A stretch of DNA of 52,844 bases from NCBI GenBank assembly GCA_017518185.1, contig JAFWWB010000011.1, positions 1 through 52,844 on the forward strand, in the 5' to 3' direction. A model generated the notes under the pieces. That model did not search any database and had not been told where the DNA came from. It saw nothing but the letters and a program-made list of their open reading frames with translations. Positions 1 to 52,844 of this stretch are shown here, piece by piece (within the stretch, counting starts at the first letter, position 1; each line of letters opens with the position of its first letter). This DNA is from Lachnospiraceae bacterium. GTDB taxonomy: Bacteria > Bacillota > Clostridia > Lachnospirales > Lachnospiraceae. The position numbers were made by a program, and so were the translations under genes.

Positions 1-1086
1 GGAACAGCCCTTCCTGTATCTTTCGCAGAGCCTGTATACCAGAAGGCCGCAGCCGGTGATCATCAGCGCCTCCAGGATCATGAATACCACATATCCCGGT
101 ATATCCGCACCGGTCAGAAGATAGACCGGCAGGTAAAACACCAGACAGGGTACTATACCGAAGTATATATAATACTTTCCCTCAAAATATGCGTAATCCA
201 GCTGATAGCTGATGCCCGCCTGAAGCCTCTCCACCGGATCGTAGGGATCCGCAAGTCCTGCCAGCTCCGCAGGTGGCTCTTCCTGAAGATAAAGCTGTCC
301 TGCCGCAATGGCATGGGCAAGATCCCTGTATGGATGAAAACCTCCCTCTCCCTGAAGGTACACCTGATGCCTGCTGAGCAGGAATCCGAAGAATAGCAGC
401 ATCAGCACGCCCGTTATCACGATAGAGGCAAAGGGACTTCTGTCCTTCCTCTCTTCGTTAAAAAGCCGTAGGCCCCAAAGTCCGGAAGCGGGTCTGAAGA
501 GATATGCAAAGGAAAACGCCGCCATGACCGCTATCAGCCGCAGTATGCTGATATCCATCCCTGCCTGCTTATTCAGCGTAACGGAGCACAGCACCGCATC
601 ATCGCCTTTAATGCCGCTTATCCGCATGGTGAGGAGCTCCGCCGTCATACCGGAGGGCAGCCAGAGTATATCGTTCTTTCCGTCTGCGCCCCCCATGAGC
701 TTACGCTTCATCAGCCGGTTCTCCTCCCCTTTCGTCACAAGGGGAGTGACGTTACAGGCTTTTGAGCTCAGCTCCGCATACATCTCTCCATTATGTGAAT
801 ACCAGTATTCGGTATCCTCTGCGCAGTAAAGCTTTATCTCCGCATTCCGGATCCTTACCCCTGCAGGCCTCAGATCGATCTGGATCACGTTATTTCCTTC
901 AGCCTCGTTAAGCAGCACACTGCCGTCCGAAAGCCCCGAATGAGCTCCCGCGAAGATCACCGTATCAAGAGGCACCGAAAGTTCCTCGTATCCCCGGCTC
1001 TGCCAGAAGCGGAAATTGAATATGAATATTTCCAGGATAAGCGCGGACAGGATGATGATCCCGGCCGGCTTTAAGATCTTTTTCAT
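1..1086 (-). CDS. Large multi-pass membrane protein, C-terminus beyond window edge
   Basis: Reading leftwards from ATG at 1086 the frame stays open to base 1 (362 codons), so the C-terminal part is missing. Residues about 5-25 form a first membrane helix, followed by a long extracytoplasmic domain of roughly 150 residues, then several membrane helices. The segment containing KYYIYFGIVPCLVFYLPVY matches the equivalent part of the gene just upstream (KYYCYFGVIPCLLFYLPVY), so the two are tandem paralogs. The start lies 15 bases after the stop of that neighbour, with GGAG about 10 bases before the ATG. The architecture (one helix, a beta-rich outer domain, then a polytopic core) suggests a GT-C-like envelope glycosyltransferase or polysaccharide-modifying protein. 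I cannot name its substrate. Confidence 0.8.
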   Translation of the reverse strand, partial: MKKILKPAGIIILSALILEIFIFNFRFWQSRGYEELSVPLDTVIFAGAHSGLSDGSVLLNEAEGNNVIQIDLRPAGVRIRNAEIKLYCAEDTEYWYSHNGEMYAELSSKACNVTPLVTKGEENRLMKRKLMGGADGKNDILWLPSGMTAELLTMRISGIKGDDAVLCSVTLNKQAGMDISILRLIAVMAAFSFAYLFRPASGLWGLRLFNEERKDRSPFASIVITGVLMLLFFGFLLSRHQVYLQGEGGFHPYRDLAHAIAAGQLYLQEEPPAELAGLADPYDPVERLQAGISYQLDYAYFEGKYYIYFGIVPCLVFYLPVYLLTGADIPGYVVFMILEALMITGCGLLVYRLCERYRKGCS

Positions 1087-1101
1087 CAGCTCTGCACTCC
1101 G

Positions 1102-3120
1102 TTACAGTATCCTGAAGGCATGATACATTTTATACCAAAGTTCCGTGTTCCCCTGTTCCAGCGGCGACACAAAGAGAAAGCACATATGATAGACAAAGCA
1201 AGCCACAAACAGGATCAGCAGTACAGCCCTGAGCAGGCCTTCTCCCCCCTTCTCCGCTGCTTCTTCCCTTATCCTCATAACCGCCAGAGCTCCTGCCGCA
1301 AGCAGGGGCAGGCTGAAATCCAGCATGTAATTATATGCCACTCCTGCAAGGAACACTGTCAGCAGCATGGACAGTGCGGAAAGCGCCAGGAGCCATAACA
1401 CCGTCTTTTCCTTCTTTTTACGTCTGAAGCACCACAGTACCGAAAGCACAAACGGATTCGCGGCTATAAGGCCGGAATAGCATCGTGTATAGTAAAAGGT
1501 ACTCTGCCCGAAAGGATCCTGCTTCGCAAAGGCATCCCCCGGGATAAACGGAAACACCGGGGACATCACCGGTCCCCTGAAGAGATACTCGAATACTCCC
1601 GTAAAAAACACATCCGGTGAGACCGCGATATGGGTGCAGTCAAGCACCGTCAGGTTATAGGCGAAGCCGAAATCCGTGATGCTGCCGAAGCGCAGGGCAT
1701 TATATGCCATAAGGAGCACTGCAACAGGTACATAAGGCAGCAGCAGGACTGATGCGGTCTTAATTCCCGGCTTTTTATCCTTAAGCGAAATAAACAGCGG
1801 TACCGCAAGCAGGGAATACAGAGCCAGGTTCGGTCTGCAGCCCACTGCCAGTGCCATACAGAGGCTTCCGATGGCGATAGCCGCATATCTGCCTAATCCT
1901 TTCAGCCCCTCCCCTCTCTGCCACAGGAACAGTCCCCATACACAGAAAGCCAGTCCGCAGACCCTCGGCACATCATGGGCATCCGGCCAGCCCAGTATCC
2001 CCATAAGACCGCTCCCGAGAAAGCACATGGCCGTGAGTACCATAACATACCCCAAGGGTGTCTCCGGGCTTCTCCTCTTCTTCCATTCCCTTACAGCCAT
2101 ATAAAGGCCCGCATATATGAACATGACTGCTGCCATGATCATGATATCATCGCGCAGATGGGCCCCAGTGATCTTATAGACCGGAAGATAGAACAGCAGA
2201 CAGGGTATCACTCCGAAATAGCAGTAATACTTCCCATTGTAATAGGCTGTATCCCAGAGATAATCGGTATCGGGCTCCAGTCCCGCCGCAGTACGCTCCG
2301 TATAGTCATAGGGATTCTGAAGCTCAGCCAGCGCGGCAGGCGCTTCCTCAAGAAGAGACAGGGATCCCGCGTCAAGGGCTTCAGCCAGCTTCTGGTATGG
2401 CATAAAGACATGGGGCAGCTTTACGTAGCCGTCAGCCCCGTTCAATATAAAGGCGGGCAGCAAAAGCGCCGCTCCCAGCAGTACTGCTGTCGCTGTCTCC
2501 CTTTTTACACTTCCGGCATCGCCCTTCCATATCGTACTCCCCGGCCTGAGGCAGTATGCCCCGAACAGCAGTGAAAGTATCATCAGAAAACGTACTGCCG
2601 AAAAGCAGAACGGGTAACGGGGATTCACCGCTATACGCCCGATCCTGATGATCTCTCCCTCTGACGGCAGCATATCAAGCACCACCGCCTTGATACCGCC
2701 TCCGCCGTAGAAATACATATAACGGCTGGCAGGAACATCCTCCCTGTAGACATGTTCCGCCAGCTGCACATAATCGGTATGCCCTTCATCCCGCAGCATC
2801 GGAGTGATATCCAGGACTCCCGATCTTGCCGCTGCGCTGTCCTCTGCCTGAGGCAGCTCTATATCCAGGCGTAAGCTCCGGAAGTCATCCCCCAGTCCGC
2901 CTGACCGGGGCAGATAGAACCTCCCCCCTCCGGCTTCCCTGTCCAGCCTGTAATAACCGTCTCCGAGAGCCTCCGCATTCTCCGTTATCATGTTCTCAAG
3001 AGGATATTCCCGCTCCTGTGAAAACAGGCTCAGCACGCTCCTGATATTGAATACCAGAAGCTCGCAGAGCAGCGCCGCGATAAACAGACACAGATATGTT
3101 TTCTTCTTTCCTTTAACCAT
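1102..3120 (-). CDS. Large multi-pass membrane protein, paralog of the left-hand neighbour
   Basis: This encodes 672 residues. I chose the ATG at 3120 because it overlaps the hemW stop as TGATG, typical of translational coupling; an in-frame ATG at 3138 would lie inside hemW and has no good ribosome binding site. Residues about 8-28 are the first membrane helix, about 30-160 an outer domain, and about 165-670 hold some a dozen hydrophobic segments. The loop after the second helix contains an acidic DYTERTAAG...DTDYLWDTAYYNGKYY segment, which is shared with the paralog. It is probably a GT-C-type integral membrane glycosyltransferase or related envelope enzyme. Only the fold class is suggested; the reaction is unknown. 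It is co-directional with hemW and lepA, so it may be read from the lepA promoter. Confidence 0.82.
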   Translation of the reverse strand: MVKGKKKTYLCLFIAALLCELLVFNIRSVLSLFSQEREYPLENMITENAEALGDGYYRLDREAGGGRFYLPRSGGLGDDFRSLRLDIELPQAEDSAAARSGVLDITPMLRDEGHTDYVQLAEHVYREDVPASRYMYFYGGGGIKAVVLDMLPSEGEIIRIGRIAVNPRYPFCFSAVRFLMILSLLFGAYCLRPGSTIWKGDAGSVKRETATAVLLGAALLLPAFILNGADGYVKLPHVFMPYQKLAEALDAGSLSLLEEAPAALAELQNPYDYTERTAAGLEPDTDYLWDTAYYNGKYYCYFGVIPCLLFYLPVYKITGAHLRDDIMIMAAVMFIYAGLYMAVREWKKRRSPETPLGYVMVLTAMCFLGSGLMGILGWPDAHDVPRVCGLAFCVWGLFLWQRGEGLKGLGRYAAIAIGSLCMALAVGCRPNLALYSLLAVPLFISLKDKKPGIKTASVLLLPYVPVAVLLMAYNALRFGSITDFGFAYNLTVLDCTHIAVSPDVFFTGVFEYLFRGPVMSPVFPFIPGDAFAKQDPFGQSTFYYTRCYSGLIAANPFVLSVLWCFRRKKKEKTVLWLLALSALSMLLTVFLAGVAYNYMLDFSLPLLAAGALAVMRIREEAAEKGGEGLLRAVLLILFVACFVYHMCFLFVSPLEQGNTELWYKMYHAFRIL

Positions 3121-4265
3121 CACACATATCCCGACCATACATAGTTGGCCAGATCTCTCCCCCTGCCGCTCAGGGCTATGTTCTCTCCTTTTTTTATAAG
3201 CAGCCCTTCATCAAGCATCTTCTCCGTCCATTCCAAATAACATGATGCATCCGCCCCGTATTCCTTCTCAAGCTCCTTTATGTCTACTCCCAGGTTAAGC
3301 CTCAGGCCCAGGAATATAGCTTCGCTCAGTTCTTCCTCCGCCGTAAGATACTCCCTGTCCTTCCTTATATCTTCTGCCTCCAGGTATTCCTTCATGTCGG
3401 ATGTATTCTTATACCTGAAGTTACCCAGACAGGATGCGGCCCCAAGCCCGAACCCCAGATAATCCTCCCTGAGCCAGTATTTCAGGTTATGCCTGCACTC
3501 ATATCCTTCCCTGGCATAGTTAGAGATCTCGTACTGGGCATATCCGGCTTCTGCAAGCCTTTCCGCCCCTCTAACGACCATAAGCCGTTCCTCTTCCTCG
3601 GAAGGCAGCAGGGACTGGGTACCGCCCTTTGCCCTGATGTCGTCGGCTCCGTGGTATCTGCCGTAAAAGGCTGTTCCTTCTTCTATGATGAGGCTGTATA
3701 CGGAAATATGCTCCGGCGATAGTCCGATAGCCTTATCCAGCGTCTCGGACCAGACTTCTTTTGTCTGCCCGGGAAGCCCTGTCATAAGATCCAGATTTAT
3801 ATTCTCAAAGCCTGCTCTCCTCGCAGCTTCAAAGCATTCGGAGATATCTCCGCTCCTGTGTATACGCCCCAGCAGCTTAAGCTCATCATCGTTAAAGCTC
3901 TGGGCTCCGAAGCTTATGCGGTTTATGCCTGCCTCACGGTATAGCGCAAGCTTCTCTTCCGTCACCGTGCCGGGATTGGCCTCTATGCTTATCTCCGCAT
4001 CAGCGGTCACTATGCAGCTTTTCTTTATCTGTTCCAGGATCCGGACAATATCTGCCGCCTCCGGAACCGACGGTGTTCCGCCTCCAATAAAGATGCTGTC
4101 TACGGTCTGACCCTCAGAGACTGCACTCCCGTCAGCTATTTCTTTAAGCAGACGCCCGGTATAAGCTTTTTTCAGCTCATCCCCTGCAGGAAAGGATAAA
4201 AAATCACAGTATGCGCACTTTCGCACGCAGAAAGGTATATGGACGTATATCCCCTTATTCTTCAT
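3120..4265 (-). CDS. hemW: Radical SAM heme chaperone HemW (formerly coproporphyrinogen oxidase-like)
   Basis: The protein has 381 residues, the usual length for HemW. The radical SAM cluster motif CX3CX2C is visible near the N-terminus as CVRKCAYC (residues about 12-19), in the family context [16 protein letters not shown]. Downstream are the GGGTPS motif (about 62-67), SIEANPG and RISFGAQSF, all typical of the HemN/HemW superfamily. HemW binds heme and delivers it to respiratory enzymes; it lacks the N-terminal extension of true oxygen-independent coproporphyrinogen oxidase HemN. The start overlaps the end of lepA by 11 bases, the conserved lepA-hemW arrangement of Firmicutes. Assignment to HemW rather than HemN rests on length, the CX3CX2C context and the lepA link. 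Confidence 0.93.
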
Positions 4266-6063
4266 CCAGCTTGAGCACGCTCATGAACGCGCTCTGGGGG
4301 ATCTCCACATTGCCTATCTGCCTCATGCGCTTTTTGCCTTCTTTCTGCTTTTCCAGCAGCTTCTTCTTTCTCGTTATATCACCGCCGTAGCACTTGGCCA
4401 GCACGTCCTTGCGCATGGCCTTGACCGTCTCCCTGGCGATGACCTTGCCCCCCACAGCCGCCTGTATGGGAATTTCGAAAAGATGCCTGGGGATCTCGTC
4501 CTTGAGCCTCTCGCACATGCGCCTTCCTCTCTCGTAGGCGCTGTCGGAATGTACTATAAAGGAAAGGGCATCCACTTCTTCCTTGTTTATCAGTATATCC
4601 AGCTTCACCAGCTTCGAGGTCTCGTAGGCCTTCATCTCATAATCGAAGGAAGCATATCCCTTGGATCTCGACTTAAGAGCATCAAAGAAATCATATATTA
4701 TCTCATTAAGGGGCAGCTCATATTTAAGCAGCGCCCTGTTGGCTTCTATATACTCCATGGACAGATAGCGTCCGCGGCGCTCCTGGCAGAGCTCCATTAT
4801 GGAACCTATGAAATCCTTGGTCACCATGATCTCTGCGGAAACGATGGGTTCCTCCATATGGTCTATCTCCGACGGATCCGGCAGATTGGAGGGATTGGTA
4901 AGCTCTATCACATCCCCGTTGGTCTTATACACTTTGTATACAACGCCGGGAGCCGTGGTCACCAGATCAAGATCATATTCCCTCTCCAGCCTCTCCTGAA
5001 CTACTTCCAGATGAAGCAGCCCCAGGAAGCCGCAGCGGAAGCCGAAGCCAAGGGCCACGGAGGTCTCGGGTTCGTAGAAGAGGGATGCATCGTTAAGCGT
5101 CAGCTTCTCCAGCGCATCCTTAAGATCGGGATACTTCGCTCCGTCTGCCGGATAAAGGCCGCAGTATACCATGCTCTGCACCTTCTTATATCCCGGAAGC
5201 GCCTCTGCGCAGGGTCTGTCGGCCTCTGTCACCGTATCACCCACCGCCGTATCCTTCACATTCTTTATGGAGGCGGCAAGGTAGCCTACCATGCCGGCGC
5301 TGAGCTCCTCGCAGGGGATGAACTGTCCTGCGCCGAACCAGCCCACTTCAACCACTTCGGCTACGGCTCCGGTGGCCATCATCTTAACCCTGGTCCCCTT
5401 CCTGACCTTTCCGTCCATGATACGCATAAAAACGATGACTCCCTTATAGGAATCATAGACCGAATCAAAGATCAGGGCCTTTAAGGGCGCATCCGCATCT
5501 CCCTTGGGAGCAGGCACCTTCTCGACCACTGCCTCCAGCACCTCTTCTATACCTATGCCGTTCTTCGCGCTGATCAGAGGGGCATCCTGAGCCTCCAGCC
5601 CGATGACATCCTCTATCTCATCTTTTACACGTTCAGGTTCCGCGCTTGGCAGGTCTATCTTATTAATGACCGGAAAGACCTCCAGGTCATGATCCAGCGC
5701 AAGGTAGACATTGGCCAGCGTCTGGGCCTCTATACCCTGTGCCGCGTCAACCACAAGTATGGCGCCGTCGCAGGCAGCCAGGGCGCGGCTCACCTCATAA
5801 TTAAAGTCCACGTGTCCCGGTGTATCTATAAGGTTAAGGATATATTCCTTACCGTCTTTAGCCTTGTATATGGTACGCACGGCCTGGGCCTTGATGGTGA
5901 TACCCCTCTCACGCTCCAGATCCATATTGTCCAGCACCTGCTCCTGCATCTCACGTTCCGTCAGCAGTCCCGTTTTTTCTATTATACGGTCCGCCAGTGT
6001 GGATTTGCCGTGGTCTATATGCGCAACTATACAGAAATTCCTTATCCGTTCCTGATCGTTCAT
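4255..6063 (-). CDS. lepA: Elongation factor 4 (LepA), ribosome back-translocase GTPase
   Basis: At 602 residues this is a full-length LepA. The GTPase motifs are all visible: G1 [13 protein letters not shown] (residues about 14-26), G3 DTPGHVDF, G4 [10 protein letters not shown], and G5 SAKNGIG. The C-terminal domain specific to LepA ends with the basic segment [20 protein letters not shown], a family signature. LepA binds the ribosome and promotes back-translocation or helps in assembly and recovery under ionic or cold stress. The ATG at 6063 follows AAGGGAAAGGA. A leader of about 75 bases carrying a REP-like repeat separates it from a likely promoter at 6148-6176. hemW follows with an 11-base overlap, so the two are translationally coupled. 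Confidence 0.97.
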
Positions 6064-6091
6064 TACATTCCTTTCCCTTCAGATACTTCCA

Positions 6092-6139
6092 TGTCATTCC
6101 GAGCGTAGTCCGCGCAGCGGACGCAGTCGAGGAATCTTC
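6092..6139. repeat. REP-like palindromic repeat, family copy 1
   Basis: The sequence begins TGTCATTCCGAGCG and ends GTCGAGGAATCTTC, with an inner GC-rich palindrome (GTCCGCGCAGCGGAC). The same termini recur at 7157-7260, 10521-10732 and 13086-13221. This copy differs from the others by sitting in the 5' leader of lepA rather than at a gene end. Confidence 0.85.
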
Positions 6140-6147
6140 CCCGCAAC

Positions 6148-6176
6148 ATAATATAAAACCTGCGAATATTTATCAA
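6148..6176 (-). promoter_or_regulatory. Predicted promoter of lepA-hemW
   Basis: On the minus strand TTGATA (6176-6171) and TATTAT (6153-6148) are separated by exactly 17 bases. Each box matches the sigma-A consensus at five of six positions. The predicted transcript would start near 6141 and carry the REP-like repeat in the lepA leader. Confidence 0.6.
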
Positions 6177-6195
6177 GCAAAAAATAATTTTTCAC

Positions 6196-6224
6196 TTGAC
6201 AATAGTCATTCCGTATCATACAAT
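6196..6224 (+). promoter_or_regulatory. Predicted promoter of rpsT
   Basis: A perfect TTGACA (6196-6201) is followed after 17 bases by TACAAT (6219-6224). The start of transcription would be near 6231, leaving a leader of about 85 bases ahead of the rpsT start codon. It is divergent to the lepA promoter, with about 20 bases between the -35 boxes. Confidence 0.8.
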
Positions 6225-6315
6225 CTCTTTTGTGTCTGTACAGACTGTCCGTGTCCGGCTCTGGCAGATACGGGAGGATTTTGGTTATATATAGTGATTC
6301 AGGAGGTACAGGGAC

Positions 6316-6579
6316 TTGGCAAACATCAAATCTGCAAAGAAAAGGATACTTGTCAGCCAGACCAGAGCCGAGAGAAACAAGGCTGTCCGTTCCGGAGTAA
6401 AGACCGCTGTTAAGAAGGTTCATGCAGCGATCGAAGCAGGAGACAAGGCAGCAGCACAGGAAGCTCTTCTTGCAGCCACCAGCACCATCGATAAGGCCTG
6501 CACAAAGGGTGTATACCACAAGAACAACGCTTCCAGAAAGATCTCCCGTCTCAGTCTGTCCGTAAACAAGATGGCCTAA
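6316..6579 (+). CDS. rpsT: 30S ribosomal protein S20
   Basis: The 87-residue basic protein begins (M)ANIKSAKKRI and shows the alternating basic helices of S20, a primary 16S rRNA-binding protein of the small subunit. The start codon is TTG at 6316, placed 9 bases after a perfect AGGAGG (6301-6306); no ATG is available at the conserved N-terminus. A UUG start is also known for S20 in other bacteria, where it limits synthesis. The gene has its own strong promoter and its own terminator, and is convergent with nothing. Divergent placement next to lepA is common in Firmicutes. Confidence 0.97.
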   Translation: MANIKSAKKRILVSQTRAERNKAVRSGVKTAVKKVHAAIEAGDKAAAQEALLAATSTIDKACTKGVYHKNNASRKISRLSLSVNKMA

Positions 6580-6603
6580 GACTGCTAAAATAGTTGATCT
6601 GAA

Positions 6604-6637
6604 CACACCGGGTACCGTCATGCCCGGTGCGTTTTTG
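6604..6637 (+). terminator. Intrinsic terminator of rpsT
   Basis: CACCGGG (6606-6612) and CCCGGTG (6623-6629) form a seven-pair stem with a ten-base loop. It is followed by GCG and five T residues (6632-6636). Confidence 0.88.
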
Positions 6638-6657
6638 TATATTCGAAAGGACACGCT

Positions 6658-7080
6658 ATGCGCCGCAGAGTTAATGCTTACCTGAAATACATCGATTCCA
6701 TACTGTCACACGATATACCTGTGACCTCTTCCTTTGATGCCTCGGGAGAATATCCCGACCGTGATGTGAAGGATACCATACCCACCCGCTCCGACTATGA
6801 ACGGCTGCTGATGACCCATCTGCAGCAGACAGCCTTCTTCCAGCACGAACGTCTGGTCCATCTCATCGTTACGGTGCTCTTTGCCCTGCTCTGCTTCATG
6901 ACCTTCTGCCTTATGGTCATTGAGCTTTTGAACGACCGTTTCCAGCCCGCATTACTGGCGCTCTTTCTGCTCCTTCTGGTGCTTCTGGTACCCTATATCA
7001 TGCATTATTATCTTCTGGAGAACAGCGTACAGAAAATGTACGCCCAGTATGACGAACTGCTGAAGCAGATCCGCCGGTAA
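6658..7080 (+). CDS. Small two-helix membrane protein of unknown function
   Basis: This encodes 140 residues from ATG at 6658, preceded by GAAAGGA. Residues 1-65 are hydrophilic and predicted cytoplasmic. Two long hydrophobic segments follow at about 67-90 (LIVTVLFALLCFMTFCLMVI) and 95-115, separated by a very short turn. A charged C-terminal tail (about 116-140) looks helical. It begins 20 bases after the rpsT terminator, so it may be read by leakage or from a weak promoter I cannot see. I do not recognise a family. Codon use resembles its neighbours, and the position-specific pattern of hydrophobic and charged residues supports a real gene. Confidence 0.75.
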   Translation: MRRRVNAYLKYIDSILSHDIPVTSSFDASGEYPDRDVKDTIPTRSDYERLLMTHLQQTAFFQHERLVHLIVTVLFALLCFMTFCLMVIELLNDRFQPALLALFLLLLVLLVPYIMHYYLLENSVQKMYAQYDELLKQIRR

Positions 7081-7156
7081 ATATCTGTCATCCCTCTTTC
7101 GCGGCCAATCCACTTTTTTTCTCATTCAAAACGAAAGCTGCTCTACCGCTTTACCC

Positions 7157-7260
7157 TTGTCATCCCGAGCGAGCAAAGCTGCTTTTCCTTTGTCATCCCG
7201 AGCGAGCAAAGCTGCTTTTCCTTTGTCACCCCGAGCGAGCGGAGCGAGTCGAGGGATCTT
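7157..7260. repeat. REP-like repeat array, family copy 2 (three partial units)
   Basis: Two nearly identical tandem units of about 37 bases starting TTGTCATCCCGAGCGAGC are followed by one complete unit ending GAGTCGAGGGATCTT. The array abuts the stop codon of the DUF1836 gene at 7259. The reading frames it opens on both strands encode only repeat-derived peptides. Confidence 0.88.
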
Positions 7261-7885
7261 ACTTCTTCCCCTTCTTATCCTTCTTCTCGTTCTTCTCTTT
7301 ATACCCGTCAATGATCTTCTCGATCATCAGCTTCTTAACATAAACGTCAAACGCCAGCATGCATATGAATGAAAACAGCTGCAGGAACTCCTGTTCATCG
7401 CCCTCTTCCGCATCCTTAAATGCTTCTGCAGAGGCACGGTACTTTTTCATAACGTCCTCCTTGAGTCCCTCCAGCTGGGCATTGCCCATAGCCGTAGCCT
7501 CCTCATAAATGGAAGCGATGGTCATATCCCCATCCTTGCCGAAATACCTTTCCGTAAGGGGGCCCAGCATATCCTGTATATCGCTGATGGACAGGATATT
7601 CTTGAAATAATAGATAAAGATCAGGATAAGGATATGCTCCTTGCCGTACTTTTTCTTTTCAGGGGGCGGGAGCAGCCTGTTCTTGGCATAGTTATTTATC
7701 ATGGTCTTGGTGATGATCCGTTCATCCCCCTGGTGCCTGGCCGTGTTCTTAAGCCTTTTGTCCAGAAATGCCGTCACCTGGTCTACATATAACTCTATGC
7801 CGGGGATGTCGCCCGGCTTGATAAAATCCACCCTGTCAAGGCTGGCCATTATTGAATTGATAAGATCTTCTGGATCAAGTGTCAT
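7259..7885 (-). CDS. DUF1836 domain-containing protein
   Basis: This encodes 208 residues and resembles DUF1836 proteins of Firmicutes: an N-terminal segment with GDIPGIELYVDQVTAFLD, a helix-turn-helix-like stretch with ITKTMINNYAKNRLLPPPE (residues about 57-75), then helices around EHILILIFIYYFKNILSISD. The ITKTMINNY(A/V)K..L motif is reminiscent of MerR-like DNA-binding winged helices, so a regulatory role is plausible but unproven. A Lys-rich tail (KEKNEKKDKKGKK) ends exactly at the REP-like array. It follows the gene 7886-8686 with no gap, so the two are probably co-transcribed. The target is unknown. Confidence 0.85.
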   Translation of the reverse strand: MTLDPEDLINSIMASLDRVDFIKPGDIPGIELYVDQVTAFLDKRLKNTARHQGDERIITKTMINNYAKNRLLPPPEKKKYGKEHILILIFIYYFKNILSISDIQDMLGPLTERYFGKDGDMTIASIYEEATAMGNAQLEGLKEDVMKKYRASAEAFKDAEEGDEQEFLQLFSFICMLAFDVYVKKLMIEKIIDGYKEKNEKKDKKGKK

Positions 7886-8686
7886 TTATCCGTTAATCTC
7901 CATTACGCTCATGGGATCCGCTTCATTTCCCTCATACTGTATCCGGTAATTAAAGCGTGCCCCTTCTTCAAAAAACACCATGACAGCAGCTCCGCCGTAG
8001 ACCCTGTCTCCTTCGCTGACGAGAGCCTTTGCATTCCCGCTGTAAATACTTATATAACCGTTCTCATGATCGATGGTTATCACCGTGCGGCCCTTCTCAT
8101 CATAGCTCACCCCGGTAACATTCCCCGTAGCCGCTGCTATTACATAAGCGCCTTCCGAAAGTCGTATATACACTCCGGGGCCCTTTTCACCGTCATCCTC
8201 TGTCTCCGCGTCATCTTCCTGATAGTCATCCGCCACCGCCACTTCTCCTGCTCCGTGATCCGGCAGCTCTTCCCCGTCCTCTTCTTCTGCCGGATCTTCT
8301 GCCTCTGCATCCTGTTCGATCATACTGCCTCCCTTAACGGGATACAGCGTCGGGACAAAAGTTCTGGCAGCCTCAGCTTTTATGCCGTCCAGTTCTTCGC
8401 TCTTGGAATTCAGCGCAGTGCTTAAGGCCTCATTCTCCTTCCGGAGATTCTCCTTCTCCTCTGTCATATCCGCCAGCGACTGGTTTGCCGCCAGAAGATT
8501 TTCCCGCAGAACAGCAGCTGTTCCCGCAGTCTCCGCATAGGCCTTTCTGTCTTCCTCTATGGTATTGAACTGGTATATCAACAGTGCCAGGGCGGCTACG
8601 AGAAAAACAGCCATGACCAGCGCCAGCACCAGAAAAGGCGGCAGGTTTCCGCTCTCTTCCGATTTATTATCCTCATTTTCCCACAT
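7886..8686 (-). CDS. Membrane-anchored protein with coiled coil and degenerate LytM/M23-like domain
   Basis: The protein has 266 residues: a short cytoplasmic tail, one membrane helix (about 18-40), a coiled coil (about 42-100), an acidic linker (about 120-165) and a C-terminal beta domain (about 170-266) with GVYIRLSEGAYVIAAATGNVT, ITIDHENGYISIYSGN and VYGGAAVMVFF. The last pattern follows the beta-sheet of LytM/M23 endopeptidases (the family has HxxxD and HxH zinc ligands), but here the zinc ligands are lacking except for a lone IDHENGY. It is therefore probably a non-catalytic relative, like the EnvC or SpoIIQ type of regulator or scaffold of cell wall enzymes. No ribosome binding site precedes the ATG at 8686, and a likely -10 box lies only 8 bases upstream, so the messenger may be leaderless. 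The assignment to the fold is my inference. Confidence 0.75.
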   Translation of the reverse strand: MWENEDNKSEESGNLPPFLVLALVMAVFLVAALALLIYQFNTIEEDRKAYAETAGTAAVLRENLLAANQSLADMTEEKENLRKENEALSTALNSKSEELDGIKAEAARTFVPTLYPVKGGSMIEQDAEAEDPAEEEDGEELPDHGAGEVAVADDYQEDDAETEDDGEKGPGVYIRLSEGAYVIAAATGNVTGVSYDEKGRTVITIDHENGYISIYSGNAKALVSEGDRVYGGAAVMVFFEEGARFNYRIQYEGNEADPMSVMEING

Positions 8687-8693
8687 GAGCTAC

Positions 8694-8702
8694 ATTATAT
8701 CA
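8694..8702 (-). promoter_or_regulatory. Extended -10 promoter of the LytM-like gene
   Basis: On the minus strand TGATATAAT (8702-8694) is an extended -10 element (TGN plus a perfect TATAAT). The -35 region is poor. Transcription would begin at about 8687, directly at the ATG of the gene. Confidence 0.5.
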
Positions 8703-8729
8703 CACTTGGATATTTTTTACAGTTTTTTC

Positions 8730-8758
8730 TTTACTTTTAATTTGAGCTGTGATATATT
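8730..8758 (+). promoter_or_regulatory. Predicted promoter of the cold shock gene
   Basis: TTTACT (8730-8735) and TATATT (8753-8758) lie 17 bases apart. A small palindrome, TGTCATTTTTGACA (8764-8777), follows at the expected start of transcription and could form a 5' hairpin or serve as an operator. Confidence 0.5.
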
Positions 8759-8804
8759 ATCCCTGTCATTTTTGACACAATCATTTTTTTGGAGGTACTA
8801 AACT

Positions 8805-9005
8805 ATGCAGGGTACAGTAAAGTGGTTCAATGCCCAGAAGGGATACGGATTCATCTCCACCCCCGACGGAAAGGATGTGTTCGTACACTTTTCCAAGATC
8901 ATTGAGGACGGCTTCAAGACATTGAACGACGGACAGGCAGTAGAGTTTGACATCGAGCCCGACGGCCCCAAGGGTCCCCAGGCTATCAACGTCAAGAAGA
9001 TCTGA
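8805..9005 (+). CDS. CspA-family cold shock protein (RNA chaperone)
   Basis: This 66-residue protein is the standard length for the family. RNP1 is visible as KGYGFIS (residues about 13-19) and RNP2 as VFVHFS (about 26-31), the aromatic nucleic-acid-binding face of the five-stranded OB barrel. Such proteins melt RNA secondary structure after cold shock or during growth transitions. A strong GGAGGT site lies 8 bases before the ATG. The gene is monocistronic: its own promoter is upstream and a strong hairpin terminator lies at 9121-9147, giving a 3' untranslated region of about 130 bases. I leave the gene letter open, because Clostridia carry several paralogs. Confidence 0.96.
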
Positions 9006-9120
9006 TGCTGCCGGGCTTTTAATCTGTTGCTTACCTGTTTGCATTTTTTATAGATGAGATTCTTTCAGTAAGGACGATTTTACAAGAAACGCAGTAGTGG
9101 ATGGAACGATTAAAACCTGA

Positions 9121-9147
9121 GGAGACCGGTCACTGACCGGTCTCTTT
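9121..9147. terminator. Bidirectional hairpin terminator between csp and the polymerase-like gene
   Basis: AGACCGGTC (9123-9131) pairs perfectly with GACCGGTCT (9135-9143) across a three-base loop, followed by TTTTT on the plus strand. It ends the csp transcript. The minus-strand gene at 9130-10497 terminates its coding sequence inside the same hairpin. Confidence 0.88.
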
Positions 9148-10497
9148 TTCTGTTTCTCTTTCTTTGCATACCGCCTTTTCCGGCAGCATGATGAAAGGAA
9201 GTATCAGGAAAATGTTATACCCCGTCTCGGTCCAGTGATGCTCCACAAAGCAGTCAAGGGCCACCAGCGCTATAAGGAAAAGCCGGAAGCCGTGTCCTTC
9301 TCTCTTCAGCTTATACATCGTCCCCGTGGAAAGGGCAAGCATCATAAGGAGCCCTATGATCCCGTACATCACATAAACGCTGATATAAGAATCATCAAGG
9401 AATGTATAGAAGCCCAGTTTCTCGGCACTGTTCATCCCGTCCCCTACCTGTATGAAATATCTTCCCATGAGTGAAGGAGGCAGAACACGGGTGACATTGC
9501 TGGAGGTATTAAGCCTGTCGGCTATGCTGTGAAATCCCGGTATGGCCCTTAACGCCGCACTCATTTCCGGAGAGTAGGTATAATTCATGAGGATGTAAAG
9601 CCCGGCCAGAAGGATAAATGAAAACACCATCAGCCACTGAACAGCTTTCACCGGCTTCTCCGGAAGCTTAATGCCCTTCTTTACGATGTAGGTATACACC
9701 AGCGCTCCCGCGGAAGCTGTAACAACGATGATCAGGGAATTTCTTGCATCCAGATAGAGTATATTTACCACGGAAAGCGCAGCTATCGCGATGTAATCGT
9801 ATATCTTAAGCATACCGTCCTTTATGAAGATATATGCCAGTATCAGGAAGCACCAGTGCGCCGCCAGATCCGTGCAGTAGATAGTACCGAAAGAATGTCT
9901 TTCCATATCCCCGCGCATCTTGATAAAATCGGGGAGCAGCCCTGCCATGCAGAGTATAAAGGCAAGTATCATGATACCTGCAGCCAGCCCCACATAGATA
10001 TATCCGGCTTTTTTGAAATCCTTCTTATATGAGGCCACCGCCGCCACCATGACTTCAAAGAGCACCATATCGTCCGTACTCCTCCAGTACATGGCAAATA
10101 TCCATCCCAGTACCAGCATGCCCGTCATCAGCAGCTGAGTCTTTTTCTCCTTTACCTCTGCCACAATGGTATAGATGGCCGGTATGACTATCAGGTATCT
10201 CAGCTTGAACACTCCGTCTACGATCATCCCTGCCAGGTCACCGTCCATACCTTCCAGAGCCCCATAGAACCAATAATACAGATAGTTCATTATCGTGGTG
10301 GAGCCCAGGATGTTATAGCCAAGCAGTATAGCCAGAAAGATGTAATACATCCTGTCCATCGGCTTTTTCAGGGCATCCAGCTGCTCCCTGACCGTCGGTT
10401 CTTTTTTAGGCGCCTTTTCGCTCTCCCCGGCCTCTTCCTTCACCAATGTCTCTTTCTCCGTTTCCATTTCACTTACCGCCTTTTCCATATCATTCAT
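9130..10497 (-). CDS. O-antigen polymerase/ligase-like membrane protein
   Basis: I place the start at ATG 10497 (455 residues), after GGGGAG; upstream in-frame ATGs up to 10581 lie within a REP-like array and would only add repeat-encoded MTKERAPLG units. Residues 1-45 are charged and cytoplasmic. About ten membrane helices follow, with a larger outer loop before the last helices (about 325-385) containing NTSSNVTRVLPPSLMGRYFIQ. It is related throughout to the proteins at 10686-11945 and to the N-terminal half of 38126-40069 (shared DRMYYIFLAI-like start, GRYF...FLDDSYISVYVMYG segment). Such Wzy/WaaL-like proteins polymerise or transfer lipid-linked glycans outside the membrane. It is the last gene of the phosphonate operon, which suggests handling of an AEP-modified glycan. 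Polymerase versus ligase cannot be decided here. Confidence 0.82.
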   Translation of the reverse strand: MNDMEKAVSEMETEKETLVKEEAGESEKAPKKEPTVREQLDALKKPMDRMYYIFLAILLGYNILGSTTIMNYLYYWFYGALEGMDGDLAGMIVDGVFKLRYLIVIPAIYTIVAEVKEKKTQLLMTGMLVLGWIFAMYWRSTDDMVLFEVMVAAVASYKKDFKKAGYIYVGLAAGIMILAFILCMAGLLPDFIKMRGDMERHSFGTIYCTDLAAHWCFLILAYIFIKDGMLKIYDYIAIAALSVVNILYLDARNSLIIVVTASAGALVYTYIVKKGIKLPEKPVKAVQWLMVFSFILLAGLYILMNYTYSPEMSAALRAIPGFHSIADRLNTSSNVTRVLPPSLMGRYFIQVGDGMNSAEKLGFYTFLDDSYISVYVMYGIIGLLMMLALSTGTMYKLKREGHGFRLFLIALVALDCFVEHHWTETGYNIFLILPFIMLPEKAVCKERETEKETGQ

Positions 10498-10520
10498 TAT
10501 CTCTATCACTCCCCTGTCAC

Positions 10521-10732
10521 TTGTCATTCCGAGCGGTGCCCTTTCTTTTGTCATTCCGAGCGGAGCCCTTTCTTTTGTCATTCCGAGCGAAGCGTAGCGG
10601 AGTCGAGGAATTGTATTATCTTCCCCCTAACACTTGTCATTCCGAGCGGAGCGCAGCGGAGTCGAGGAATTGTATTATCTTCCCCCTAACACTTGTCATT
10701 CCGAGCGGAGCGCAGCGGAGTCGAGGAATCTT
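10521..10732. repeat. REP-like repeat array, family copy 3 (five units)
   Basis: Five units begin TTGTCATTCCGAGCG. The first two are short (about 31 bases). The last three are complete, ending GTCGAGGAAT, and two of these are separated by the identical linker TGTATTATCTTCCCCCTAAC. The array fills the space between the two polymerase-like genes and supplies the C-terminal codons of the upstream one (stop at 10686). Confidence 0.92.
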
Positions 10733-11945
10733 TAAACGCCGCAAACGGCAATATCAGAAATATGTTATACGCCGGCTCCAGTATGTGATGCTCCATCACA
10801 AAATGGATCGAGCACACCGCCATAACAAACATGCAGAAAACTTTTCCCGCCTTCATAAGCCTGTACTGCAGAAATGTAAGCAGGGATATTATCACGGCAA
10901 AGCCTGCTACCCCGTACATGATGAAAAGCCTTGCGTAAGAAGAATCCAGGAATTCATAATTCCCGGTCTCTATAAAGCCCTGTCCCGGGATCCAGTAATT
11001 CTGATAATACCGTCCCAGAAGGCTGACACCTGTTACCGAGAGCACACGGTTGGCATTTTCCAGCCTCCCCCTGAAGGATTCAAGAAAATGGATACGGTTA
11101 TAGAACACTCCGGGATCCGGATTGTAGGTCAGCACCAGTACCAGGGTCAGCGCGGACATGATCACAAAGGAAAGCAGCATGCACCGCGAAAAAACCTTCA
11201 TAAGCTTTTCCGGCGGTTTGAGCTTCAGCTGCTCCGCCGCGAGCAGCACCAGGCAGCCGCCCGTGGCAAGGATCACCGAAATCTGTGAAGTCCTTCCATC
11301 CACAAAAACCATATTGAGGATGCTCAGGGCCGCTATTATCACGTATGCCGGCCACTTTATCCTTCCTTCCTTCAGGAAGATGAAGCTGAGTATCACAAAA
11401 CCCACATGTCCCGCAAGGTTCGTCGGTCCCAGTGTCCCGAAGGAATGCCTGACCTTTCCGTCCCGGACCAGATTGTCCTCCGGCAGTATCCCTACGAGGT
11501 TTAGCAGTACCGTAAGGCACATAAAGCCTCCGGCCAGGTATATGCTCCATTTCAGTATCTTCTTATAATCCCTGCCATAAGTGGCCGCTATCATCATGGC
11601 ATCCCTGAAGATATAGGTATCGTTCACCTCACGCATGTAAAAGGAGTAGATCCAGCCGAGCACAAGAAGACCTCCAAGTACTACCCTCTCCGTGACTCCC
11701 TTTGCCTTTACAACGATATTGTATACTGCCGGAAGTATTATCAGAAAGCGCAGGTTCACTATACCCTGATAGACCAGCACCGCCAGAGCGCTGTCCTCCT
11801 CAGCAACACCATTGCTTATGCCGCTCAGTATCATCACAAGTATGGGTGTGGATCCCAGCAGTTCATAAATGAGGATAAGGAACAGACAGACCACATACAG
11901 CCTGTCCATCGCCTTTTCGTATTTTTTCAGGACCTCCGTATTCAT
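10686..11945 (-). CDS. O-antigen polymerase/ligase-like membrane protein with repeat-encoded C-terminus
   Basis: The 419-residue protein starts MNTEVLKKYEKAMDRLYVVC and has about ten to eleven membrane helices. The late outer loop (about 285-335) contains NANRVLSVTGVSLLGRYYQNY, and the following SSYARLFIMYGVAG is shared with the polymerase-PGT fusion at 38126-40069. It is a Wzy/WaaL-like glycan polymerase or ligase candidate. The natural end is probably near ILPFAAF; the last 14 residues (KDSSTPLRSARNDKC) are read from a REP-like repeat, which has replaced the original stop. Its start overlaps the stop of aepY by four bases (ATGA), so translation is coupled. Two polymerase-like paralogs in one operon is unusual. 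Confidence 0.84.
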   Translation of the reverse strand: MNTEVLKKYEKAMDRLYVVCLFLILIYELLGSTPILVMILSGISNGVAEEDSALAVLVYQGIVNLRFLIILPAVYNIVVKAKGVTERVVLGGLLVLGWIYSFYMREVNDTYIFRDAMMIAATYGRDYKKILKWSIYLAGGFMCLTVLLNLVGILPEDNLVRDGKVRHSFGTLGPTNLAGHVGFVILSFIFLKEGRIKWPAYVIIAALSILNMVFVDGRTSQISVILATGGCLVLLAAEQLKLKPPEKLMKVFSRCMLLSFVIMSALTLVLVLTYNPDPGVFYNRIHFLESFRGRLENANRVLSVTGVSLLGRYYQNYWIPGQGFIETGNYEFLDSSYARLFIMYGVAGFAVIISLLTFLQYRLMKAGKVFCMFVMAVCSIHFVMEHHILEPAYNIFLILPFAAFKDSSTPLRSARNDKC

Positions 11946-13060
11946 TCCGCCAGCTGCTTCATAAAATCATTCTTGTTTTCCATAGCGGATGTGGTAGGCC
12001 GTCCAAGATCGGCTCTGGAACCGATAGCGCAGCTCACCTCTATTAGCGAAAGCTCTCCTGCTTCCTTTGCAGCCGCCAGGGCTTTGTCCAGGCTTTCAGC
12101 ATCATCCGCTGAAAAAGCCCTTGGATATCCGCAGCAGAGAGCGATATCCTTAAAGCTCCTCTCTCCCATGACCGTAGGCTGTCCCCCTACCGACTCATGG
12201 GCCCCGTTATTGATGACCACATGTATCAGGTTTGCAGGCTTTATATCCGCGATCACTGCCATAGCTCCCATATGCATGAGGGCCGCCCCGTCGCCGTCGA
12301 TACACCACACTCTCTTTTCGGGCTTGTGTACAGCCACACCCAATGCGATAGAGCTGCAATGGCCCATGGAACCCACGGTAAGAAAATCCCTGCCATGGCC
12401 CTGGCCTGCCGCCTCCCTGGCCTCAAAAAGCTCCCTGCTGGCTTTTCCGGTCGTGGAAATGACGGGATCGTCCCCGGCTGCCGCGATGATATGCTTTATA
12501 GCCTCTTCCCTTGTCAGCCTGTTGTCATTTTTATACTCCGGAGAAGCATCGCCCTCCAGTGCGCCTTTCCTTATCACATAGGCCACCTGCTTTCCCGCCT
12601 CCAGAAGCGGTGTCAGCTCAGCCGCAAAAGCCTTCATATCCTCCAAAGAGACATTTTTATCAATGATCCTGTATTCCACATCCATGTCTTCAAGGAGCTT
12701 CAGGGTCACCTCTCCTTGGAAGATGTGCTGGGGCTCGTCATGAACTCCCGGCTCTCCCCTCCAGCCTATAATGAATATACAGGGGATACCGTATACCTTT
12801 TCATTGAGCAGGGAAGCCAGCGGATTTATGATATTGCCCTCACCGCTGTTCTGCATATACACCACAGGTACACGGCCGGTAGCCAGATGATATCCAGCAG
12901 CTATGCCCACGGCATTTCCCTCATTAGCCGCTATGACATGGTGCTCTCCTTCCGCACCGTAAAGGCTTATCAGCTCATCACACAGTGCCTTGAGCTGGCT
13001 GTCCGGCACTCCCGTATAAAAATCCGTCCCTAGAATACCCAGAAAATCCTTTATCTTCAT
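11942..13060 (-). CDS. aepY: Phosphonopyruvate decarboxylase (ThDP-dependent)
   Basis: This enzyme decarboxylates phosphonopyruvate to phosphonoacetaldehyde, the irreversible step that pulls the unfavourable PEP mutase reaction. The 372 residues match the family length. The N-terminus shows the family signature DFYTGVPDSQLKALCDEL, with AANEGNAVGIAAGYHLATG carrying the conserved glutamate that activates thiamine diphosphate (residue about 46). The C-terminal cofactor motif runs from GDGAALMHMGAM to VINNGAHESVGGQP (about 255-295). It lies in the order aepX-aepZ-pntC-aepY on the minus strand, separated from pntC by a REP-like array. The ATG at 13060 follows AAAGGA. Its end overlaps the next membrane gene by four bases. 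Confidence 0.95.
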   Translation of the reverse strand: MKIKDFLGILGTDFYTGVPDSQLKALCDELISLYGAEGEHHVIAANEGNAVGIAAGYHLATGRVPVVYMQNSGEGNIINPLASLLNEKVYGIPCIFIIGWRGEPGVHDEPQHIFQGEVTLKLLEDMDVEYRIIDKNVSLEDMKAFAAELTPLLEAGKQVAYVIRKGALEGDASPEYKNDNRLTREEAIKHIIAAAGDDPVISTTGKASRELFEAREAAGQGHGRDFLTVGSMGHCSSIALGVAVHKPEKRVWCIDGDGAALMHMGAMAVIADIKPANLIHVVINNGAHESVGGQPTVMGERSFKDIALCCGYPRAFSADDAESLDKALAAAKEAGELSLIEVSCAIGSRADLGRPTTSAMENKNDFMKQLAE

Positions 13061-13085
13061 TATAGTTCCAATCCTTTCAACTCTT

Positions 13086-13221
13086 TTGTCATCCCGAACG
13101 TAGCGCAGCCGCCTCTTTTGTCATCCCGAGCGCAGCGCAGCCGCCTCTTTTGTCATCCCGAGCGCAGCGCAGCCACCTCTTTTGTCATCCCGAGCGCAGC
13201 GCAGCGGAGTCGAGGGATCTT
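13086..13221. repeat. REP-like repeat array, family copy 4 (four units)
   Basis: Four tandem units begin TTGTCATCCCGA. The first three are about 31 to 32 bases long and keep only the left part (GAGCGCAGCGCAGCC). The fourth is complete and ends GGAGTCGAGGGATCTT. The array starts right after the pntC stop and separates pntC from aepY. Confidence 0.92.
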
Positions 13222-13227
13222 ATCCTC

Positions 13228-13956
13228 TCAGATCCTCTTCCTCCACTCAGGGGCCACCGCCGCCAGTTCTTCCGGGGTATCGATCTCTACGATCTGTTCA
13301 CGCCCGGTCTCATGTACCCGGAGCCTCAGCCTGTCCAGATTCGCATCCACCACTTCATCCCAGAAAAGCTCCTCGTAACCCTCTTTTCCGTAGGCTTCCC
13401 TTACAAGCTCCGCCAGCAGTCTTATATCCTTATTCGTAAAATATGAGATACCCTCCATATTAAAGGCATCATCCCCGCATTTCCCCACACGGGTGATAAA
13501 GCCTTCATCATCCAGATCAAAGACCCAGTCATCCGAGTGGCCTTCCACATACTTTGCAAAATAGCAGGAGCTCTCGGGTTCGTACGAAAGCACTGCAGGA
13601 TCGCTGATGTACAGATCTGCCTCACAGATAAAGCAGCCGCCCTCCGCAGCTGCCAGAATATCGCATACCGCATATACCGATGAGATATTGTTTACAGTCT
13701 CATAGTACTTATTCTCCACGGTCTTAAGCCCCGGATACTTTTCCTCCAGGTAAGCAAACTGCTCCCCAAGATATCCGGTCACCACATATATCCCGGATAT
13801 TCCCCTTTTCTTCAGGGCTTTTATCACCGTTTCTATCATGGGAACGCCGTGCACCGCTATCAGCGGCTTCGGCATGTTTTCGGTGAGCGGTCTCATCCTG
13901 CTCCCCAGCCCCGCCGCCATCAGAACGGCTATTTCATTCTTCTTATCTTCTCCCAC
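13228..13956 (-). CDS. pntC: LicC-like nucleotidyltransferase, probable CTP:2-aminoethylphosphonate cytidylyltransferase
   Basis: The 242-residue protein has the nucleotidyltransferase signature LMAAGLGSRMRPLTENMPKP (residues about 12-31), with K30 as the usual triphosphate-binding lysine. ENKYYETVNNISSVYAVCDI, CEADLYI and LFWDEVVDANLDRL follow the pattern of LicC, the CTP:phosphocholine cytidylyltransferase of pneumococci. In phosphonate loci the relative PntC makes CMP-AEP, the donor for AEP transfer onto glycans or lipids. Its position directly after aepZ (16 bases) makes AEP the likeliest substrate; phosphocholine is the alternative, but no licA- or licD-like gene is visible here. A REP-like array follows its stop. 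Specificity is inferred from the neighbours. Confidence 0.82.
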   Translation of the reverse strand: MGEDKKNEIAVLMAAGLGSRMRPLTENMPKPLIAVHGVPMIETVIKALKKRGISGIYVVTGYLGEQFAYLEEKYPGLKTVENKYYETVNNISSVYAVCDILAAAEGGCFICEADLYISDPAVLSYEPESSCYFAKYVEGHSDDWVFDLDDEGFITRVGKCGDDAFNMEGISYFTNKDIRLLAELVREAYGKEGYEELFWDEVVDANLDRLRLRVHETGREQIVEIDTPEELAAVAPEWRKRI

Positions 13957-13972
13957 TGCCTTCCCCTCATCC

Positions 13973-15097
13973 TCAATATTTCACCGGCACCTGCACGCCG
14001 GTCTCTTTAAGCGCCTCCTCAAAAACCTTCCAGAAACCCTTTATATCGTCCTCATCGATAGCCCCCAGTGCGCACAGTCTGAAGGTTCCCTTCTTTTCAA
14101 GCTTTCCGGGATAAATGGTATATCCCCTCTCATAGCAGTAGTCATGCACCTTATCGAAATCCCAGGCGGGATCCTCCGGGTAGCGCACGGCCGAAACAAG
14201 TCCGGACTGTACCTCCCTGTCCAGTGCCTCCTTAAGTCCCAGTCTGTCCTCACCCTCGTGGATGGCCTTCATGATCCTCTGATGCCGTGCCCACTTGGCT
14301 TCCTCGCCTTCTTCAAAATACTCCTTAAGGGCCTGCCTTGCGGCATAGACTGTCTGCACCGGAGGGGTAAAGTGCATCTCACCGGTCCTCTCAAAGAAAT
14401 CATACTGCATATAGAGATTGCAGTAATAGGAACGCACCGGGAAATCTTTGCTCTTCTCGATGATGGATCTTTTCCCTATAACATAGGAAAGCCCCGTCAT
14501 GCCCATGATGCCTTTCTGGGCTGAAGCCATGCAGAAGTCCACATTATCCTTCTCAAGATCAATGGGTATCATCGCATACGAGGAAGTGGTATCGGTGATC
14601 ATAAAGCAGCCGTAGCGGTGTGCCAGTTCTCCGATCTCCCTGATCGGGTTCAGAAGCCCGCTCCCCGTCTCATGATGCGTAACATAAACATATCCCGTAT
14701 CAGGATTCTCCTTAAGTGTCTCTTCTAGGGCCGAAAGATCCGGCCGTTTATCTATCGGCTGTTTCAGCTCCGTATAGGGCATGCCGTAAGCCCTGAGCAC
14801 ATCCACAGCTCTCTGACTGTAGGCTCCGTTATTGATAACCAGAGCCTTCTTCCCTTCATCCAGCAGCGAATTCAGGGTTATATCGATACAGATGGTGCCT
14901 GAACCGCAGAACAGCACGGCCGTATGCTCTTCATCATTTCCATGAACTATCCGGACCAGATCCTTTCTCATCGGATCCATTATCCCCTGGAATTCCTTCT
15001 CCCTGGGACAGATATCCGACACCACCTGTGCAAACTTTACACTGTCCGTGGTGGTGGAGGGGCCGGGGTTCAGAAGTATATTTCTCTTTATCTGCAT
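13973..15097 (-). CDS. aepZ: 2-aminoethylphosphonate:pyruvate aminotransferase
   Basis: This PLP enzyme interconverts phosphonoacetaldehyde plus alanine and AEP plus pyruvate; beside aepX and aepY it is expected to run towards AEP. The 374 residues show the class V aminotransferase fold. The N-terminus has LLNPGPSTTTDSVKFAQV, the HHETGSGLLNPI segment carries contacts of the active site, and the PLP lysine lies in MASAQKGIMGMTGLSYVIG (about residue 195). The start at 15097 lies 31 bases after the stop of aepX and follows AGGAGA, so both are on one transcript. Length and motifs are normal. Confidence 0.94.
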   Translation of the reverse strand: MQIKRNILLNPGPSTTTDSVKFAQVVSDICPREKEFQGIMDPMRKDLVRIVHGNDEEHTAVLFCGSGTICIDITLNSLLDEGKKALVINNGAYSQRAVDVLRAYGMPYTELKQPIDKRPDLSALEETLKENPDTGYVYVTHHETGSGLLNPIREIGELAHRYGCFMITDTTSSYAMIPIDLEKDNVDFCMASAQKGIMGMTGLSYVIGKRSIIEKSKDFPVRSYYCNLYMQYDFFERTGEMHFTPPVQTVYAARQALKEYFEEGEEAKWARHQRIMKAIHEGEDRLGLKEALDREVQSGLVSAVRYPEDPAWDFDKVHDYCYERGYTIYPGKLEKKGTFRLCALGAIDEDDIKGFWKVFEEALKETGVQVPVKY

Positions 15098-15128
15098 TAT
15101 CCTTCTCCTGTCATTTCAACTTGTATGA

Positions 15129-16427
15129 TCATATCTCGTCTATCAGCGTGATTATATCCTTGATGGACATGAGCCTGTCGTCAACTTCCTTTGCCCTATG
15201 GTATTTCAGTATGTCCATGGCGGTCTGCTGCATGGCCGGGAAGGCCGATCTCGTCAGCTGGTTAGCATAGATCACAATATTGACTCCATGGGCAGAAAGC
15301 TCCTCCTCGGTTATGGTATTAAAGCTGCTTGGCACCACCACTATAGGCGTACTGCTGTCCTGAGCCCTGAATTTATCACAGAACTCCAGTATCTCCGCAG
15401 GATCCTTCTTCCGGCTGTGGATCATGATGCCGTCCGCTCCTGCCTTCACAAAAGCAAAGGCCCGCTTAAGAGCATCCTCCATTCCCCGTTCAAGTATAAG
15501 GCTCTCTATCCTGGCTATGATCATGAAATCGTCCGTCAGCTGGGCCTTCTTGCCGGCCTCGATCTTGGCGCTGAACTCTTCTATGGTAGCCTGGGTCTGC
15601 TCCACTTCGGTGCCGAAAAGGCTGTTCTTCTTGAGGCCCTTCTTGTCTTCGATGATGACAGCCGACACTCCCAGCCGTTCAAGGCTCCTCACAGTATACA
15701 CAAAGTGCTCCGCCAGTCCGCCCGTATCGCCGTCAAAAATGATCGGCTTGGTAGTCACTTCCGTGATATCCTCAATGGTGCGGAAACGGCTGGTCATGTC
15801 CACCAGCTCGATATCGGGCTTCCCCTTTGCCGTGCTGTCGCAGAGGCTTGATACCCACATGGCATCGAACTGGTCGAGCCTGCCGTTATCACCTTCTATT
15901 ACCGTCTTTTCAACGATGAGCCCCGTCAGGCCGCTGTGAGCTTCCATGACCTTCACCACGGGAGTCATCTCTATGAGCTGCCTCAGTCGCTTCCGTCTGT
16001 ACTCCGGCATGGACAGACGCTCACGAAGCTGCAGATCTATCCTGCGGACTTTTTCATTCTCGGTATAGGGTATGTCTATGACCTCTCCGCCGTATGCGTT
16101 CAGGAGTTCAATGACATGGGCACGGATGGCTGACTCGGCGCCGCTGCACCAGTTGTCTCCGTGGATCACATAGTCCGGATGCAGATATCCGATGACATCG
16201 TCATAGAGCATATCGTTCTGCACCAATACCGAATCGACACCCTCTATCTGCTTATAAAGCTCTATCCTGGCAGCTTCGGGCACGGTAGGAAAACGATTGT
16301 AGCGGATGGATGCCTTGTCACTCAGGCATCCTACCACTACCCTTCCGTATTTCTTCGCTTCATTGATTATGTTCAGATGTCCGTCATGCACGACATCCGT
16401 GCTGAAACAGGTGTAAACGGTCTTCAT
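15129..16427 (-). CDS. aepX: Phosphoenolpyruvate mutase with N-terminal cytidylyltransferase-like domain
   Basis: The 432-residue protein is a fusion. Residues 1-135 are a cytidylyltransferase-like Rossmann domain with VYTCFSTDVVHDGHLNII (HxGH motif) and the GDNW segment. Residues about 140-430 are a PEP mutase of the isocitrate lyase superfamily. They contain GLIVEKT, FDAMWVSSL, IFDGDTGG, the diagnostic EDKKGLKKNSL loop (about 265-275) and IIARIESLI. PEP mutase makes the C-P bond by converting phosphoenolpyruvate to phosphonopyruvate. This fusion is known in bacterial AEP loci; its N-terminal half may activate an alcohol or phosphonate. It is the first gene of the operon, 26 bases after the expected transcript start, with AAAGGA before ATG 16427. 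Confidence 0.95.
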   Translation of the reverse strand: MKTVYTCFSTDVVHDGHLNIINEAKKYGRVVVGCLSDKASIRYNRFPTVPEAARIELYKQIEGVDSVLVQNDMLYDDVIGYLHPDYVIHGDNWCSGAESAIRAHVIELLNAYGGEVIDIPYTENEKVRRIDLQLRERLSMPEYRRKRLRQLIEMTPVVKVMEAHSGLTGLIVEKTVIEGDNGRLDQFDAMWVSSLCDSTAKGKPDIELVDMTSRFRTIEDITEVTTKPIIFDGDTGGLAEHFVYTVRSLERLGVSAVIIEDKKGLKKNSLFGTEVEQTQATIEEFSAKIEAGKKAQLTDDFMIIARIESLILERGMEDALKRAFAFVKAGADGIMIHSRKKDPAEILEFCDKFRAQDSSTPIVVVPSSFNTITEEELSAHGVNIVIYANQLTRSAFPAMQQTAMDILKYHRAKEVDDRLMSIKDIITLIDEI

Positions 16428-16459
16428 TTTTGCATCCTTTCAGTTTTTTTCGCCCGTCT

Positions 16460-16488
16460 ATTCTATGTAAATTAACCTATATTGTCAA
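16460..16488 (-). promoter_or_regulatory. Predicted promoter of the AEP operon
   Basis: On the minus strand a perfect TTGACA (16488-16483) and TAGAAT (16465-16460) are separated by 17 bases. Transcription would start near 16453. This places aepX-aepZ-pntC-aepY and the two polymerase-like genes in a transcript of about 7.3 kb. Confidence 0.82.
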
Positions 16489-16496
16489 ATATGGTC

Positions 16497-17138
16497 TTAT
16501 ACGGTCACTTTCTCAAAATCCGCCTTGGGATGCTTGCATATAGGGCAGATGAAATCATCAGGGAGCTCCTCGCCCTCATATTCAAACCCGCATATCGTGC
16601 AGCGCCATATGGTCTTCCCGGAAGGCGCGGTCCCGACCTTCTCAGGCTTAGGCTTGATGTCGCTCTGGTAATACTCATAGGTACAGGAAGCAGTATCCGA
16701 AAGCACCGTCATGAACGCCGGTTCACAGATGAACAGCGTGTGCGAACCGAGATCCACCTCCTGCTTCACATTGAGCGAAAAGTAAGCATTCGTTCCCTTT
16801 GTGATATAAGGTATCCCGTTTTCGGCGATCGCGTAATCCGACTTTGAAAAGCTGTCGTCGAACTTGTTGACATCTCGGCCGGACTGGAAGCCAAAATGCT
16901 TGAAGAGTTCAAAATCCGCGTCCTTACTGATCACTGAGATGTTGCATTTACCGGTCTCCTTTATCATGTCATGGGTATAATTTGCCTTGTTGACCGCGAT
17001 GGAGATGGTATTGGGCTCCGAAGCCACCTGGGCTGCCGTATTTATTATACAGCCGTTCATCTTCTCTCCCTTTACCGCCGTACAGACAAATAGTCCGTAG
17101 CTGAGCTTGTACATTGCCTTTGTGTTCATTTCTGCCAT
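16497..17138 (-). CDS. Flavin reductase-rubredoxin fusion (high-molecular-weight rubredoxin)
   Basis: Residues 1-160 are a flavin reductase domain of the FMN-binding split barrel type (MYKLSYGLFVCTAVKGEKMNGCIINTAAQVAS, and SEPNTISIAVNKANYTHDMI). Residues about 165-213 are a rubredoxin with the two knuckles CTIC and CPIC (WRCTICGFEYEGEELPDDF, then the second CxxC). Together they form the high-molecular-weight rubredoxin known from anaerobes, which passes electrons from NAD(P)H-linked flavin to acceptors such as flavodiiron proteins in oxygen or NO defence. A strong AAAAGGAGG lies before ATG 17138. The gene stands between unrelated clusters and ends just before the AEP promoter. Confidence 0.93.
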   Translation of the reverse strand: MAEMNTKAMYKLSYGLFVCTAVKGEKMNGCIINTAAQVASEPNTISIAVNKANYTHDMIKETGKCNISVISKDADFELFKHFGFQSGRDVNKFDDSFSKSDYAIAENGIPYITKGTNAYFSLNVKQEVDLGSHTLFICEPAFMTVLSDTASCTYEYYQSDIKPKPEKVGTAPSGKTIWRCTICGFEYEGEELPDDFICPICKHPKADFEKVTV

Positions 17139-17209
17139 GATGAGTACCTCCTTTTCATACTGTAATACTACCGTTTCCTCGAATTCATTATCTCTATCTG
17201 GGCTATTAG

Positions 17210-18187
17210 TTATGATGTCTGCCCATTTTCTACCAACTGACGGATTGCCTCCCCGATAGATCTTTTCTCCTTCGGATTCAGATAATTCTCGTTCAGCCGG
17301 GATTTACTATACTGTAGATACGTCCCCTTCGTCTCCTGAATAAGCAAAGCCGTGAAGAATCTTTCCCAACTGAAATACTTCTCGCTTTCAATAAAATCAT
17401 ATGGATGCTCCAGTATCTCCTGAACCTTTGCGCCATCGATCAATCCCGATCTCAAGATCAACCACTCAAAGGATTCCGGCAGAAAATACACTACCTTCTT
17501 TGCCTTTCTGAATGCCAATACCCTTTCCATCTCCGGTCCGAATACCGCTCCATCCGCCACTACCATTATGGTTTCATCTCCGCATTCCCGGATAACCTTG
17601 TAAATATTTGAATTTCCTTTTGCAGAAACGCAGCGTATCCCCTCTTTCTCACACAATGCAGAAAAGAACTGATAACCGGAATTAGAATCCTCAACGACAA
17701 CCACATCAGGCTTGATCCGCACCATTTTTTCATCATATAGTGGATAAAACTCACTATATATCCGATTAAAGACCTGATACTTTTTTTTCCTCGTGACATT
17801 CCGCAATCCATATACTTCCTTGACACTATATGGAAGATGGAACAGCGTCTCCCGGGTAGCGATCACAAAATAATTATCAGATGCCTGCACGGCCGCGGCA
17901 AATGCAGGCTCCGAAATAAACTCAAGCCCTTCATCCAAAAATACGATACTGTTTTTGATCGAAGCGATTTCGCTCTGCCATCTTACTCCTACAAGGACTG
18001 TACATTCTTTTTCACAGGAAATATTTACGCCACTGTCTTGTCCATTCAGACTGTATTGACGAACCATATCCACCAGGGTGGACTTACCCGTAGCGCTGTC
18101 TCCACGGATGATCGTGATATTTCTGTTTACCTGAAGCTTAAACTGTACAATATTGTTTTGTACTACGATCCGATAACTCCCCTTCAT
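17210..18187 (-). CDS. P-loop ATPase with TOPRIM-like half, module copy 1
   Basis: The 325-residue protein begins MKGSYRIVV at ATG 18187, nine bases after the stop of its partner gene and behind TAGGTGA; a GTG at 18196 is the alternative. The N-terminal half has Walker A GDSATGKST (residues about 32-40) and Walker B SIVFLDE (about 82-88), then FVIATRETLFHLPYSVKEVYG. The C-terminal half has VVVEDSNSGYQFF (E about 170) and VVADGAVFGPEME (D about 213), spaced like the glutamate and aspartate motifs of TOPRIM nucleases, and a conserved LPESFEWLIL. Two further full copies lie at 23681-24661 and 36700-37677. It resembles a reduced OLD-type ATPase-TOPRIM protein; that comparison is inference. No function is known to me. 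Confidence 0.82.
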   Translation of the reverse strand: MKGSYRIVVQNNIVQFKLQVNRNITIIRGDSATGKSTLVDMVRQYSLNGQDSGVNISCEKECTVLVGVRWQSEIASIKNSIVFLDEGLEFISEPAFAAAVQASDNYFVIATRETLFHLPYSVKEVYGLRNVTRKKKYQVFNRIYSEFYPLYDEKMVRIKPDVVVVEDSNSGYQFFSALCEKEGIRCVSAKGNSNIYKVIRECGDETIMVVADGAVFGPEMERVLAFRKAKKVVYFLPESFEWLILRSGLIDGAKVQEILEHPYDFIESEKYFSWERFFTALLIQETKGTYLQYSKSRLNENYLNPKEKRSIGEAIRQLVENGQTS

Positions 18188-18196
18188 CGCTATCAC

Positions 18197-18634
18197 CTAC
18201 AGATAATCAGCAGCAACATCCACCAGCTCACTCATAGAATGAACCACTGCGCCATTGTTCAGGATCTGAATATCCATCTTCCGGTCACCAAAATCCATAA
18301 TATGTCGCAAATTGATCGTACGATCCTGTTTCTTCGACATATCCAGGAACCAACGTGCACAATTATCCCCGCAGGTAGACGCATTAAAGATCTTTTCGGG
18401 CAGAAAATATGTCAGGATCAATGTCTTTACCCCGCCGGAAAGCTGTGCCGGAGCGATCAGTCCCAACGCCTTACTCTTGATCAGGTAATCCCCCAGGACC
18501 TCCGATCCGTCCACTCCTTTGATCATCTTTCGCACGTAAGGATCGTCCAGCCATTCTTTCTGAAATACATTCGAAAAATACATTGATGTATTATATATTA
18601 TATCCCTGCTTTTACCAAATATGATTCTCAGCAT
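18197..18634 (-). CDS. DUF4869-like 145-residue protein, module copy 1
   Basis: The protein begins MLRIIFGKSRDI and has conserved blocks seen in all three copies of this window: W..D..V...I..VD (about 28-42), LSGGVKTLI (about 66-74), ASTCGDNCARW (about 84-94), DRTINLRHIMDF and a C-terminal QILNNG...MSELVD. From memory these blocks match Pfam DUF4869, common in gut Clostridia; I could not check it. The CGxNCAxW block with its paired cysteines could bind metal. Here it precedes the ATPase by nine bases, the two being expressed together. ATG 18634 follows GAGGGAG at good spacing. All three copies have exactly 145 residues. Confidence 0.82.
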   Translation of the reverse strand: MLRIIFGKSRDIIYNTSMYFSNVFQKEWLDDPYVRKMIKGVDGSEVLGDYLIKSKALGLIAPAQLSGGVKTLILTYFLPEKIFNASTCGDNCARWFLDMSKKQDRTINLRHIMDFGDRKMDIQILNNGAVVHSMSELVDVAADYL

Positions 18635-18746
18635 GCATGCTCCCTCTGTTTATGAATACCCTTTACACTTTTTCAAAATTTGTACAACTCACACAACTAT
18701 ATTATAGAGATTCCCACATAAACTATATATCTATATCAGAAATAAT

Positions 18747-19172
18747 TCAGAATCCCCCGTTCTGATACGCCCTCGCTATCACATATGATGGTTCATAGAA
18801 CGCGCTGCAATTATAATTGTCGATCACATCGCACAATTCATTATTATATACACGCAGGATACCATCCACATAATCCTCCGATGAACCTGCCGTATCAACT
18901 ATCAGTCTCTGATACACTTCTCCCATATCAAGTGGTGTCGGTATTATTTCAGCCAGCTCATGATCCACATCCGAGATATCAAAATCACCCGTTTCCAGAC
19001 CATAGTCTCTTATCCAATCATCCTCCACCTTGGCCGGATTCTCACAATGCAGCGCGCCGGCGCAGCTTATAAGATGATAGATCTTATCTTTTCCAATCTT
19101 ATCATTTCGAAACGTCGTATTCAACGATCTTACACGTGTGCGTCCTCGTTCCCGCCGCTGCATCTTTATCAT
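18747..19172 (-). CDS. Unknown 141-residue protein overlapping the AAA-ATPase nuclease gene
   Basis: The frame opens at ATG 19172 (or 19163) inside the last 70 bases of the AAA-ATPase gene and continues to 18747. The first 23 residues are arginine-rich and probably only the shadow of the overlapped gene. From about residue 28 (KDKIYHLISCAGALHCENPAKVEDDW) the composition becomes that of a normal acidic protein, ending YEPSYVIARAYQNGGF. No in-frame ATG, GTG or TTG with a good binding site is obvious at the start of that part. It may be a real gene with a long overlap, or the rest of a gene truncated by arrival of the AAA-ATPase. I recognise no family. Confidence 0.5.
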   Translation of the reverse strand: MIKMQRRERGRTRVRSLNTTFRNDKIGKDKIYHLISCAGALHCENPAKVEDDWIRDYGLETGDFDISDVDHELAEIIPTPLDMGEVYQRLIVDTAGSSEDYVDGILRVYNNELCDVIDNYNCSAFYEPSYVIARAYQNGGF

Positions 19173-20709
19173 ATGATATTCCTATCAACAGTATCCGGCT
19201 TCCGTAATCTTTTATAACTGTAGGATAGTTTTTTTTCAGGATCTGGTCTATCGCTCCCTCTGCATTTTTATTCCACTTCAGTTCAATGACCAGCGCCGGC
19301 CAGTCCGAATCCCGTTTAGGAAGATATACCACATCAGCAAAGCCTTCACCTGCCGGCAATTCTTCAAACTGGATATAGTGATCGCGGTATGTATAATACG
19401 CCAGTTTGATAACAGATCGCAGACTGTCTTCCTTGTTATAGTGCAATGCCACCGTCTCTTCCAAATGGACTCTCTCTATCTGTGCAGCTACAGCATCTTC
19501 GTTCTTCATTATAGTATCCGCAAACAGCTGCTCGCTCTCCTTAAGCCGTTTCAGTGTCTGCTCGTTTGTTGCTTCATGTACGGAACGCTGAAACTCTATC
19601 CTGATCTCTTCGTTCGGAATGCTTGCCGTCCGCGTTTCCTCATCATAGGCAAGATACCCCAGATGAATGAGCAGCGTAAGGACATCATCTCTTCCTTTAA
19701 AACTTATAAGATCATTCAAGAAGCCATTCGTATCCACCTTTACGCCGAGTCCGCCGATGAGCTCTGCAACTGTTCTTGTCAAGCCGTTATATGGCCGGCT
19801 TATATAATCCATCAGCTCTGTGGCAGTTGTCGACTCAGACCAATAAGAGTCAAAATCCTTATTCCTGACAGCCTCCATGACCGAATTGGGATTATATACC
19901 GATCCTGTGTTCTTGAAGCGATAACCGTCATACCACTGCTTCATAAGGCGAAGATCAACATTCCTGTCTTCACACAGCCTTCTGACCTCTTTTTCAGTAA
20001 AACCTACAAATTCCGCAAACATACGCGGCTTTATCACGGAATATTCCCTGAAATCAGAGATTGCCGACTGTGAACCATCTTTTTTTATCGGCAGTATCCC
20101 TGTCATATATGCCGCCGCTACTGCTTTAGGTGTAAAATTAGAATTTTTAAACCATCCCCTGAGAAGGTTCAGATATGCCTGCTGTGCATCCGGCTCATCC
20201 TTAGCCTCACGTATCATCGCATCCCATTCATCAATTATAAAAATGAACGGTTTACCCTCCCGGCGTTCAATATAGTGGATCATACATTCTTCAAGGCTTC
20301 TATCTGCCGGGGCTTCAGGATCCATTTCAAGTATCTCAGCTTTGACAGCCTTTGCTATCCTTGCGGGGATATCAGACAGCGGGGCTTTTTCAAGTCTGGC
20401 ATTGGAAATAAAGCCCGTTATATCAAGACTGATAACATTATACCTGTTGATATATTCTTCATAACTGTCATATCCGGCTATTATCCTGTCATCAAAAAGG
20501 CGGTGGGAATCACAGGAACAGTCATAATATGCCGCCAGCATTTTGGCAGTATACGACTTACCAAAGCGGCGAGGCCTGCTGAAGCACACCAGACTGTCAG
20601 CTCCCCCCACTCTCTCATTCATCAAGCCGATCAGTCCGGTTTTATCAACATAATCCGGCCCTGCTATCCTGGCAAATGCCTGATTCCCCGGATTGATATA
20701 TATTCCCAA
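19102..20709 (-). CDS. AAA-ATPase with C-terminal PD-(D/E)XK nuclease domain
   Basis: The 535-residue protein has the AAA-ATPase-like family N-terminus: YVDKTGLIGLMNERV (residues about 20-34), SRPRRFGKSYTAKML as the P-loop variant (about 44-58), FIFIIDEWDAMI as Walker B (about 153-164) and TGILPIKKDGSQSAISDF. The C-terminal nuclease of the DUF1703 type shows the core as ADVVYLP...WPALVIELKWNK (D about 462, ExK about 477-479), followed by AIDQILKKNYP. Start is TTG 20709 behind AAGGAGG. These genes are abundant in gut anaerobes, often as multicopy families, and are suspected mobile or defence-related nucleases. It follows an unknown gene by 49 bases and stands next to module copy 1. Confidence 0.9.
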   Translation of the reverse strand: MGIYINPGNQAFARIAGPDYVDKTGLIGLMNERVGGADSLVCFSRPRRFGKSYTAKMLAAYYDCSCDSHRLFDDRIIAGYDSYEEYINRYNVISLDITGFISNARLEKAPLSDIPARIAKAVKAEILEMDPEAPADRSLEECMIHYIERREGKPFIFIIDEWDAMIREAKDEPDAQQAYLNLLRGWFKNSNFTPKAVAAAYMTGILPIKKDGSQSAISDFREYSVIKPRMFAEFVGFTEKEVRRLCEDRNVDLRLMKQWYDGYRFKNTGSVYNPNSVMEAVRNKDFDSYWSESTTATELMDYISRPYNGLTRTVAELIGGLGVKVDTNGFLNDLISFKGRDDVLTLLIHLGYLAYDEETRTASIPNEEIRIEFQRSVHEATNEQTLKRLKESEQLFADTIMKNEDAVAAQIERVHLEETVALHYNKEDSLRSVIKLAYYTYRDHYIQFEELPAGEGFADVVYLPKRDSDWPALVIELKWNKNAEGAIDQILKKNYPTVIKDYGSRILLIGISYDKDAAAGTRTHTCKIVEYDVSK

Positions 20710-20758
20710 GCTACGCCGCCTCCTTTCCTTTCATATACCGTAACCGGCCTTTGTCCCA

Positions 20759-21463
20759 TCACGGTCCAAAATCAACATCTCCGGTACCATCAAATCGTTC
20801 AATTTTTAATCCCCAGGAGACCCACTTCTTTTCCGAATCATATGTGCCTTCTCCCACAAATTCTTCCAGATATGGCTCATAATAGTCATCCGCATTACAG
20901 TATTCTTCCATATCTCTATCCAGGTCCTCCTCTATCTGTTCGCAGATTATATCAAAGATATCATCTGCGGATAGAAACGGATTAAGCTTTAGCTCCGAAT
21001 TCAGATGCTTTTTGAGCAAACCCTCTTTTTCAACAGAGATCTCCAACGTTGCATTTGCACGGCAAGTATAATGACAGGAATGCTTTGCATACCATTCGCA
21101 TATTCCATCCCACTCTATAGTCCATACAGATTTGCAGAACTCCTTAAATCCTGCATTTTCCGCCTTCTTCAATGCCTTTTTATTCTCGGAGCTGAAAATA
21201 TTCAAATACATATCAGCCAGCTTTTGGGCTGTAGCTTTCTTAATATCGTGTTCCAATTGTATATGCGCAACAATAACGGACTTATCTCTGCCCTTTCTTG
21301 CCAACTCGTGCGTACCGGACATAAGTGTTACAAGTACAAACCTGGAGTTCTTCGACGCAACTCCGGCATCAATAAGTGTATTATATACATCATAAGGATC
21401 ACTACCCAGTTTTTTCAAGCCATTTTTACAGATATACTCTTTCAAAACATCGTTTTCGCTCAT
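20759..21463 (-). CDS. Unknown cytoplasmic protein, 234 residues
   Basis: The protein is soluble and mixed-charge. Residues 1-110 look helical (VLKEYICKNGLKKLGSDPYDVYNTLIDAG; LMSGTHELARKGRDKSVIVAHIQ). A middle part is rich in Cys, Trp and aromatic residues (CKSVWTIEWDGICEWYAKHSC), and the C-terminal part is acidic (EEDLDRDMEEYCNADDYYEPYLEEFV) and ends WGLKIERFDGTGDVDFGP. GAGGGATT precedes ATG 21463. I recognise no family. The acidic, repeat-free style resembles immunity or structural proteins of small islands, but this is only an impression. It lies just upstream of the AAA-ATPase nuclease gene on the same strand. Confidence 0.75.
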   Translation of the reverse strand: MSENDVLKEYICKNGLKKLGSDPYDVYNTLIDAGVASKNSRFVLVTLMSGTHELARKGRDKSVIVAHIQLEHDIKKATAQKLADMYLNIFSSENKKALKKAENAGFKEFCKSVWTIEWDGICEWYAKHSCHYTCRANATLEISVEKEGLLKKHLNSELKLNPFLSADDIFDIICEQIEEDLDRDMEEYCNADDYYEPYLEEFVGEGTYDSEKKWVSWGLKIERFDGTGDVDFGP

Positions 21464-21545
21464 AATCCCTCCAAAATCCCGGATCTCAAACTCTTGCTAC
21501 ACTCTGTGTCCGAATCAGTCTATTCCGGCAGCCTCAATAATATTC

Positions 21546-23093
21546 TTATTCGAGTTCTCCTCCACGTATCCCCCAGATCTTGTCAAGGCCTCTGGTTATC
21601 CCCAGCTCCTTTTCAAGATAAGTCGGAACAGTCATGTCTCCGGTATTGACATAGGTTACCTGCATATCTTTACTGACCGGCAAGGTATAGAACAGTATAT
21701 CCTGCCCGGTCTTCTCATTCATTTCCTTCCAGACCCAGGTTCTACGCTCCCTGTCCGGTACATAAAACACCACTGGACTATCGTAATACAATGCAGATGC
21801 TCCATGTTCGAAAACTCTGGAATAATCGATGCAGATGAGCACATCTATCCCGTATTCCTGAGCCGTCTGCACCATTGCGTCCGCCTGCTTTTCCAGCGCC
21901 TCTACGGACATGATCGTGATGCCTGCTCCTGGAGGCAGCAGTTCCGTATCTTCCCTTCCCAGCTCTGTATTAAAAGCAAAGGCCTTGTATGCGATAAGAA
22001 GGATGATCACCGGCAACGCCGCACACACGAAGCCTTTCTCCCATTTCTCAGGCAGTACACTTTCCGAAAGCGCTGATACAGTCAGGGCAACAAATACTAC
22101 ATACAAAAAGATACGTACCTGTCCAAACATGAGCCCGCCCCGGTCGTATATCTCCGTCCATCCGAAGGACAGTGTCGCCATGGATCCTCCTGCCGCGGCA
22201 AGGAGAAGTACCAGCTCCCTGTACCGCTTACAAAAGATCGCCAGCACTGTAAGTCCGGCCAGTATCAGCGGAACAATCACGGCTCCTCCGCTGAAAAGGT
22301 CCGAAAGTATCCCCGGCAGGTTCCTGAGATTCTCCAGAAAAGTATCAAAGTGCATCCCCTCAAGACTTCCGCTCCTCAGCATCTCTTCGGGATGCAGATA
22401 AAAATATACTCTTCCCGCAGCATAAACCAGAATCCCTAATATTATACCACCAAACAGAGCGGCTGTTCTCTTTTTCTTTTCTGCCGGCTCACCCTCCGCG
22501 GGCAGGGACAAAAAGTACCCGAGAAAAGCAAGGCCGCTTACAGTCACAGCTGAAAGAGTCATGACAGCTCCGAGAACGCACAGAAATGCCCCGGTAAACA
22601 TCTTCGCCGTTTTAGCCCCGGTATCGTTGCATATAACAGCTCCCACAACCGCAACTCCGAAGCCGCTTATCAAGGTTCTCGGAATGGAGGTGAAGAGATC
22701 CCACTTCCAGCCTGCAGCCGCCATCAGCAACACTGGAACAAAAGCAGCTCCTCTCTTCCCTCCCCGCCATGCAAAGACGGAACAAAAAACAAAAGGGAAA
22801 AGACAAAGTATAAATGTCGTGAAAGGCAAAGCATAATTCAATGGCCACCCAAGCAGGTACAATGGTGCAGCCAATAGCGCATCCAGCATGATATTATAGT
22901 CCTGCCCCAGATAGAACGGATTTGCCAGATGGCCATGAGCGAAATGAACGGTACCGATCCAGGTTATGGCCGAATCCTCATCAACGTAATTGAAGGAATA
23001 TCTGAAAAGAAAATACAGCCTCCACGCTATTATCAATATCCAGGATGCTGTCAGAAGTATCCTGCTGTATTTTTTCTCTCGCTCATCGAACAT
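21546..23093 (-). CDS. GT-C-like multi-pass membrane protein
   Basis: The 515 residues hold about eleven membrane helices up to residue 385, and a C-terminal outer domain (about 385-515). The first outer loop (about 34-60) contains YVDEDSAITWIGTVHFAHGH with paired acidic residues, the place where GT-C fold glycosyltransferases carry their catalytic aspartate. The C-terminal domain has VLICIDYSRVF and FYVPDRERRTWVWKEM. Such proteins usually transfer a sugar from a polyprenyl phosphate donor to an extracytoplasmic acceptor, which would fit this glycan-rich region. Donor and acceptor are unknown. It stands alone between unknown genes with 82 and 130 bases on either side; I see no terminator in these gaps. 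Confidence 0.8.
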   Translation of the reverse strand: MFDEREKKYSRILLTASWILIIAWRLYFLFRYSFNYVDEDSAITWIGTVHFAHGHLANPFYLGQDYNIMLDALLAAPLYLLGWPLNYALPFTTFILCLFPFVFCSVFAWRGGKRGAAFVPVLLMAAAGWKWDLFTSIPRTLISGFGVAVVGAVICNDTGAKTAKMFTGAFLCVLGAVMTLSAVTVSGLAFLGYFLSLPAEGEPAEKKKRTAALFGGIILGILVYAAGRVYFYLHPEEMLRSGSLEGMHFDTFLENLRNLPGILSDLFSGGAVIVPLILAGLTVLAIFCKRYRELVLLLAAAGGSMATLSFGWTEIYDRGGLMFGQVRIFLYVVFVALTVSALSESVLPEKWEKGFVCAALPVIILLIAYKAFAFNTELGREDTELLPPGAGITIMSVEALEKQADAMVQTAQEYGIDVLICIDYSRVFEHGASALYYDSPVVFYVPDRERRTWVWKEMNEKTGQDILFYTLPVSKDMQVTYVNTGDMTVPTYLEKELGITRGLDKIWGIRGGELE

Positions 23094-23223
23094 TATAGCC
23101 TTTCTACTTTTATCCCTTTATTTCTGAATATCACATTCAACGATCGTAAGTACTCTATCATTCCTGTTACTGACAAAACGTGTTGAAAGCGGACCTGTTT
23201 TCCCCGTCTCTATATTTTGAAGC

Positions 23224-23661
23224 TCAAATGTACTTTATCGCCAGATCAACATATTCCTCATTCGTCCGCACATACCTGTTCTCATTCACAATAAATATCT
23301 CAAAAGGCTGATGATCCCTGAACCGCATGATATACTTCAGATTGATCGTAATATCCTTATCTTTGCCCATCTCGATGAGCCATTTGGCACAATTTCCCCC
23401 GCAACTGGTAGCATCAAAGACTAATTCAGGGTTCTCGTAAATGCTGATCAGTGTCTTCAATCCTCCCGAAAGATTCAATGGCGAAATCGGTCCCAGTACT
23501 TCACTTTCTATATACTCACCGTCAATATATCTGGATTTATCAACAGACTCGATCATTTTTTGCACTAACTCATCATGAAACCAGGTAATCTCATAATTAT
23601 ACTGAAACCATACCGGCCCATACAATGCCTTTTCATTCTCACCAAATACTATCTTAAGCAT
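23224..23661 (-). CDS. DUF4869-like 145-residue protein, module copy 2
   Basis: It is a paralog of 18197-18634 and 37689-38126 with the blocks MLKIVFGE, VDKSRYI, NLSGGLKTLI, ATSCGGNCAKW, DITINLKYIMRF and VNENRYVRTNEEYVDL. One deviation is CGGNCA, where the other two copies have CGDNCA. In this copy the gene order is reversed: the ATPase gene (23681-24661) comes first and this gene follows 19 bases later, behind GGAAAATGGAGA. Sequence divergence from the other copies is substantial throughout, so this is an old duplication or a separate acquisition rather than a fresh copy. Confidence 0.82.
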   Translation of the reverse strand: MLKIVFGENEKALYGPVWFQYNYEITWFHDELVQKMIESVDKSRYIDGEYIESEVLGPISPLNLSGGLKTLISIYENPELVFDATSCGGNCAKWLIEMGKDKDITINLKYIMRFRDHQPFEIFIVNENRYVRTNEEYVDLAIKYI

Positions 23662-23680
23662 TCTCCATTTTCCTCATTTT

Positions 23681-24661
23681 TCAATCCTTCGTATACAACC
23701 TTCGGATCGGCTCCGGCATCGCAGCAATAATGGCCTCCCTATTCTTTCCCGTTGAATAAAACGGCAGCAATTTAACCTTACTGTACCGCCGGACTGGGTC
23801 ATTCTCCGTAATATGCATCAACAACGATGTGAAATACCGTTCCCAACTGAAATACTCTTTACTGTCTATGTATTCCTCCGGATGAGCAAGTATCCTGTCA
23901 AGATTCTCGCCCATAATGATCCCCGATTTTAGGATCAGCCATTCAAACGATTCCGGAAGATACAATATGACATTCGTTTTATTCTCTGCAACTGAAAGCA
24001 ATCCGTCCATATAAGCCCCGAACGCAGCACCATCAGCTATCACCACAACTTCCGTGTCCAGCTCACTCAACACTTTTGCTATACCGGAGTTTCCTCCGGC
24101 ACTGCGGCATATAGAATCACCGAAAGCATTTCTGTAGAAGTCAAGTCCCGAACCGGAGTCCTCCAATAAAAAAGTGTATTTGTTATTTACAGTATTCGGC
24201 AAAGCATTATCATAAATATGATAGAATTCGTGGTACACCTTCTCCGGGAAATGATATCTCCCTGTAGTTTTTATTCCGTAAACCTCATCAATACTGTATG
24301 GAAGATTAAATAACGGCCGTCTGGTGATGATCACAAAATAATGGCTGCAGGAACATGCATAACGTGCGAATTCCTCGCCAAAGACAAACGGATGATCCTC
24401 ATCGATAAAAACAATACTATCTTCCACATCAACAAAAAACGACTGCCATTTTTCACCTGTGGCGGCAAATACAACACAGGGGACGTCAGACTCCAGCTTT
24501 ATCCCCCCATTCTCCCCGAATCTCCCATAAGCTGACAGCAGCTCCACCATGGTTGTCTTTCCGGTAGCACTATCCCCAAGGATAACTGTTATGTTTCGTT
24601 TTATATCAAACTCGTATCTAAGCCGCTTTGTTTCCAAAACGATGTGATGCTTTCCTCGCAC
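23681..24661 (-). CDS. P-loop ATPase with TOPRIM-like half, module copy 2
   Basis: The protein has 326 residues and starts at GTG 24661, with GGAAAGGA upstream. Walker A is GDSATGKTT (about 29-37), Walker B SIVFIDED (about 81-88), followed by FVIITRRPLFNLPYSIDEVYG. The second half has FLLEDSGSGLDFY, VVVIADGAAFGAYMDG and YLPESFEWLILKSG, then WERYFTSLL and a YSK motif near the end, all shared with copies 1 and 3. It precedes its DUF4869-like partner, unlike the other two copies. The upstream neighbour is a broken methyltransferase gene, so this copy lies at the edge of the IS66 debris. Confidence 0.82.
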   Translation of the reverse strand: MRGKHHIVLETKRLRYEFDIKRNITVILGDSATGKTTMVELLSAYGRFGENGGIKLESDVPCVVFAATGEKWQSFFVDVEDSIVFIDEDHPFVFGEEFARYACSCSHYFVIITRRPLFNLPYSIDEVYGIKTTGRYHFPEKVYHEFYHIYDNALPNTVNNKYTFLLEDSGSGLDFYRNAFGDSICRSAGGNSGIAKVLSELDTEVVVIADGAAFGAYMDGLLSVAENKTNVILYLPESFEWLILKSGIIMGENLDRILAHPEEYIDSKEYFSWERYFTSLLMHITENDPVRRYSKVKLLPFYSTGKNREAIIAAMPEPIRRLYTKD

Positions 24662-24711
24662 AGTTTTTTATATCCTTTCCTGTCAGCCTTCCTGCAAAAC
24701 AATAGAAGTCA

Positions 24712-25161
24712 TTATTTCAGGCATTTCCTGCATACAAGCACGATCTCCTTTGCCTTTGGATCATCCTCCGCTAATCCTGTATCGAAATGCCCTGCCCGGG
24801 CAAACAGGATCTTATATATCATAAATCCCGCCTTCAATACAAGGTCTACAATCTCTTCCTGACAGTATCTCCTGTCCCTGATCAGGTATTCCGCCGGTAG
24901 ACGGTTGTCTCCAAAATACTTTTCTTTCCTGTAAACAAGTTTACGTTCAGTATCAAACGCCAGATACTCCGGATCAAGTATCTGTCCGTTTTTTTGCATC
25001 ATATTGCTCGGAGGAAGCTCCTGAAGGATTTCAGGGTGAGATCTGAGTCTTGCTTTCCTCTCCCCCGGGATATAAGGTTCCGTTGCTTTCATATTCATTA
25101 CGGACATGATCAGGTGTCCGCCGTTTTTCAGACTGAATATCATATCTGCCATACGATTCAC
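24712..25161 (-). pseudogene. C-terminal fragment of a SAM-dependent methyltransferase
   Basis: The 149 codons begin at GTG 25161 (NRMADMIFSLKNGGHLIMSVMN), which looks like the post-motif strand and loop of a class I methyltransferase (LKPGGxLIxxxxN). The rest (PAEYLIRDRRYCQEEIVDLVLKAGF, then KEIVLVCRKC) is a typical C-terminal end. The N-terminal half with the SAM-binding glycine motif is absent; in the same frame the coding pattern reaches only to a stop ten codons upstream (SAVRNSTV). The break lies next to a truncated IS66 tnpA gene, so the insertion and a later deletion probably removed the front. Confidence 0.65.
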
Positions 25162-25248
25162 TGTAGAGTTTCGAACAGCAGATCAATTTCTCTTCCGTCA
25201 GCTCTGTTGTTTCCTTATTCGCATAACCTATATTTTTCTTCATTCTCT

Positions 25249-25389
25249 TCATCCACTCTCAAATGAAAGTCCATTCTCTTCGCGCCATTGCTTGGCAATC
25301 TGCCCCTCCGGGCGATCCTGGCACTGCTGTATAAGCGCAGTCCATTCTGCCATACAAACATCATTGGTGAGCTGATCCAATATAACCAT
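25249..25389 (-). pseudogene. IS66-family accessory protein TnpA, truncated remnant
   Basis: From ATG 25389, behind AAAGGAGA, 46 codons read MVILDQLTNDVCMAEWTALI and continue with CQDRPEGQIAKQWREENGLS. This is the N-terminal part of the IS66-type TnpA (typically about 100-130 residues, with a helix-turn-helix continuing into YYYWLRKLR, which is missing). The frame ends after GLSFESG. An IS66-like left end lies just upstream at about 25412-25486, so this is the left 240 bases of an IS66 element whose remainder was deleted. Confidence 0.75.
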
Positions 25390-25411
25390 CTCCTTTCATA
25401 ACTCTAAAAAA

Positions 25412-25486
25412 CTTGTTAGTTTTTTCGGTTTTTTTGAGTATGACAGAATTTGTGCTATAATGGTAGGCGTAGGGGTTGACGTTTAC
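25412..25486 (-). mobile_element. IS66-like left end, copy A
   Basis: The segment ends with the IS66-type terminal sequence GTAAACGTCAAC (minus strand; 25486-25475). It lies directly upstream of the tnpA remnant, as in intact IS66 elements. On the plus strand it contains TTGAGT-16-TATAAT (25434-25461), an outward-facing promoter-like pair. Confidence 0.65.
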
Positions 25487-25499
25487 GTTTTATTTGCCA

Positions 25500-25574
25500 A
25501 AGTAATAGTTTTTTGGTTTTCTTGAGTATGCCAGAAAAAGTGTTATAATGTTATGCGTGTGGTTTGACGTTTAC
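25500..25574 (-). mobile_element. IS66-like left end, copy B
   Basis: This is a second, diverged version of copy A: TTGAGTATG-CAGAA, TATAATG and a terminal TTTGACGTTTAC (25563-25574) occur in the same order at the same spacing, offset by 88 bases. It has no tnpA of its own. It also keeps the outward TTGAGT-16-TATAAT pair (25522-25549). Confidence 0.6.
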
Positions 25575-25575
25575 G

Positions 25576-25707
25576 GAAACTCTCAGAGGACTGCTTAAAC
25601 CCTGGTATGAAGATCGCAACAGGAAGCAACGCGGGGTTCAGTGGCAGCTCACTGCTGAGGATGCGAGGTTGAAGCTCCAGCAATTGTACCCCATTATCAA
25701 CATTTAG
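25576..25707 (+). pseudogene. Short C-terminal coding fragment, possibly of a transposase
   Basis: Immediately beyond the IS66-like end B, a plus-strand frame reads ETLRGLLKPWYEDRNRKQRG and then WQLTAEDARLKLQQLYPII before TAG at 25705. The composition and the AEDARLKLQQLYP ending look like the tail of a transposase-type protein and not like random sequence. The gene it belonged to is absent. The following 48 bases to the next gene hold nothing I can recognise. Confidence 0.35.
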
Positions 25708-25755
25708 ATGTTACACGGTACTATGGACACTTCACCCTAAAGGAACGCTTCTCGC

Positions 25756-26772
25756 TCAAGCATTGGAACGGCGATTTAGTTCCTTATTGACTATTCTCCG
25801 CTTCAGATTTTTAATATATACCATCCCTTTTGGGGATAAACCAACACATATTAGATATATCTTTTCTTTTAACCCTATATCTACAAACAGCGGCGTAAAT
25901 ATGTGTCTCTTCGAAAACATATAACAATACCTATATAAATTTGTATTTATTCGTTTTTTATTTTCTCTAGTGATATAACACAAAACACCAAATAATACTC
26001 CCCAAATATGATATTCTACTGCATGTGCAAGTCGGAGGTTATCTTTTCTCAAAAACACTTTTTGTCTGTATATTGAGCGAATTCCACACAATTCATTTCT
26101 CAAATTGTACTTTCTCATGGCACTATTAGGATTATTTACATAATGATACAATAAACTATGCCCACAAGGAACCATTTGGGTCTTAGTTAAACATTTTATA
26201 TTGAAAAGCATTCCCTCTCCATACCAAATATCCTGATCAAAACGTATGTTATTATGTTGTAAAAACTCCCTCTTATATATCTTGTTCCATACCGCCATAA
26301 AAATGCGATTTAGATATATCATTTCAATAACCCGCTCATTATCATATATATCATATAAACCTGTTTTCTTTCCTCTTACATCATTACAAGGATGTTCTTC
26401 TCTATAGTAAGTATCACTAACTGCAAGATCATACCTTCCACTTTTGATGATTTTTACAAAATTCGAAACATAATCCGTTTCTACATAATCATCCCCATCA
26501 ACAAACATTATATATTCACCACTTGAAGCTTCTATCCCCGCATTTCTGGCAAATGATACTCCCCTATTAGCTTGACTAATGAGTATTATTCGATCATCAA
26601 TTCTACTCATTGATTCAGCTATCTCCCCGCTACGATCCGTTGAACCATCGTTTACAAGTATTATCTCTAACATACCATATCTTTGATTTCGTATGGATTC
26701 TATTGTATTATGCACATACTGCTCTACGTTGTAAATTGGAACAATAACGCTGACCAGCGGATACCTATTCAT
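25756..26772 (-). CDS. Family 2 glycosyltransferase
   Basis: The 338-residue protein starts PLVSVIVPIYNVEQYVHNTI, the classic GT2 N-terminus. It has EIILVNDGSTDRSGEI (nucleotide-binding aspartate), NRGVSFARNAGIEASSGEY and the DXD-type MFVDGDDYVETDY (residues about 93-105). A GT-A domain of about 220 residues is followed by a C-terminal helical part. It adds a sugar from a nucleotide donor to the lipid-linked repeat unit on the cytoplasmic side. The start overlaps the preceding pyruvyl transferase stop by one base (TAATG). The gene is visibly AT-rich compared with the rest of the window and is the last gene of the glycan locus before the IS66 debris. Donor and linkage cannot be predicted. Confidence 0.92.
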   Translation of the reverse strand: MNRYPLVSVIVPIYNVEQYVHNTIESIRNQRYGMLEIILVNDGSTDRSGEIAESMSRIDDRIILISQANRGVSFARNAGIEASSGEYIMFVDGDDYVETDYVSNFVKIIKSGRYDLAVSDTYYREEHPCNDVRGKKTGLYDIYDNERVIEMIYLNRIFMAVWNKIYKREFLQHNNIRFDQDIWYGEGMLFNIKCLTKTQMVPCGHSLLYHYVNNPNSAMRKYNLRNELCGIRSIYRQKVFLRKDNLRLAHAVEYHIWGVLFGVLCYITRENKKRINTNLYRYCYMFSKRHIFTPLFVDIGLKEKIYLICVGLSPKGMVYIKNLKRRIVNKELNRRSNA

Positions 26773-27878
26773 TAATTTTCCCCCATTCCCTTTAGATTAC
26801 TTAAAAAATCATAAGATTTTTTCCTATGCATATCCATTAACTTATAAGTTTTTTCATAATCAATTGAATCTGGAACATACAAATACTCATCTCTATCAAA
26901 ACAGTGATTGTTTATCTCCAATTTATTCATAAGACTAACTATCTTCTCACTTCCAAAAGAATTATAAACAGCATAAAATTCCTTTTTGAATAGAATTGAA
27001 AATACACAGGCATGAAATGACGACGTAAAAATCACTTCAGCATATTTAATTAAAGATAACCATTCCTCCACTCCAGCCGAATCAAATATTATAGCATCTT
27101 TGATTTTTCTTTTTCCTCCAGGACAACACTTGATCGAAGCCAACTTTAAATTTTTCTTTTTAGCATAATCTGAAGCGTACTCAACAAGCTTTTCATTCAG
27201 AACCACACAATATACTAATACATACTTTTCCTTAATCATTCTTTCAGAAGTAATATTCTCATACTTTTCACAACCATATAATAGTGTCGGATCAAGTACA
27301 GTTTCAACATTATACTTACTAAATTTTTGGATGTAGCTTTGCTTCTCTGTTTCTCTTACCGATAAATACTTGAAGTTATCTAGTAATTTCGGTAGCATAT
27401 TTTCAATAACATCGCTAAATCCATTTCTACTCATACTAGGTCCATATGCCATGTTATTTTCTTTTTTCATCCCCTCGTATGCGCAAAAATATGCATCCTC
27501 TATCCCCTCCCAAAAATCTTCATTCCATACAATGTCGCTTCCAACAACAAAACCATCAACGTCTAAAGATCCAATATTATTTTTATCGCATAAACTTGAA
27601 ATTTCGTAATAATCTCTATAGAACCTTTGAAACTTTGTATCTCTTATATAATAATTCTTTGAATCAAGGAGATAATCCATTCTACGTATATGATATGGAA
27701 GTACTCGTAAAAATGGGTACTTTGCATAATTCCACTTCATCAACTTAGGCTTAAAATTTACTATATAAGCTTCAACACCTATGTCTTTCAATGCGTTTTG
27801 TAAGGCCCATGATTGCAATACTGAGCCCCAATTATTATCTCTTTGATACAGGTTTAGACTTAAAATACCATACTTCAT
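26772..27878 (-). CDS. Polysaccharide pyruvyl transferase family protein
   Basis: The 368 residues begin KYGILSLNLYQRDNNWGSVLQSWALQNALKDIG, the characteristic start of the PF04230 family (N.GSxLQxxALQ). Other family features are FVVGSDIVWNEDFW, YGPSMSRNGFSD, LSVRETEKQSYIQKF and VLDPTLL, then IFTSSFHACVFSILF (about 290-304) near the active site. The enzyme class transfers pyruvate from PEP to a sugar as a ketal, adding negative charge to the glycan; some members act on other acceptors. It sits between the flippase (8 bases) and the terminal GT2 gene (one-base overlap), so it is in the operon. It is AT-rich like its neighbours. Confidence 0.88.
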   Translation of the reverse strand: MKYGILSLNLYQRDNNWGSVLQSWALQNALKDIGVEAYIVNFKPKLMKWNYAKYPFLRVLPYHIRRMDYLLDSKNYYIRDTKFQRFYRDYYEISSLCDKNNIGSLDVDGFVVGSDIVWNEDFWEGIEDAYFCAYEGMKKENNMAYGPSMSRNGFSDVIENMLPKLLDNFKYLSVRETEKQSYIQKFSKYNVETVLDPTLLYGCEKYENITSERMIKEKYVLVYCVVLNEKLVEYASDYAKKKNLKLASIKCCPGGKRKIKDAIIFDSAGVEEWLSLIKYAEVIFTSSFHACVFSILFKKEFYAVYNSFGSEKIVSLMNKLEINNHCFDRDEYLYVPDSIDYEKTYKLMDMHRKKSYDFLSNLKGMGEN

Positions 27879-27886
27879 GTTTTTTT

Positions 27887-29356
27887 CTATTCTCTTTTCG
27901 AATGCTTAATTACTAAGCCGACTGTATTTAATATTTTTACAATAAATGTATCCCTTAATAGTATCAATAAAATAAAATAGCTTAATGCTCCAACCAAAAC
28001 CTGAGTCAATAATAAGTGAGTTCCTGACAATAACGAAAAATGGTTATACAGAGAAACCCCTATGATCATGCACATTCCAGCTATAATTTTCTTATACACA
28101 CTTCTCCATGCCTGCCTGATGGAAAGAAAGCCCTCGCAATTATGTATATAAAGGGTAGCTATTATACCTTCTGCTATAACTGAGGCAACAGACGCCCCTT
28201 TAGCTCCCCAAAATGGAATCAGCATAATATTTAAAAAAACATTAACAATAGAACCATAAATCAGGTATTTTGCACTTTTTACTCTATATCCAGCCGGAGT
28301 ATAGTAATGTGAACCAATGCAATTTGTAATTCCTACTATTACAACCAATGGGGATTGCATAATGATAAGCATAATAACTTCTTCATAACCTGCCCCAAAA
28401 AAAAGTGGAACAAATGTTGTTACTACTGCATTTATTCCACATACAAACCCTACAGCAAGAAACATAATAAAATCAAATGAATCCATTATACGTGTCTTAA
28501 TCTCTTCAATCTTTTGATGCATAAATAAATATGAAATCCTTGCTTCCATGACTGAATTAAATGCAGAAAATGATAATACTTTTCCAATATGTATAATCTT
28601 AGATGCCTGTTCATAGTAGCCATTTTCAAAATCATTATTACCTATAACACCTATCAATGTTTTATCTAATACAGTATATATTGATGACGCAATGGCCGGA
28701 ATAAAATATTTCAAAGTTCCCACAATGTGACAAGAAAACACTAGTTTTTTATAATCCACTTTTGTTATCAATTGAGGCAAAAAAATCCACATTAGAGCAT
28801 TACCACCAAGAGACGTTAGCGCTTGAATCAGTACATACTTATATAAATCTTCAGCTTTTATAACAAATAGGAATACACAAAATACTCCTACTATTCTAAA
28901 CAATCCATTAACAATTGAAATATACATCACCTTTTCTATCCCCATATAAAACCAGGAAATATCAAGCATAGTAGCTACTAAGGCTGGGATATAAGCCATA
29001 TACAAAAGGTGATCCAAATCACCCCAAAAAACAAAAACGATCCATAGAAATATACAAATAGACGTCGTAAAGACTGATACTATTTCGATTTCCCAAAACA
29101 CCTTTGAACATTTCTCTTTATCATCTCTACACCTAGAGACCTCCCGCATACCATAAGACGCCGTTCCTAACACAGCAAATAATGAAAAATAGGTATATAA
29201 TGAATGTGAAAAACTATACCTACCTATTCCATCAGCATTTAACACCCTTGAAACATAGGGTACCGTAATTAAAGGCGCAGCAAATGACAATATTTCATAG
29301 AATAGTTTGTATACATAATTAATTTTTATACTATGTTTCAAATAATTACCGTCCAC
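27887..29356 (-). CDS. Wzx-type polysaccharide flippase
   Basis: The protein has up to 489 residues and about 12-14 membrane helices in the MATE/MOP exporter style. The N-terminal HSIKINYVYKLFYEILSFAAPLITVPYVSRVL fits Wzx flippases, as do GRYSFSHS and the AIASSIYTVLDKTLIG segment. It moves the undecaprenyl-linked repeat unit across the membrane. Two starts are possible: GTG 29356, and TTG 29341 with GGACGG before it, which would give the usual family N-terminus. The gene is AT-rich. It stands between GT2 (29476-30363) and the pyruvyl transferase, and a 119-base gap with an inverted repeat precedes it. Confidence 0.9.
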   Translation of the reverse strand: MDGNYLKHSIKINYVYKLFYEILSFAAPLITVPYVSRVLNADGIGRYSFSHSLYTYFSLFAVLGTASYGMREVSRCRDDKEKCSKVFWEIEIVSVFTTSICIFLWIVFVFWGDLDHLLYMAYIPALVATMLDISWFYMGIEKVMYISIVNGLFRIVGVFCVFLFVIKAEDLYKYVLIQALTSLGGNALMWIFLPQLITKVDYKKLVFSCHIVGTLKYFIPAIASSIYTVLDKTLIGVIGNNDFENGYYEQASKIIHIGKVLSFSAFNSVMEARISYLFMHQKIEEIKTRIMDSFDFIMFLAVGFVCGINAVVTTFVPLFFGAGYEEVIMLIIMQSPLVVIVGITNCIGSHYYTPAGYRVKSAKYLIYGSIVNVFLNIMLIPFWGAKGASVASVIAEGIIATLYIHNCEGFLSIRQAWRSVYKKIIAGMCMIIGVSLYNHFSLLSGTHLLLTQVLVGALSYFILLILLRDTFIVKILNTVGLVIKHSKRE

Positions 29357-29427
29357 AAATAATTCTCATCTAGTCATTGACCATTGTTAACATGCTTTAC
29401 CAAAACTATGAAATCCAGAATTCATAC

Positions 29428-29464
29428 ATGCCACCTATATAGTTTCAAAATCCTTGGGTGGCAT
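29428..29464. repeat. Inverted repeat in the gap before the flippase gene
   Basis: ATGCCACC (29428-29435) and GGTGGCAT (29457-29464) are perfect complements with a 21-base spacer. No T-run follows in the direction of the operon, so it is not an obvious terminator for the minus strand. It marks the boundary between the AT-rich distal genes and the GC-richer part of the locus. Confidence 0.5.
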
Positions 29465-29475
29465 CATATCCTTTT

Positions 29476-30363
29476 TTACATTATATATCTAATTCTCACT
29501 CTCATAAATAATCCACTAATCGTCGCTTTTACAACCGTTTTGATTTTTGTCATCTTATGATCTGTCCTGCCAAAAAGGATTTTTGTCATCAGATAACCAT
29601 GATATAACAACCTCCTGCAGAGAAGAAACGGTCCTCTCATTTTGTCGGTAACCGTATTATTTCTGTAGAAATAAAAGAACCTGTCTATTCTATCCTTAGG
29701 AGTAGTCATTATATCCACTCCAATGTTTTCCTTCATATGATGGTGAACAGTACTTCCACCCACAGAATAGCCATGGTAACCGGAACGCAGTATCCTTGTT
29801 GAATACTCGCCATCATCTCCCCAAATATAGTATTCTTTTATAGGCAAGCCTACGTCTTTAACCACTTTAGCGGGGATCAACATCGCAACAAACGAAGTGT
29901 GCGAAACCTCAATTATTCCCTGTTTTATATACTCATTCCATACACTAACGGTTCTTGATACATTCATCACACACGGAGAATCATCTTTCCACAATACATT
30001 GCTGGCCAGAAAACCGACCTGCTTCTCTTTTAACACATCTGCTGCATCAATCAGTTTCTCCAGTGCATCATCCTTTGCTATAGTATCGTCATCCATGATC
30101 CATACATAATCACAGTCCTCTTCGTATGCCCTTTTTATTCCATGGTAGAATCCGCCGGCGCCTCCGAGATTCTTCTTAAGATTCAACACAATGATTCTGT
30201 TATCTTTTGAGATATTTTTCAGATAATCCCTTGTCCCATCTGTGCTGGCATTGTTTACAATAATAATCCTGTTCAGACAAAACGTCTGCTCCAACAAAGC
30301 ACCTATTGACCGTTTCAATAAATCCAATCGATTATATGTTACAACAACTGCATTAACTCTCAT
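29476..30363 (-). CDS. Family 2 glycosyltransferase, galactofuranosyl/rhamnosyl transferase-like
   Basis: The 295 residues begin MRVNAVVVTYNRLDLLKRSI; ATG 30363 is preferred because GAGGGATG lies correctly before it. IIIVNNASTDGTRDYL, KKNLGGAGGFYHGIK and VWIMDDDTIAKDDALE (residues about 88-103, DDD as the metal site) are the marks of the GlfT2-like subgroup of GT2. YYIWGDDGEYSTRI and STVHHHMKEN follow. It is a paralog of 33361-34275 with the same motifs in the same order. The role is sugar addition to the repeat unit, possibly galactofuranose or rhamnose. It starts 19 bases after the end of the glycyl radical activase gene. Confidence 0.92.
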   Translation of the reverse strand: MRVNAVVVTYNRLDLLKRSIGALLEQTFCLNRIIIVNNASTDGTRDYLKNISKDNRIIVLNLKKNLGGAGGFYHGIKRAYEEDCDYVWIMDDDTIAKDDALEKLIDAADVLKEKQVGFLASNVLWKDDSPCVMNVSRTVSVWNEYIKQGIIEVSHTSFVAMLIPAKVVKDVGLPIKEYYIWGDDGEYSTRILRSGYHGYSVGGSTVHHHMKENIGVDIMTTPKDRIDRFFYFYRNNTVTDKMRGPFLLCRRLLYHGYLMTKILFGRTDHKMTKIKTVVKATISGLFMRVRIRYIM

Positions 30364-30382
30364 GATCATCCCTCAAATCTAT

Positions 30383-31204
30383 CTATATAACACAAAGCTC
30401 TGCTCGTATACCCAGTTCATCAATTTTTTTCAAATACCATGTAATCCAGACTTTGCTAACATCATAACAAATAATCCGCGGACTTTCTATTCCTAGTGCC
30501 TCGTATTTTGATCTGCCCAGATCATGTTCTGGCAGGATTTCCACCATACTTATTCTGTCCTTATATCGATCAAGAAGGTCCAATACCTTCTCCTGGTTAT
30601 CAGAGTCATCTGTAAATCCCCCGATAAATGGTATACGTACTACAACGTTTTTTCTTTCCTCATAGTTCATTAGAAAATCCAGATTTCTCAGATAATTTCC
30701 TATATCGCCCCCCACTATTTTTTTTGCCCGCTCAGGATTTAATATCTTAACATCTACATAAAAAATATCCACCAGTTCACAAGCCTTTTTTATTTTTTTT
30801 TCATCCACAAAAAGCGCCGTTTCAACAGCAATACTAATACTATTTTCATGTAATCTCATACAAACCGGTTCGAGGCGGTCTATTTGAAGCAACGGCTCAC
30901 CACCGGAAAACGTTACCCCTCCCGGGTAATCAATCATGCCGGTCTTAGCCCGGTCAAACTCCCCATAAAAGACTCTGTCTTTCAGAAGCTCTGTGAGAAG
31001 CTCGTCAACGCCAATATATCTGCCGAAAACACCCGTTTTTCCGTCCTTATGATACTGCTGGAACTCAGAACTGATGTTTTCAGGATTACTGCACCATGGG
31101 CAATGCAGGCTGCATCCCTTCAAAAATACCGTCGTCCTTATCCCCGGCCCATCATGTAACGAAAACCTTTGAATATTGGTGATAAGTATCTTTTCCTTCT
31201 TCAC
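30383..31204 (-). CDS. Glycyl radical enzyme activating enzyme (radical SAM)
   Basis: The 273 residues show the activase signature FSLHDGPGIRTTVFLKGC and the cluster motif CSLHCPWC (CX3CX2C; residues about 31-38), then NPEN. SGGEPLLQ (about 100-107) binds SAM. The protein lacks the two-cluster ferredoxin insert (CX2-5CX2-4CX3C) carried by most activases other than that of pyruvate formate-lyase: after NPENIS it runs into KDGKTGVFGRYIGVDELL. It uses SAM and a 4Fe-4S cluster to place a radical on the glycine of the partner enzyme. Start GTG 31204 overlaps the TGA of the glycyl radical enzyme gene as GTGA, so the two are translationally coupled. Confidence 0.92.
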   Translation of the reverse strand: MKKEKILITNIQRFSLHDGPGIRTTVFLKGCSLHCPWCSNPENISSEFQQYHKDGKTGVFGRYIGVDELLTELLKDRVFYGEFDRAKTGMIDYPGGVTFSGGEPLLQIDRLEPVCMRLHENSISIAVETALFVDEKKIKKACELVDIFYVDVKILNPERAKKIVGGDIGNYLRNLDFLMNYEERKNVVVRIPFIGGFTDDSDNQEKVLDLLDRYKDRISMVEILPEHDLGRSKYEALGIESPRIICYDVSKVWITWYLKKIDELGIRAELCVI

Positions 31205-33219
31205 GCTACACTCTTTTCACTATTTAACGCCCGAAGTATCAATTGGTCTTTATAATCTTCAGGCAGTTCGTTAAAATATGCGCTGAACCCCCAAACACGC
31301 ACGATAAGGTCTTCATGTTTCTCAGGGTGTTTTTTTGCGTCTATCAACGTTGCACTGTCCATTATATTCATCTGCAGCTGATAAAAGCCCCTTTTTATCG
31401 CCCCCTCGATGAACATTTCAAACTTTTCCCTGTTATCAGAAATGATATTAGGCTGGACAAAAAAATCCGCTACATTTCCGTTGATATTGCACCCTCCGTA
31501 TGAAATATCAGAAGCAAATCCTATCAGTTCCGTATATCCTGCATCATCAGCTGAAATATGAGTTGAATATGGCATCCCGTTTTTTCTGCCGGCAATATCA
31601 GCTGTTTCTTTTTTCCCGGAAAGGATATAATCCGGGGAACTCAACCCAAATTTTATCTTCCCCCCCATACGATTTCTATACTCTGACAAAGTCATGTTGC
31701 ATACATGTATGATATGGTTTACAAGCATAATACTGTCTTTTTCGTCATGTCCGAATCTTCCAGGCAATGCTTTAAGCTTATCATAACACTCCCTATCATT
31801 TTCAAAATTCTCCTTACGTTTCGTTTCCAGAGCCGAAAGCGAATACTCTTTTTTTCTGAAACAAAGCTCCCTGATATTCAGCAGGCTGTCACATACTGCC
31901 CCCATTCCCACTGTTGTAAAACCAAAATTATTATAATCAGCGCCGCCTCGGGAGATGTCCTTCCCTTTTATTGTGCATGAATCCGTGAATATCGAAACAA
32001 GTGGATCTTCCGCCCATACATAATCATCCAGTCTCTTAACAAAAGCCTTCAGTTCCTTGAAAAGAGTCCTATCATATCCTCGGATCAGTTCTTTAAAGGA
32101 ACTGATCTGCTTCAGATTGGCTCTTTCCAAATGGTCAAACAATACCTTAGCCAGATTAAAACTCAGAATATTGTTCTGATCAAGACTTTTCCCTGAAACG
32201 AAGGGTTCCCAACAAGCTGAAACACAGTAATCATAGGCATCAGACTCCGCATAACCAAACTCTTTCATTTTTTTGATAATAATATCATCATTAGAAAAAA
32301 TCGGACTCCCTGTCCTTGCCAAAAGGCAGTCGGTCGCCTTTTTTATTAAGCTTTTAGGCATCTTTTCACTGACACGGAGCATGATCTTCGGATCAGGATA
32401 AGCCAGTTCTTTATGGGCCCGCAGGAACAATTCCGTCAATTCATTGCTAAAGTAGTTACCATCATCCCCTATCCCACCGAGAATTATGATCTGACCGATA
32501 TCGCCCATCAGCGCCGCGCTTTTAAACTCATAGTTCTGATGCAGGCATTTAATAAAGTCACAGATAAGATCATATGCTTCTTCTTTTGTCAAATACCCAT
32601 CTTCGATATCTTTCAGGTATAAATCTCCCAGTATCCTGTCTATCCGGCCGATTCCATTCAACCTGTGGCGTGTCTGCCACATTATCTGGTTAAAAAACAG
32701 GATACGCTGAAGTCCTTCCGCAAAGTGTTCTGCTTTCCGATCAAGTATATCCTCAAAGTATCTCAATACAGACGTATGATGCCCCTTTTTTAACAATTCC
32801 ACTATCCTGCTGTGCAATATATATACAGCTTCCCTTATCTTACGCGCATTGCTTCCGTATTTTCCGCCTGCGCTAACCGCCAGGCAGGCGATCTCCCTGA
32901 AACTTCCATCGATGATCTTTCGGTAGTCCAGCGGGAAATTGCTAAGTATGTTTCCTCTTACGGCAATCGTCTTTTTTTCATCTATGTGGTAATAAAACGT
33001 CAGGGCAGGATCATAACAGACATCAACAAGTTTCATAAGCTGAAGCGTATCATCAGCAACATTCCGTTTTTTTGCGGAACTTTTGATCACTTTTGTACTC
33101 ATAGCTATCGAAAGTGCTTTTCGTACAAAACAAACCGTACCTTCAGTTTTATATTTTGTCGTCAGCGGTATGATATAACTGCATCTGAGATTATTCTTTA
33201 TCCACAGTTTAATACCCAT
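31201..33219 (-). CDS. Glycyl radical enzyme of unknown substrate inside a glycan locus
   Basis: I start at ATG 33219 (MGIKLWIKNN; 672 residues) because GGGGAG precedes it at good distance; ATG 33249 lacks a site. The glycyl radical loop is clear at the C-terminus: IVRVWGFSAYFNEL (G about 650). The cysteine loop is SACWEPFVSGKS (about 335), with a Cys-X-Glu arrangement as in the eliminating enzymes (diol dehydratases, CutC, HypD), whereas pyruvate formate-lyase has Cys-Cys. GGADYNNFGFTTVGMGAVCDSLLNI is another family segment. At 672 residues it is shorter than most members (about 780-850). Its activase follows at once, and GT2 genes flank the pair. I infer a radical dehydration or C-X lyase reaction on a glycan precursor or small polyol; the substrate is unknown. 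Confidence 0.88.
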   Translation of the reverse strand: MGIKLWIKNNLRCSYIIPLTTKYKTEGTVCFVRKALSIAMSTKVIKSSAKKRNVADDTLQLMKLVDVCYDPALTFYYHIDEKKTIAVRGNILSNFPLDYRKIIDGSFREIACLAVSAGGKYGSNARKIREAVYILHSRIVELLKKGHHTSVLRYFEDILDRKAEHFAEGLQRILFFNQIMWQTRHRLNGIGRIDRILGDLYLKDIEDGYLTKEEAYDLICDFIKCLHQNYEFKSAALMGDIGQIIILGGIGDDGNYFSNELTELFLRAHKELAYPDPKIMLRVSEKMPKSLIKKATDCLLARTGSPIFSNDDIIIKKMKEFGYAESDAYDYCVSACWEPFVSGKSLDQNNILSFNLAKVLFDHLERANLKQISSFKELIRGYDRTLFKELKAFVKRLDDYVWAEDPLVSIFTDSCTIKGKDISRGGADYNNFGFTTVGMGAVCDSLLNIRELCFRKKEYSLSALETKRKENFENDRECYDKLKALPGRFGHDEKDSIMLVNHIIHVCNMTLSEYRNRMGGKIKFGLSSPDYILSGKKETADIAGRKNGMPYSTHISADDAGYTELIGFASDISYGGCNINGNVADFFVQPNIISDNREKFEMFIEGAIKRGFYQLQMNIMDSATLIDAKKHPEKHEDLIVRVWGFSAYFNELPEDYKDQLILRALNSEKSVA

Positions 33220-33264
33220 GCTTTTGCTCCCCTCATTTCTGCAATCCATCTTTCACGCCACTAT

Positions 33265-33360
33265 CTATCCAGACAGGCTCCTGGTTTCGGAATCGAAAGC
33301 CGCGTCAATCTTTATCAGCTTTTCCTTATCCGTAGCATAAAGCGGATTACCGCTTCTCAC
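33265..33360 (-). pseudogene. C-terminal remnant of an AAA-ATPase/PD-(D/E)XK gene
   Basis: The minus strand reads NPLYATDKEKLIKIDAAFDS and ETRSLSG, then TAG. This is the tail of the DUF1703-type nuclease domain, as seen better preserved at 35162-35310 (IYAADKRKLIKIGAAFDSGT). Only about 30 codons remain, squeezed between the GT2 stop and the glycyl radical enzyme gene. Confidence 0.7.
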
Positions 33361-34275
33361 TCAACCGCCCTCATTCCTTTTCTTATTCACATTTCTTATC
33401 TCCGGTCTGAAGGTCAGCCCCTCCCTGAAGCCTTTAAATACCACCGCTATCTTCCTGAAGCTGTCATTTTCCGAACGCAACAGCACGTTCATACATGCGA
33501 TTATATCCTTAAGGATTACGTATACCCATCCCCTCAGGCCGAACTGCCGGTAACAGTCCACATCATTCCGGTAGAGCAGGTGATACCTGTCGATCCGCTC
33601 CGGTGATTCTACGGCAAAGTCAGCCTTCTTATTCTCCTTCATTGCATGCGTCACAACACTATCTGTGATGACATATATCGGATAATGCTTTGATATCCTT
33701 CCGCTGTATTCGTAATCATCCGACCAGATGAAATACTCTCCTTTCGGCAATCCCAGCCGTTTTACCGCGGACGCTCTTATAAGCATCGAGACAAAGCTTA
33801 TCATCTCACATCTTACCGGCTCCTTCTGCCTCAGTTCCCTGTCCGAAGCGAATGTGAAGATCGTCTTCTTCTGTCGGTTGGCCCTGCATATGTTTCCATC
33901 CGTCCATTCCGCCACGCTGGACAATGCTCCCCATCTGCCCTTAAGGGCATGTCCTCCCCGAAAAAGCTTTTCCAGACTGTCATGGCGCGGGATGGTGTCG
34001 TCATCCATGACCCAGATATATCTGTAGCCGTCCCTTACTGCTCTCTCCATGCCCAGTTGAAAGCCTCCGGCTCCGCCCAGATTTGCACCGCTGTTTATAT
34101 ATTTTACCTCTGGCCGTGCAAACTCAGTCGTGATCATCTCCCCGGTCCCGTCGCTACTGTCATTGTCAACAACATAGATATCACAACCCACCGTCTGTGA
34201 GAGCAGCGCCCTGAGGCATTTCCCCAGAAGCTCTTTCCGATTATATGTAACGACCACCGCCGCTGTCTTAAGCAT
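33361..34275 (-). CDS. Family 2 glycosyltransferase, galactofuranosyl/rhamnosyl transferase-like
   Basis: The 304 residues are a paralog of 29476-30363: KTAAVVVTYNRKELLGKCL, IYVVDNDSSDGTGEMI, SGANLGGAGGFQLGME and YIWVMDDDTIPRHDSLEKLF (DDD metal site at about 88-90). EYFIWSDDYEYSGRI, VVTHAMKENKKADF and ERIDRYHLLYRND follow, typical of the GlfT2-like GT2 subgroup. It is GC-richer than the distal glycan genes, close to the window average. It starts just after a broken copy of the module ATPase and ends against an AAA-ATPase tail remnant, so its borders have been reworked by recombination. Confidence 0.92.
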   Translation of the reverse strand: MLKTAAVVVTYNRKELLGKCLRALLSQTVGCDIYVVDNDSSDGTGEMITTEFARPEVKYINSGANLGGAGGFQLGMERAVRDGYRYIWVMDDDTIPRHDSLEKLFRGGHALKGRWGALSSVAEWTDGNICRANRQKKTIFTFASDRELRQKEPVRCEMISFVSMLIRASAVKRLGLPKGEYFIWSDDYEYSGRISKHYPIYVITDSVVTHAMKENKKADFAVESPERIDRYHLLYRNDVDCYRQFGLRGWVYVILKDIIACMNVLLRSENDSFRKIAVVFKGFREGLTFRPEIRNVNKKRNEGG

Positions 34276-34293
34276 CCGTAGTGCCTTTCGCTT

Positions 34294-34632
34294 TCAATTT
34301 CCCAATCTTGATACCAGAAGCTCCTCCGGTATCGTCTGCAGCACCATTCTCATGTTTCTTTCAGAAAGATAGTACAGGTTCAGCTTCTTCTTACTGTACT
34401 GCATCTCGGTTCCCATTGTTATCTCAGTGAGCAGTGCGGGATAGAACTGCTCCCAACTGAGGTATTGTACCGAATCTGCATAATCTGCAGTATTCCTTCC
34501 ATCTCAGAGCCAAACGCCGCCCCATCCACGATGGCAAGGCATCTCCGATCTTTTTTCCCCTGAGTGTTTCCAGTATCTTTGTTTTTCCTTCAGCAGAAAA
34601 ACATCTGTTTTATCCGCATACCCTTTTCATAT
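34294..34632 (-). pseudogene. Broken fourth copy of the module ATPase gene
   Basis: The sequence is nearly identical to parts of 36700-37161 (copy 3): the C-terminal coding part (stop at 34294) runs to about 34494 and then jumps to the part that encodes the DGAAFGPEM region. 121 bases are lost between two copies of GCAGTATT, shifting the frame. The right border at about 34632 is fused to the end of the Uma2 gene, whose last codons (KRVCG) come from this ATPase. The whole N-terminal half with the P-loop is missing. Confidence 0.85.
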
Positions 34633-35158
34633 CTATCACCAGTCCATCACATATCGAAACCGGGATCTTTTCATCAAAACCATGCTTGCTCTGATCACCT
34701 GAAAAAAGCTCATGAACCAATATACACTGGGATATGGGATCTACGATCCAATACAGGCGCACGCCGCATTTTCTGTACTGATGCAGCTTCCTCAAGTAAT
34801 CCATGCTTTTACTTGACGGCGACACCACTTCTATGATCCAGTCAGGTGCCCCTTCACAGCCGCGATCGGATATCTTGCTCTTATCACATATCACCGACAC
34901 ATCCGGTTCAAGATAGGTTTCCTCATCCTTAGACAGGAACACCCCAAAAGGGGCCGGATAAACCGAACATTCTTTATGTGTGTTATCAATATGTTCAGAT
35001 ATCTTGTGAACAAAAAAAGCTACTATCTGCTGATGTATTGGGCTCGGTGCTGACATATCATACACCTCCCCATCTATCATTTCCATATGAACGCCTTCAG
35101 GGAGGTTGATAATATCTGCAATCGTAAACCTTTCATCACTGATATTTTTCGCATCCAT
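34610..35158 (-). CDS. Uma2-family (PD-(D/E)XK) putative endonuclease
   Basis: The 182 residues fit the Uma2 family (PF05685), whose fold is a restriction endonuclease core. The region HMEMIDGEVYDMSAPSPIHQQIV (about 24-46) carries the conserved glutamate and the P-S-x-x-H-Q motif. YLEPDVSVICDKSKI (catalytic Asp about 88), GAPDWIIEVVSPSSKSMDY and YRKCGVRLYWIVDP follow. The expected ExK lysine is replaced in this family by the IIEVVSPS strand. The last five residues (KRVCG) are borrowed from the adjoining ATPase fragment. Uma2 genes are multicopy in cyanobacteria and many anaerobes; their job is unknown. It follows the damaged AAA-ATPase gene on the same strand. Confidence 0.88.
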   Translation of the reverse strand: MDAKNISDERFTIADIINLPEGVHMEMIDGEVYDMSAPSPIHQQIVAFFVHKISEHIDNTHKECSVYPAPFGVFLSKDEETYLEPDVSVICDKSKISDRGCEGAPDWIIEVVSPSSKSMDYLRKLHQYRKCGVRLYWIVDPISQCILVHELFSGDQSKHGFDEKIPVSICDGLVIDMKRVCG

Positions 35159-35161
35159 CTC

Positions 35162-35310
35162 TCACACCACCTTCCACACCGACAGATTCCTTGTTCCGGA
35201 ATCAAACGCCGCCCCAATCTTTATCAGCTTTCTTTTATCCGCAGCATATATATCGGCATACCGCATGTCCGTTATCTGTTTCAGCGCAGCGTCGGCACTG
35301 TCAGTACATT
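35162..35310 (-). pseudogene. Out-of-frame nuclease tail of the damaged AAA-ATPase gene
   Basis: In the frame next to that of 35281-36531 the minus strand reads DSADAALKQITDMRYADIYA and then DKRKLIKIGAAFDS...NLSVWKVV before TGA at 35162. This is the end of a DUF1703-type PD-(D/E)XK domain (ALxQI...Y..IY..D.R.L..IG). The stretch that should carry the catalytic D and ExK is missing, so the front and back of one gene were joined by a deletion out of frame. Confidence 0.78.
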
Positions 35311-36531
35311 CCGTATACCCTCCGTATTGCCGTTTTCCACGTACTCATCCAGAGTAAAGATATCGGCTCCCGTGCCTCCTGTACCTGCCGGTGCATACGC
35401 CGGGAGTAGACTTTCATAAAACCCGTACTTCACCTCTTCATTTGGAAAAGACAAAGTGTACTCGCGTCCTGTATCATCATAATCGGCTATAGTAAGGTAT
35501 CCGGTCTGGTACAGGAGCGGAACAGGATCTTCACCCTCTCCGGTATAGTCCTTGAGCATCCCTTCGCTCGCATAAAGCGTCATGTCCGTGAACTTTCTCA
35601 GATCAAAATCCCTATCCTTCAATTTCTTAAGAAGGAATGCCGGTGTGCCTGTCTCAAACCAGTAAGAACCGAAATCTTTGGATAATAATGCTTTCAGAAC
35701 ACTATACGGATTATATACGCCCTTTATTCCCGGATAGAAATGATACCCGTCATACTTCTGTTTTAGAACAGCCAAACACTCTTCTACCGTAAGACTTCTT
35801 CGCTTGGAAACGTTTTCGATCTCCTCTTCGAAATAAGTTTTTAATTCTTCTTCGGTAATGCCACACATAAGTGCATAATCTTCATCCAATGAAATATCGT
35901 TCAATTGGTTAAGGTCACTGAAAATGCTGACCTTATGAAACTTGGAGACACCTGTTATAAAAACAAACTGTATATACTCATCAAAGCTCTTCAGTGTGCT
36001 GAAAAAACCCTTGAATATCTCCTTATTGTGCTCACGCATTCTTTCGTTGTCAATGACATCCAGCAAAGGTTTATCATATTCATCCACGAGAACAACCGAA
36101 CGTAATCCCGTTTTTTTCTGAGCGGCTATGATAAGGTTGCGAAATCTCTCGCCAAGGCTCTGCCCCACCTCAGAGACAGGATATTCCTTTTCCCAGCGCC
36201 TTAGGTGTTCATCCAAGATATCACTGAGTCCGGATTCAATCTGATAATTACTGCCGTTAAAATCAAAATAGAAGACCGGATGAGGCTTCCAGGCCTCTGC
36301 ATTTCCCTCTTCCAGTCTCTCTATATCCAGGCCGGAAAATAATTCCTTTCTGCCTTCCCAATATGCCTTCATCGTGGAGAGCAGGAGGCTCTTTCCGAAT
36401 CTTCTTGGTCTGCTCAGAAAATAAGGGACACTATCACGCACAAGCTGATAGATATATGCCGTCTTATCAACATAAATAAAATCCTGCGTTCTGATCTTTT
36501 CGAATGACTGTATTCCTACAGGCAGTTTCAC
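35281..36531 (-). CDS. AAA-ATPase-like protein truncated before its nuclease domain
   Basis: This encodes 416 residues from GTG 36531 behind AAGGAGGGAC. It has the family front IQSFEKIRTQDFIYVDKTAYIY, P-loop variant SRPRRFGKSLLLSTM (residues about 40-54), Walker B VVLVDEYDKPLLDVI and FVFITGVSKFHKVSIFSDLNQL. The related gene at 19102-20709 shows that about 120 more residues with the PD-(D/E)XK core should follow. Here the frame runs out in VLTVPTLR, and the remaining tail lies in another frame. The ATPase part is intact, so a shortened protein may still be made, but nuclease activity is not expected. It lies between the Uma2 gene and a sugar transferase remnant. Confidence 0.75.
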   Translation of the reverse strand: MKLPVGIQSFEKIRTQDFIYVDKTAYIYQLVRDSVPYFLSRPRRFGKSLLLSTMKAYWEGRKELFSGLDIERLEEGNAEAWKPHPVFYFDFNGSNYQIESGLSDILDEHLRRWEKEYPVSEVGQSLGERFRNLIIAAQKKTGLRSVVLVDEYDKPLLDVIDNERMREHNKEIFKGFFSTLKSFDEYIQFVFITGVSKFHKVSIFSDLNQLNDISLDEDYALMCGITEEELKTYFEEEIENVSKRRSLTVEECLAVLKQKYDGYHFYPGIKGVYNPYSVLKALLSKDFGSYWFETGTPAFLLKKLKDRDFDLRKFTDMTLYASEGMLKDYTGEGEDPVPLLYQTGYLTIADYDDTGREYTLSFPNEEVKYGFYESLLPAYAPAGTGGTGADIFTLDEYVENGNTEGIRNVLTVPTLR

Positions 36532-36555
36532 CCGCCAAGTCCCTCCTTCCCGTTA

Positions 36556-36667
36556 TCAAAGCGCCACCACGGTGATGAGCATCAGCCTGTATTCCTCGAT
36601 CTCTTTATTCGTTGTCTGGATGGGTCTGGGACCCACCAGGCTCATCTGTCCTTTCAGCTCTCTCTAA
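36556..36667 (-). pseudogene. Remnant of a second phosphoglycosyl transferase gene end
   Basis: The minus strand reads LKGQMSLVGPRPIQTTNKEI, EEYRLMLITVVAL and TGA. These are two parts of the C-terminus of the sugar transferase at 38126-40069 (LKGQMSLVGPRPIQTTDKEI and KLMIITVVAL), joined after loss of about 45 codons that include the PGITCIWQVCGR segment. It shows that a block containing the sugar transferase end was once duplicated here. Confidence 0.8.
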
Positions 36668-36699
36668 ACTGTCTTATGCATCCGCCACATCTTTCACTT

Positions 36700-37677
36700 T
36701 CAGATTCCCGATGCAGATACCAGAAGTTCCTCCGGTATCGTCTGCAGCACCATTCTCATGTTTCTTTCAGAAAGATAGTACAGGTTCAGCTTCTTCTTAC
36801 TGTACTGCATCTCGGTTCCCATTGTTATCTCAGTGAGCAGTGCGGAATAGAACTGCTCCCAACTGAGGTATTGCACCGAATCTGCATAATCCGCAGTATT
36901 GGAACACTTGTCTTTCAGCTCCCCGCCGGAGAAAAGGCCGCTGGTAAGCAGAAGATATTCAAAAGACTCCGGCGCATATACCTCCGCATCAGGATTCCTG
37001 TATCTGATATACTGCAGTATTCCTTCCATCTCAGGGCCAAACGCCGCCCCATCCACGATAGCGAGGCATCTCCGATCTTTTTCCCCCCTGAGTGTTTCCA
37101 ATATCTTTGTTTTTCCTTCAGCAGAAAAACATCTGTTTTCTCCGCATACCCTTTTCCAGAATTCATAACCCGAGTTGGAATCCTCCGTGATGACCACATC
37201 GGGCTTAAATCTCTTTACCGGTCTGATACCGTATATCCGGTAGAACTCGTTTTCGGTAAATTCGCCGGCTAATCCGGCATATTTACCGCGCATCCTTATT
37301 CCATATACTTCCGTAACACTGTAGGGAAGCGCCGACAGCTTCTCTCTGCTGATTATAACATAATAGTTATCAGATCCTTTAACTGCTTCCGCAAATTCAT
37401 CAGATAAGGCAAACCTGCTCTGTTCATCCAGGAACACTATAGAATCGGAGATCTCTCCGATCCTTTTTTTCCATTCTTTTCCGTAAAGTACTGCCAGTTT
37501 CTTATCACATTTAACGCTGACCCCGCTGTCCTCTTCTTCCTGATAGCTCCGTATCATCTCAAATAACGTGGTCTTTCCGCTTGCACTCTGCCCCCGTATA
37601 ACGGTAATGTTCCTGTGTATCTCAAATTCATAACGTATATACGCATTTTCAACGATCACACTGTACTGTCCGGTCAT
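36700..37677 (-). CDS. P-loop ATPase with TOPRIM-like half, module copy 3
   Basis: The 325 residues start MTGQYSVIVENAYIRYEFEI. Walker A is GQSASGKTT (residues about 29-37), where the other copies have GDSATGK. Walker B is SIVFLDEQ (about 79-86), then YVIISREKLSALPYSVTEVYG. The TOPRIM-like half has VVITEDSNSGYEFW, AIVDGAAFGPEMEG and YAPESFEYLLLTSG, then WEQFYSALL and YSKKKL. It begins 11 bases after its DUF4869-like partner and is in turn coupled to the sugar transferase gene, so this module copy is part of the glycan operon transcript. A nearly identical but broken copy is at 34294-34632. Confidence 0.83.
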   Translation of the reverse strand: MTGQYSVIVENAYIRYEFEIHRNITVIRGQSASGKTTLFEMIRSYQEEEDSGVSVKCDKKLAVLYGKEWKKRIGEISDSIVFLDEQSRFALSDEFAEAVKGSDNYYVIISREKLSALPYSVTEVYGIRMRGKYAGLAGEFTENEFYRIYGIRPVKRFKPDVVITEDSNSGYEFWKRVCGENRCFSAEGKTKILETLRGEKDRRCLAIVDGAAFGPEMEGILQYIRYRNPDAEVYAPESFEYLLLTSGLFSGGELKDKCSNTADYADSVQYLSWEQFYSALLTEITMGTEMQYSKKKLNLYYLSERNMRMVLQTIPEELLVSASGI

Positions 37678-37688
37678 CTATGCCTCCC

Positions 37689-38126
37689 TCAAAGGAAATC
37701 GATCCCAGCATCGACCATTTCCCCCATGTTACGGACTATCCTGTGATCGTTCAGGATCTCTATCTCAAAACTGTCCCTGTCAAACTCCATTATATGATGC
37801 AGGTTAATGGTCAGATCCCGGCTGTCTCCCAGCCTCAATATCCACTCGGCACAGTTATCTCCGCAATTGGAAGCATTGATCACACGGTCAGGACAATATT
37901 TCATAAGAATGACCGCTTTAGTCCCTCCCGAAAGTCTTGTAGGGGGTATCTGCCTGAGAACAGGGCTTTTGATACATTCAGGAGATTCCACCACAGACCT
38001 GTCCACCGACTCTATCACGCTTTTTACAAAGTCATCTTCCAGCCAGGCATAACTATATTGATTATTAAAAAAGCTCTCTACATTATGCAGAACGTTTTCC
38101 ATCTCTCCGAAATATATCTTAAGCAT
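37689..38126 (-). CDS. DUF4869-like 145-residue protein, module copy 3
   Basis: ATG 38126 shares its A with the TGA of the sugar transferase gene (TGATG), so the two are translationally coupled; the frame also extends upstream to 38273, but that part only shadows the transferase. The blocks are MLKIYFGE, WLEDDFVKSVIESVDRS, RLSGGTKAVIL, ASNCGDNCAEW, DLTINLHHIMEF and EILNDHRIVRNMGEMVD. It agrees with copies 1 and 2 in length and order of motifs. The function is unknown. The strict pairing with the ATPase in all three places suggests a two-component complex. Confidence 0.83.
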   Translation of the reverse strand: MLKIYFGEMENVLHNVESFFNNQYSYAWLEDDFVKSVIESVDRSVVESPECIKSPVLRQIPPTRLSGGTKAVILMKYCPDRVINASNCGDNCAEWILRLGDSRDLTINLHHIMEFDRDSFEIEILNDHRIVRNMGEMVDAGIDFL

Positions 38127-40069
38127 CACATTGCCCCTTCCTTGCTCCAGAGCGCTACCACTGTGATGATCATCAGCTTGATATCCGTTTTCAGGCTCAT
38201 TTCCGAGATGTATTTCAGATCCATCTCCACCCATTCGTCCCAGGGCACCAGCGCCCTGCCGCATACCTGCCATATGCAGGTGATGCCGGGCTTCACGGCC
38301 CAGCGCTGCTTTTCATAATCTTCAATCTCTTTATCCGTTGTCTGGATGGGTCTGGGCCCCACCAGGCTCATCTGCCCTTTAAGCACGTTCCAGAACTGGG
38401 GCAGCTCATCGATGCTTGTCTTGCGGATAAAACGCCCGACTTTAGTGATACGGGGATCATCCTTTATCTTAAAGGCCAGCCCGTTCTTATCCTCATCGGT
38501 GATGACTGCGCCGGTCTTCTTCTCCGCATCTATGCACATGGAGCGGAACTTGTGCATTGGGAAATACTTCAGATCCTTTCCGTATCTTTTCCCGCTGTAG
38601 ATCACGGGGCCGCCGTCCTCCAGCTTTATGGCAATGGCCGTACCGATAAAGGCCGGCAGAAGCAATATCATGGCCACTATGGATCCCACTATGTCCACAA
38701 GACGCTTCATGATCTTGTAAGAGAGAGGCTTCTTCCGGTACAGCTCCCACATGTCTATGCCTTCGTAGGCCCGCTTCAGCACTCCGTTCGCGTCCCGTTC
38801 CCCAACGTAGATATCCTGCGTTATGGGTACCGGCTCTGCCGGCGGTATCAGTGCTGTCAGGAGCAGCGGGAATATACTTATGCCCGGATTCAGAATGCCC
38901 TTCTGTATCACAAAGAAAAAAGCTGTGACGGCTATCACATACATACGGAAGGTCTGCTCCTTCTTCATAAGACGCCACTGCACCACAGTATAGATGACAA
39001 GAGCAAGTATAAGCCCCACCAGACCGTAGATCAGATAGAGTCTGGCATAGGAAGATTCAAGGAAATCCACGTCCGTCACTCCCGAGTAAAAGCTCTGCTC
39101 CGCATATGCATACCTGTCAAGGTAATTACCGAAAAATGAGAAGGGCAGCTCCTGCATGAGACGGTTCGGGACCGCCAGCCTGTTCTCCAGTATGCTGAAG
39201 AACGGAAGCTTCCTGATCCCCGACCAGCGCTCCTTATCATATGCGAACACCAGGGTAAAGAACAGCCCTCCGACTATCAGATGCGAAAAGCACAGCACGA
39301 GCCGTACCGGCTTCATCAGCTTCTCCGTTATCTTAAGACCGTGCTTCTTTACAGCTGTGCAGACTGCAGCCCCTGCAGTCACCAGTATGACCGATACAAG
39401 TGCCACCCTGCCGTCTATCAGCCAGATATTGAAAAGTATCACGGCTACGATCAGCAGGTAATCATACCATTTGATGATACCGCTTTTCAAAAACATCATC
39501 ATGAGCAGGACAAAGCACATGAATGCCGCAGCAGCCGAAACCCCGTAAAATCCCAGCGAATGCCTTATCCTTCCGGCCCTTTCCATGTTGTATTCGGGTA
39601 TCAGGCCGAAGATGCACACCACTGCCGTAAATATGTAGAGCACACTGACTATGGCTATGCTGTACGCTGCTATGCGTCTGAATTCCCTGCCGTAGGATGC
39701 CACGAGCAGCAGCATCAGCATCAGTATCGTATGATCGTTCCATTCTGCCATCAGCACAGAATAAACGATACCCAGGCCGATCATCGCCAGGGCAGTGATG
39801 CGTTCCCGCCACTTTCCCATCTCCATGAAGATGGTATAGACCGCCGGAACGAACATGAGCAGCCGTATGCTGCAGATCCCCTGAAATATAAGCCCGGCCT
39901 GTCCTGCAAACAGCTTAGCGAGAAGCTCCTCTGCATAGCCCGGAAAAGGGGTGGTCCTCAGCACCTCATAAATGAGTTCCAGCGCAAGGAAAAGATAAAA
40001 CATCTTCTCCATAAAGAGCCGGAGCTTATCCTGTTCGTTTTTCTTATCTGATATGTTCGAAGCCGTCAT
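38126..40069 (-). CDS. Fusion of O-antigen polymerase-like domain and phosphoglycosyl transferase
   Basis: Residues 1-420 form a Wzy/WaaL-like unit of about eleven membrane helices, related to the two proteins of the AEP operon (NRLMQELPFSFFGNYL, then SSYARLYLIYGLVG). Residues about 445-647 are a bacterial sugar transferase of the WbaP/PglC type. They have one membrane hairpin (IMKRLVDIVGSIVAMILLLPAF), KFRSMCIDAEKKTG, the catalytic DE pair in IDELPQFWNVLKGQMSLVGPRP and PGITCIWQVCGR. The second domain starts glycan synthesis by adding a sugar phosphate to undecaprenyl phosphate. The first would polymerise or transfer the finished repeat unit. Having first and last step in one polypeptide is unusual. 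A clear promoter lies upstream, and the gene opens the glycan operon. Confidence 0.9.
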   Translation of the reverse strand: MTASNISDKKNEQDKLRLFMEKMFYLFLALELIYEVLRTTPFPGYAEELLAKLFAGQAGLIFQGICSIRLLMFVPAVYTIFMEMGKWRERITALAMIGLGIVYSVLMAEWNDHTILMLMLLLVASYGREFRRIAAYSIAIVSVLYIFTAVVCIFGLIPEYNMERAGRIRHSLGFYGVSAAAAFMCFVLLMMMFLKSGIIKWYDYLLIVAVILFNIWLIDGRVALVSVILVTAGAAVCTAVKKHGLKITEKLMKPVRLVLCFSHLIVGGLFFTLVFAYDKERWSGIRKLPFFSILENRLAVPNRLMQELPFSFFGNYLDRYAYAEQSFYSGVTDVDFLESSYARLYLIYGLVGLILALVIYTVVQWRLMKKEQTFRMYVIAVTAFFFVIQKGILNPGISIFPLLLTALIPPAEPVPITQDIYVGERDANGVLKRAYEGIDMWELYRKKPLSYKIMKRLVDIVGSIVAMILLLPAFIGTAIAIKLEDGGPVIYSGKRYGKDLKYFPMHKFRSMCIDAEKKTGAVITDEDKNGLAFKIKDDPRITKVGRFIRKTSIDELPQFWNVLKGQMSLVGPRPIQTTDKEIEDYEKQRWAVKPGITCIWQVCGRALVPWDEWVEMDLKYISEMSLKTDIKLMIITVVALWSKEGAM

Positions 40070-40129
40070 CTGTCACCGCCAAGGAACCGCTCTCTTCCAT
40101 GGCTCCCTTCTGTCTTCAAAAGTCATAAT

Positions 40130-40158
40130 ATTATACATCATTTCCGCTGTTATGTCCA
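40130..40158 (-). promoter_or_regulatory. Predicted promoter of the glycan operon
   Basis: On the minus strand TGGACA (40158-40153; five of six consensus bases) and a perfect TATAAT (40135-40130) are separated by 17 bases. The -35 box lies inside the last codons of jetD and the spacer contains its TAA. It gives the glycan locus its own start independent of the Wadjet transcript. Confidence 0.75.
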
Positions 40159-41376
40159 GCCACAGCAGGCGCTCACCGCCTCCTGTTCCAGCTTGATCCC
40201 TTCCTTCAGCATACAGTCGATCAGCTCCGCGATCTGACCGCTCTCATACCGTTCCCTGAGCTTGGCGAGCCTCTTCCTGTCGTTGGCAGTCAGCTCCCTG
40301 GCCTGAGTGCGGAAGCGCAGCAGCGTATCCCTGTCCATGTAGAGCGGCTCAAAGGGTATCCCGGTCTTCTTCCTCAGATGCTCCAGGATATAGAGCCCTC
40401 CCGCATCGATATCCCCGAAATGCAGGTATTCAATCCCCGGTGCGTCACTGTATATGAGCTGAAGCAGCATACGTTTTGTCCTGTTATGGAATCCGCCCAG
40501 ATATATCACCAGGGCCCCCGCATCCTGGTAGTCATGAAAGCTGGTCAGGTTTTCAACGGTGATCAGCTTCTTTCCCCACACTTCAACCCTCTTCACATTC
40601 TTAAGGCTTTCGGTAGAAAGGGCTATATCACCGCCCAGGGCTGTCAGATCTATGCTCTCATTCTCAAAAAGGAGCTTTGCCGCTCCCTTTAGCATTACAT
40701 AGGCCGGGGTACGCAGTATGCCCTGTTCCTCCAGCACGGTATTCTTATCTGCATAGTCTCCATAGGCGTATAAAAGGCTCTCTACCCTCCCCCGGTATTC
40801 CTCCGCCTTCTTTGAATCCCCGAAGAGCCTGACAGAAAAGTCACGGATAAAACATTCTTCATCATTTGCCAGGATCTCCCGAGTCATCTCAAGGAGTTCC
40901 CTGTATTCCTGTAGGTCACCGTCAAAGAATTCCACATTTTTATTAACGGCTATGCGTTCCAGCTGGGCACGGATATAGAGATCCAGCGCCGCGGTCTTTT
41001 CAGGGTGCATCGTATTTTCAGCCAGCATCTTCTCAAGAAGGGCTCTGAGCCCGGCCTGCATATCCGAGCGGGGGGTCCTGCCCGCGGCTCTGTATGCGGC
41101 ATCGATCCCATCCATCCTGAGCAGTATGCGCCTTATGACCTCTCCCCGCCCTCTTTCCACCGTTACAAGGCCGTCATGCTCCAGACCTGCTGCTGCCTCA
41201 TTGCATTCACGGAAGAAGGCATATTGTGAATCGTCGGCATAATCCGGGAACTGTTTTGCCATATCAAACTGCGGCAGGCGCCCGTTCCGGTTCACCCCAA
41301 GGAATCTGCGGCTGTGTTCATAACGGTCCAGCAGCACGCACAGTATTTCTTTTCCGATACGCCCCGTCCCGCTCAA
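40150..41376 (-). CDS. jetD: Wadjet system nuclease subunit JetD (TOPRIM)
   Basis: JetD is the nuclease of the Wadjet anti-plasmid complex; it cuts circular DNA after the SMC-like motor has extruded a loop. The 408 residues show an N-terminal arm (DUF3322-like) and a C-terminal TOPRIM domain (DUF2220-like). The conserved glutamate is in LITVENLTSFHDY (about residue 276), the DxD motif in YLHFGDIDAGGLYIL (about 323-337), and YLGGFHNRTKRMLL lies between. The ATG at 41376 overlaps the stop of jetC by four bases (ATGA). It is the last gene of the operon; no terminator is visible, and a promoter for the next operon overlaps its stop. Confidence 0.93.
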   Translation of the reverse strand: MSGTGRIGKEILCVLLDRYEHSRRFLGVNRNGRLPQFDMAKQFPDYADDSQYAFFRECNEAAAGLEHDGLVTVERGRGEVIRRILLRMDGIDAAYRAAGRTPRSDMQAGLRALLEKMLAENTMHPEKTAALDLYIRAQLERIAVNKNVEFFDGDLQEYRELLEMTREILANDEECFIRDFSVRLFGDSKKAEEYRGRVESLLYAYGDYADKNTVLEEQGILRTPAYVMLKGAAKLLFENESIDLTALGGDIALSTESLKNVKRVEVWGKKLITVENLTSFHDYQDAGALVIYLGGFHNRTKRMLLQLIYSDAPGIEYLHFGDIDAGGLYILEHLRKKTGIPFEPLYMDRDTLLRFRTQARELTANDRKRLAKLRERYESGQIAELIDCMLKEGIKLEQEAVSACCGWT

Positions 41377-44300
41377 AGATCGTATTCCTCCACGATACTG
41401 CCGCTGCCGGCCCTGATCGCCGTCAGTATGGTGTCCACATGCTCTCCTATCACCTCTATCTTGGCGGGAGGCGTAGCCATTATGGTCTGGAGCTTAAGGC
41501 TCCTGAAGAACTCCATCATGGACTGTATCCTCTCATCATCCATCTTATCAAAGGCCTCATCCAGGAGCATGAGGCGCACAGAATTGTCAAAGCGGTAGAG
41601 CTGATAGAAGGATGCCGCTATGGCCACATAATAGGGGACCTGGGTCTCGCTGCCGCTCTTCTCTCCATAGATGTCCGAAAAACGCTGGATCTTTCCGTTA
41701 CGTTTGTGGATCTCGATGTCATAATCCAGATAGGACCGGTAATCGGTATACTCCTCCACTACCTTCTTCCCGTTATCGTCCCTGGCCGTCAGCTTATCAA
41801 AGAGCTCCTTTATCTCGTCCTTATACTCTTCTTCAAAGAGTGAAGTAAACAGGGTATACCCTTCCACATTATTCTCAGAGGTGATCATGCGGTAAAGCCC
41901 TTCCTTCTTCTTATCAGGCATGATCTTAAAGTGATAGCTGTCCTCACCGTAATAGATGTTCTCCAGGGCCCGGTTCAGTTCCCTGAACTCCTTACGCGCC
42001 GCCTCAATATACTCCTTCATTTTGGACAGGAAATCACTGCGGAATATCTCCTCGCAGTCATCCATCGCTTTCTTCAGCTTCTCTTCATACTTCACCTTTT
42101 CAACTGTACGGAGTCTGGCTGCCGCTTCACGGTACTCCTGCTGCCCCGTAAGCCCTGCGGTCATATCCTCGGTGAAATCCGAATTGTATCTGTACTGTTT
42201 CTGCCTCAGCTTATCCAGCCACTCATTTCTTTCATTCATCAGCTGGGAGCCCCTCGGCGTATAATTGTTCTTTATCATCTCCGGGCTCTTGGACTTCCTG
42301 TTCTGCCGGTATTTTTCTTCAGCCTCATGATAGCTGCTGCCGGCTTCATCCTGCTTCTCCTGAAGTGCCCTCCTGCCCGTTTCAAGCATGTCCTCTATCT
42401 GTTTCCTGTCAATGCCAAGCTGCTCCACCTGTTCCTCAAGCCTGGCCTGGCTTTTCTGAAGCGCGCTCTGATCCTCCGAAAGCTTCCTGCTCTCATCCTC
42501 GGCTTCCGTAAGCTTCTGCTGCAGCTCTATAAGTGTAGGATCCTTTGCCGCAGCCGCCTCGTCTGCCTTTGCCTGTGCCAGCTGTTCCCTCAGTTCTTCC
42601 ACAAATGCAGGTGCATTCATGTATTCACGGCAGAGTGCGGTGTTCACATCCTTTTCAGCTTTCTCTACAGCCTCGTATGGGATCAGTTCCTCCCGCAGCC
42701 TCGTGCGTTCTGCAGAAAGCTCTTCTATCTGTCTGCGGACATTTGATACCTGCACCCTCCAGGCTTCTTTCCCTATGAAGGGGTTCTCGTAGGACCGCGG
42801 GTTCATATGCCGCACCACATAGTTCTGATACAGCATACAGTCCCTTGTTACCGAAACCTCATGCTCCTCCAGCTCATGTATATCATCACAGCGCATCACA
42901 CGCCCCAGCACGTATATGGCAAAAGCCTTCGCGTAGCGGTTCTCGCTGCCTACCACAAAGGCCAGCGAGGCCGGATCCGCCCTCTGGTCAAGCGGTATCT
43001 TCTTTGTATTGATTATGCCGGCGCTGTGTATGCTCTTAAGGTTCTTATGATATATATCCAACGCGATATCATAATATGCCGGCTCGACCACCAGATAAAA
43101 TTTCTGTGTATTGAGATATCCTTCCACCGCATCCGACCAGGAAGGCTCCAGTATCTCCAGCAGTTCGGCAAGTATATATACCTCGGAACGTATATTCTGC
43201 CTGCGGAATTCCTTCTCCACCGCCTCCTTCAGCCTTACCGTATTATCGGGATAGGACAGCTGCTGTTTTGAGAGCTGTGCCTGTTTCTCCTGTAATTCGC
43301 TTATCTCACGATCAAGTCTTCTTTTCTCCCAGTAAAGCTCCTGCTGCTTTTCCCTGATCCCGGCCTTGCCTTCCGACTCAAAAGCAGCCAGCTTCTCTAT
43401 CGCGCTGTTCTTCAATGCGGCATCGTATGTCCCACCGATCACTTCCAGATCTTCCGTGGTAAGAGGCTTATGACCCAGGGCTGCCAGGGCCTTCAGGTAA
43501 TCACGTATCGCCGCCACCTGCTGCCGAAGCTTCTTTTCTTCATCCTTTTTGCGCCCTATCTCGATCTCGAGCGCTTCCATCCTTCTCCTGGCATCGGAAA
43601 GCAGGGCTGCGGCATCATTCTGTTTCATGCTCACGTTGAGCTGTATTATCTGCTCCTGAAGTCTGCCGGCCGTGACTGCGATATGCTCCAGCTCTTCCCG
43701 GTTGGAAAGTATGGTCTGCTCCTTCAGGCGCATCTCGCTCTCCGTTCCGGCCATGCGTTCCTTCAGCGCATCAGCATCTGCAAGCATCAGGAGTATATCA
43801 TTGACAGCGATCTCCCTTTCCTTTTTCTCTATGGCATCAAACTCCGAAAGGATGTCCTCCAGCGCGGCAAGCTGCCTGCTGTTGCGCTCAAGCAGGTGTT
43901 CCAGCTCGCTGAGGCTTTCGATATTCCCCTTAAGTTCATCGATATTAACATGTTCCTCGCTCAGGACAAATCTGTTGATGAACTCCTTCACGTTATCCAT
44001 CGGCTTAAAGGCAAGGGATTTTGGTATTATCTCGAAGAACTTCTCCTCAAGATTCCCCATGCGGTGGCGGAATTCCTCCTTGGCAGCCTTGTCCGACTCT
44101 ATGAACTTCACCCTCCTGCCCCGGTTCTTGAACTCCCGGTCCAGTGCGGCGTGTGAATCCACGATAAAGGAAAGGTCCTCCAGACGGCACTCTTCCCTGT
44201 ACCACTTTTTGATCACCGGGCTCTCCTCATCATTACTGAGCAGATGCACTCCCAGCACGAAATAACGTTCGCCCTTCTCTTCGTAGAACTCCAGCGCCAC

Positions 44301-44582
44301 GTTGGCAGGCACCGTATTCTTCCGAAGGAACATATCTCCGACATCGCCTGTCTTGCAGCGTACGTAGCCCCTCAGATCCCTCTTGCCCTTTTCGTTGGCT
44401 GCCATATTGAATCTGCGGGAATTGGTGGTCAGGACCAGCTGTATGGCATCCAGTATGGTGGATTTTCCTGCCGTGTTCTCGCCGCTGATCAGTGTGGAGC
44501 CGTTAAAGCTTATGCATTCATTTTCAAAGTAATGCCAGTTGATCAGCCGTACCCTGGTCAGAAGCTTCATCGTCCCAGCCAT
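41373..44582 (-). CDS. jetC: Wadjet system SMC-like ATPase subunit JetC
   Basis: JetC is the SMC/MukB-like motor of the Wadjet complex. The protein of about 1069 residues has Walker A GENTAGKSTILDAIQLVL (about 35-52) just after LTRVRLINWHYFENECI. Two long coiled coils follow (about 215-380 and 640-800), flanking a hinge-like globular part with YLNTQKFYLVVEPAYYDIAL. The ABC signature GSETQVPYYVAIAASF is near residue 970 and Walker B VRLMLLDEAFDKMDDERI near 1005. Start choice is open: ATG 44585, 44582 (used here; GGGGGAG is close) or 44570 (matches the usual family N-terminus). In every case it overlaps the end of jetB by about 50-60 bases, so translation is coupled. Confidence 0.94.
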   Translation of the reverse strand: MAGTMKLLTRVRLINWHYFENECISFNGSTLISGENTAGKSTILDAIQLVLTTNSRRFNMAANEKGKRDLRGYVRCKTGDVGDMFLRKNTVPANVALEFYEEKGERYFVLGVHLLSNDEESPVIKKWYREECRLEDLSFIVDSHAALDREFKNRGRRVKFIESDKAAKEEFRHRMGNLEEKFFEIIPKSLAFKPMDNVKEFINRFVLSEEHVNIDELKGNIESLSELEHLLERNSRQLAALEDILSEFDAIEKKEREIAVNDILLMLADADALKERMAGTESEMRLKEQTILSNREELEHIAVTAGRLQEQIIQLNVSMKQNDAAALLSDARRRMEALEIEIGRKKDEEKKLRQQVAAIRDYLKALAALGHKPLTTEDLEVIGGTYDAALKNSAIEKLAAFESEGKAGIREKQQELYWEKRRLDREISELQEKQAQLSKQQLSYPDNTVRLKEAVEKEFRRQNIRSEVYILAELLEILEPSWSDAVEGYLNTQKFYLVVEPAYYDIALDIYHKNLKSIHSAGIINTKKIPLDQRADPASLAFVVGSENRYAKAFAIYVLGRVMRCDDIHELEEHEVSVTRDCMLYQNYVVRHMNPRSYENPFIGKEAWRVQVSNVRRQIEELSAERTRLREELIPYEAVEKAEKDVNTALCREYMNAPAFVEELREQLAQAKADEAAAAKDPTLIELQQKLTEAEDESRKLSEDQSALQKSQARLEEQVEQLGIDRKQIEDMLETGRRALQEKQDEAGSSYHEAEEKYRQNRKSKSPEMIKNNYTPRGSQLMNERNEWLDKLRQKQYRYNSDFTEDMTAGLTGQQEYREAAARLRTVEKVKYEEKLKKAMDDCEEIFRSDFLSKMKEYIEAARKEFRELNRALENIYYGEDSYHFKIMPDKKKEGLYRMITSENNVEGYTLFTSLFEEEYKDEIKELFDKLTARDDNGKKVVEEYTDYRSYLDYDIEIHKRNGKIQRFSDIYGEKSGSETQVPYYVAIAASFYQLYRFDNSVRLMLLDEAFDKMDDERIQSMMEFFRSLKLQTIMATPPAKIEVIGEHVDTILTAIRAGSGSIVEEYDL

Positions 44583-45189
44583 CATCCTCCCCCTTTCTGT
44601 CTGCCGTGTACTCCTCAAGCTTGCGCTTTGTCATATCATGATAGGCATTGATGTTCTCAACCGTAACAGCCATGATCACAGAAGGATAGATCACTATCCT
44701 GGCATCCGCCTTCGTTATATCACTGTCCAGATTCTGCAGTATATTGTATCTGCGGAACAGGCTCACCATGCGCTGTTCCATGCTCTTATCCATATACGGC
44801 TTGTTCTTTATCTTGAGCAGGGCATACTTTTCACGTATCTCCTCCATCAGCACGGTAACCTCCTCCGAAAAGGCCGATATCTCCTTCCGCTTTTCCAGAT
44901 AGAGCAGCCGGAGTATAAGCAGCAGTATGCTTTCGTACTTCTTGAGTTCAAGTCTTCCGGTACCGCTCCTGTTCGACAGTCCTATGACTCCCTGATCCTC
45001 ATTGATCAGCAGATCATAGCCAAGGAGGTCAAAAAAAAGCAGAAACTGGTCCCTGTTCTCCTTAACAAATATATAGTCCTTTCTGGTATCCTCTTTCTTT
45101 TTCAGCAGGAAACAGCTGTTCAGCAGCCTGTTCGCCGCCGTGCGGAATTTCTCCTTCTGCTGTGCCGAGGCCTGAAAAATCTCTTCCAT
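44524..45189 (-). CDS. jetB: Wadjet system subunit JetB (DUF4194-type)
   Basis: JetB corresponds to the KITE/MukE-like winged-helix subunit that joins the SMC-like JetC and the kleisin JetA. The 221 residues contain QQKEKFRTAANRLLNSCFLL, DFIFVKEN-like strand YIFVKENRDQFLLFFDLLGYDL and LELKKYESILLLILRLLYLEKR, which follow the family pattern. ISAFSEEVTVLMEEIREKY and RRYNILQNLD resemble the second winged helix. The acidic tail (about 200-221) is encoded within the overlap with jetC. It starts 18 bases after jetA. The order A-B-C-D is the canonical Wadjet order. Confidence 0.9.
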   Translation of the reverse strand: MEEIFQASAQQKEKFRTAANRLLNSCFLLKKKEDTRKDYIFVKENRDQFLLFFDLLGYDLLINEDQGVIGLSNRSGTGRLELKKYESILLLILRLLYLEKRKEISAFSEEVTVLMEEIREKYALLKIKNKPYMDKSMEQRMVSLFRRYNILQNLDSDITKADARIVIYPSVIMAVTVENINAYHDMTKRKLEEYTADRKGEDDGWDDEASDQGTADQLALL

Positions 45190-45207
45190 TTTGATCCCCT
45201 TAAAGTG

Positions 45208-46605
45208 TCATCTTCTGATTATCTCGAAGAAGGGCAGCTCATACTCCCCTATCCTTACCCTGCGTTTGCTGCGCTTTATGCTGTAACAGTTGGCACGGTT
45301 TCCCGCGTAGATGCTTATATATATTATCCGGATCAGATCGCGCCTGCACTCCACAGGGATCTCATCCACTCCGATCTTCTTTCTGTCACCCAGAAGCTCT
45401 GAAACAAAGGCATCCACCTTCTTTCTGGAAAACTTCTTACGGTTCTTTTCCTTTAAGGCCTCCCTGAAGACGATCCGCTCTTCCCTGCTGATCCCCTCCG
45501 CGGTGCTTATCCTGTCCACCTTTCCGGGAGCCCTGCTCACGGGAACCGTACGCAGTGATTCCGGTGAAATATAATACTGCGGATAGATGCTCGCCAGTTC
45601 CGCCAGCATCTCCCCCGAATCCTCCATGATATCCTCGTCGTTTTCGTTTATCCTCTCCGCTATGTGATCGAGCACCCTTGAAAGCTTCCCTTCCAGGTTA
45701 TTTCCGGTAGACAGCTTGAAGCGCGCCCTCATAACGGCATTTCTCATATATTTGGAGTGCTTCCTGTCTATCTCCTCTATGATATCGTTGAGACGGTAGA
45801 AGGAAGCTTTTACATCGGTAAGTATCGTTATCAGCGCGTCATAGGCCAGATCCTCATCCTCCTGCTGCTCCACCTCCATATAACCCTTTACAGCCCTGCC
45901 CATGATATCACTGTTCTCAAGTATGCCGTTGATGCCGTCTATTATTGCCCCTCTGAAACGTGAGATGTTATCGCTGGTCTTTAAGCGCATATAGGCCTTC
46001 GACCCGATATTCTGATGGTACTCAAAAAAATGATCCAGGATCTGCGCCGCATCCATATCGGCAGTCTGCCTGTCCATGTGCCGTTTTATGCTCACATTGA
46101 GGCGCTTAAGCTCCGAGATAAGGCGTTCCGTGTTCTCACGCACCCCCATGATCACGAGCTCATACGGCTTTACATAGGATTCCTTATTCCGAAGACTGGC
46201 ATGTATCTGGGAGATCAGCCCCTGGTACTCCGTCTCCTGCTCCCGTATTATCCTGTCCATGCTCTCTATTATGGGGATGGCGTATTCCATCAGGGATACG
46301 TTCAGCCGGTGATCCTCAACCTGCTCATATTCCAGCCAGCCGCATTTCTTCAGCTGTGCTATCATGGCATTTGCCTTATCCCTGGCATCTCTCAGCACAT
46401 GCTCTTCATCAAAGCTGATCTCCTCATCATCGGCATCAAAATAAACCGTGAGTTCCTTTACTACGATCTCACGGTTCACTCCATAGGATATCTCGGGTTT
46501 GAATGTATTATAGATCAGCAGTATGCTGTCAGCATATTCCTGGCGGTATCTGCTGGTAAGCGGCTTGAAGAACTCCTCCGGTATGATCTGGAACAGCTTA
46601 GCCAT
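45208..46605 (-). CDS. jetA: Wadjet system subunit JetA (kleisin-like)
   Basis: JetA is the kleisin/MukF-like subunit. I start at ATG 46605 (MAKLFQIIPEEFFKPLTS; 465 residues), which gives the family N-terminus; the frame also opens at 46626, inside hisA. The N-terminal winged-helix part (about 1-110) has YADSILLIYNTFK and AMIAQLKKCGWLEYEQ. The middle is helical (about 150-330) with RLNVSIKRHMDRQTADMDAA and RARFKLSTGNNLEGKLSRVL. The C-terminal winged helix has RDLIRIIYISIYAGNRANCY and the ending GEYELPFFEIIRR. The first eight bases overlap the end of hisA, and GAGGAG is located inside hisA. No promoter is visible in between, so expression should depend on the dap-his transcript. Confidence 0.92.
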   Translation of the reverse strand: MAKLFQIIPEEFFKPLTSRYRQEYADSILLIYNTFKPEISYGVNREIVVKELTVYFDADDEEISFDEEHVLRDARDKANAMIAQLKKCGWLEYEQVEDHRLNVSLMEYAIPIIESMDRIIREQETEYQGLISQIHASLRNKESYVKPYELVIMGVRENTERLISELKRLNVSIKRHMDRQTADMDAAQILDHFFEYHQNIGSKAYMRLKTSDNISRFRGAIIDGINGILENSDIMGRAVKGYMEVEQQEDEDLAYDALITILTDVKASFYRLNDIIEEIDRKHSKYMRNAVMRARFKLSTGNNLEGKLSRVLDHIAERINENDEDIMEDSGEMLAELASIYPQYYISPESLRTVPVSRAPGKVDRISTAEGISREERIVFREALKEKNRKKFSRKKVDAFVSELLGDRKKIGVDEIPVECRRDLIRIIYISIYAGNRANCYSIKRSKRRVRIGEYELPFFEIIRR

Positions 46606-47368
46606 ATCTCTCGCACAGCTCCTCAAAACTCATCTTCCCGCCGAAGATGTCCAATGCGCTGCCAACGGTAAAGTCTACCCTGCCTTTTCCGTAAAGGTCT
46701 ATCTTCTCTATATCCTCCAAGCTCCTGATCCCCCCTGCGTAGGTCACGGGAAGGCCGTCATAGGAGGCAAGTATCCTGAGCACCTCTTCTTCAATGCCGC
46801 TCTGCTTTCCCTCCACGTCCACTGCGTGTATAAGATATTCGGAAGCGTATGCCTCAAGCTTACCAAGAAGCCCGGGAGTTAATTCCTGTTCCGTAAAGCG
46901 CTGCCAGCGGTCCGTTACTATATAATACCTGCCGTCCTCCTTTCTGCGGCAGGATAGATCCAGTACCAGGGAATCCCTTCCAACGGCTGACCTCATCTCT
47001 TCCAGTCTGTCATAATCTGTCTTACCTTCCCGGAACACGTAGGATGTGACTATCACAGCAGAAGCCCCTGCTTCAAGAAACTCTGCTGCATTGCCGGGAT
47101 TGATCCCGCCGCCGGCCTGAAGCCCGCCAGGATACGCCGAAAGCGCCGCCTTTGCCTCAGCCTTGCTCGCTTCATACTCACTGCTCCCTGCACCGTTGAG
47201 CATGATAACATGGCCGCCCGTAAGCTTTCTTTCACGGTAGAGAAGGGCAAAATGAGCGGCATCCTCAGCGGAGACGAAATTTTCCTTCGCCCCGCTGTTA
47301 TCCAGACTGCCGCCCACTATCTGCTTTACTTTTCCGTTATGTATGTCTATACAGGGTCTGAATCTCAT
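46598..47368 (-). CDS. hisA: Eukaryotic-type HisA (ProFAR isomerase)
   Basis: The enzyme isomerises ProFAR to PRFAR, the fourth step of histidine synthesis, in a TIM barrel. The 256 residues match the eukaryotic (yeast HIS6-like) subtype, not the usual bacterial one: RPCIDIHNGKVKQIVGGSL at the N-terminus, GGHVIMLN, LQAGGGIN, VIVTSYVF, LVLDLSCRRKEDGRYYIVTD, YLIHAVDVEGKQSGIEEE and VDFTVGSALDIFGG. The two catalytic aspartates are D8 (CIDIHNG) and the one in HAVDVEG. No other histidine genes are near. It overlaps the dapB stop by one base (TGATG) and jetA by eight, so it sits in the middle of a translationally coupled chain. Confidence 0.94.
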   Translation of the reverse strand: MRFRPCIDIHNGKVKQIVGGSLDNSGAKENFVSAEDAAHFALLYRERKLTGGHVIMLNGAGSSEYEASKAEAKAALSAYPGGLQAGGGINPGNAAEFLEAGASAVIVTSYVFREGKTDYDRLEEMRSAVGRDSLVLDLSCRRKEDGRYYIVTDRWQRFTEQELTPGLLGKLEAYASEYLIHAVDVEGKQSGIEEEVLRILASYDGLPVTYAGGIRSLEDIEKIDLYGKGRVDFTVGSALDIFGGKMSFEELCERYG

Positions 47369-48126
47369 CAGCCTATCACATCGCTCATATCATAGAAGCC
47401 TGCCGGTTTTCCTGCCAGGAACTTTGCCGCCTGAACAGCACCCTTAGCGAACACCGCCTTTGAATAGGCCCTGTGCGAAAAGGTTATGACCTCATCCGTC
47501 CCCGCAAAGATAACGTCGTGATCCCCTACAATGGTGCCGCCGCGCACTGCGCTGATCCCCAGCTCCTTCTTATCCCTCTTCTGTCTTCTCTGGCTGCGGT
47601 CATATACGTACTCATACTGTCCGTCCATTTCTTCATTAATAGAGTCAGCCAGGGCCAGGGCCGTCCCGGAGGGGGCATCCAGCTTGAGATTGTGATGCTT
47701 CTCAACGATCTCGATATCAAAGCCCGCGGGAGCGAACTGCGCCGCCGCCTCTTTAAGAAGCTTCAGCAGCACATTTATACCCAGAGACATGTTCGCCGAC
47801 TTAAGTACTGCGATCTTCTCCGTACTCTTCTTCGTTGCCCTCTCTGTCTGTGCTTCGGAAAGGCCAGTGGAGCAGAGCACCAGCGGGAGCTTTTTCTCCT
47901 CACACCAGTCCAGAAGAGCATCCACGGCTGCGGCATTGGAGAAATCGATCACCACATCCGCCTCCACATCACATTCTGCCGGGCTTTTGAATACCGGATA
48001 ATCGTTCTTTATGTGGTCGGAAACATCTATTCCCGCCACGATCTCCGCGTCGTCATCTTCTTTTACTATGTTGGTTATGGTCTGCCCCATCTTTCCGTTG
48101 CAGCCATGCATTATGATCCGAGTCAT
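47368..48126 (-). CDS. dapB: 4-hydroxy-tetrahydrodipicolinate reductase
   Basis: DapB reduces hydroxytetrahydrodipicolinate with NAD(P)H in the lysine and diaminopimelate pathway. The 252 residues have the dinucleotide motif MHGCNGKMGQTI (about 6-17), VVIDFSNAAAVDALL and the family signature EKHHNLKLDAPSGTALALAD (about 141-160) with the catalytic HH and K. VRGGTIVGDHDVIFAG follows. It begins 28 bases after dapA and its stop overlaps hisA by one base. Length and motifs are normal. Confidence 0.97.
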   Translation of the reverse strand: MTRIIMHGCNGKMGQTITNIVKEDDDAEIVAGIDVSDHIKNDYPVFKSPAECDVEADVVIDFSNAAAVDALLDWCEEKKLPLVLCSTGLSEAQTERATKKSTEKIAVLKSANMSLGINVLLKLLKEAAAQFAPAGFDIEIVEKHHNLKLDAPSGTALALADSINEEMDGQYEYVYDRSQRRQKRDKKELGISAVRGGTIVGDHDVIFAGTDEVITFSHRAYSKAVFAKGAVQAAKFLAGKPAGFYDMSDVIG

Positions 48127-48154
48127 ATCATTCTCCTTTCCCCAAAGCCCGGCC

Positions 48155-49042
48155 TCAAAGCACTCCGAACTTCTTCATCTCAGCCTCAAGCAAAGCTCCG
48201 TGCTCAGGCTCTATCTCCGTAAGAGGCCTGCGGAGCACTCCGCTTCCGTGACCAAGGAGCTGATCCGCCTTCTTCACCGGTATGGGGTTCACCTCGCAGA
48301 AGAGCGCATTGATCAGCGGGATCGCCTTAAGCTGAATATCCATGCTTCCCTTTACGTCTCCCTCAAAGAACTTCGCACACATATCATGTGTCTGCTTCGG
48401 CGCCACATTTGAAAGCACGCTGATCACGCCTTTTCCGCCCAGAGACAATATAGGAAGAACCTGATCGTCATTTCCCGAATACAGGTCAACACTGCCCTCT
48501 GCCAGGCTCATGAGCTTCGCCACCTGGGAAAGATTTCCGGTGGCATCCTTTACGCCCACGATGTTGGGAACTTCCTTACAGAGGGACACCAGCGTCTCGG
48601 GAAGTATGTTCACACCGCCGGTACGTCCTGGGATGTTATAAAGGATGATGGGGAGCTTTACGCTTTCCGCCACCATGGTGAAATGTTCCTTTAGTCCCTT
48701 CTGGGTAGCTTTGTTGTAGTAAGGTGTCACCACCAGGAGCGCATCCGCTCCTCTCTTCTCCGCCTCCTGTGAAAGGTAGATCGCGGTCTCGGTACAGTTG
48801 GAGCCTGTTCCCGCCACAACCGGGATACGTCCCTTAACATACTTCACACAGGCTTCGATCACGTCCAGATGCTCTTCATGGGTAAGGGTTGCCGCCTCAC
48901 CTGTCGTGCCGCATACGATGACGGCATCCGTCCCCCCTGCGATCTGGAATTCGATGTTCTTTTCGAACTGCTCGTAGTCTACCGAACCGTCAGCCTTAAA
49001 AGGCGTGGTTATCGCTACACCTGCTCCTGTAAATACTGCCAT
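48155..49042 (-). CDS. dapA: 4-hydroxy-tetrahydrodipicolinate synthase
   Basis: DapA condenses pyruvate and aspartate semialdehyde, the first committed step to diaminopimelate and lysine. I use ATG 49042 (295 residues, the normal length; MAVFTGAGVAITTPFK) behind AAAGGAGGGTAAAGAA; the frame continues upstream to 49141 but that part lies in the riboswitch expression platform. GTTGEAATLTHEEH holds the conserved threonine pair (about 44-57). YNIPGRTG carries the catalytic tyrosine and GVKDATGNLSQV the Schiff-base lysine (about residue 162). It is the first gene of the riboswitch-controlled operon. Confidence 0.97.
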   Translation of the reverse strand: MAVFTGAGVAITTPFKADGSVDYEQFEKNIEFQIAGGTDAVIVCGTTGEAATLTHEEHLDVIEACVKYVKGRIPVVAGTGSNCTETAIYLSQEAEKRGADALLVVTPYYNKATQKGLKEHFTMVAESVKLPIILYNIPGRTGGVNILPETLVSLCKEVPNIVGVKDATGNLSQVAKLMSLAEGSVDLYSGNDDQVLPILSLGGKGVISVLSNVAPKQTHDMCAKFFEGDVKGSMDIQLKAIPLINALFCEVNPIPVKKADQLLGHGSGVLRRPLTEIEPEHGALLEAEMKKFGVL

Positions 49043-49123
49043 TTCTTTACCCTCCTTTTGGGCATGAGGTGTCTCCGTAGGAGACGGAGCCCTGATGCCA
49101 TTCTTTTTTGCCGGGATACTCTC

Positions 49124-49156
49124 AAAAATGAAAAACGGCATTTGTGAAAAATGCCG
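49124..49156 (-). terminator. Terminator hairpin of the lysine riboswitch
   Basis: On the minus strand CGGCATTT (49156-49149) pairs with AAATGCCG (49143-49136) across a short loop, followed by TTTTTCATTTTT (49135-49124). It lies between the lysine aptamer and the dapA binding site, so it serves as expression platform: high lysine should favour this hairpin. Confidence 0.9.
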
Positions 49157-49159
49157 GCG

Positions 49160-49345
49160 TGTCTCTCATTTCCTGATAGCGCCCCATCTTTCTTACAAAG
49201 ATGACAGTGATACCGGTATTCCCGGTACCCCCAGGAAAGAACATATAAGGCTGTTCCCCCTTCGGCGGTCTCTCCTTTCCTCCGGCCTCCTCTGCGCCTT
49301 ACCGCATCCGCCGGGCTACTCATAGCTCCCGCAACCTCTATCTCG
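49160..49345 (-). promoter_or_regulatory. Lysine riboswitch (L box) controlling dapA operon
   Basis: On the minus strand the aptamer landmarks appear in the right order: AGAGGTTGCG (from 49339), GAGTAGCC, AAGGCGCAGAGGAGG, GGAAAGGAGAGACCGCCGAA with GGGGGAACAGCC, a GC-rich arm (GGTACCGGGAATACCGGTA), CTGTCATC and GGGGCGCTATCAGG, closing with GAGAGACACGCC. These match the conserved core of the lysC-type L box (GCCGAA, GAGTA, GCTATC). An intrinsic terminator follows directly. Control is expected by transcription attenuation: lysine binding ends transcription before dapA. Everything from dapA to jetD lies downstream without another visible promoter. Confidence 0.93.
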
Positions 49346-49356
49346 TTACTTTCCAC

Positions 49357-49385
49357 AATATATCACTTAAGTTTTCAGCTGTCAA
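49357..49385 (-). promoter_or_regulatory. Promoter of the riboswitch-dap-his-jet operon
   Basis: On the minus strand a perfect TTGACA (49385-49380) and TATATT (49362-49357) lie 17 bases apart. Transcription would begin near 49350, right at the aptamer. Confidence 0.88.
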
Positions 49386-49391
49386 CCGTCA

Positions 49392-49420
49392 TTGACAGAC
49401 GTCTTCTTTCTTATTATACT
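49392..49420 (+). promoter_or_regulatory. Promoter of the surface protein gene
   Basis: A perfect TTGACA (49392-49397) and TATACT (49415-49420) lie 17 bases apart. The leader to the ATG at 49473 is about 45 bases. Its -35 box is only six bases from the divergent dapA -35 box. Confidence 0.88.
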
Positions 49421-49472
49421 CATTATTGGATTTTTGTACCCAAAAACACTTTAACATAAAGGAGGAAAGGAA

Positions 49473-52400
49473 ATGGTAAGGAACAGGTTCAAACGATCTC
49501 TTGCCGGCATCTGCACTGTACTCCTGCTCTCCCAGAGCATTCTGGAGAGCAGTATGGTCGCTTTCGCCGCCGGTGATGAGAACGCCGTTGCGGAGGAGGA
49601 TGTCTCCGTTACGGAGGAGGAAACATCCGAAGGTACTGCCGAAGAGGAAACAGGCTCAGAGGCAGCATCGGACGAAAAAGACATCGATACCGTTGACACC
49701 GATACGGATGTGGACGAACAGGATGGAGTCTCCTCTCCTGAGGAAGAGATTGAAGATGAGACCGAAGATGTTTCCGCTGAAGAAGCTGAAGACGGAGCTT
49801 CCGAAGAGGAAGAAGCCGAAGAAGCTTTTGAGGCTGAAGAAGAGGATTTTGACGAAGAAGCTTCTGATGATGCGGTATCCTCCGATGAAGCTGAGACCGA
49901 TACCGAGATCAGCGCAGACGGCGAATGCTATCTGCCGGGCATAAGCGATGCCGATTTCGTGCCCGATAAGGCCGGTTATATCGTCAGGACCGAAGGCGAT
50001 TCCCGTCAGGTATACAGCAAGGATGAATCGACACATTACGGTTATATAACTCCTGATGGTACCTTCGTTATCGATAGTAATATTACCATAGTGAATATGA
50101 GCTTTGCCAAATGGGAAAACATAACGGGACTTGCTTTTGAGGTCAACTCCAAAACCGTCGAGATCGGCAGCGGCGCTTTTTCCGGCTGTACCAATATCGA
50201 AAAGATCGACCTTACCAATGCCAAAAGCCTCCGTACCATCAATTCAAAGGCCTTCAGCGGCAACAGCAGCCTTACGGAGCTGACCCTTAACGAAGAGCTT
50301 CAGACCATAAAGACCAGTGCCTTTGAATCCTGTGTATCCCTTAACAGCGTTACACTGAAAAAACATCTGGCTACACTGGAATCCAGTGCTTTCAGTAAAT
50401 GTTATTCCCTGGAAGAGATAAATCTCGATACCCTTGGTATAACCTGCAAAACAGGTAACGAAGCCTCCAAGAGCATATTCTCCGGCTGCAATATCAAAAG
50501 ATTCACTATCTCTCCCACTGCCATCGATACAAGCACCTCCGAATCGGTTTCGGAATCCAGCGTCAAGCTACCTGATAACCTCTTCTGGGGCGCCAGCTTC
50601 GATCCCGAGAGCGTTATCGTTATACCGGCCACCGTACAGGAGCTTGGTAATTCCGTATTCCGCGGTTCGAATATAGTCAGTGTGGATCTGAGCAATACCA
50701 ACCTCACCACCATCTCCGAATATGCCTTTGCAGGGTGCAAAAATCTGTCGGCCATCGATCTGGATTATGAAAAGTCAAATATCCAGACCATAAAGAAATG
50801 CGCCTTCCAGGGCTGCACCGGCCTGCATTCACTTACCCTCCCCTATCATATAACCTCCATAGGGGAAGAAGCCTTCTCCGGCTGCACAGGGATAAGCTCA
50901 CTTGAGCTTCGCTACAATACCAGCGACACGGGCAAATTCGGCCAGAAGATCTTCATGAACTGCACCGGTCTCTCAAAACTGGTCATAGCAGAGGATTCAG
51001 CCACAAAATACCTCTCTTCTTATGAATTTGAAAACTGCAAGAACATAAGGACTATCTCCCTTGGCGGAGTGGAGGCGATAGCAGGAAATGCATTCCTTAA
51101 CTGCACCGGCCTTGAATCCATAAATGACTGGGATCACGTAACGACCATAGGCGGCTCTGCCTTCCAGGGCTGCAATAAGCTCCTCAGGGTCGACCTTCCT
51201 TCCGGTCTTTCAAGCCTCGGCGGTGCCGCGTTCAAGGGCTGTACAAGTCTTACCGAGGCAGTCATCCCCGAGTCCCTCACCGTTATCCCCGGCGAATGCT
51301 TTTCAGGCTGCTCCGCCCTTAAAACCGCAGAGCTTCATGATGGCATAACCGCTCTCGGAAGCAGTGCTTTCCTCGGAAACAGCCAGCTCGTCCAGTCAAA
51401 ACTGCCGAAAGGACTGCTCACCATCGGTGAGTACTGCTTTAAGGGCTGTACTTCCTATAAAGCCCTTACCATTCCCCAGAATGTGACCTCCATCGGCAAA
51501 GAGGCATTCATGGGAGATAAGAACATAGATACCCTTACGGTTCTCTCCACCAGCATCAATTCCTGCGGCGAAGGCATCTTCCGTAATGCCAACCTTCAGG
51601 AGGTCATACTGACGGACGGAATGAAGAAGATCCCTAACAATCTCTTTAACCGTGCTTCCTTCAAGGCTAACTTTACCCTTTTGGTGCCCGCTACCGTCAC
51701 CGAGATAGGATCAGGCGCCTTCATGGGCGACCCGGATGCCTCCGATACGGGTAATATCGTAGGGCTGAAGTTCAAGGATGGCGGCTATAACATCCAGGTT
51801 ATCGGAAGCAATGCTTTCAAGAACTGCCGCGTTCTCCTTAACTGCGATCTCAGGGACGGGGTTCTCGAGATAGGTGAGGCTGCCTTTGCAAACTGCCCCA
51901 AGATCACTTCCGTGACTATACCCAAAACCGTGACCAAAATAGGCAAGGGAGCCTTTTCCGGCTGCGGCGAGCTCACCACCATCGATTATAAAGCCGAGGA
52001 GGTTACCACCTCTAACGCCGATATATTCAAGGGCTGCAATGTCAAGTCCATCACCATAGGAGACACCGTCCGCAGATTCCCCGCTCATCTCTTTGAAGGT
52101 GCACAGTTTGCAAAAAATGAGGTTACCGGAGAACTAGTGACAGTTGACCTTATCGTTCCCGATACCCTCACCGAGGTGGGTGATTACGCCCTCTCCAATG
52201 TATCAAACCTCCACTCGCTTAAATTCAGTGACAATTCACAGCTGACCACCATCGGAAGCTGTGCTTTCCAGAACTGCTCTTCCCTTGTGGATATAAAGCT
52301 TCCGGACGGTCTTACTACCATCAAATCCAAGGCTTTCTTTAACTGTACCAAGCTTGGCAGCGGAAACGGCTTCAGCATTCCCTCCGGGCTTACTACCCTC

Positions 52401-52844
52401 GGCGAATCCGCTTTTGAAGGCTGCATCGAATTAAAGGAGATCGCCATAGGTCCCAACCTCACTTCAGTACCAAAGGCCGCTTTCAAGGGCTGTGTCTCCG
52501 CTGAAAGCCTCAGCTTTACCGAGCCCTCACAGGTATCCACAATAGGAGATGAAGCCTTCAGAAACTGCAGTTCCATTACCTCTGTTGTCATTCCCGCCAG
52601 TGTGACCAAGATCGGCGCCAATGCCTTTAACGGCTGCAGCGACATGACTGAGCTTACCATTCCTTCCGGAGTCACAGAGATTGGAGCTAACTGCTTCGCA
52701 GGTTGCTTTACAGATGAGAACAATCCCGGAACAGTCTATATACGTTCAAAGAAGACCAAATTCAATAACGGCGTATTTGACAAGACCGCTAAAGCATTCT
52801 TCCATGTCATCCCCGGTTCCGACGCAGAGACCTGGCTTCGTAAC
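49473..52844 (+). CDS. BspA-type leucine-rich-repeat surface protein, C-terminus beyond window edge
   Basis: From ATG 49473 (behind AAAGGAGGAAAGG) the frame is open to the window end: 1124 codons and no stop. Residues 1-33 are a signal peptide (RNRFKRSLAGICTVLLLSQS, with cleavage likely after AFAA). Residues about 34-150 are an extremely Glu/Asp-rich, low-complexity linker. From about 170 onwards some thirty or more LRR_5 (BspA/TpLRR) units of 22-25 residues follow, pattern L..I.LP..VT.IG..AF.GC. Such proteins of gut anaerobes and Treponema bind host or bacterial surfaces; the C-terminal anchor (choline-binding, SLH, LPXTG or Ig-like domains) lies outside the window. Cysteines occur in nearly every repeat at the GC position. 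It fires from its own promoter. Confidence 0.94.
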   Translation, partial: MVRNRFKRSLAGICTVLLLSQSILESSMVAFAAGDENAVAEEDVSVTEEETSEGTAEEETGSEAASDEKDIDTVDTDTDVDEQDGVSSPEEEIEDETEDVSAEEAEDGASEEEEAEEAFEAEEEDFDEEASDDAVSSDEAETDTEISADGECYLPGISDADFVPDKAGYIVRTEGDSRQVYSKDESTHYGYITPDGTFVIDSNITIVNMSFAKWENITGLAFEVNSKTVEIGSGAFSGCTNIEKIDLTNAKSLRTINSKAFSGNSSLTELTLNEELQTIKTSAFESCVSLNSVTLKKHLATLESSAFSKCYSLEEINLDTLGITCKTGNEASKSIFSGCNIKRFTISPTAIDTSTSESVSESSVKLPDNLFWGASFDPESVIVIPATVQELGNSVFRGSNIVSVDLSNTNLTTISEYAFAGCKNLSAIDLDYEKSNIQTIKKCAFQGCTGLHSLTLPYHITSIGEEAFSGCTGISSLELRYNTSDTGKFGQKIFMNCTGLSKLVIAEDSATKYLSSYEFENCKNIRTISLGGVEAIAGNAFLNCTGLESINDWDHVTTIGGSAFQGCNKLLRVDLPSGLSSLGGAAFKGCTSLTEAVIPESLTVIPGECFSGCSALKTAELHDGITALGSSAFLGNSQLVQSKLPKGLLTIGEYCFKGCTSYKALTIPQNVTSIGKEAFMGDKNIDTLTVLSTSINSCGEGIFRNANLQEVILTDGMKKIPNNLFNRASFKANFTLLVPATVTEIGSGAFMGDPDASDTGNIVGLKFKDGGYNIQVIGSNAFKNCRVLLNCDLRDGVLEIGEAAFANCPKITSVTIPKTVTKIGKGAFSGCGELTTIDYKAEEVTTSNADIFKGCNVKSITIGDTVRRFPAHLFEGAQFAKNEVTGELVTVDLIVPDTLTEVGDYALSNVSNLHSLKFSDNSQLTTIGSCAFQNCSSLVDIKLPDGLTTIKSKAFFNCTKLGSGNGFSIPSGLTTLGESAFEGCIELKEIAIGPNLTSVPKAAFKGCVSAESLSFTEPSQVSTIGDEAFRNCSSITSVVIPASVTKIGANAFNGCSDMTELTIPSGVTEIGANCFAGCFTDENNPGTVYIRSKKTKFNNGVFDKTAKAFFHVIPGSDAETWLRN

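Follow-up and report, generated by a model that had tools for sequence, protein, structure and literature searches.

Glycyl radical enzymes associated with surface-glycan loci of anaerobes, with a galactofuranose-type diol as a possible substrate

A glycyl radical enzyme gene in a polysaccharide locus

The window, a stretch of 52,844 nucleotides from a Lachnospiraceae genome, carries a gene for a glycyl radical enzyme (GRE) among genes for polysaccharide assembly. The features are as follows.

25756–26772, minus strand: GT2 glycosyltransferase, final gene of the co-directional run
26772–27878, minus strand: polysaccharide pyruvyl transferase-like protein
27887–29356, minus strand: Wzx-type flippase (Polysacc_synt), a recurrent neighbour of the GRE
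29476–30369, minus strand: GT2 with NLGGAGGF and DDD motifs, of the type fused to the GRE in loci L109 and L112
30383–31204, minus strand: radical-SAM activase, 273 aa, whose GTG start overlaps the GRE stop (GTGA)
31091–31114, minus strand: CX3CX2C radical-SAM cluster motif of the activase
31201–33219, minus strand: GRE, 672 aa counted from the ATG at 33219
31201–33249, minus strand: full ORF of the GRE, 682 aa, to which residue numbers refer
31273–31299, minus strand: radical loop RVWGFSAYF, with the radical glycine G654 at 31288–31290
32206–32214, minus strand: active-site loop C346-W347-E348, read from the sequence
33361–34275, minus strand: second GT2 (NLGGAGGF), upstream of the GRE, scoring 172.6 bits with the fused-GT HMM
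38126–40069, minus strand: priming sugar transferase (Bac_transf), part of the surrounding polysaccharide region

A sequence-only reading of this DNA had described a GRE of about 672 residues, with the loop RVWGFSAYF and a Cys-X-Glu loop (ACWEP), which lies with a GTGA-coupled activase between two glycosyltransferase genes. Reading of the ORF and detection of the Gly_radical domain PF01228 at the C-terminus (E = 1.2e-13, above cut-off) confirmed the two loops, the ATG at 33219 gives the expected length, and glycosyltransferases indeed flank the pair on both sides. The GRE fold spans the entire protein, and the radical loop fits the superfamily pattern RVxG[F/Y]. The adjacent gene encodes a cognate activase, as its score of 223.9 bits with TIGR02494 exceeds the cut-off of 174.35; its sequence shows no cysteine-rich, ferredoxin-like insert after CX3CX2C. 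The genome contains a second GRE copy, likewise inside a glycan locus as judged from its neighbours by eye.

A clade separate from the characterised classes

Relatives were sampled as the best 80 of 156 in a contig scan, yielding 78 distinct loci, with genes called as longest ORFs without a trained gene finder. The GRE was found in at least 78 further loci from Bacillota, Synergistota, one spirochaete and Methanobrevibacter. Since L045 and L084 carry identical GREs and belong by their titles to one MAG, the 79 loci (the window and 78 others) represent 78 independent loci. Carriers with records not labelled as MAGs include Lachnospiraceae NC2008 and P6A3, Lachnoclostridium An196 and Breznakiella homolactica (L099). 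Set A2 comprises 73 of the 78 usable GREs, without L052 and L059, which lie at contig ends, the duplicate L084, and the fusions L109 and L112.

In the tree, the sampled GREs formed a single clade (support 100/100) on a long stem, separate from CutC, HypD, PflD and YbiW; E. coli PflD and YbiW grouped with the reference classes outside it. Clustering with a characterised class, which would speak against the sequence-only reading, was thus not seen for any labelled class used. The full-length NCBIfam GRE equivalogs gave 55–181 bits against cut-offs of 994–1150, including CutC (TIGR04394, 181 versus 1050), NF007437 (PRK09983), which covers PflD/YbiW (161.2 versus 1109), and one further class model (171 versus 1100). 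TIGR01774, the PFL2/glycerol dehydratase subfamily model, gave 211.1 bits against 678.2.

The alignment of 28 clade rows and 10 sister rows showed that the catalytic Cys, the Glu and the radical Gly are invariant in all rows of both groups, as are the whole C346-W347-E348 loop and the R, V, W, G and S of the radical loop. C346-W-E348 is the Cys-X-Glu of eliminating GREs, whereas pyruvate formate-lyase has a Cys-Cys pair, seen as ACCVSP in the aligned E. coli PflB; the proposed assignment to the eliminating type held. The pyruvate formate-lyase equivalog reached 55.1 bits against 994.2. We take the substrate residues of glycerol/1,2-propanediol dehydratase to be H164, H281, D447 and Y640. This set is not present in the window GRE: H164, D447 and Y640 align with N104, N360 and S537 of the clade, and H281 has no aligned histidine, H195 lying one column off.

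The sister clade (10 rows, from Lachnospiraceae genomes; 10 of 11 loci entered the tree, as gene calling missed the L123 GRE in favour of an overlapping ORF) has the signature ACWE[F/V/I] / RVWGWS. It shares W347, W653, N104, D250, Q253, N360 and the short loop before GDxGQ with the window clade but lacks K243, D595 and H564. Members L116, L117 and L121 adjoin sugar kinase and/or aldolase genes. Some further members also lie in sugar-catabolic loci as judged by eye; L122, which is next to a GlfT2 gene, is an exception. When ten sister-neighbour proteins were scanned, one (from L120, xylose-isomerase-like by eye) had no match at E 1e-10.

Glycan context of the clade

Glycan genes lie within five genes of the GRE in 77 of the 79 loci, in this sample drawn from the best 80 of 156 relatives, and a Wzx gene lies within two genes in 44. 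An activase was detected at 70 loci, and its ORF overlaps that of the GRE in 41 of the 49 loci with an adjacent activase on the same strand, a count inflated by the longest-ORF starts. Two loci encode GT2–GRE fusions (L109, 989 aa; L112, 988 aa) in which both domains score above the Pfam cut-offs.

These observations bear on the idea that the enzyme is a catabolic GRE that happens to reside in a variable polysaccharide island. The gene is patchy, as such an explanation would have it: at E 1e-90 or better it was detected in 7 of 299 Lachnospiraceae genomes and 3 of 391 genomes of the class (the window's own genome included in both), and several sister members lie in sugar-catabolic loci. The glycan context at nearly all loci, at which the catabolic neighbourhoods that could have overturned a glycan role did not appear, the overlap with the activase and the second copy in another glycan locus argue against it, and the fusions largely refute it; we regard it as very improbable. 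A glycan role of the clade is strongly indicated by its sequences and gene neighbourhoods. A search for phage carriage gave 27 pattern matches among viral contigs, none of which proved to be a relative by tblastn.

For comparison, 40 GRE-free Wzx loci from Lachnospiraceae served as controls for GRE loci that span many taxa; contig ends cut some loci of both kinds. The glycosyltransferase type found in the fusions occurs within 9 kb (E 1e-12) in 31 of 79 GRE loci and 1 of 40 controls (uncorrected p = 5e-6), and across the whole flanks (E 1e-10) in 33 of 79 and 2 of 40. The excess persisted among Lachnospiraceae-titled loci (17/36 versus 1/40), which include the window and genera that we take to belong to this family. 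Of the remaining 43 loci, 14 had it, as did 1 of 10 in-genome controls (11 taken, one of which contained a second GRE), a difference without significance. The partners differ among loci: the fused type, DUF4422 and an unnamed GT-like family, c7, at least one of which lies within five genes in 48 of 79 loci.

Other candidate partners were not enriched in the 79 GRE loci relative to the 40 controls: LicD (11/79 versus 11/40), the IspD-like enzyme (9/79 versus 5/40), the sialic-acid enzymes NeuB and CMP-sugar synthase, pyruvyl transferase, and NDP-sugar dehydratases/epimerases, which were commoner in the controls. Among the enriched neighbour clusters, counted when present in at least four loci, there was no reductase able to finish a deoxy-sugar.

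Clues to a galactofuranose-type substrate

The window GT2 at 29476–30369 scores 372.6 bits with the fused-GT HMM and is 52–53% identical to the glycosyltransferases of the two fusions. Its top-scoring NCBIfam model is the GlfT1 model NF050113, although the 95.4 bits fall below the cut-off of 330; the top PDB matches of the glycosyltransferase profile are generic GT2s. The partner appears to be galactofuranosyltransferase-like.

Two loci contain GlfT2-type enzymes. In L068 the gene order is GRE, activase, GlfT2 and UDP-galactopyranose mutase, and residues 31–430 of the 568-residue GlfT2 match PDB galactofuranosyltransferases (E = 9.5e-26). In L122, the deepest sampled member of the sister clade, the GRE adjoins a GlfT2 that matches them over residues 10–605 of 611 (E = 2.4e-26), with PF17994 above cut-off. 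A GlfT2-like HMM detected homologs in 8 of 79 GRE loci and 0 of 40 controls (uncorrected p = 0.05), or in 5 of 76 when the three loci supplying its training sequences were removed (uncorrected p = 0.16).

UDP-galactopyranose mutase was present in 30 of 79 GRE loci and 4 of 40 controls overall. The enrichment is partly taxonomic, because it was not significant inside the Lachnospiraceae-titled loci (6/36 versus 4/40, uncorrected p = 0.5). The mutase gene of the window's genome is on a different contig, and as 273 of 299 Lachnospiraceae genomes carry one, genome-level co-occurrence was dropped as evidence.

We tentatively favour the reading, at somewhat short of an even chance, that the window GRE belongs to a subfamily devoted to surface-glycan assembly in anaerobes, with a galactofuranose-type diol as its most likely substrate. 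A considerable but lesser chance falls to a glycan-dedicated GRE whose substrate is instead a polyol (free or CDP-linked) or some other sugar carrying a vicinal diol, or which cleaves a ring C–O bond in the manner of PflD/YbiW; the partner glycosyltransferase would then attach its product. Consistent with such a substrate, 49 of 79 loci have no mutase in the flank, the partner glycosyltransferases vary, the sister GREs of L116, L117 and L121 keep company with sugar kinase and/or aldolase genes, and the top PDB match of the GRE profile is a PflD (306.4 bits), with glycerol dehydratase near (285.9). The lack of enrichment of the CDP-polyol enzymes LicD and IspD-like speaks against it, and the enriched glycosyltransferase types and the GlfT2s of L068 and L122 point toward furanose transfer instead.

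Proposed reaction

The GRE probably dehydrates a sugar diol, perhaps at C5–C6 of galactofuranose. We infer its substrate and product as follows. The activase would install the radical on G654, from which it would move to C346; the thiyl radical of C346 would abstract a hydrogen from an OH-bearing carbon, E348 would accept the proton of that OH, and the adjacent OH would depart as water, leaving a deoxy-carbonyl sugar. The most likely substrate would be a furanose that carries an exocyclic 1,2-diol, namely UDP-galactofuranose or a galactofuranosyl residue, the C5-OH and C6-OH of which should chemically resemble glycerol; the expected product would be a 5-deoxy-6-aldehyde or a 6-deoxy-5-ketone. 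The partner GT2 may transfer the altered sugar, or may supply a residue that Wzx would flip once the GRE has modified it. More generally, the product could plausibly be a deoxy-sugar or derive from a polyol, because the related PflD/YbiW are sugar-active and sister GREs lie beside sugar kinase and aldolase genes.

A glycan-dedicated GRE might instead act as a radical epimerase, a mutase, or a C–C or C–N lyase on a sugar. The chemistry of known GREs is diverse, and the substrate residues of glycerol dehydratase are replaced here. The Glu of Cys-X-Glu is the acid-base residue in eliminating GREs, and its invariance throughout both clades makes this alternative unlikely.

Returning to galactofuranose dehydration, a broader and more doubtful proposal is that a class of surface sugars arises in this way in anaerobic bacteria and some methanogens, with the GRE coupled or fused to a galactofuranosyltransferase; the coupling could pass a reactive carbonyl sugar on directly. 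If a glycan-building role is true, the GRE superfamily would gain its first branch of this kind, and surface sugars made solely without oxygen would be predicted for gut and rumen anaerobes, which may employ radical chemistry for unusual surface sugars. The fused and neighbouring glycosyltransferases make the substrate question directly testable.

Comparison with known glycyl radical enzymes

Literature searches pairing GREs with polysaccharide or glycosyltransferase, judged from listings and abstract openings, returned nothing on a glycan-building GRE. To our knowledge, the roles of GREs are fermentation, hydrocarbon activation, degradation of sulfonates, choline and proline, sugar catabolism and deoxynucleotide synthesis. 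Among them, the class III ribonucleotide reductase NrdD is, as far as we know, the one that is anabolic and acts on a sugar moiety. CutC, HypD, HPAD and other named GREs resemble the window GRE in belonging to the same superfamily and depending on an activase. The E. coli PflD and YbiW proteins are longer (765 and 810 aa versus 672 aa), and PDB titles place 1,5-anhydrohexitol-6-phosphates in their structures; a review (PMC12441222) describes both as catabolic, with these compounds as substrates.

The GRE and its activase

A glycyl radical enzyme (GRE) and a GTGA-coupled activase are present where the sequence-only reading had placed them, within the following genes:

31201-33249 (-): GRE open reading frame
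30383-31204 (-): activase, overlapping the GRE stop codon by GTGA
34275 to 25756 (-): co-directional run of GT2 glycosyltransferase, GRE, activase, GT2, Wzx flippase, pyruvyl transferase-like protein and GT2
38126-40069: priming sugar transferase

The Pfam PFL-like and Gly_radical domains of the GRE both score above cut-off. Because GAGGGG lies upstream of an internal ATG at 33219 and Met11 is conserved almost throughout an alignment of 73 rows, translation likely starts at this ATG, giving 672 aa; residue numbers below follow the 682-aa reading frame. The activase passed the general GRE-activase model TIGR02494 (223.9 vs 174.35 bits) but no more specific activase model of the NCBIfam table. 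The cysteine-rich ferredoxin-like insert that many GRE activases have is absent from it, and at most two cysteines occur in the insert region in 55 of the 65 parsed activases of its clade (5 of 70 were not parsed).

Other genes of the window were also assigned. A TPP enzyme, an NTP transferase, a class V aminotransferase and a CTP_transf_like/PEP_mutase fusion (11942-16427, -) are likely a 2-aminoethylphosphonate set. The adjoining genes (9130-11945) cluster with the priming-transferase gene (38126-40069), and phosphonate decoration of a glycan is possible. The stretch 40150-46626 (-) contains JetD of a Wadjet system, identified by a test of JetD alone; a 1081-aa ORF beside it (41373-44618) and smaller ORFs are candidate Wadjet partners. 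A two-gene cassette (neighbour clusters 42 and 43) occurs at 17210-18634, 23224-24661 and 36700-38273 (-); in the last of these copies, its second gene was assigned by eye. PF09820 AAA-ATPase-like and Uma2 genes lie within the polysaccharide region (19102-20709, assigned by clustering alone, 35281-36531 and 34610-35158; -).

Phylogeny and distribution

The tree comprised 28 rows of window-type GREs (the clade), 10 rows of a sister clade from the same family and 11 reference rows, labelled by NCBIfam or being E. coli PflB, PflD and YbiW. The clade forms one side of a branch with a support of 100/100 and a stem length of 1.24; the sister clade is likewise supported at 100/100, and the reference rows are separate (99/97). 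An unlabelled GRE, L025, is placed next to the two clades; its branch is long (2.36). This 747-aa protein (L025:1489-3729) carries GCQEP and RVCGFSAYF, and falls below the cut-off of every NCBIfam model listed.

C346, E348, G654, W347, W653, D250, Q253 and N360 are invariant in all 28 clade and all 10 sister rows. N104 is conserved in 26/28 and 10/10 rows, respectively, and the reference rows have His (8/11), D, E or R at this position. K243, D595 and H564 occur in every row of the clade and in none of the sister or reference rows.

The GRE is patchily distributed, since matches at E 1e-90 or better were found in only 7 of 299 genomes of the family, and class-wide matches in 3 of 391, the window's own genome included in both. 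A further copy in that genome, C15, shows 39% identity; it has an activase of its own and lies in a different glycan locus, alongside a 137-aa protein and a GT4-like protein (by eye). Scanning the contigs for the best 80 of 156 relatives gave 78 distinct loci beyond the window, from Lachnospiraceae, other Clostridia MAGs, Bacilli MAGs, Synergistota, one Eggerthellaceae MAG, Methanobrevibacter (seven records) and the complete genome of Breznakiella homolactica. A second such locus was then found in the B. homolactica genome. Methanobrevibacter contigs also encode SRP19 (L101) and tRNA-guanine transglycosylase (L048). SRP19 is archaeal/eukaryotic, and thus simple contamination is unlikely for L101. 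In L101, L048, L053 and L072, the GRE and activase adjoin archaeal-looking genes; the GRE glycan module has apparently passed to methanogens.

Association with glycan assembly

In 77 of the 79 loci (the window and the 78 from the best 80 of 156 relatives), a glycan gene lies within five genes of the GRE. The exceptions are L052, at a contig end, and L043, whose GRE adjoins clusters with representatives matching MptE-like and CTP_transf_3. An activase was found in 70 loci, Wzx in 51 (within two genes of the GRE in 44), UDP-galactopyranose mutase in 30, LicD in 13 and an IspD-like protein in 10.

Two loci encode fusions of an N-terminal GT2 with a C-terminal GRE (L109, 989 aa, CWEI active loop; L112, 988 aa, CWEL), both domains exceeding the Pfam cut-offs. 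The window GT at 29476-30369 is 52-53% identical to the fused GTs and scored 372.6 bits with an HMM built from these two, ranking second among unfused GTs after that of L094 (381.2 bits); the GT at 33361-34275 scored 172.6 bits.

The GRE loci were compared with 40 control loci from the window's family that have Wzx and lack a GRE, chosen by rank of similarity to the window's Wzx. The fused-type GT occurred within 9 kb in 31/79 GRE loci vs 1/40 controls (p 5e-6), in 28/76 without L109, L112 and L068 (p 2e-5), and in 17/36 Lachnospiraceae-labelled loci alone (p 4e-6); in other taxa, the difference from in-genome controls was not significant (14/43 vs 1/10, p 0.25). Mutase was found in 30/79 loci vs 4/40 controls (p 0.001), with 24/43 vs 2/10 in-genome Wzx controls in other taxa (p 0.08) and no significant enrichment in the Lachnospiraceae-labelled loci alone (6/36, p 0.5). 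DUF4422 (16/79 vs 2/40) and an unnamed GT-like family, c7 (14/79 vs 0/40), were also counted. The c7 proteins (~330 aa; e.g. L047:8742-9728, L054:7705-8643, L038:12003-13037) have a DED motif, and their representative has no Pfam match. A ~140-aa protein family, its representative likewise without a Pfam match, occurs in 8/79 loci vs 0/40 controls, in some directly upstream of the GRE (L097:9549-9998, L003:2991-3404, L012:3499-3915).

That these proteins constitute a new branch of GREs linked to glycan assembly is very probable and well supported. The fusions, together with the neighbourhood, argue that the GT and GRE act on the same sugar.

Candidate substrate

The substrate is likely a sugar or polyol. 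The best NCBIfam model for the window GT was galactofuranosyltransferase GlfT1, far under its cut-off (95.4 vs 330). A single-sequence PDB search placed galactofuranosyltransferases best (E 1.8e-6); with a profile, general GT2s were best and galactofuranosyltransferases lower (~1e-7). The GlfT2-type evidence from L068 and L122 is stronger. L068 holds Wzx, GRE, activase, a GlfT2-type GT matching PDB galactofuranosyltransferases (E 9.5e-26) and mutase in a single run, and in L122, the most deeply branching of the sister rows sampled, the GRE and activase are separated by a GlfT2-type enzyme (E 2.4e-26; above the PF17994 cut-off). A GlfT2-like HMM trained on L122, L068, L109 and L112 matched, at E 1e-12, 8/79 loci vs 0/40 controls (p 0.05), and 5/76 without L068, L109 and L112 (p 0.16). 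As none of the p-values given here is corrected for multiple testing, those close to 0.05 count for little. Galactofuranose would fit an eliminating GRE because its exocyclic C5-C6 diol, on which the enzyme may act, resembles glycerol. We infer that galactofuranose is the best single guess.

Comparison with known GREs

Some sister GREs have catabolic-looking neighbours: an FGGY kinase together with an aldolase of the DeoC/LacD family (L116), class II aldolases (L117 and L121), and a fucose-isomerase-like protein and PfkB kinase (L121); the other sister neighbours were assessed by eye. The uncharacterised GREs of L116, L117, L118 (by eye) and L121, adjoining sugar kinase and/or aldolase genes, are candidate sugar or alditol dehydratases yielding deoxy-sugars.

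H164, D447 and Y640 of glycerol dehydratase align with N104, N360 and S537 of the window GRE. Structures of PflD and YbiW were solved with 1,5-anhydromannitol- and 1,5-anhydroglucitol-6-phosphate (PDB entry titles), and a review states, citing Ma et al. 2024, that they cleave those anhydrohexitol-6-phosphates to 1-deoxyfructose-6-phosphate (PMC12441222).
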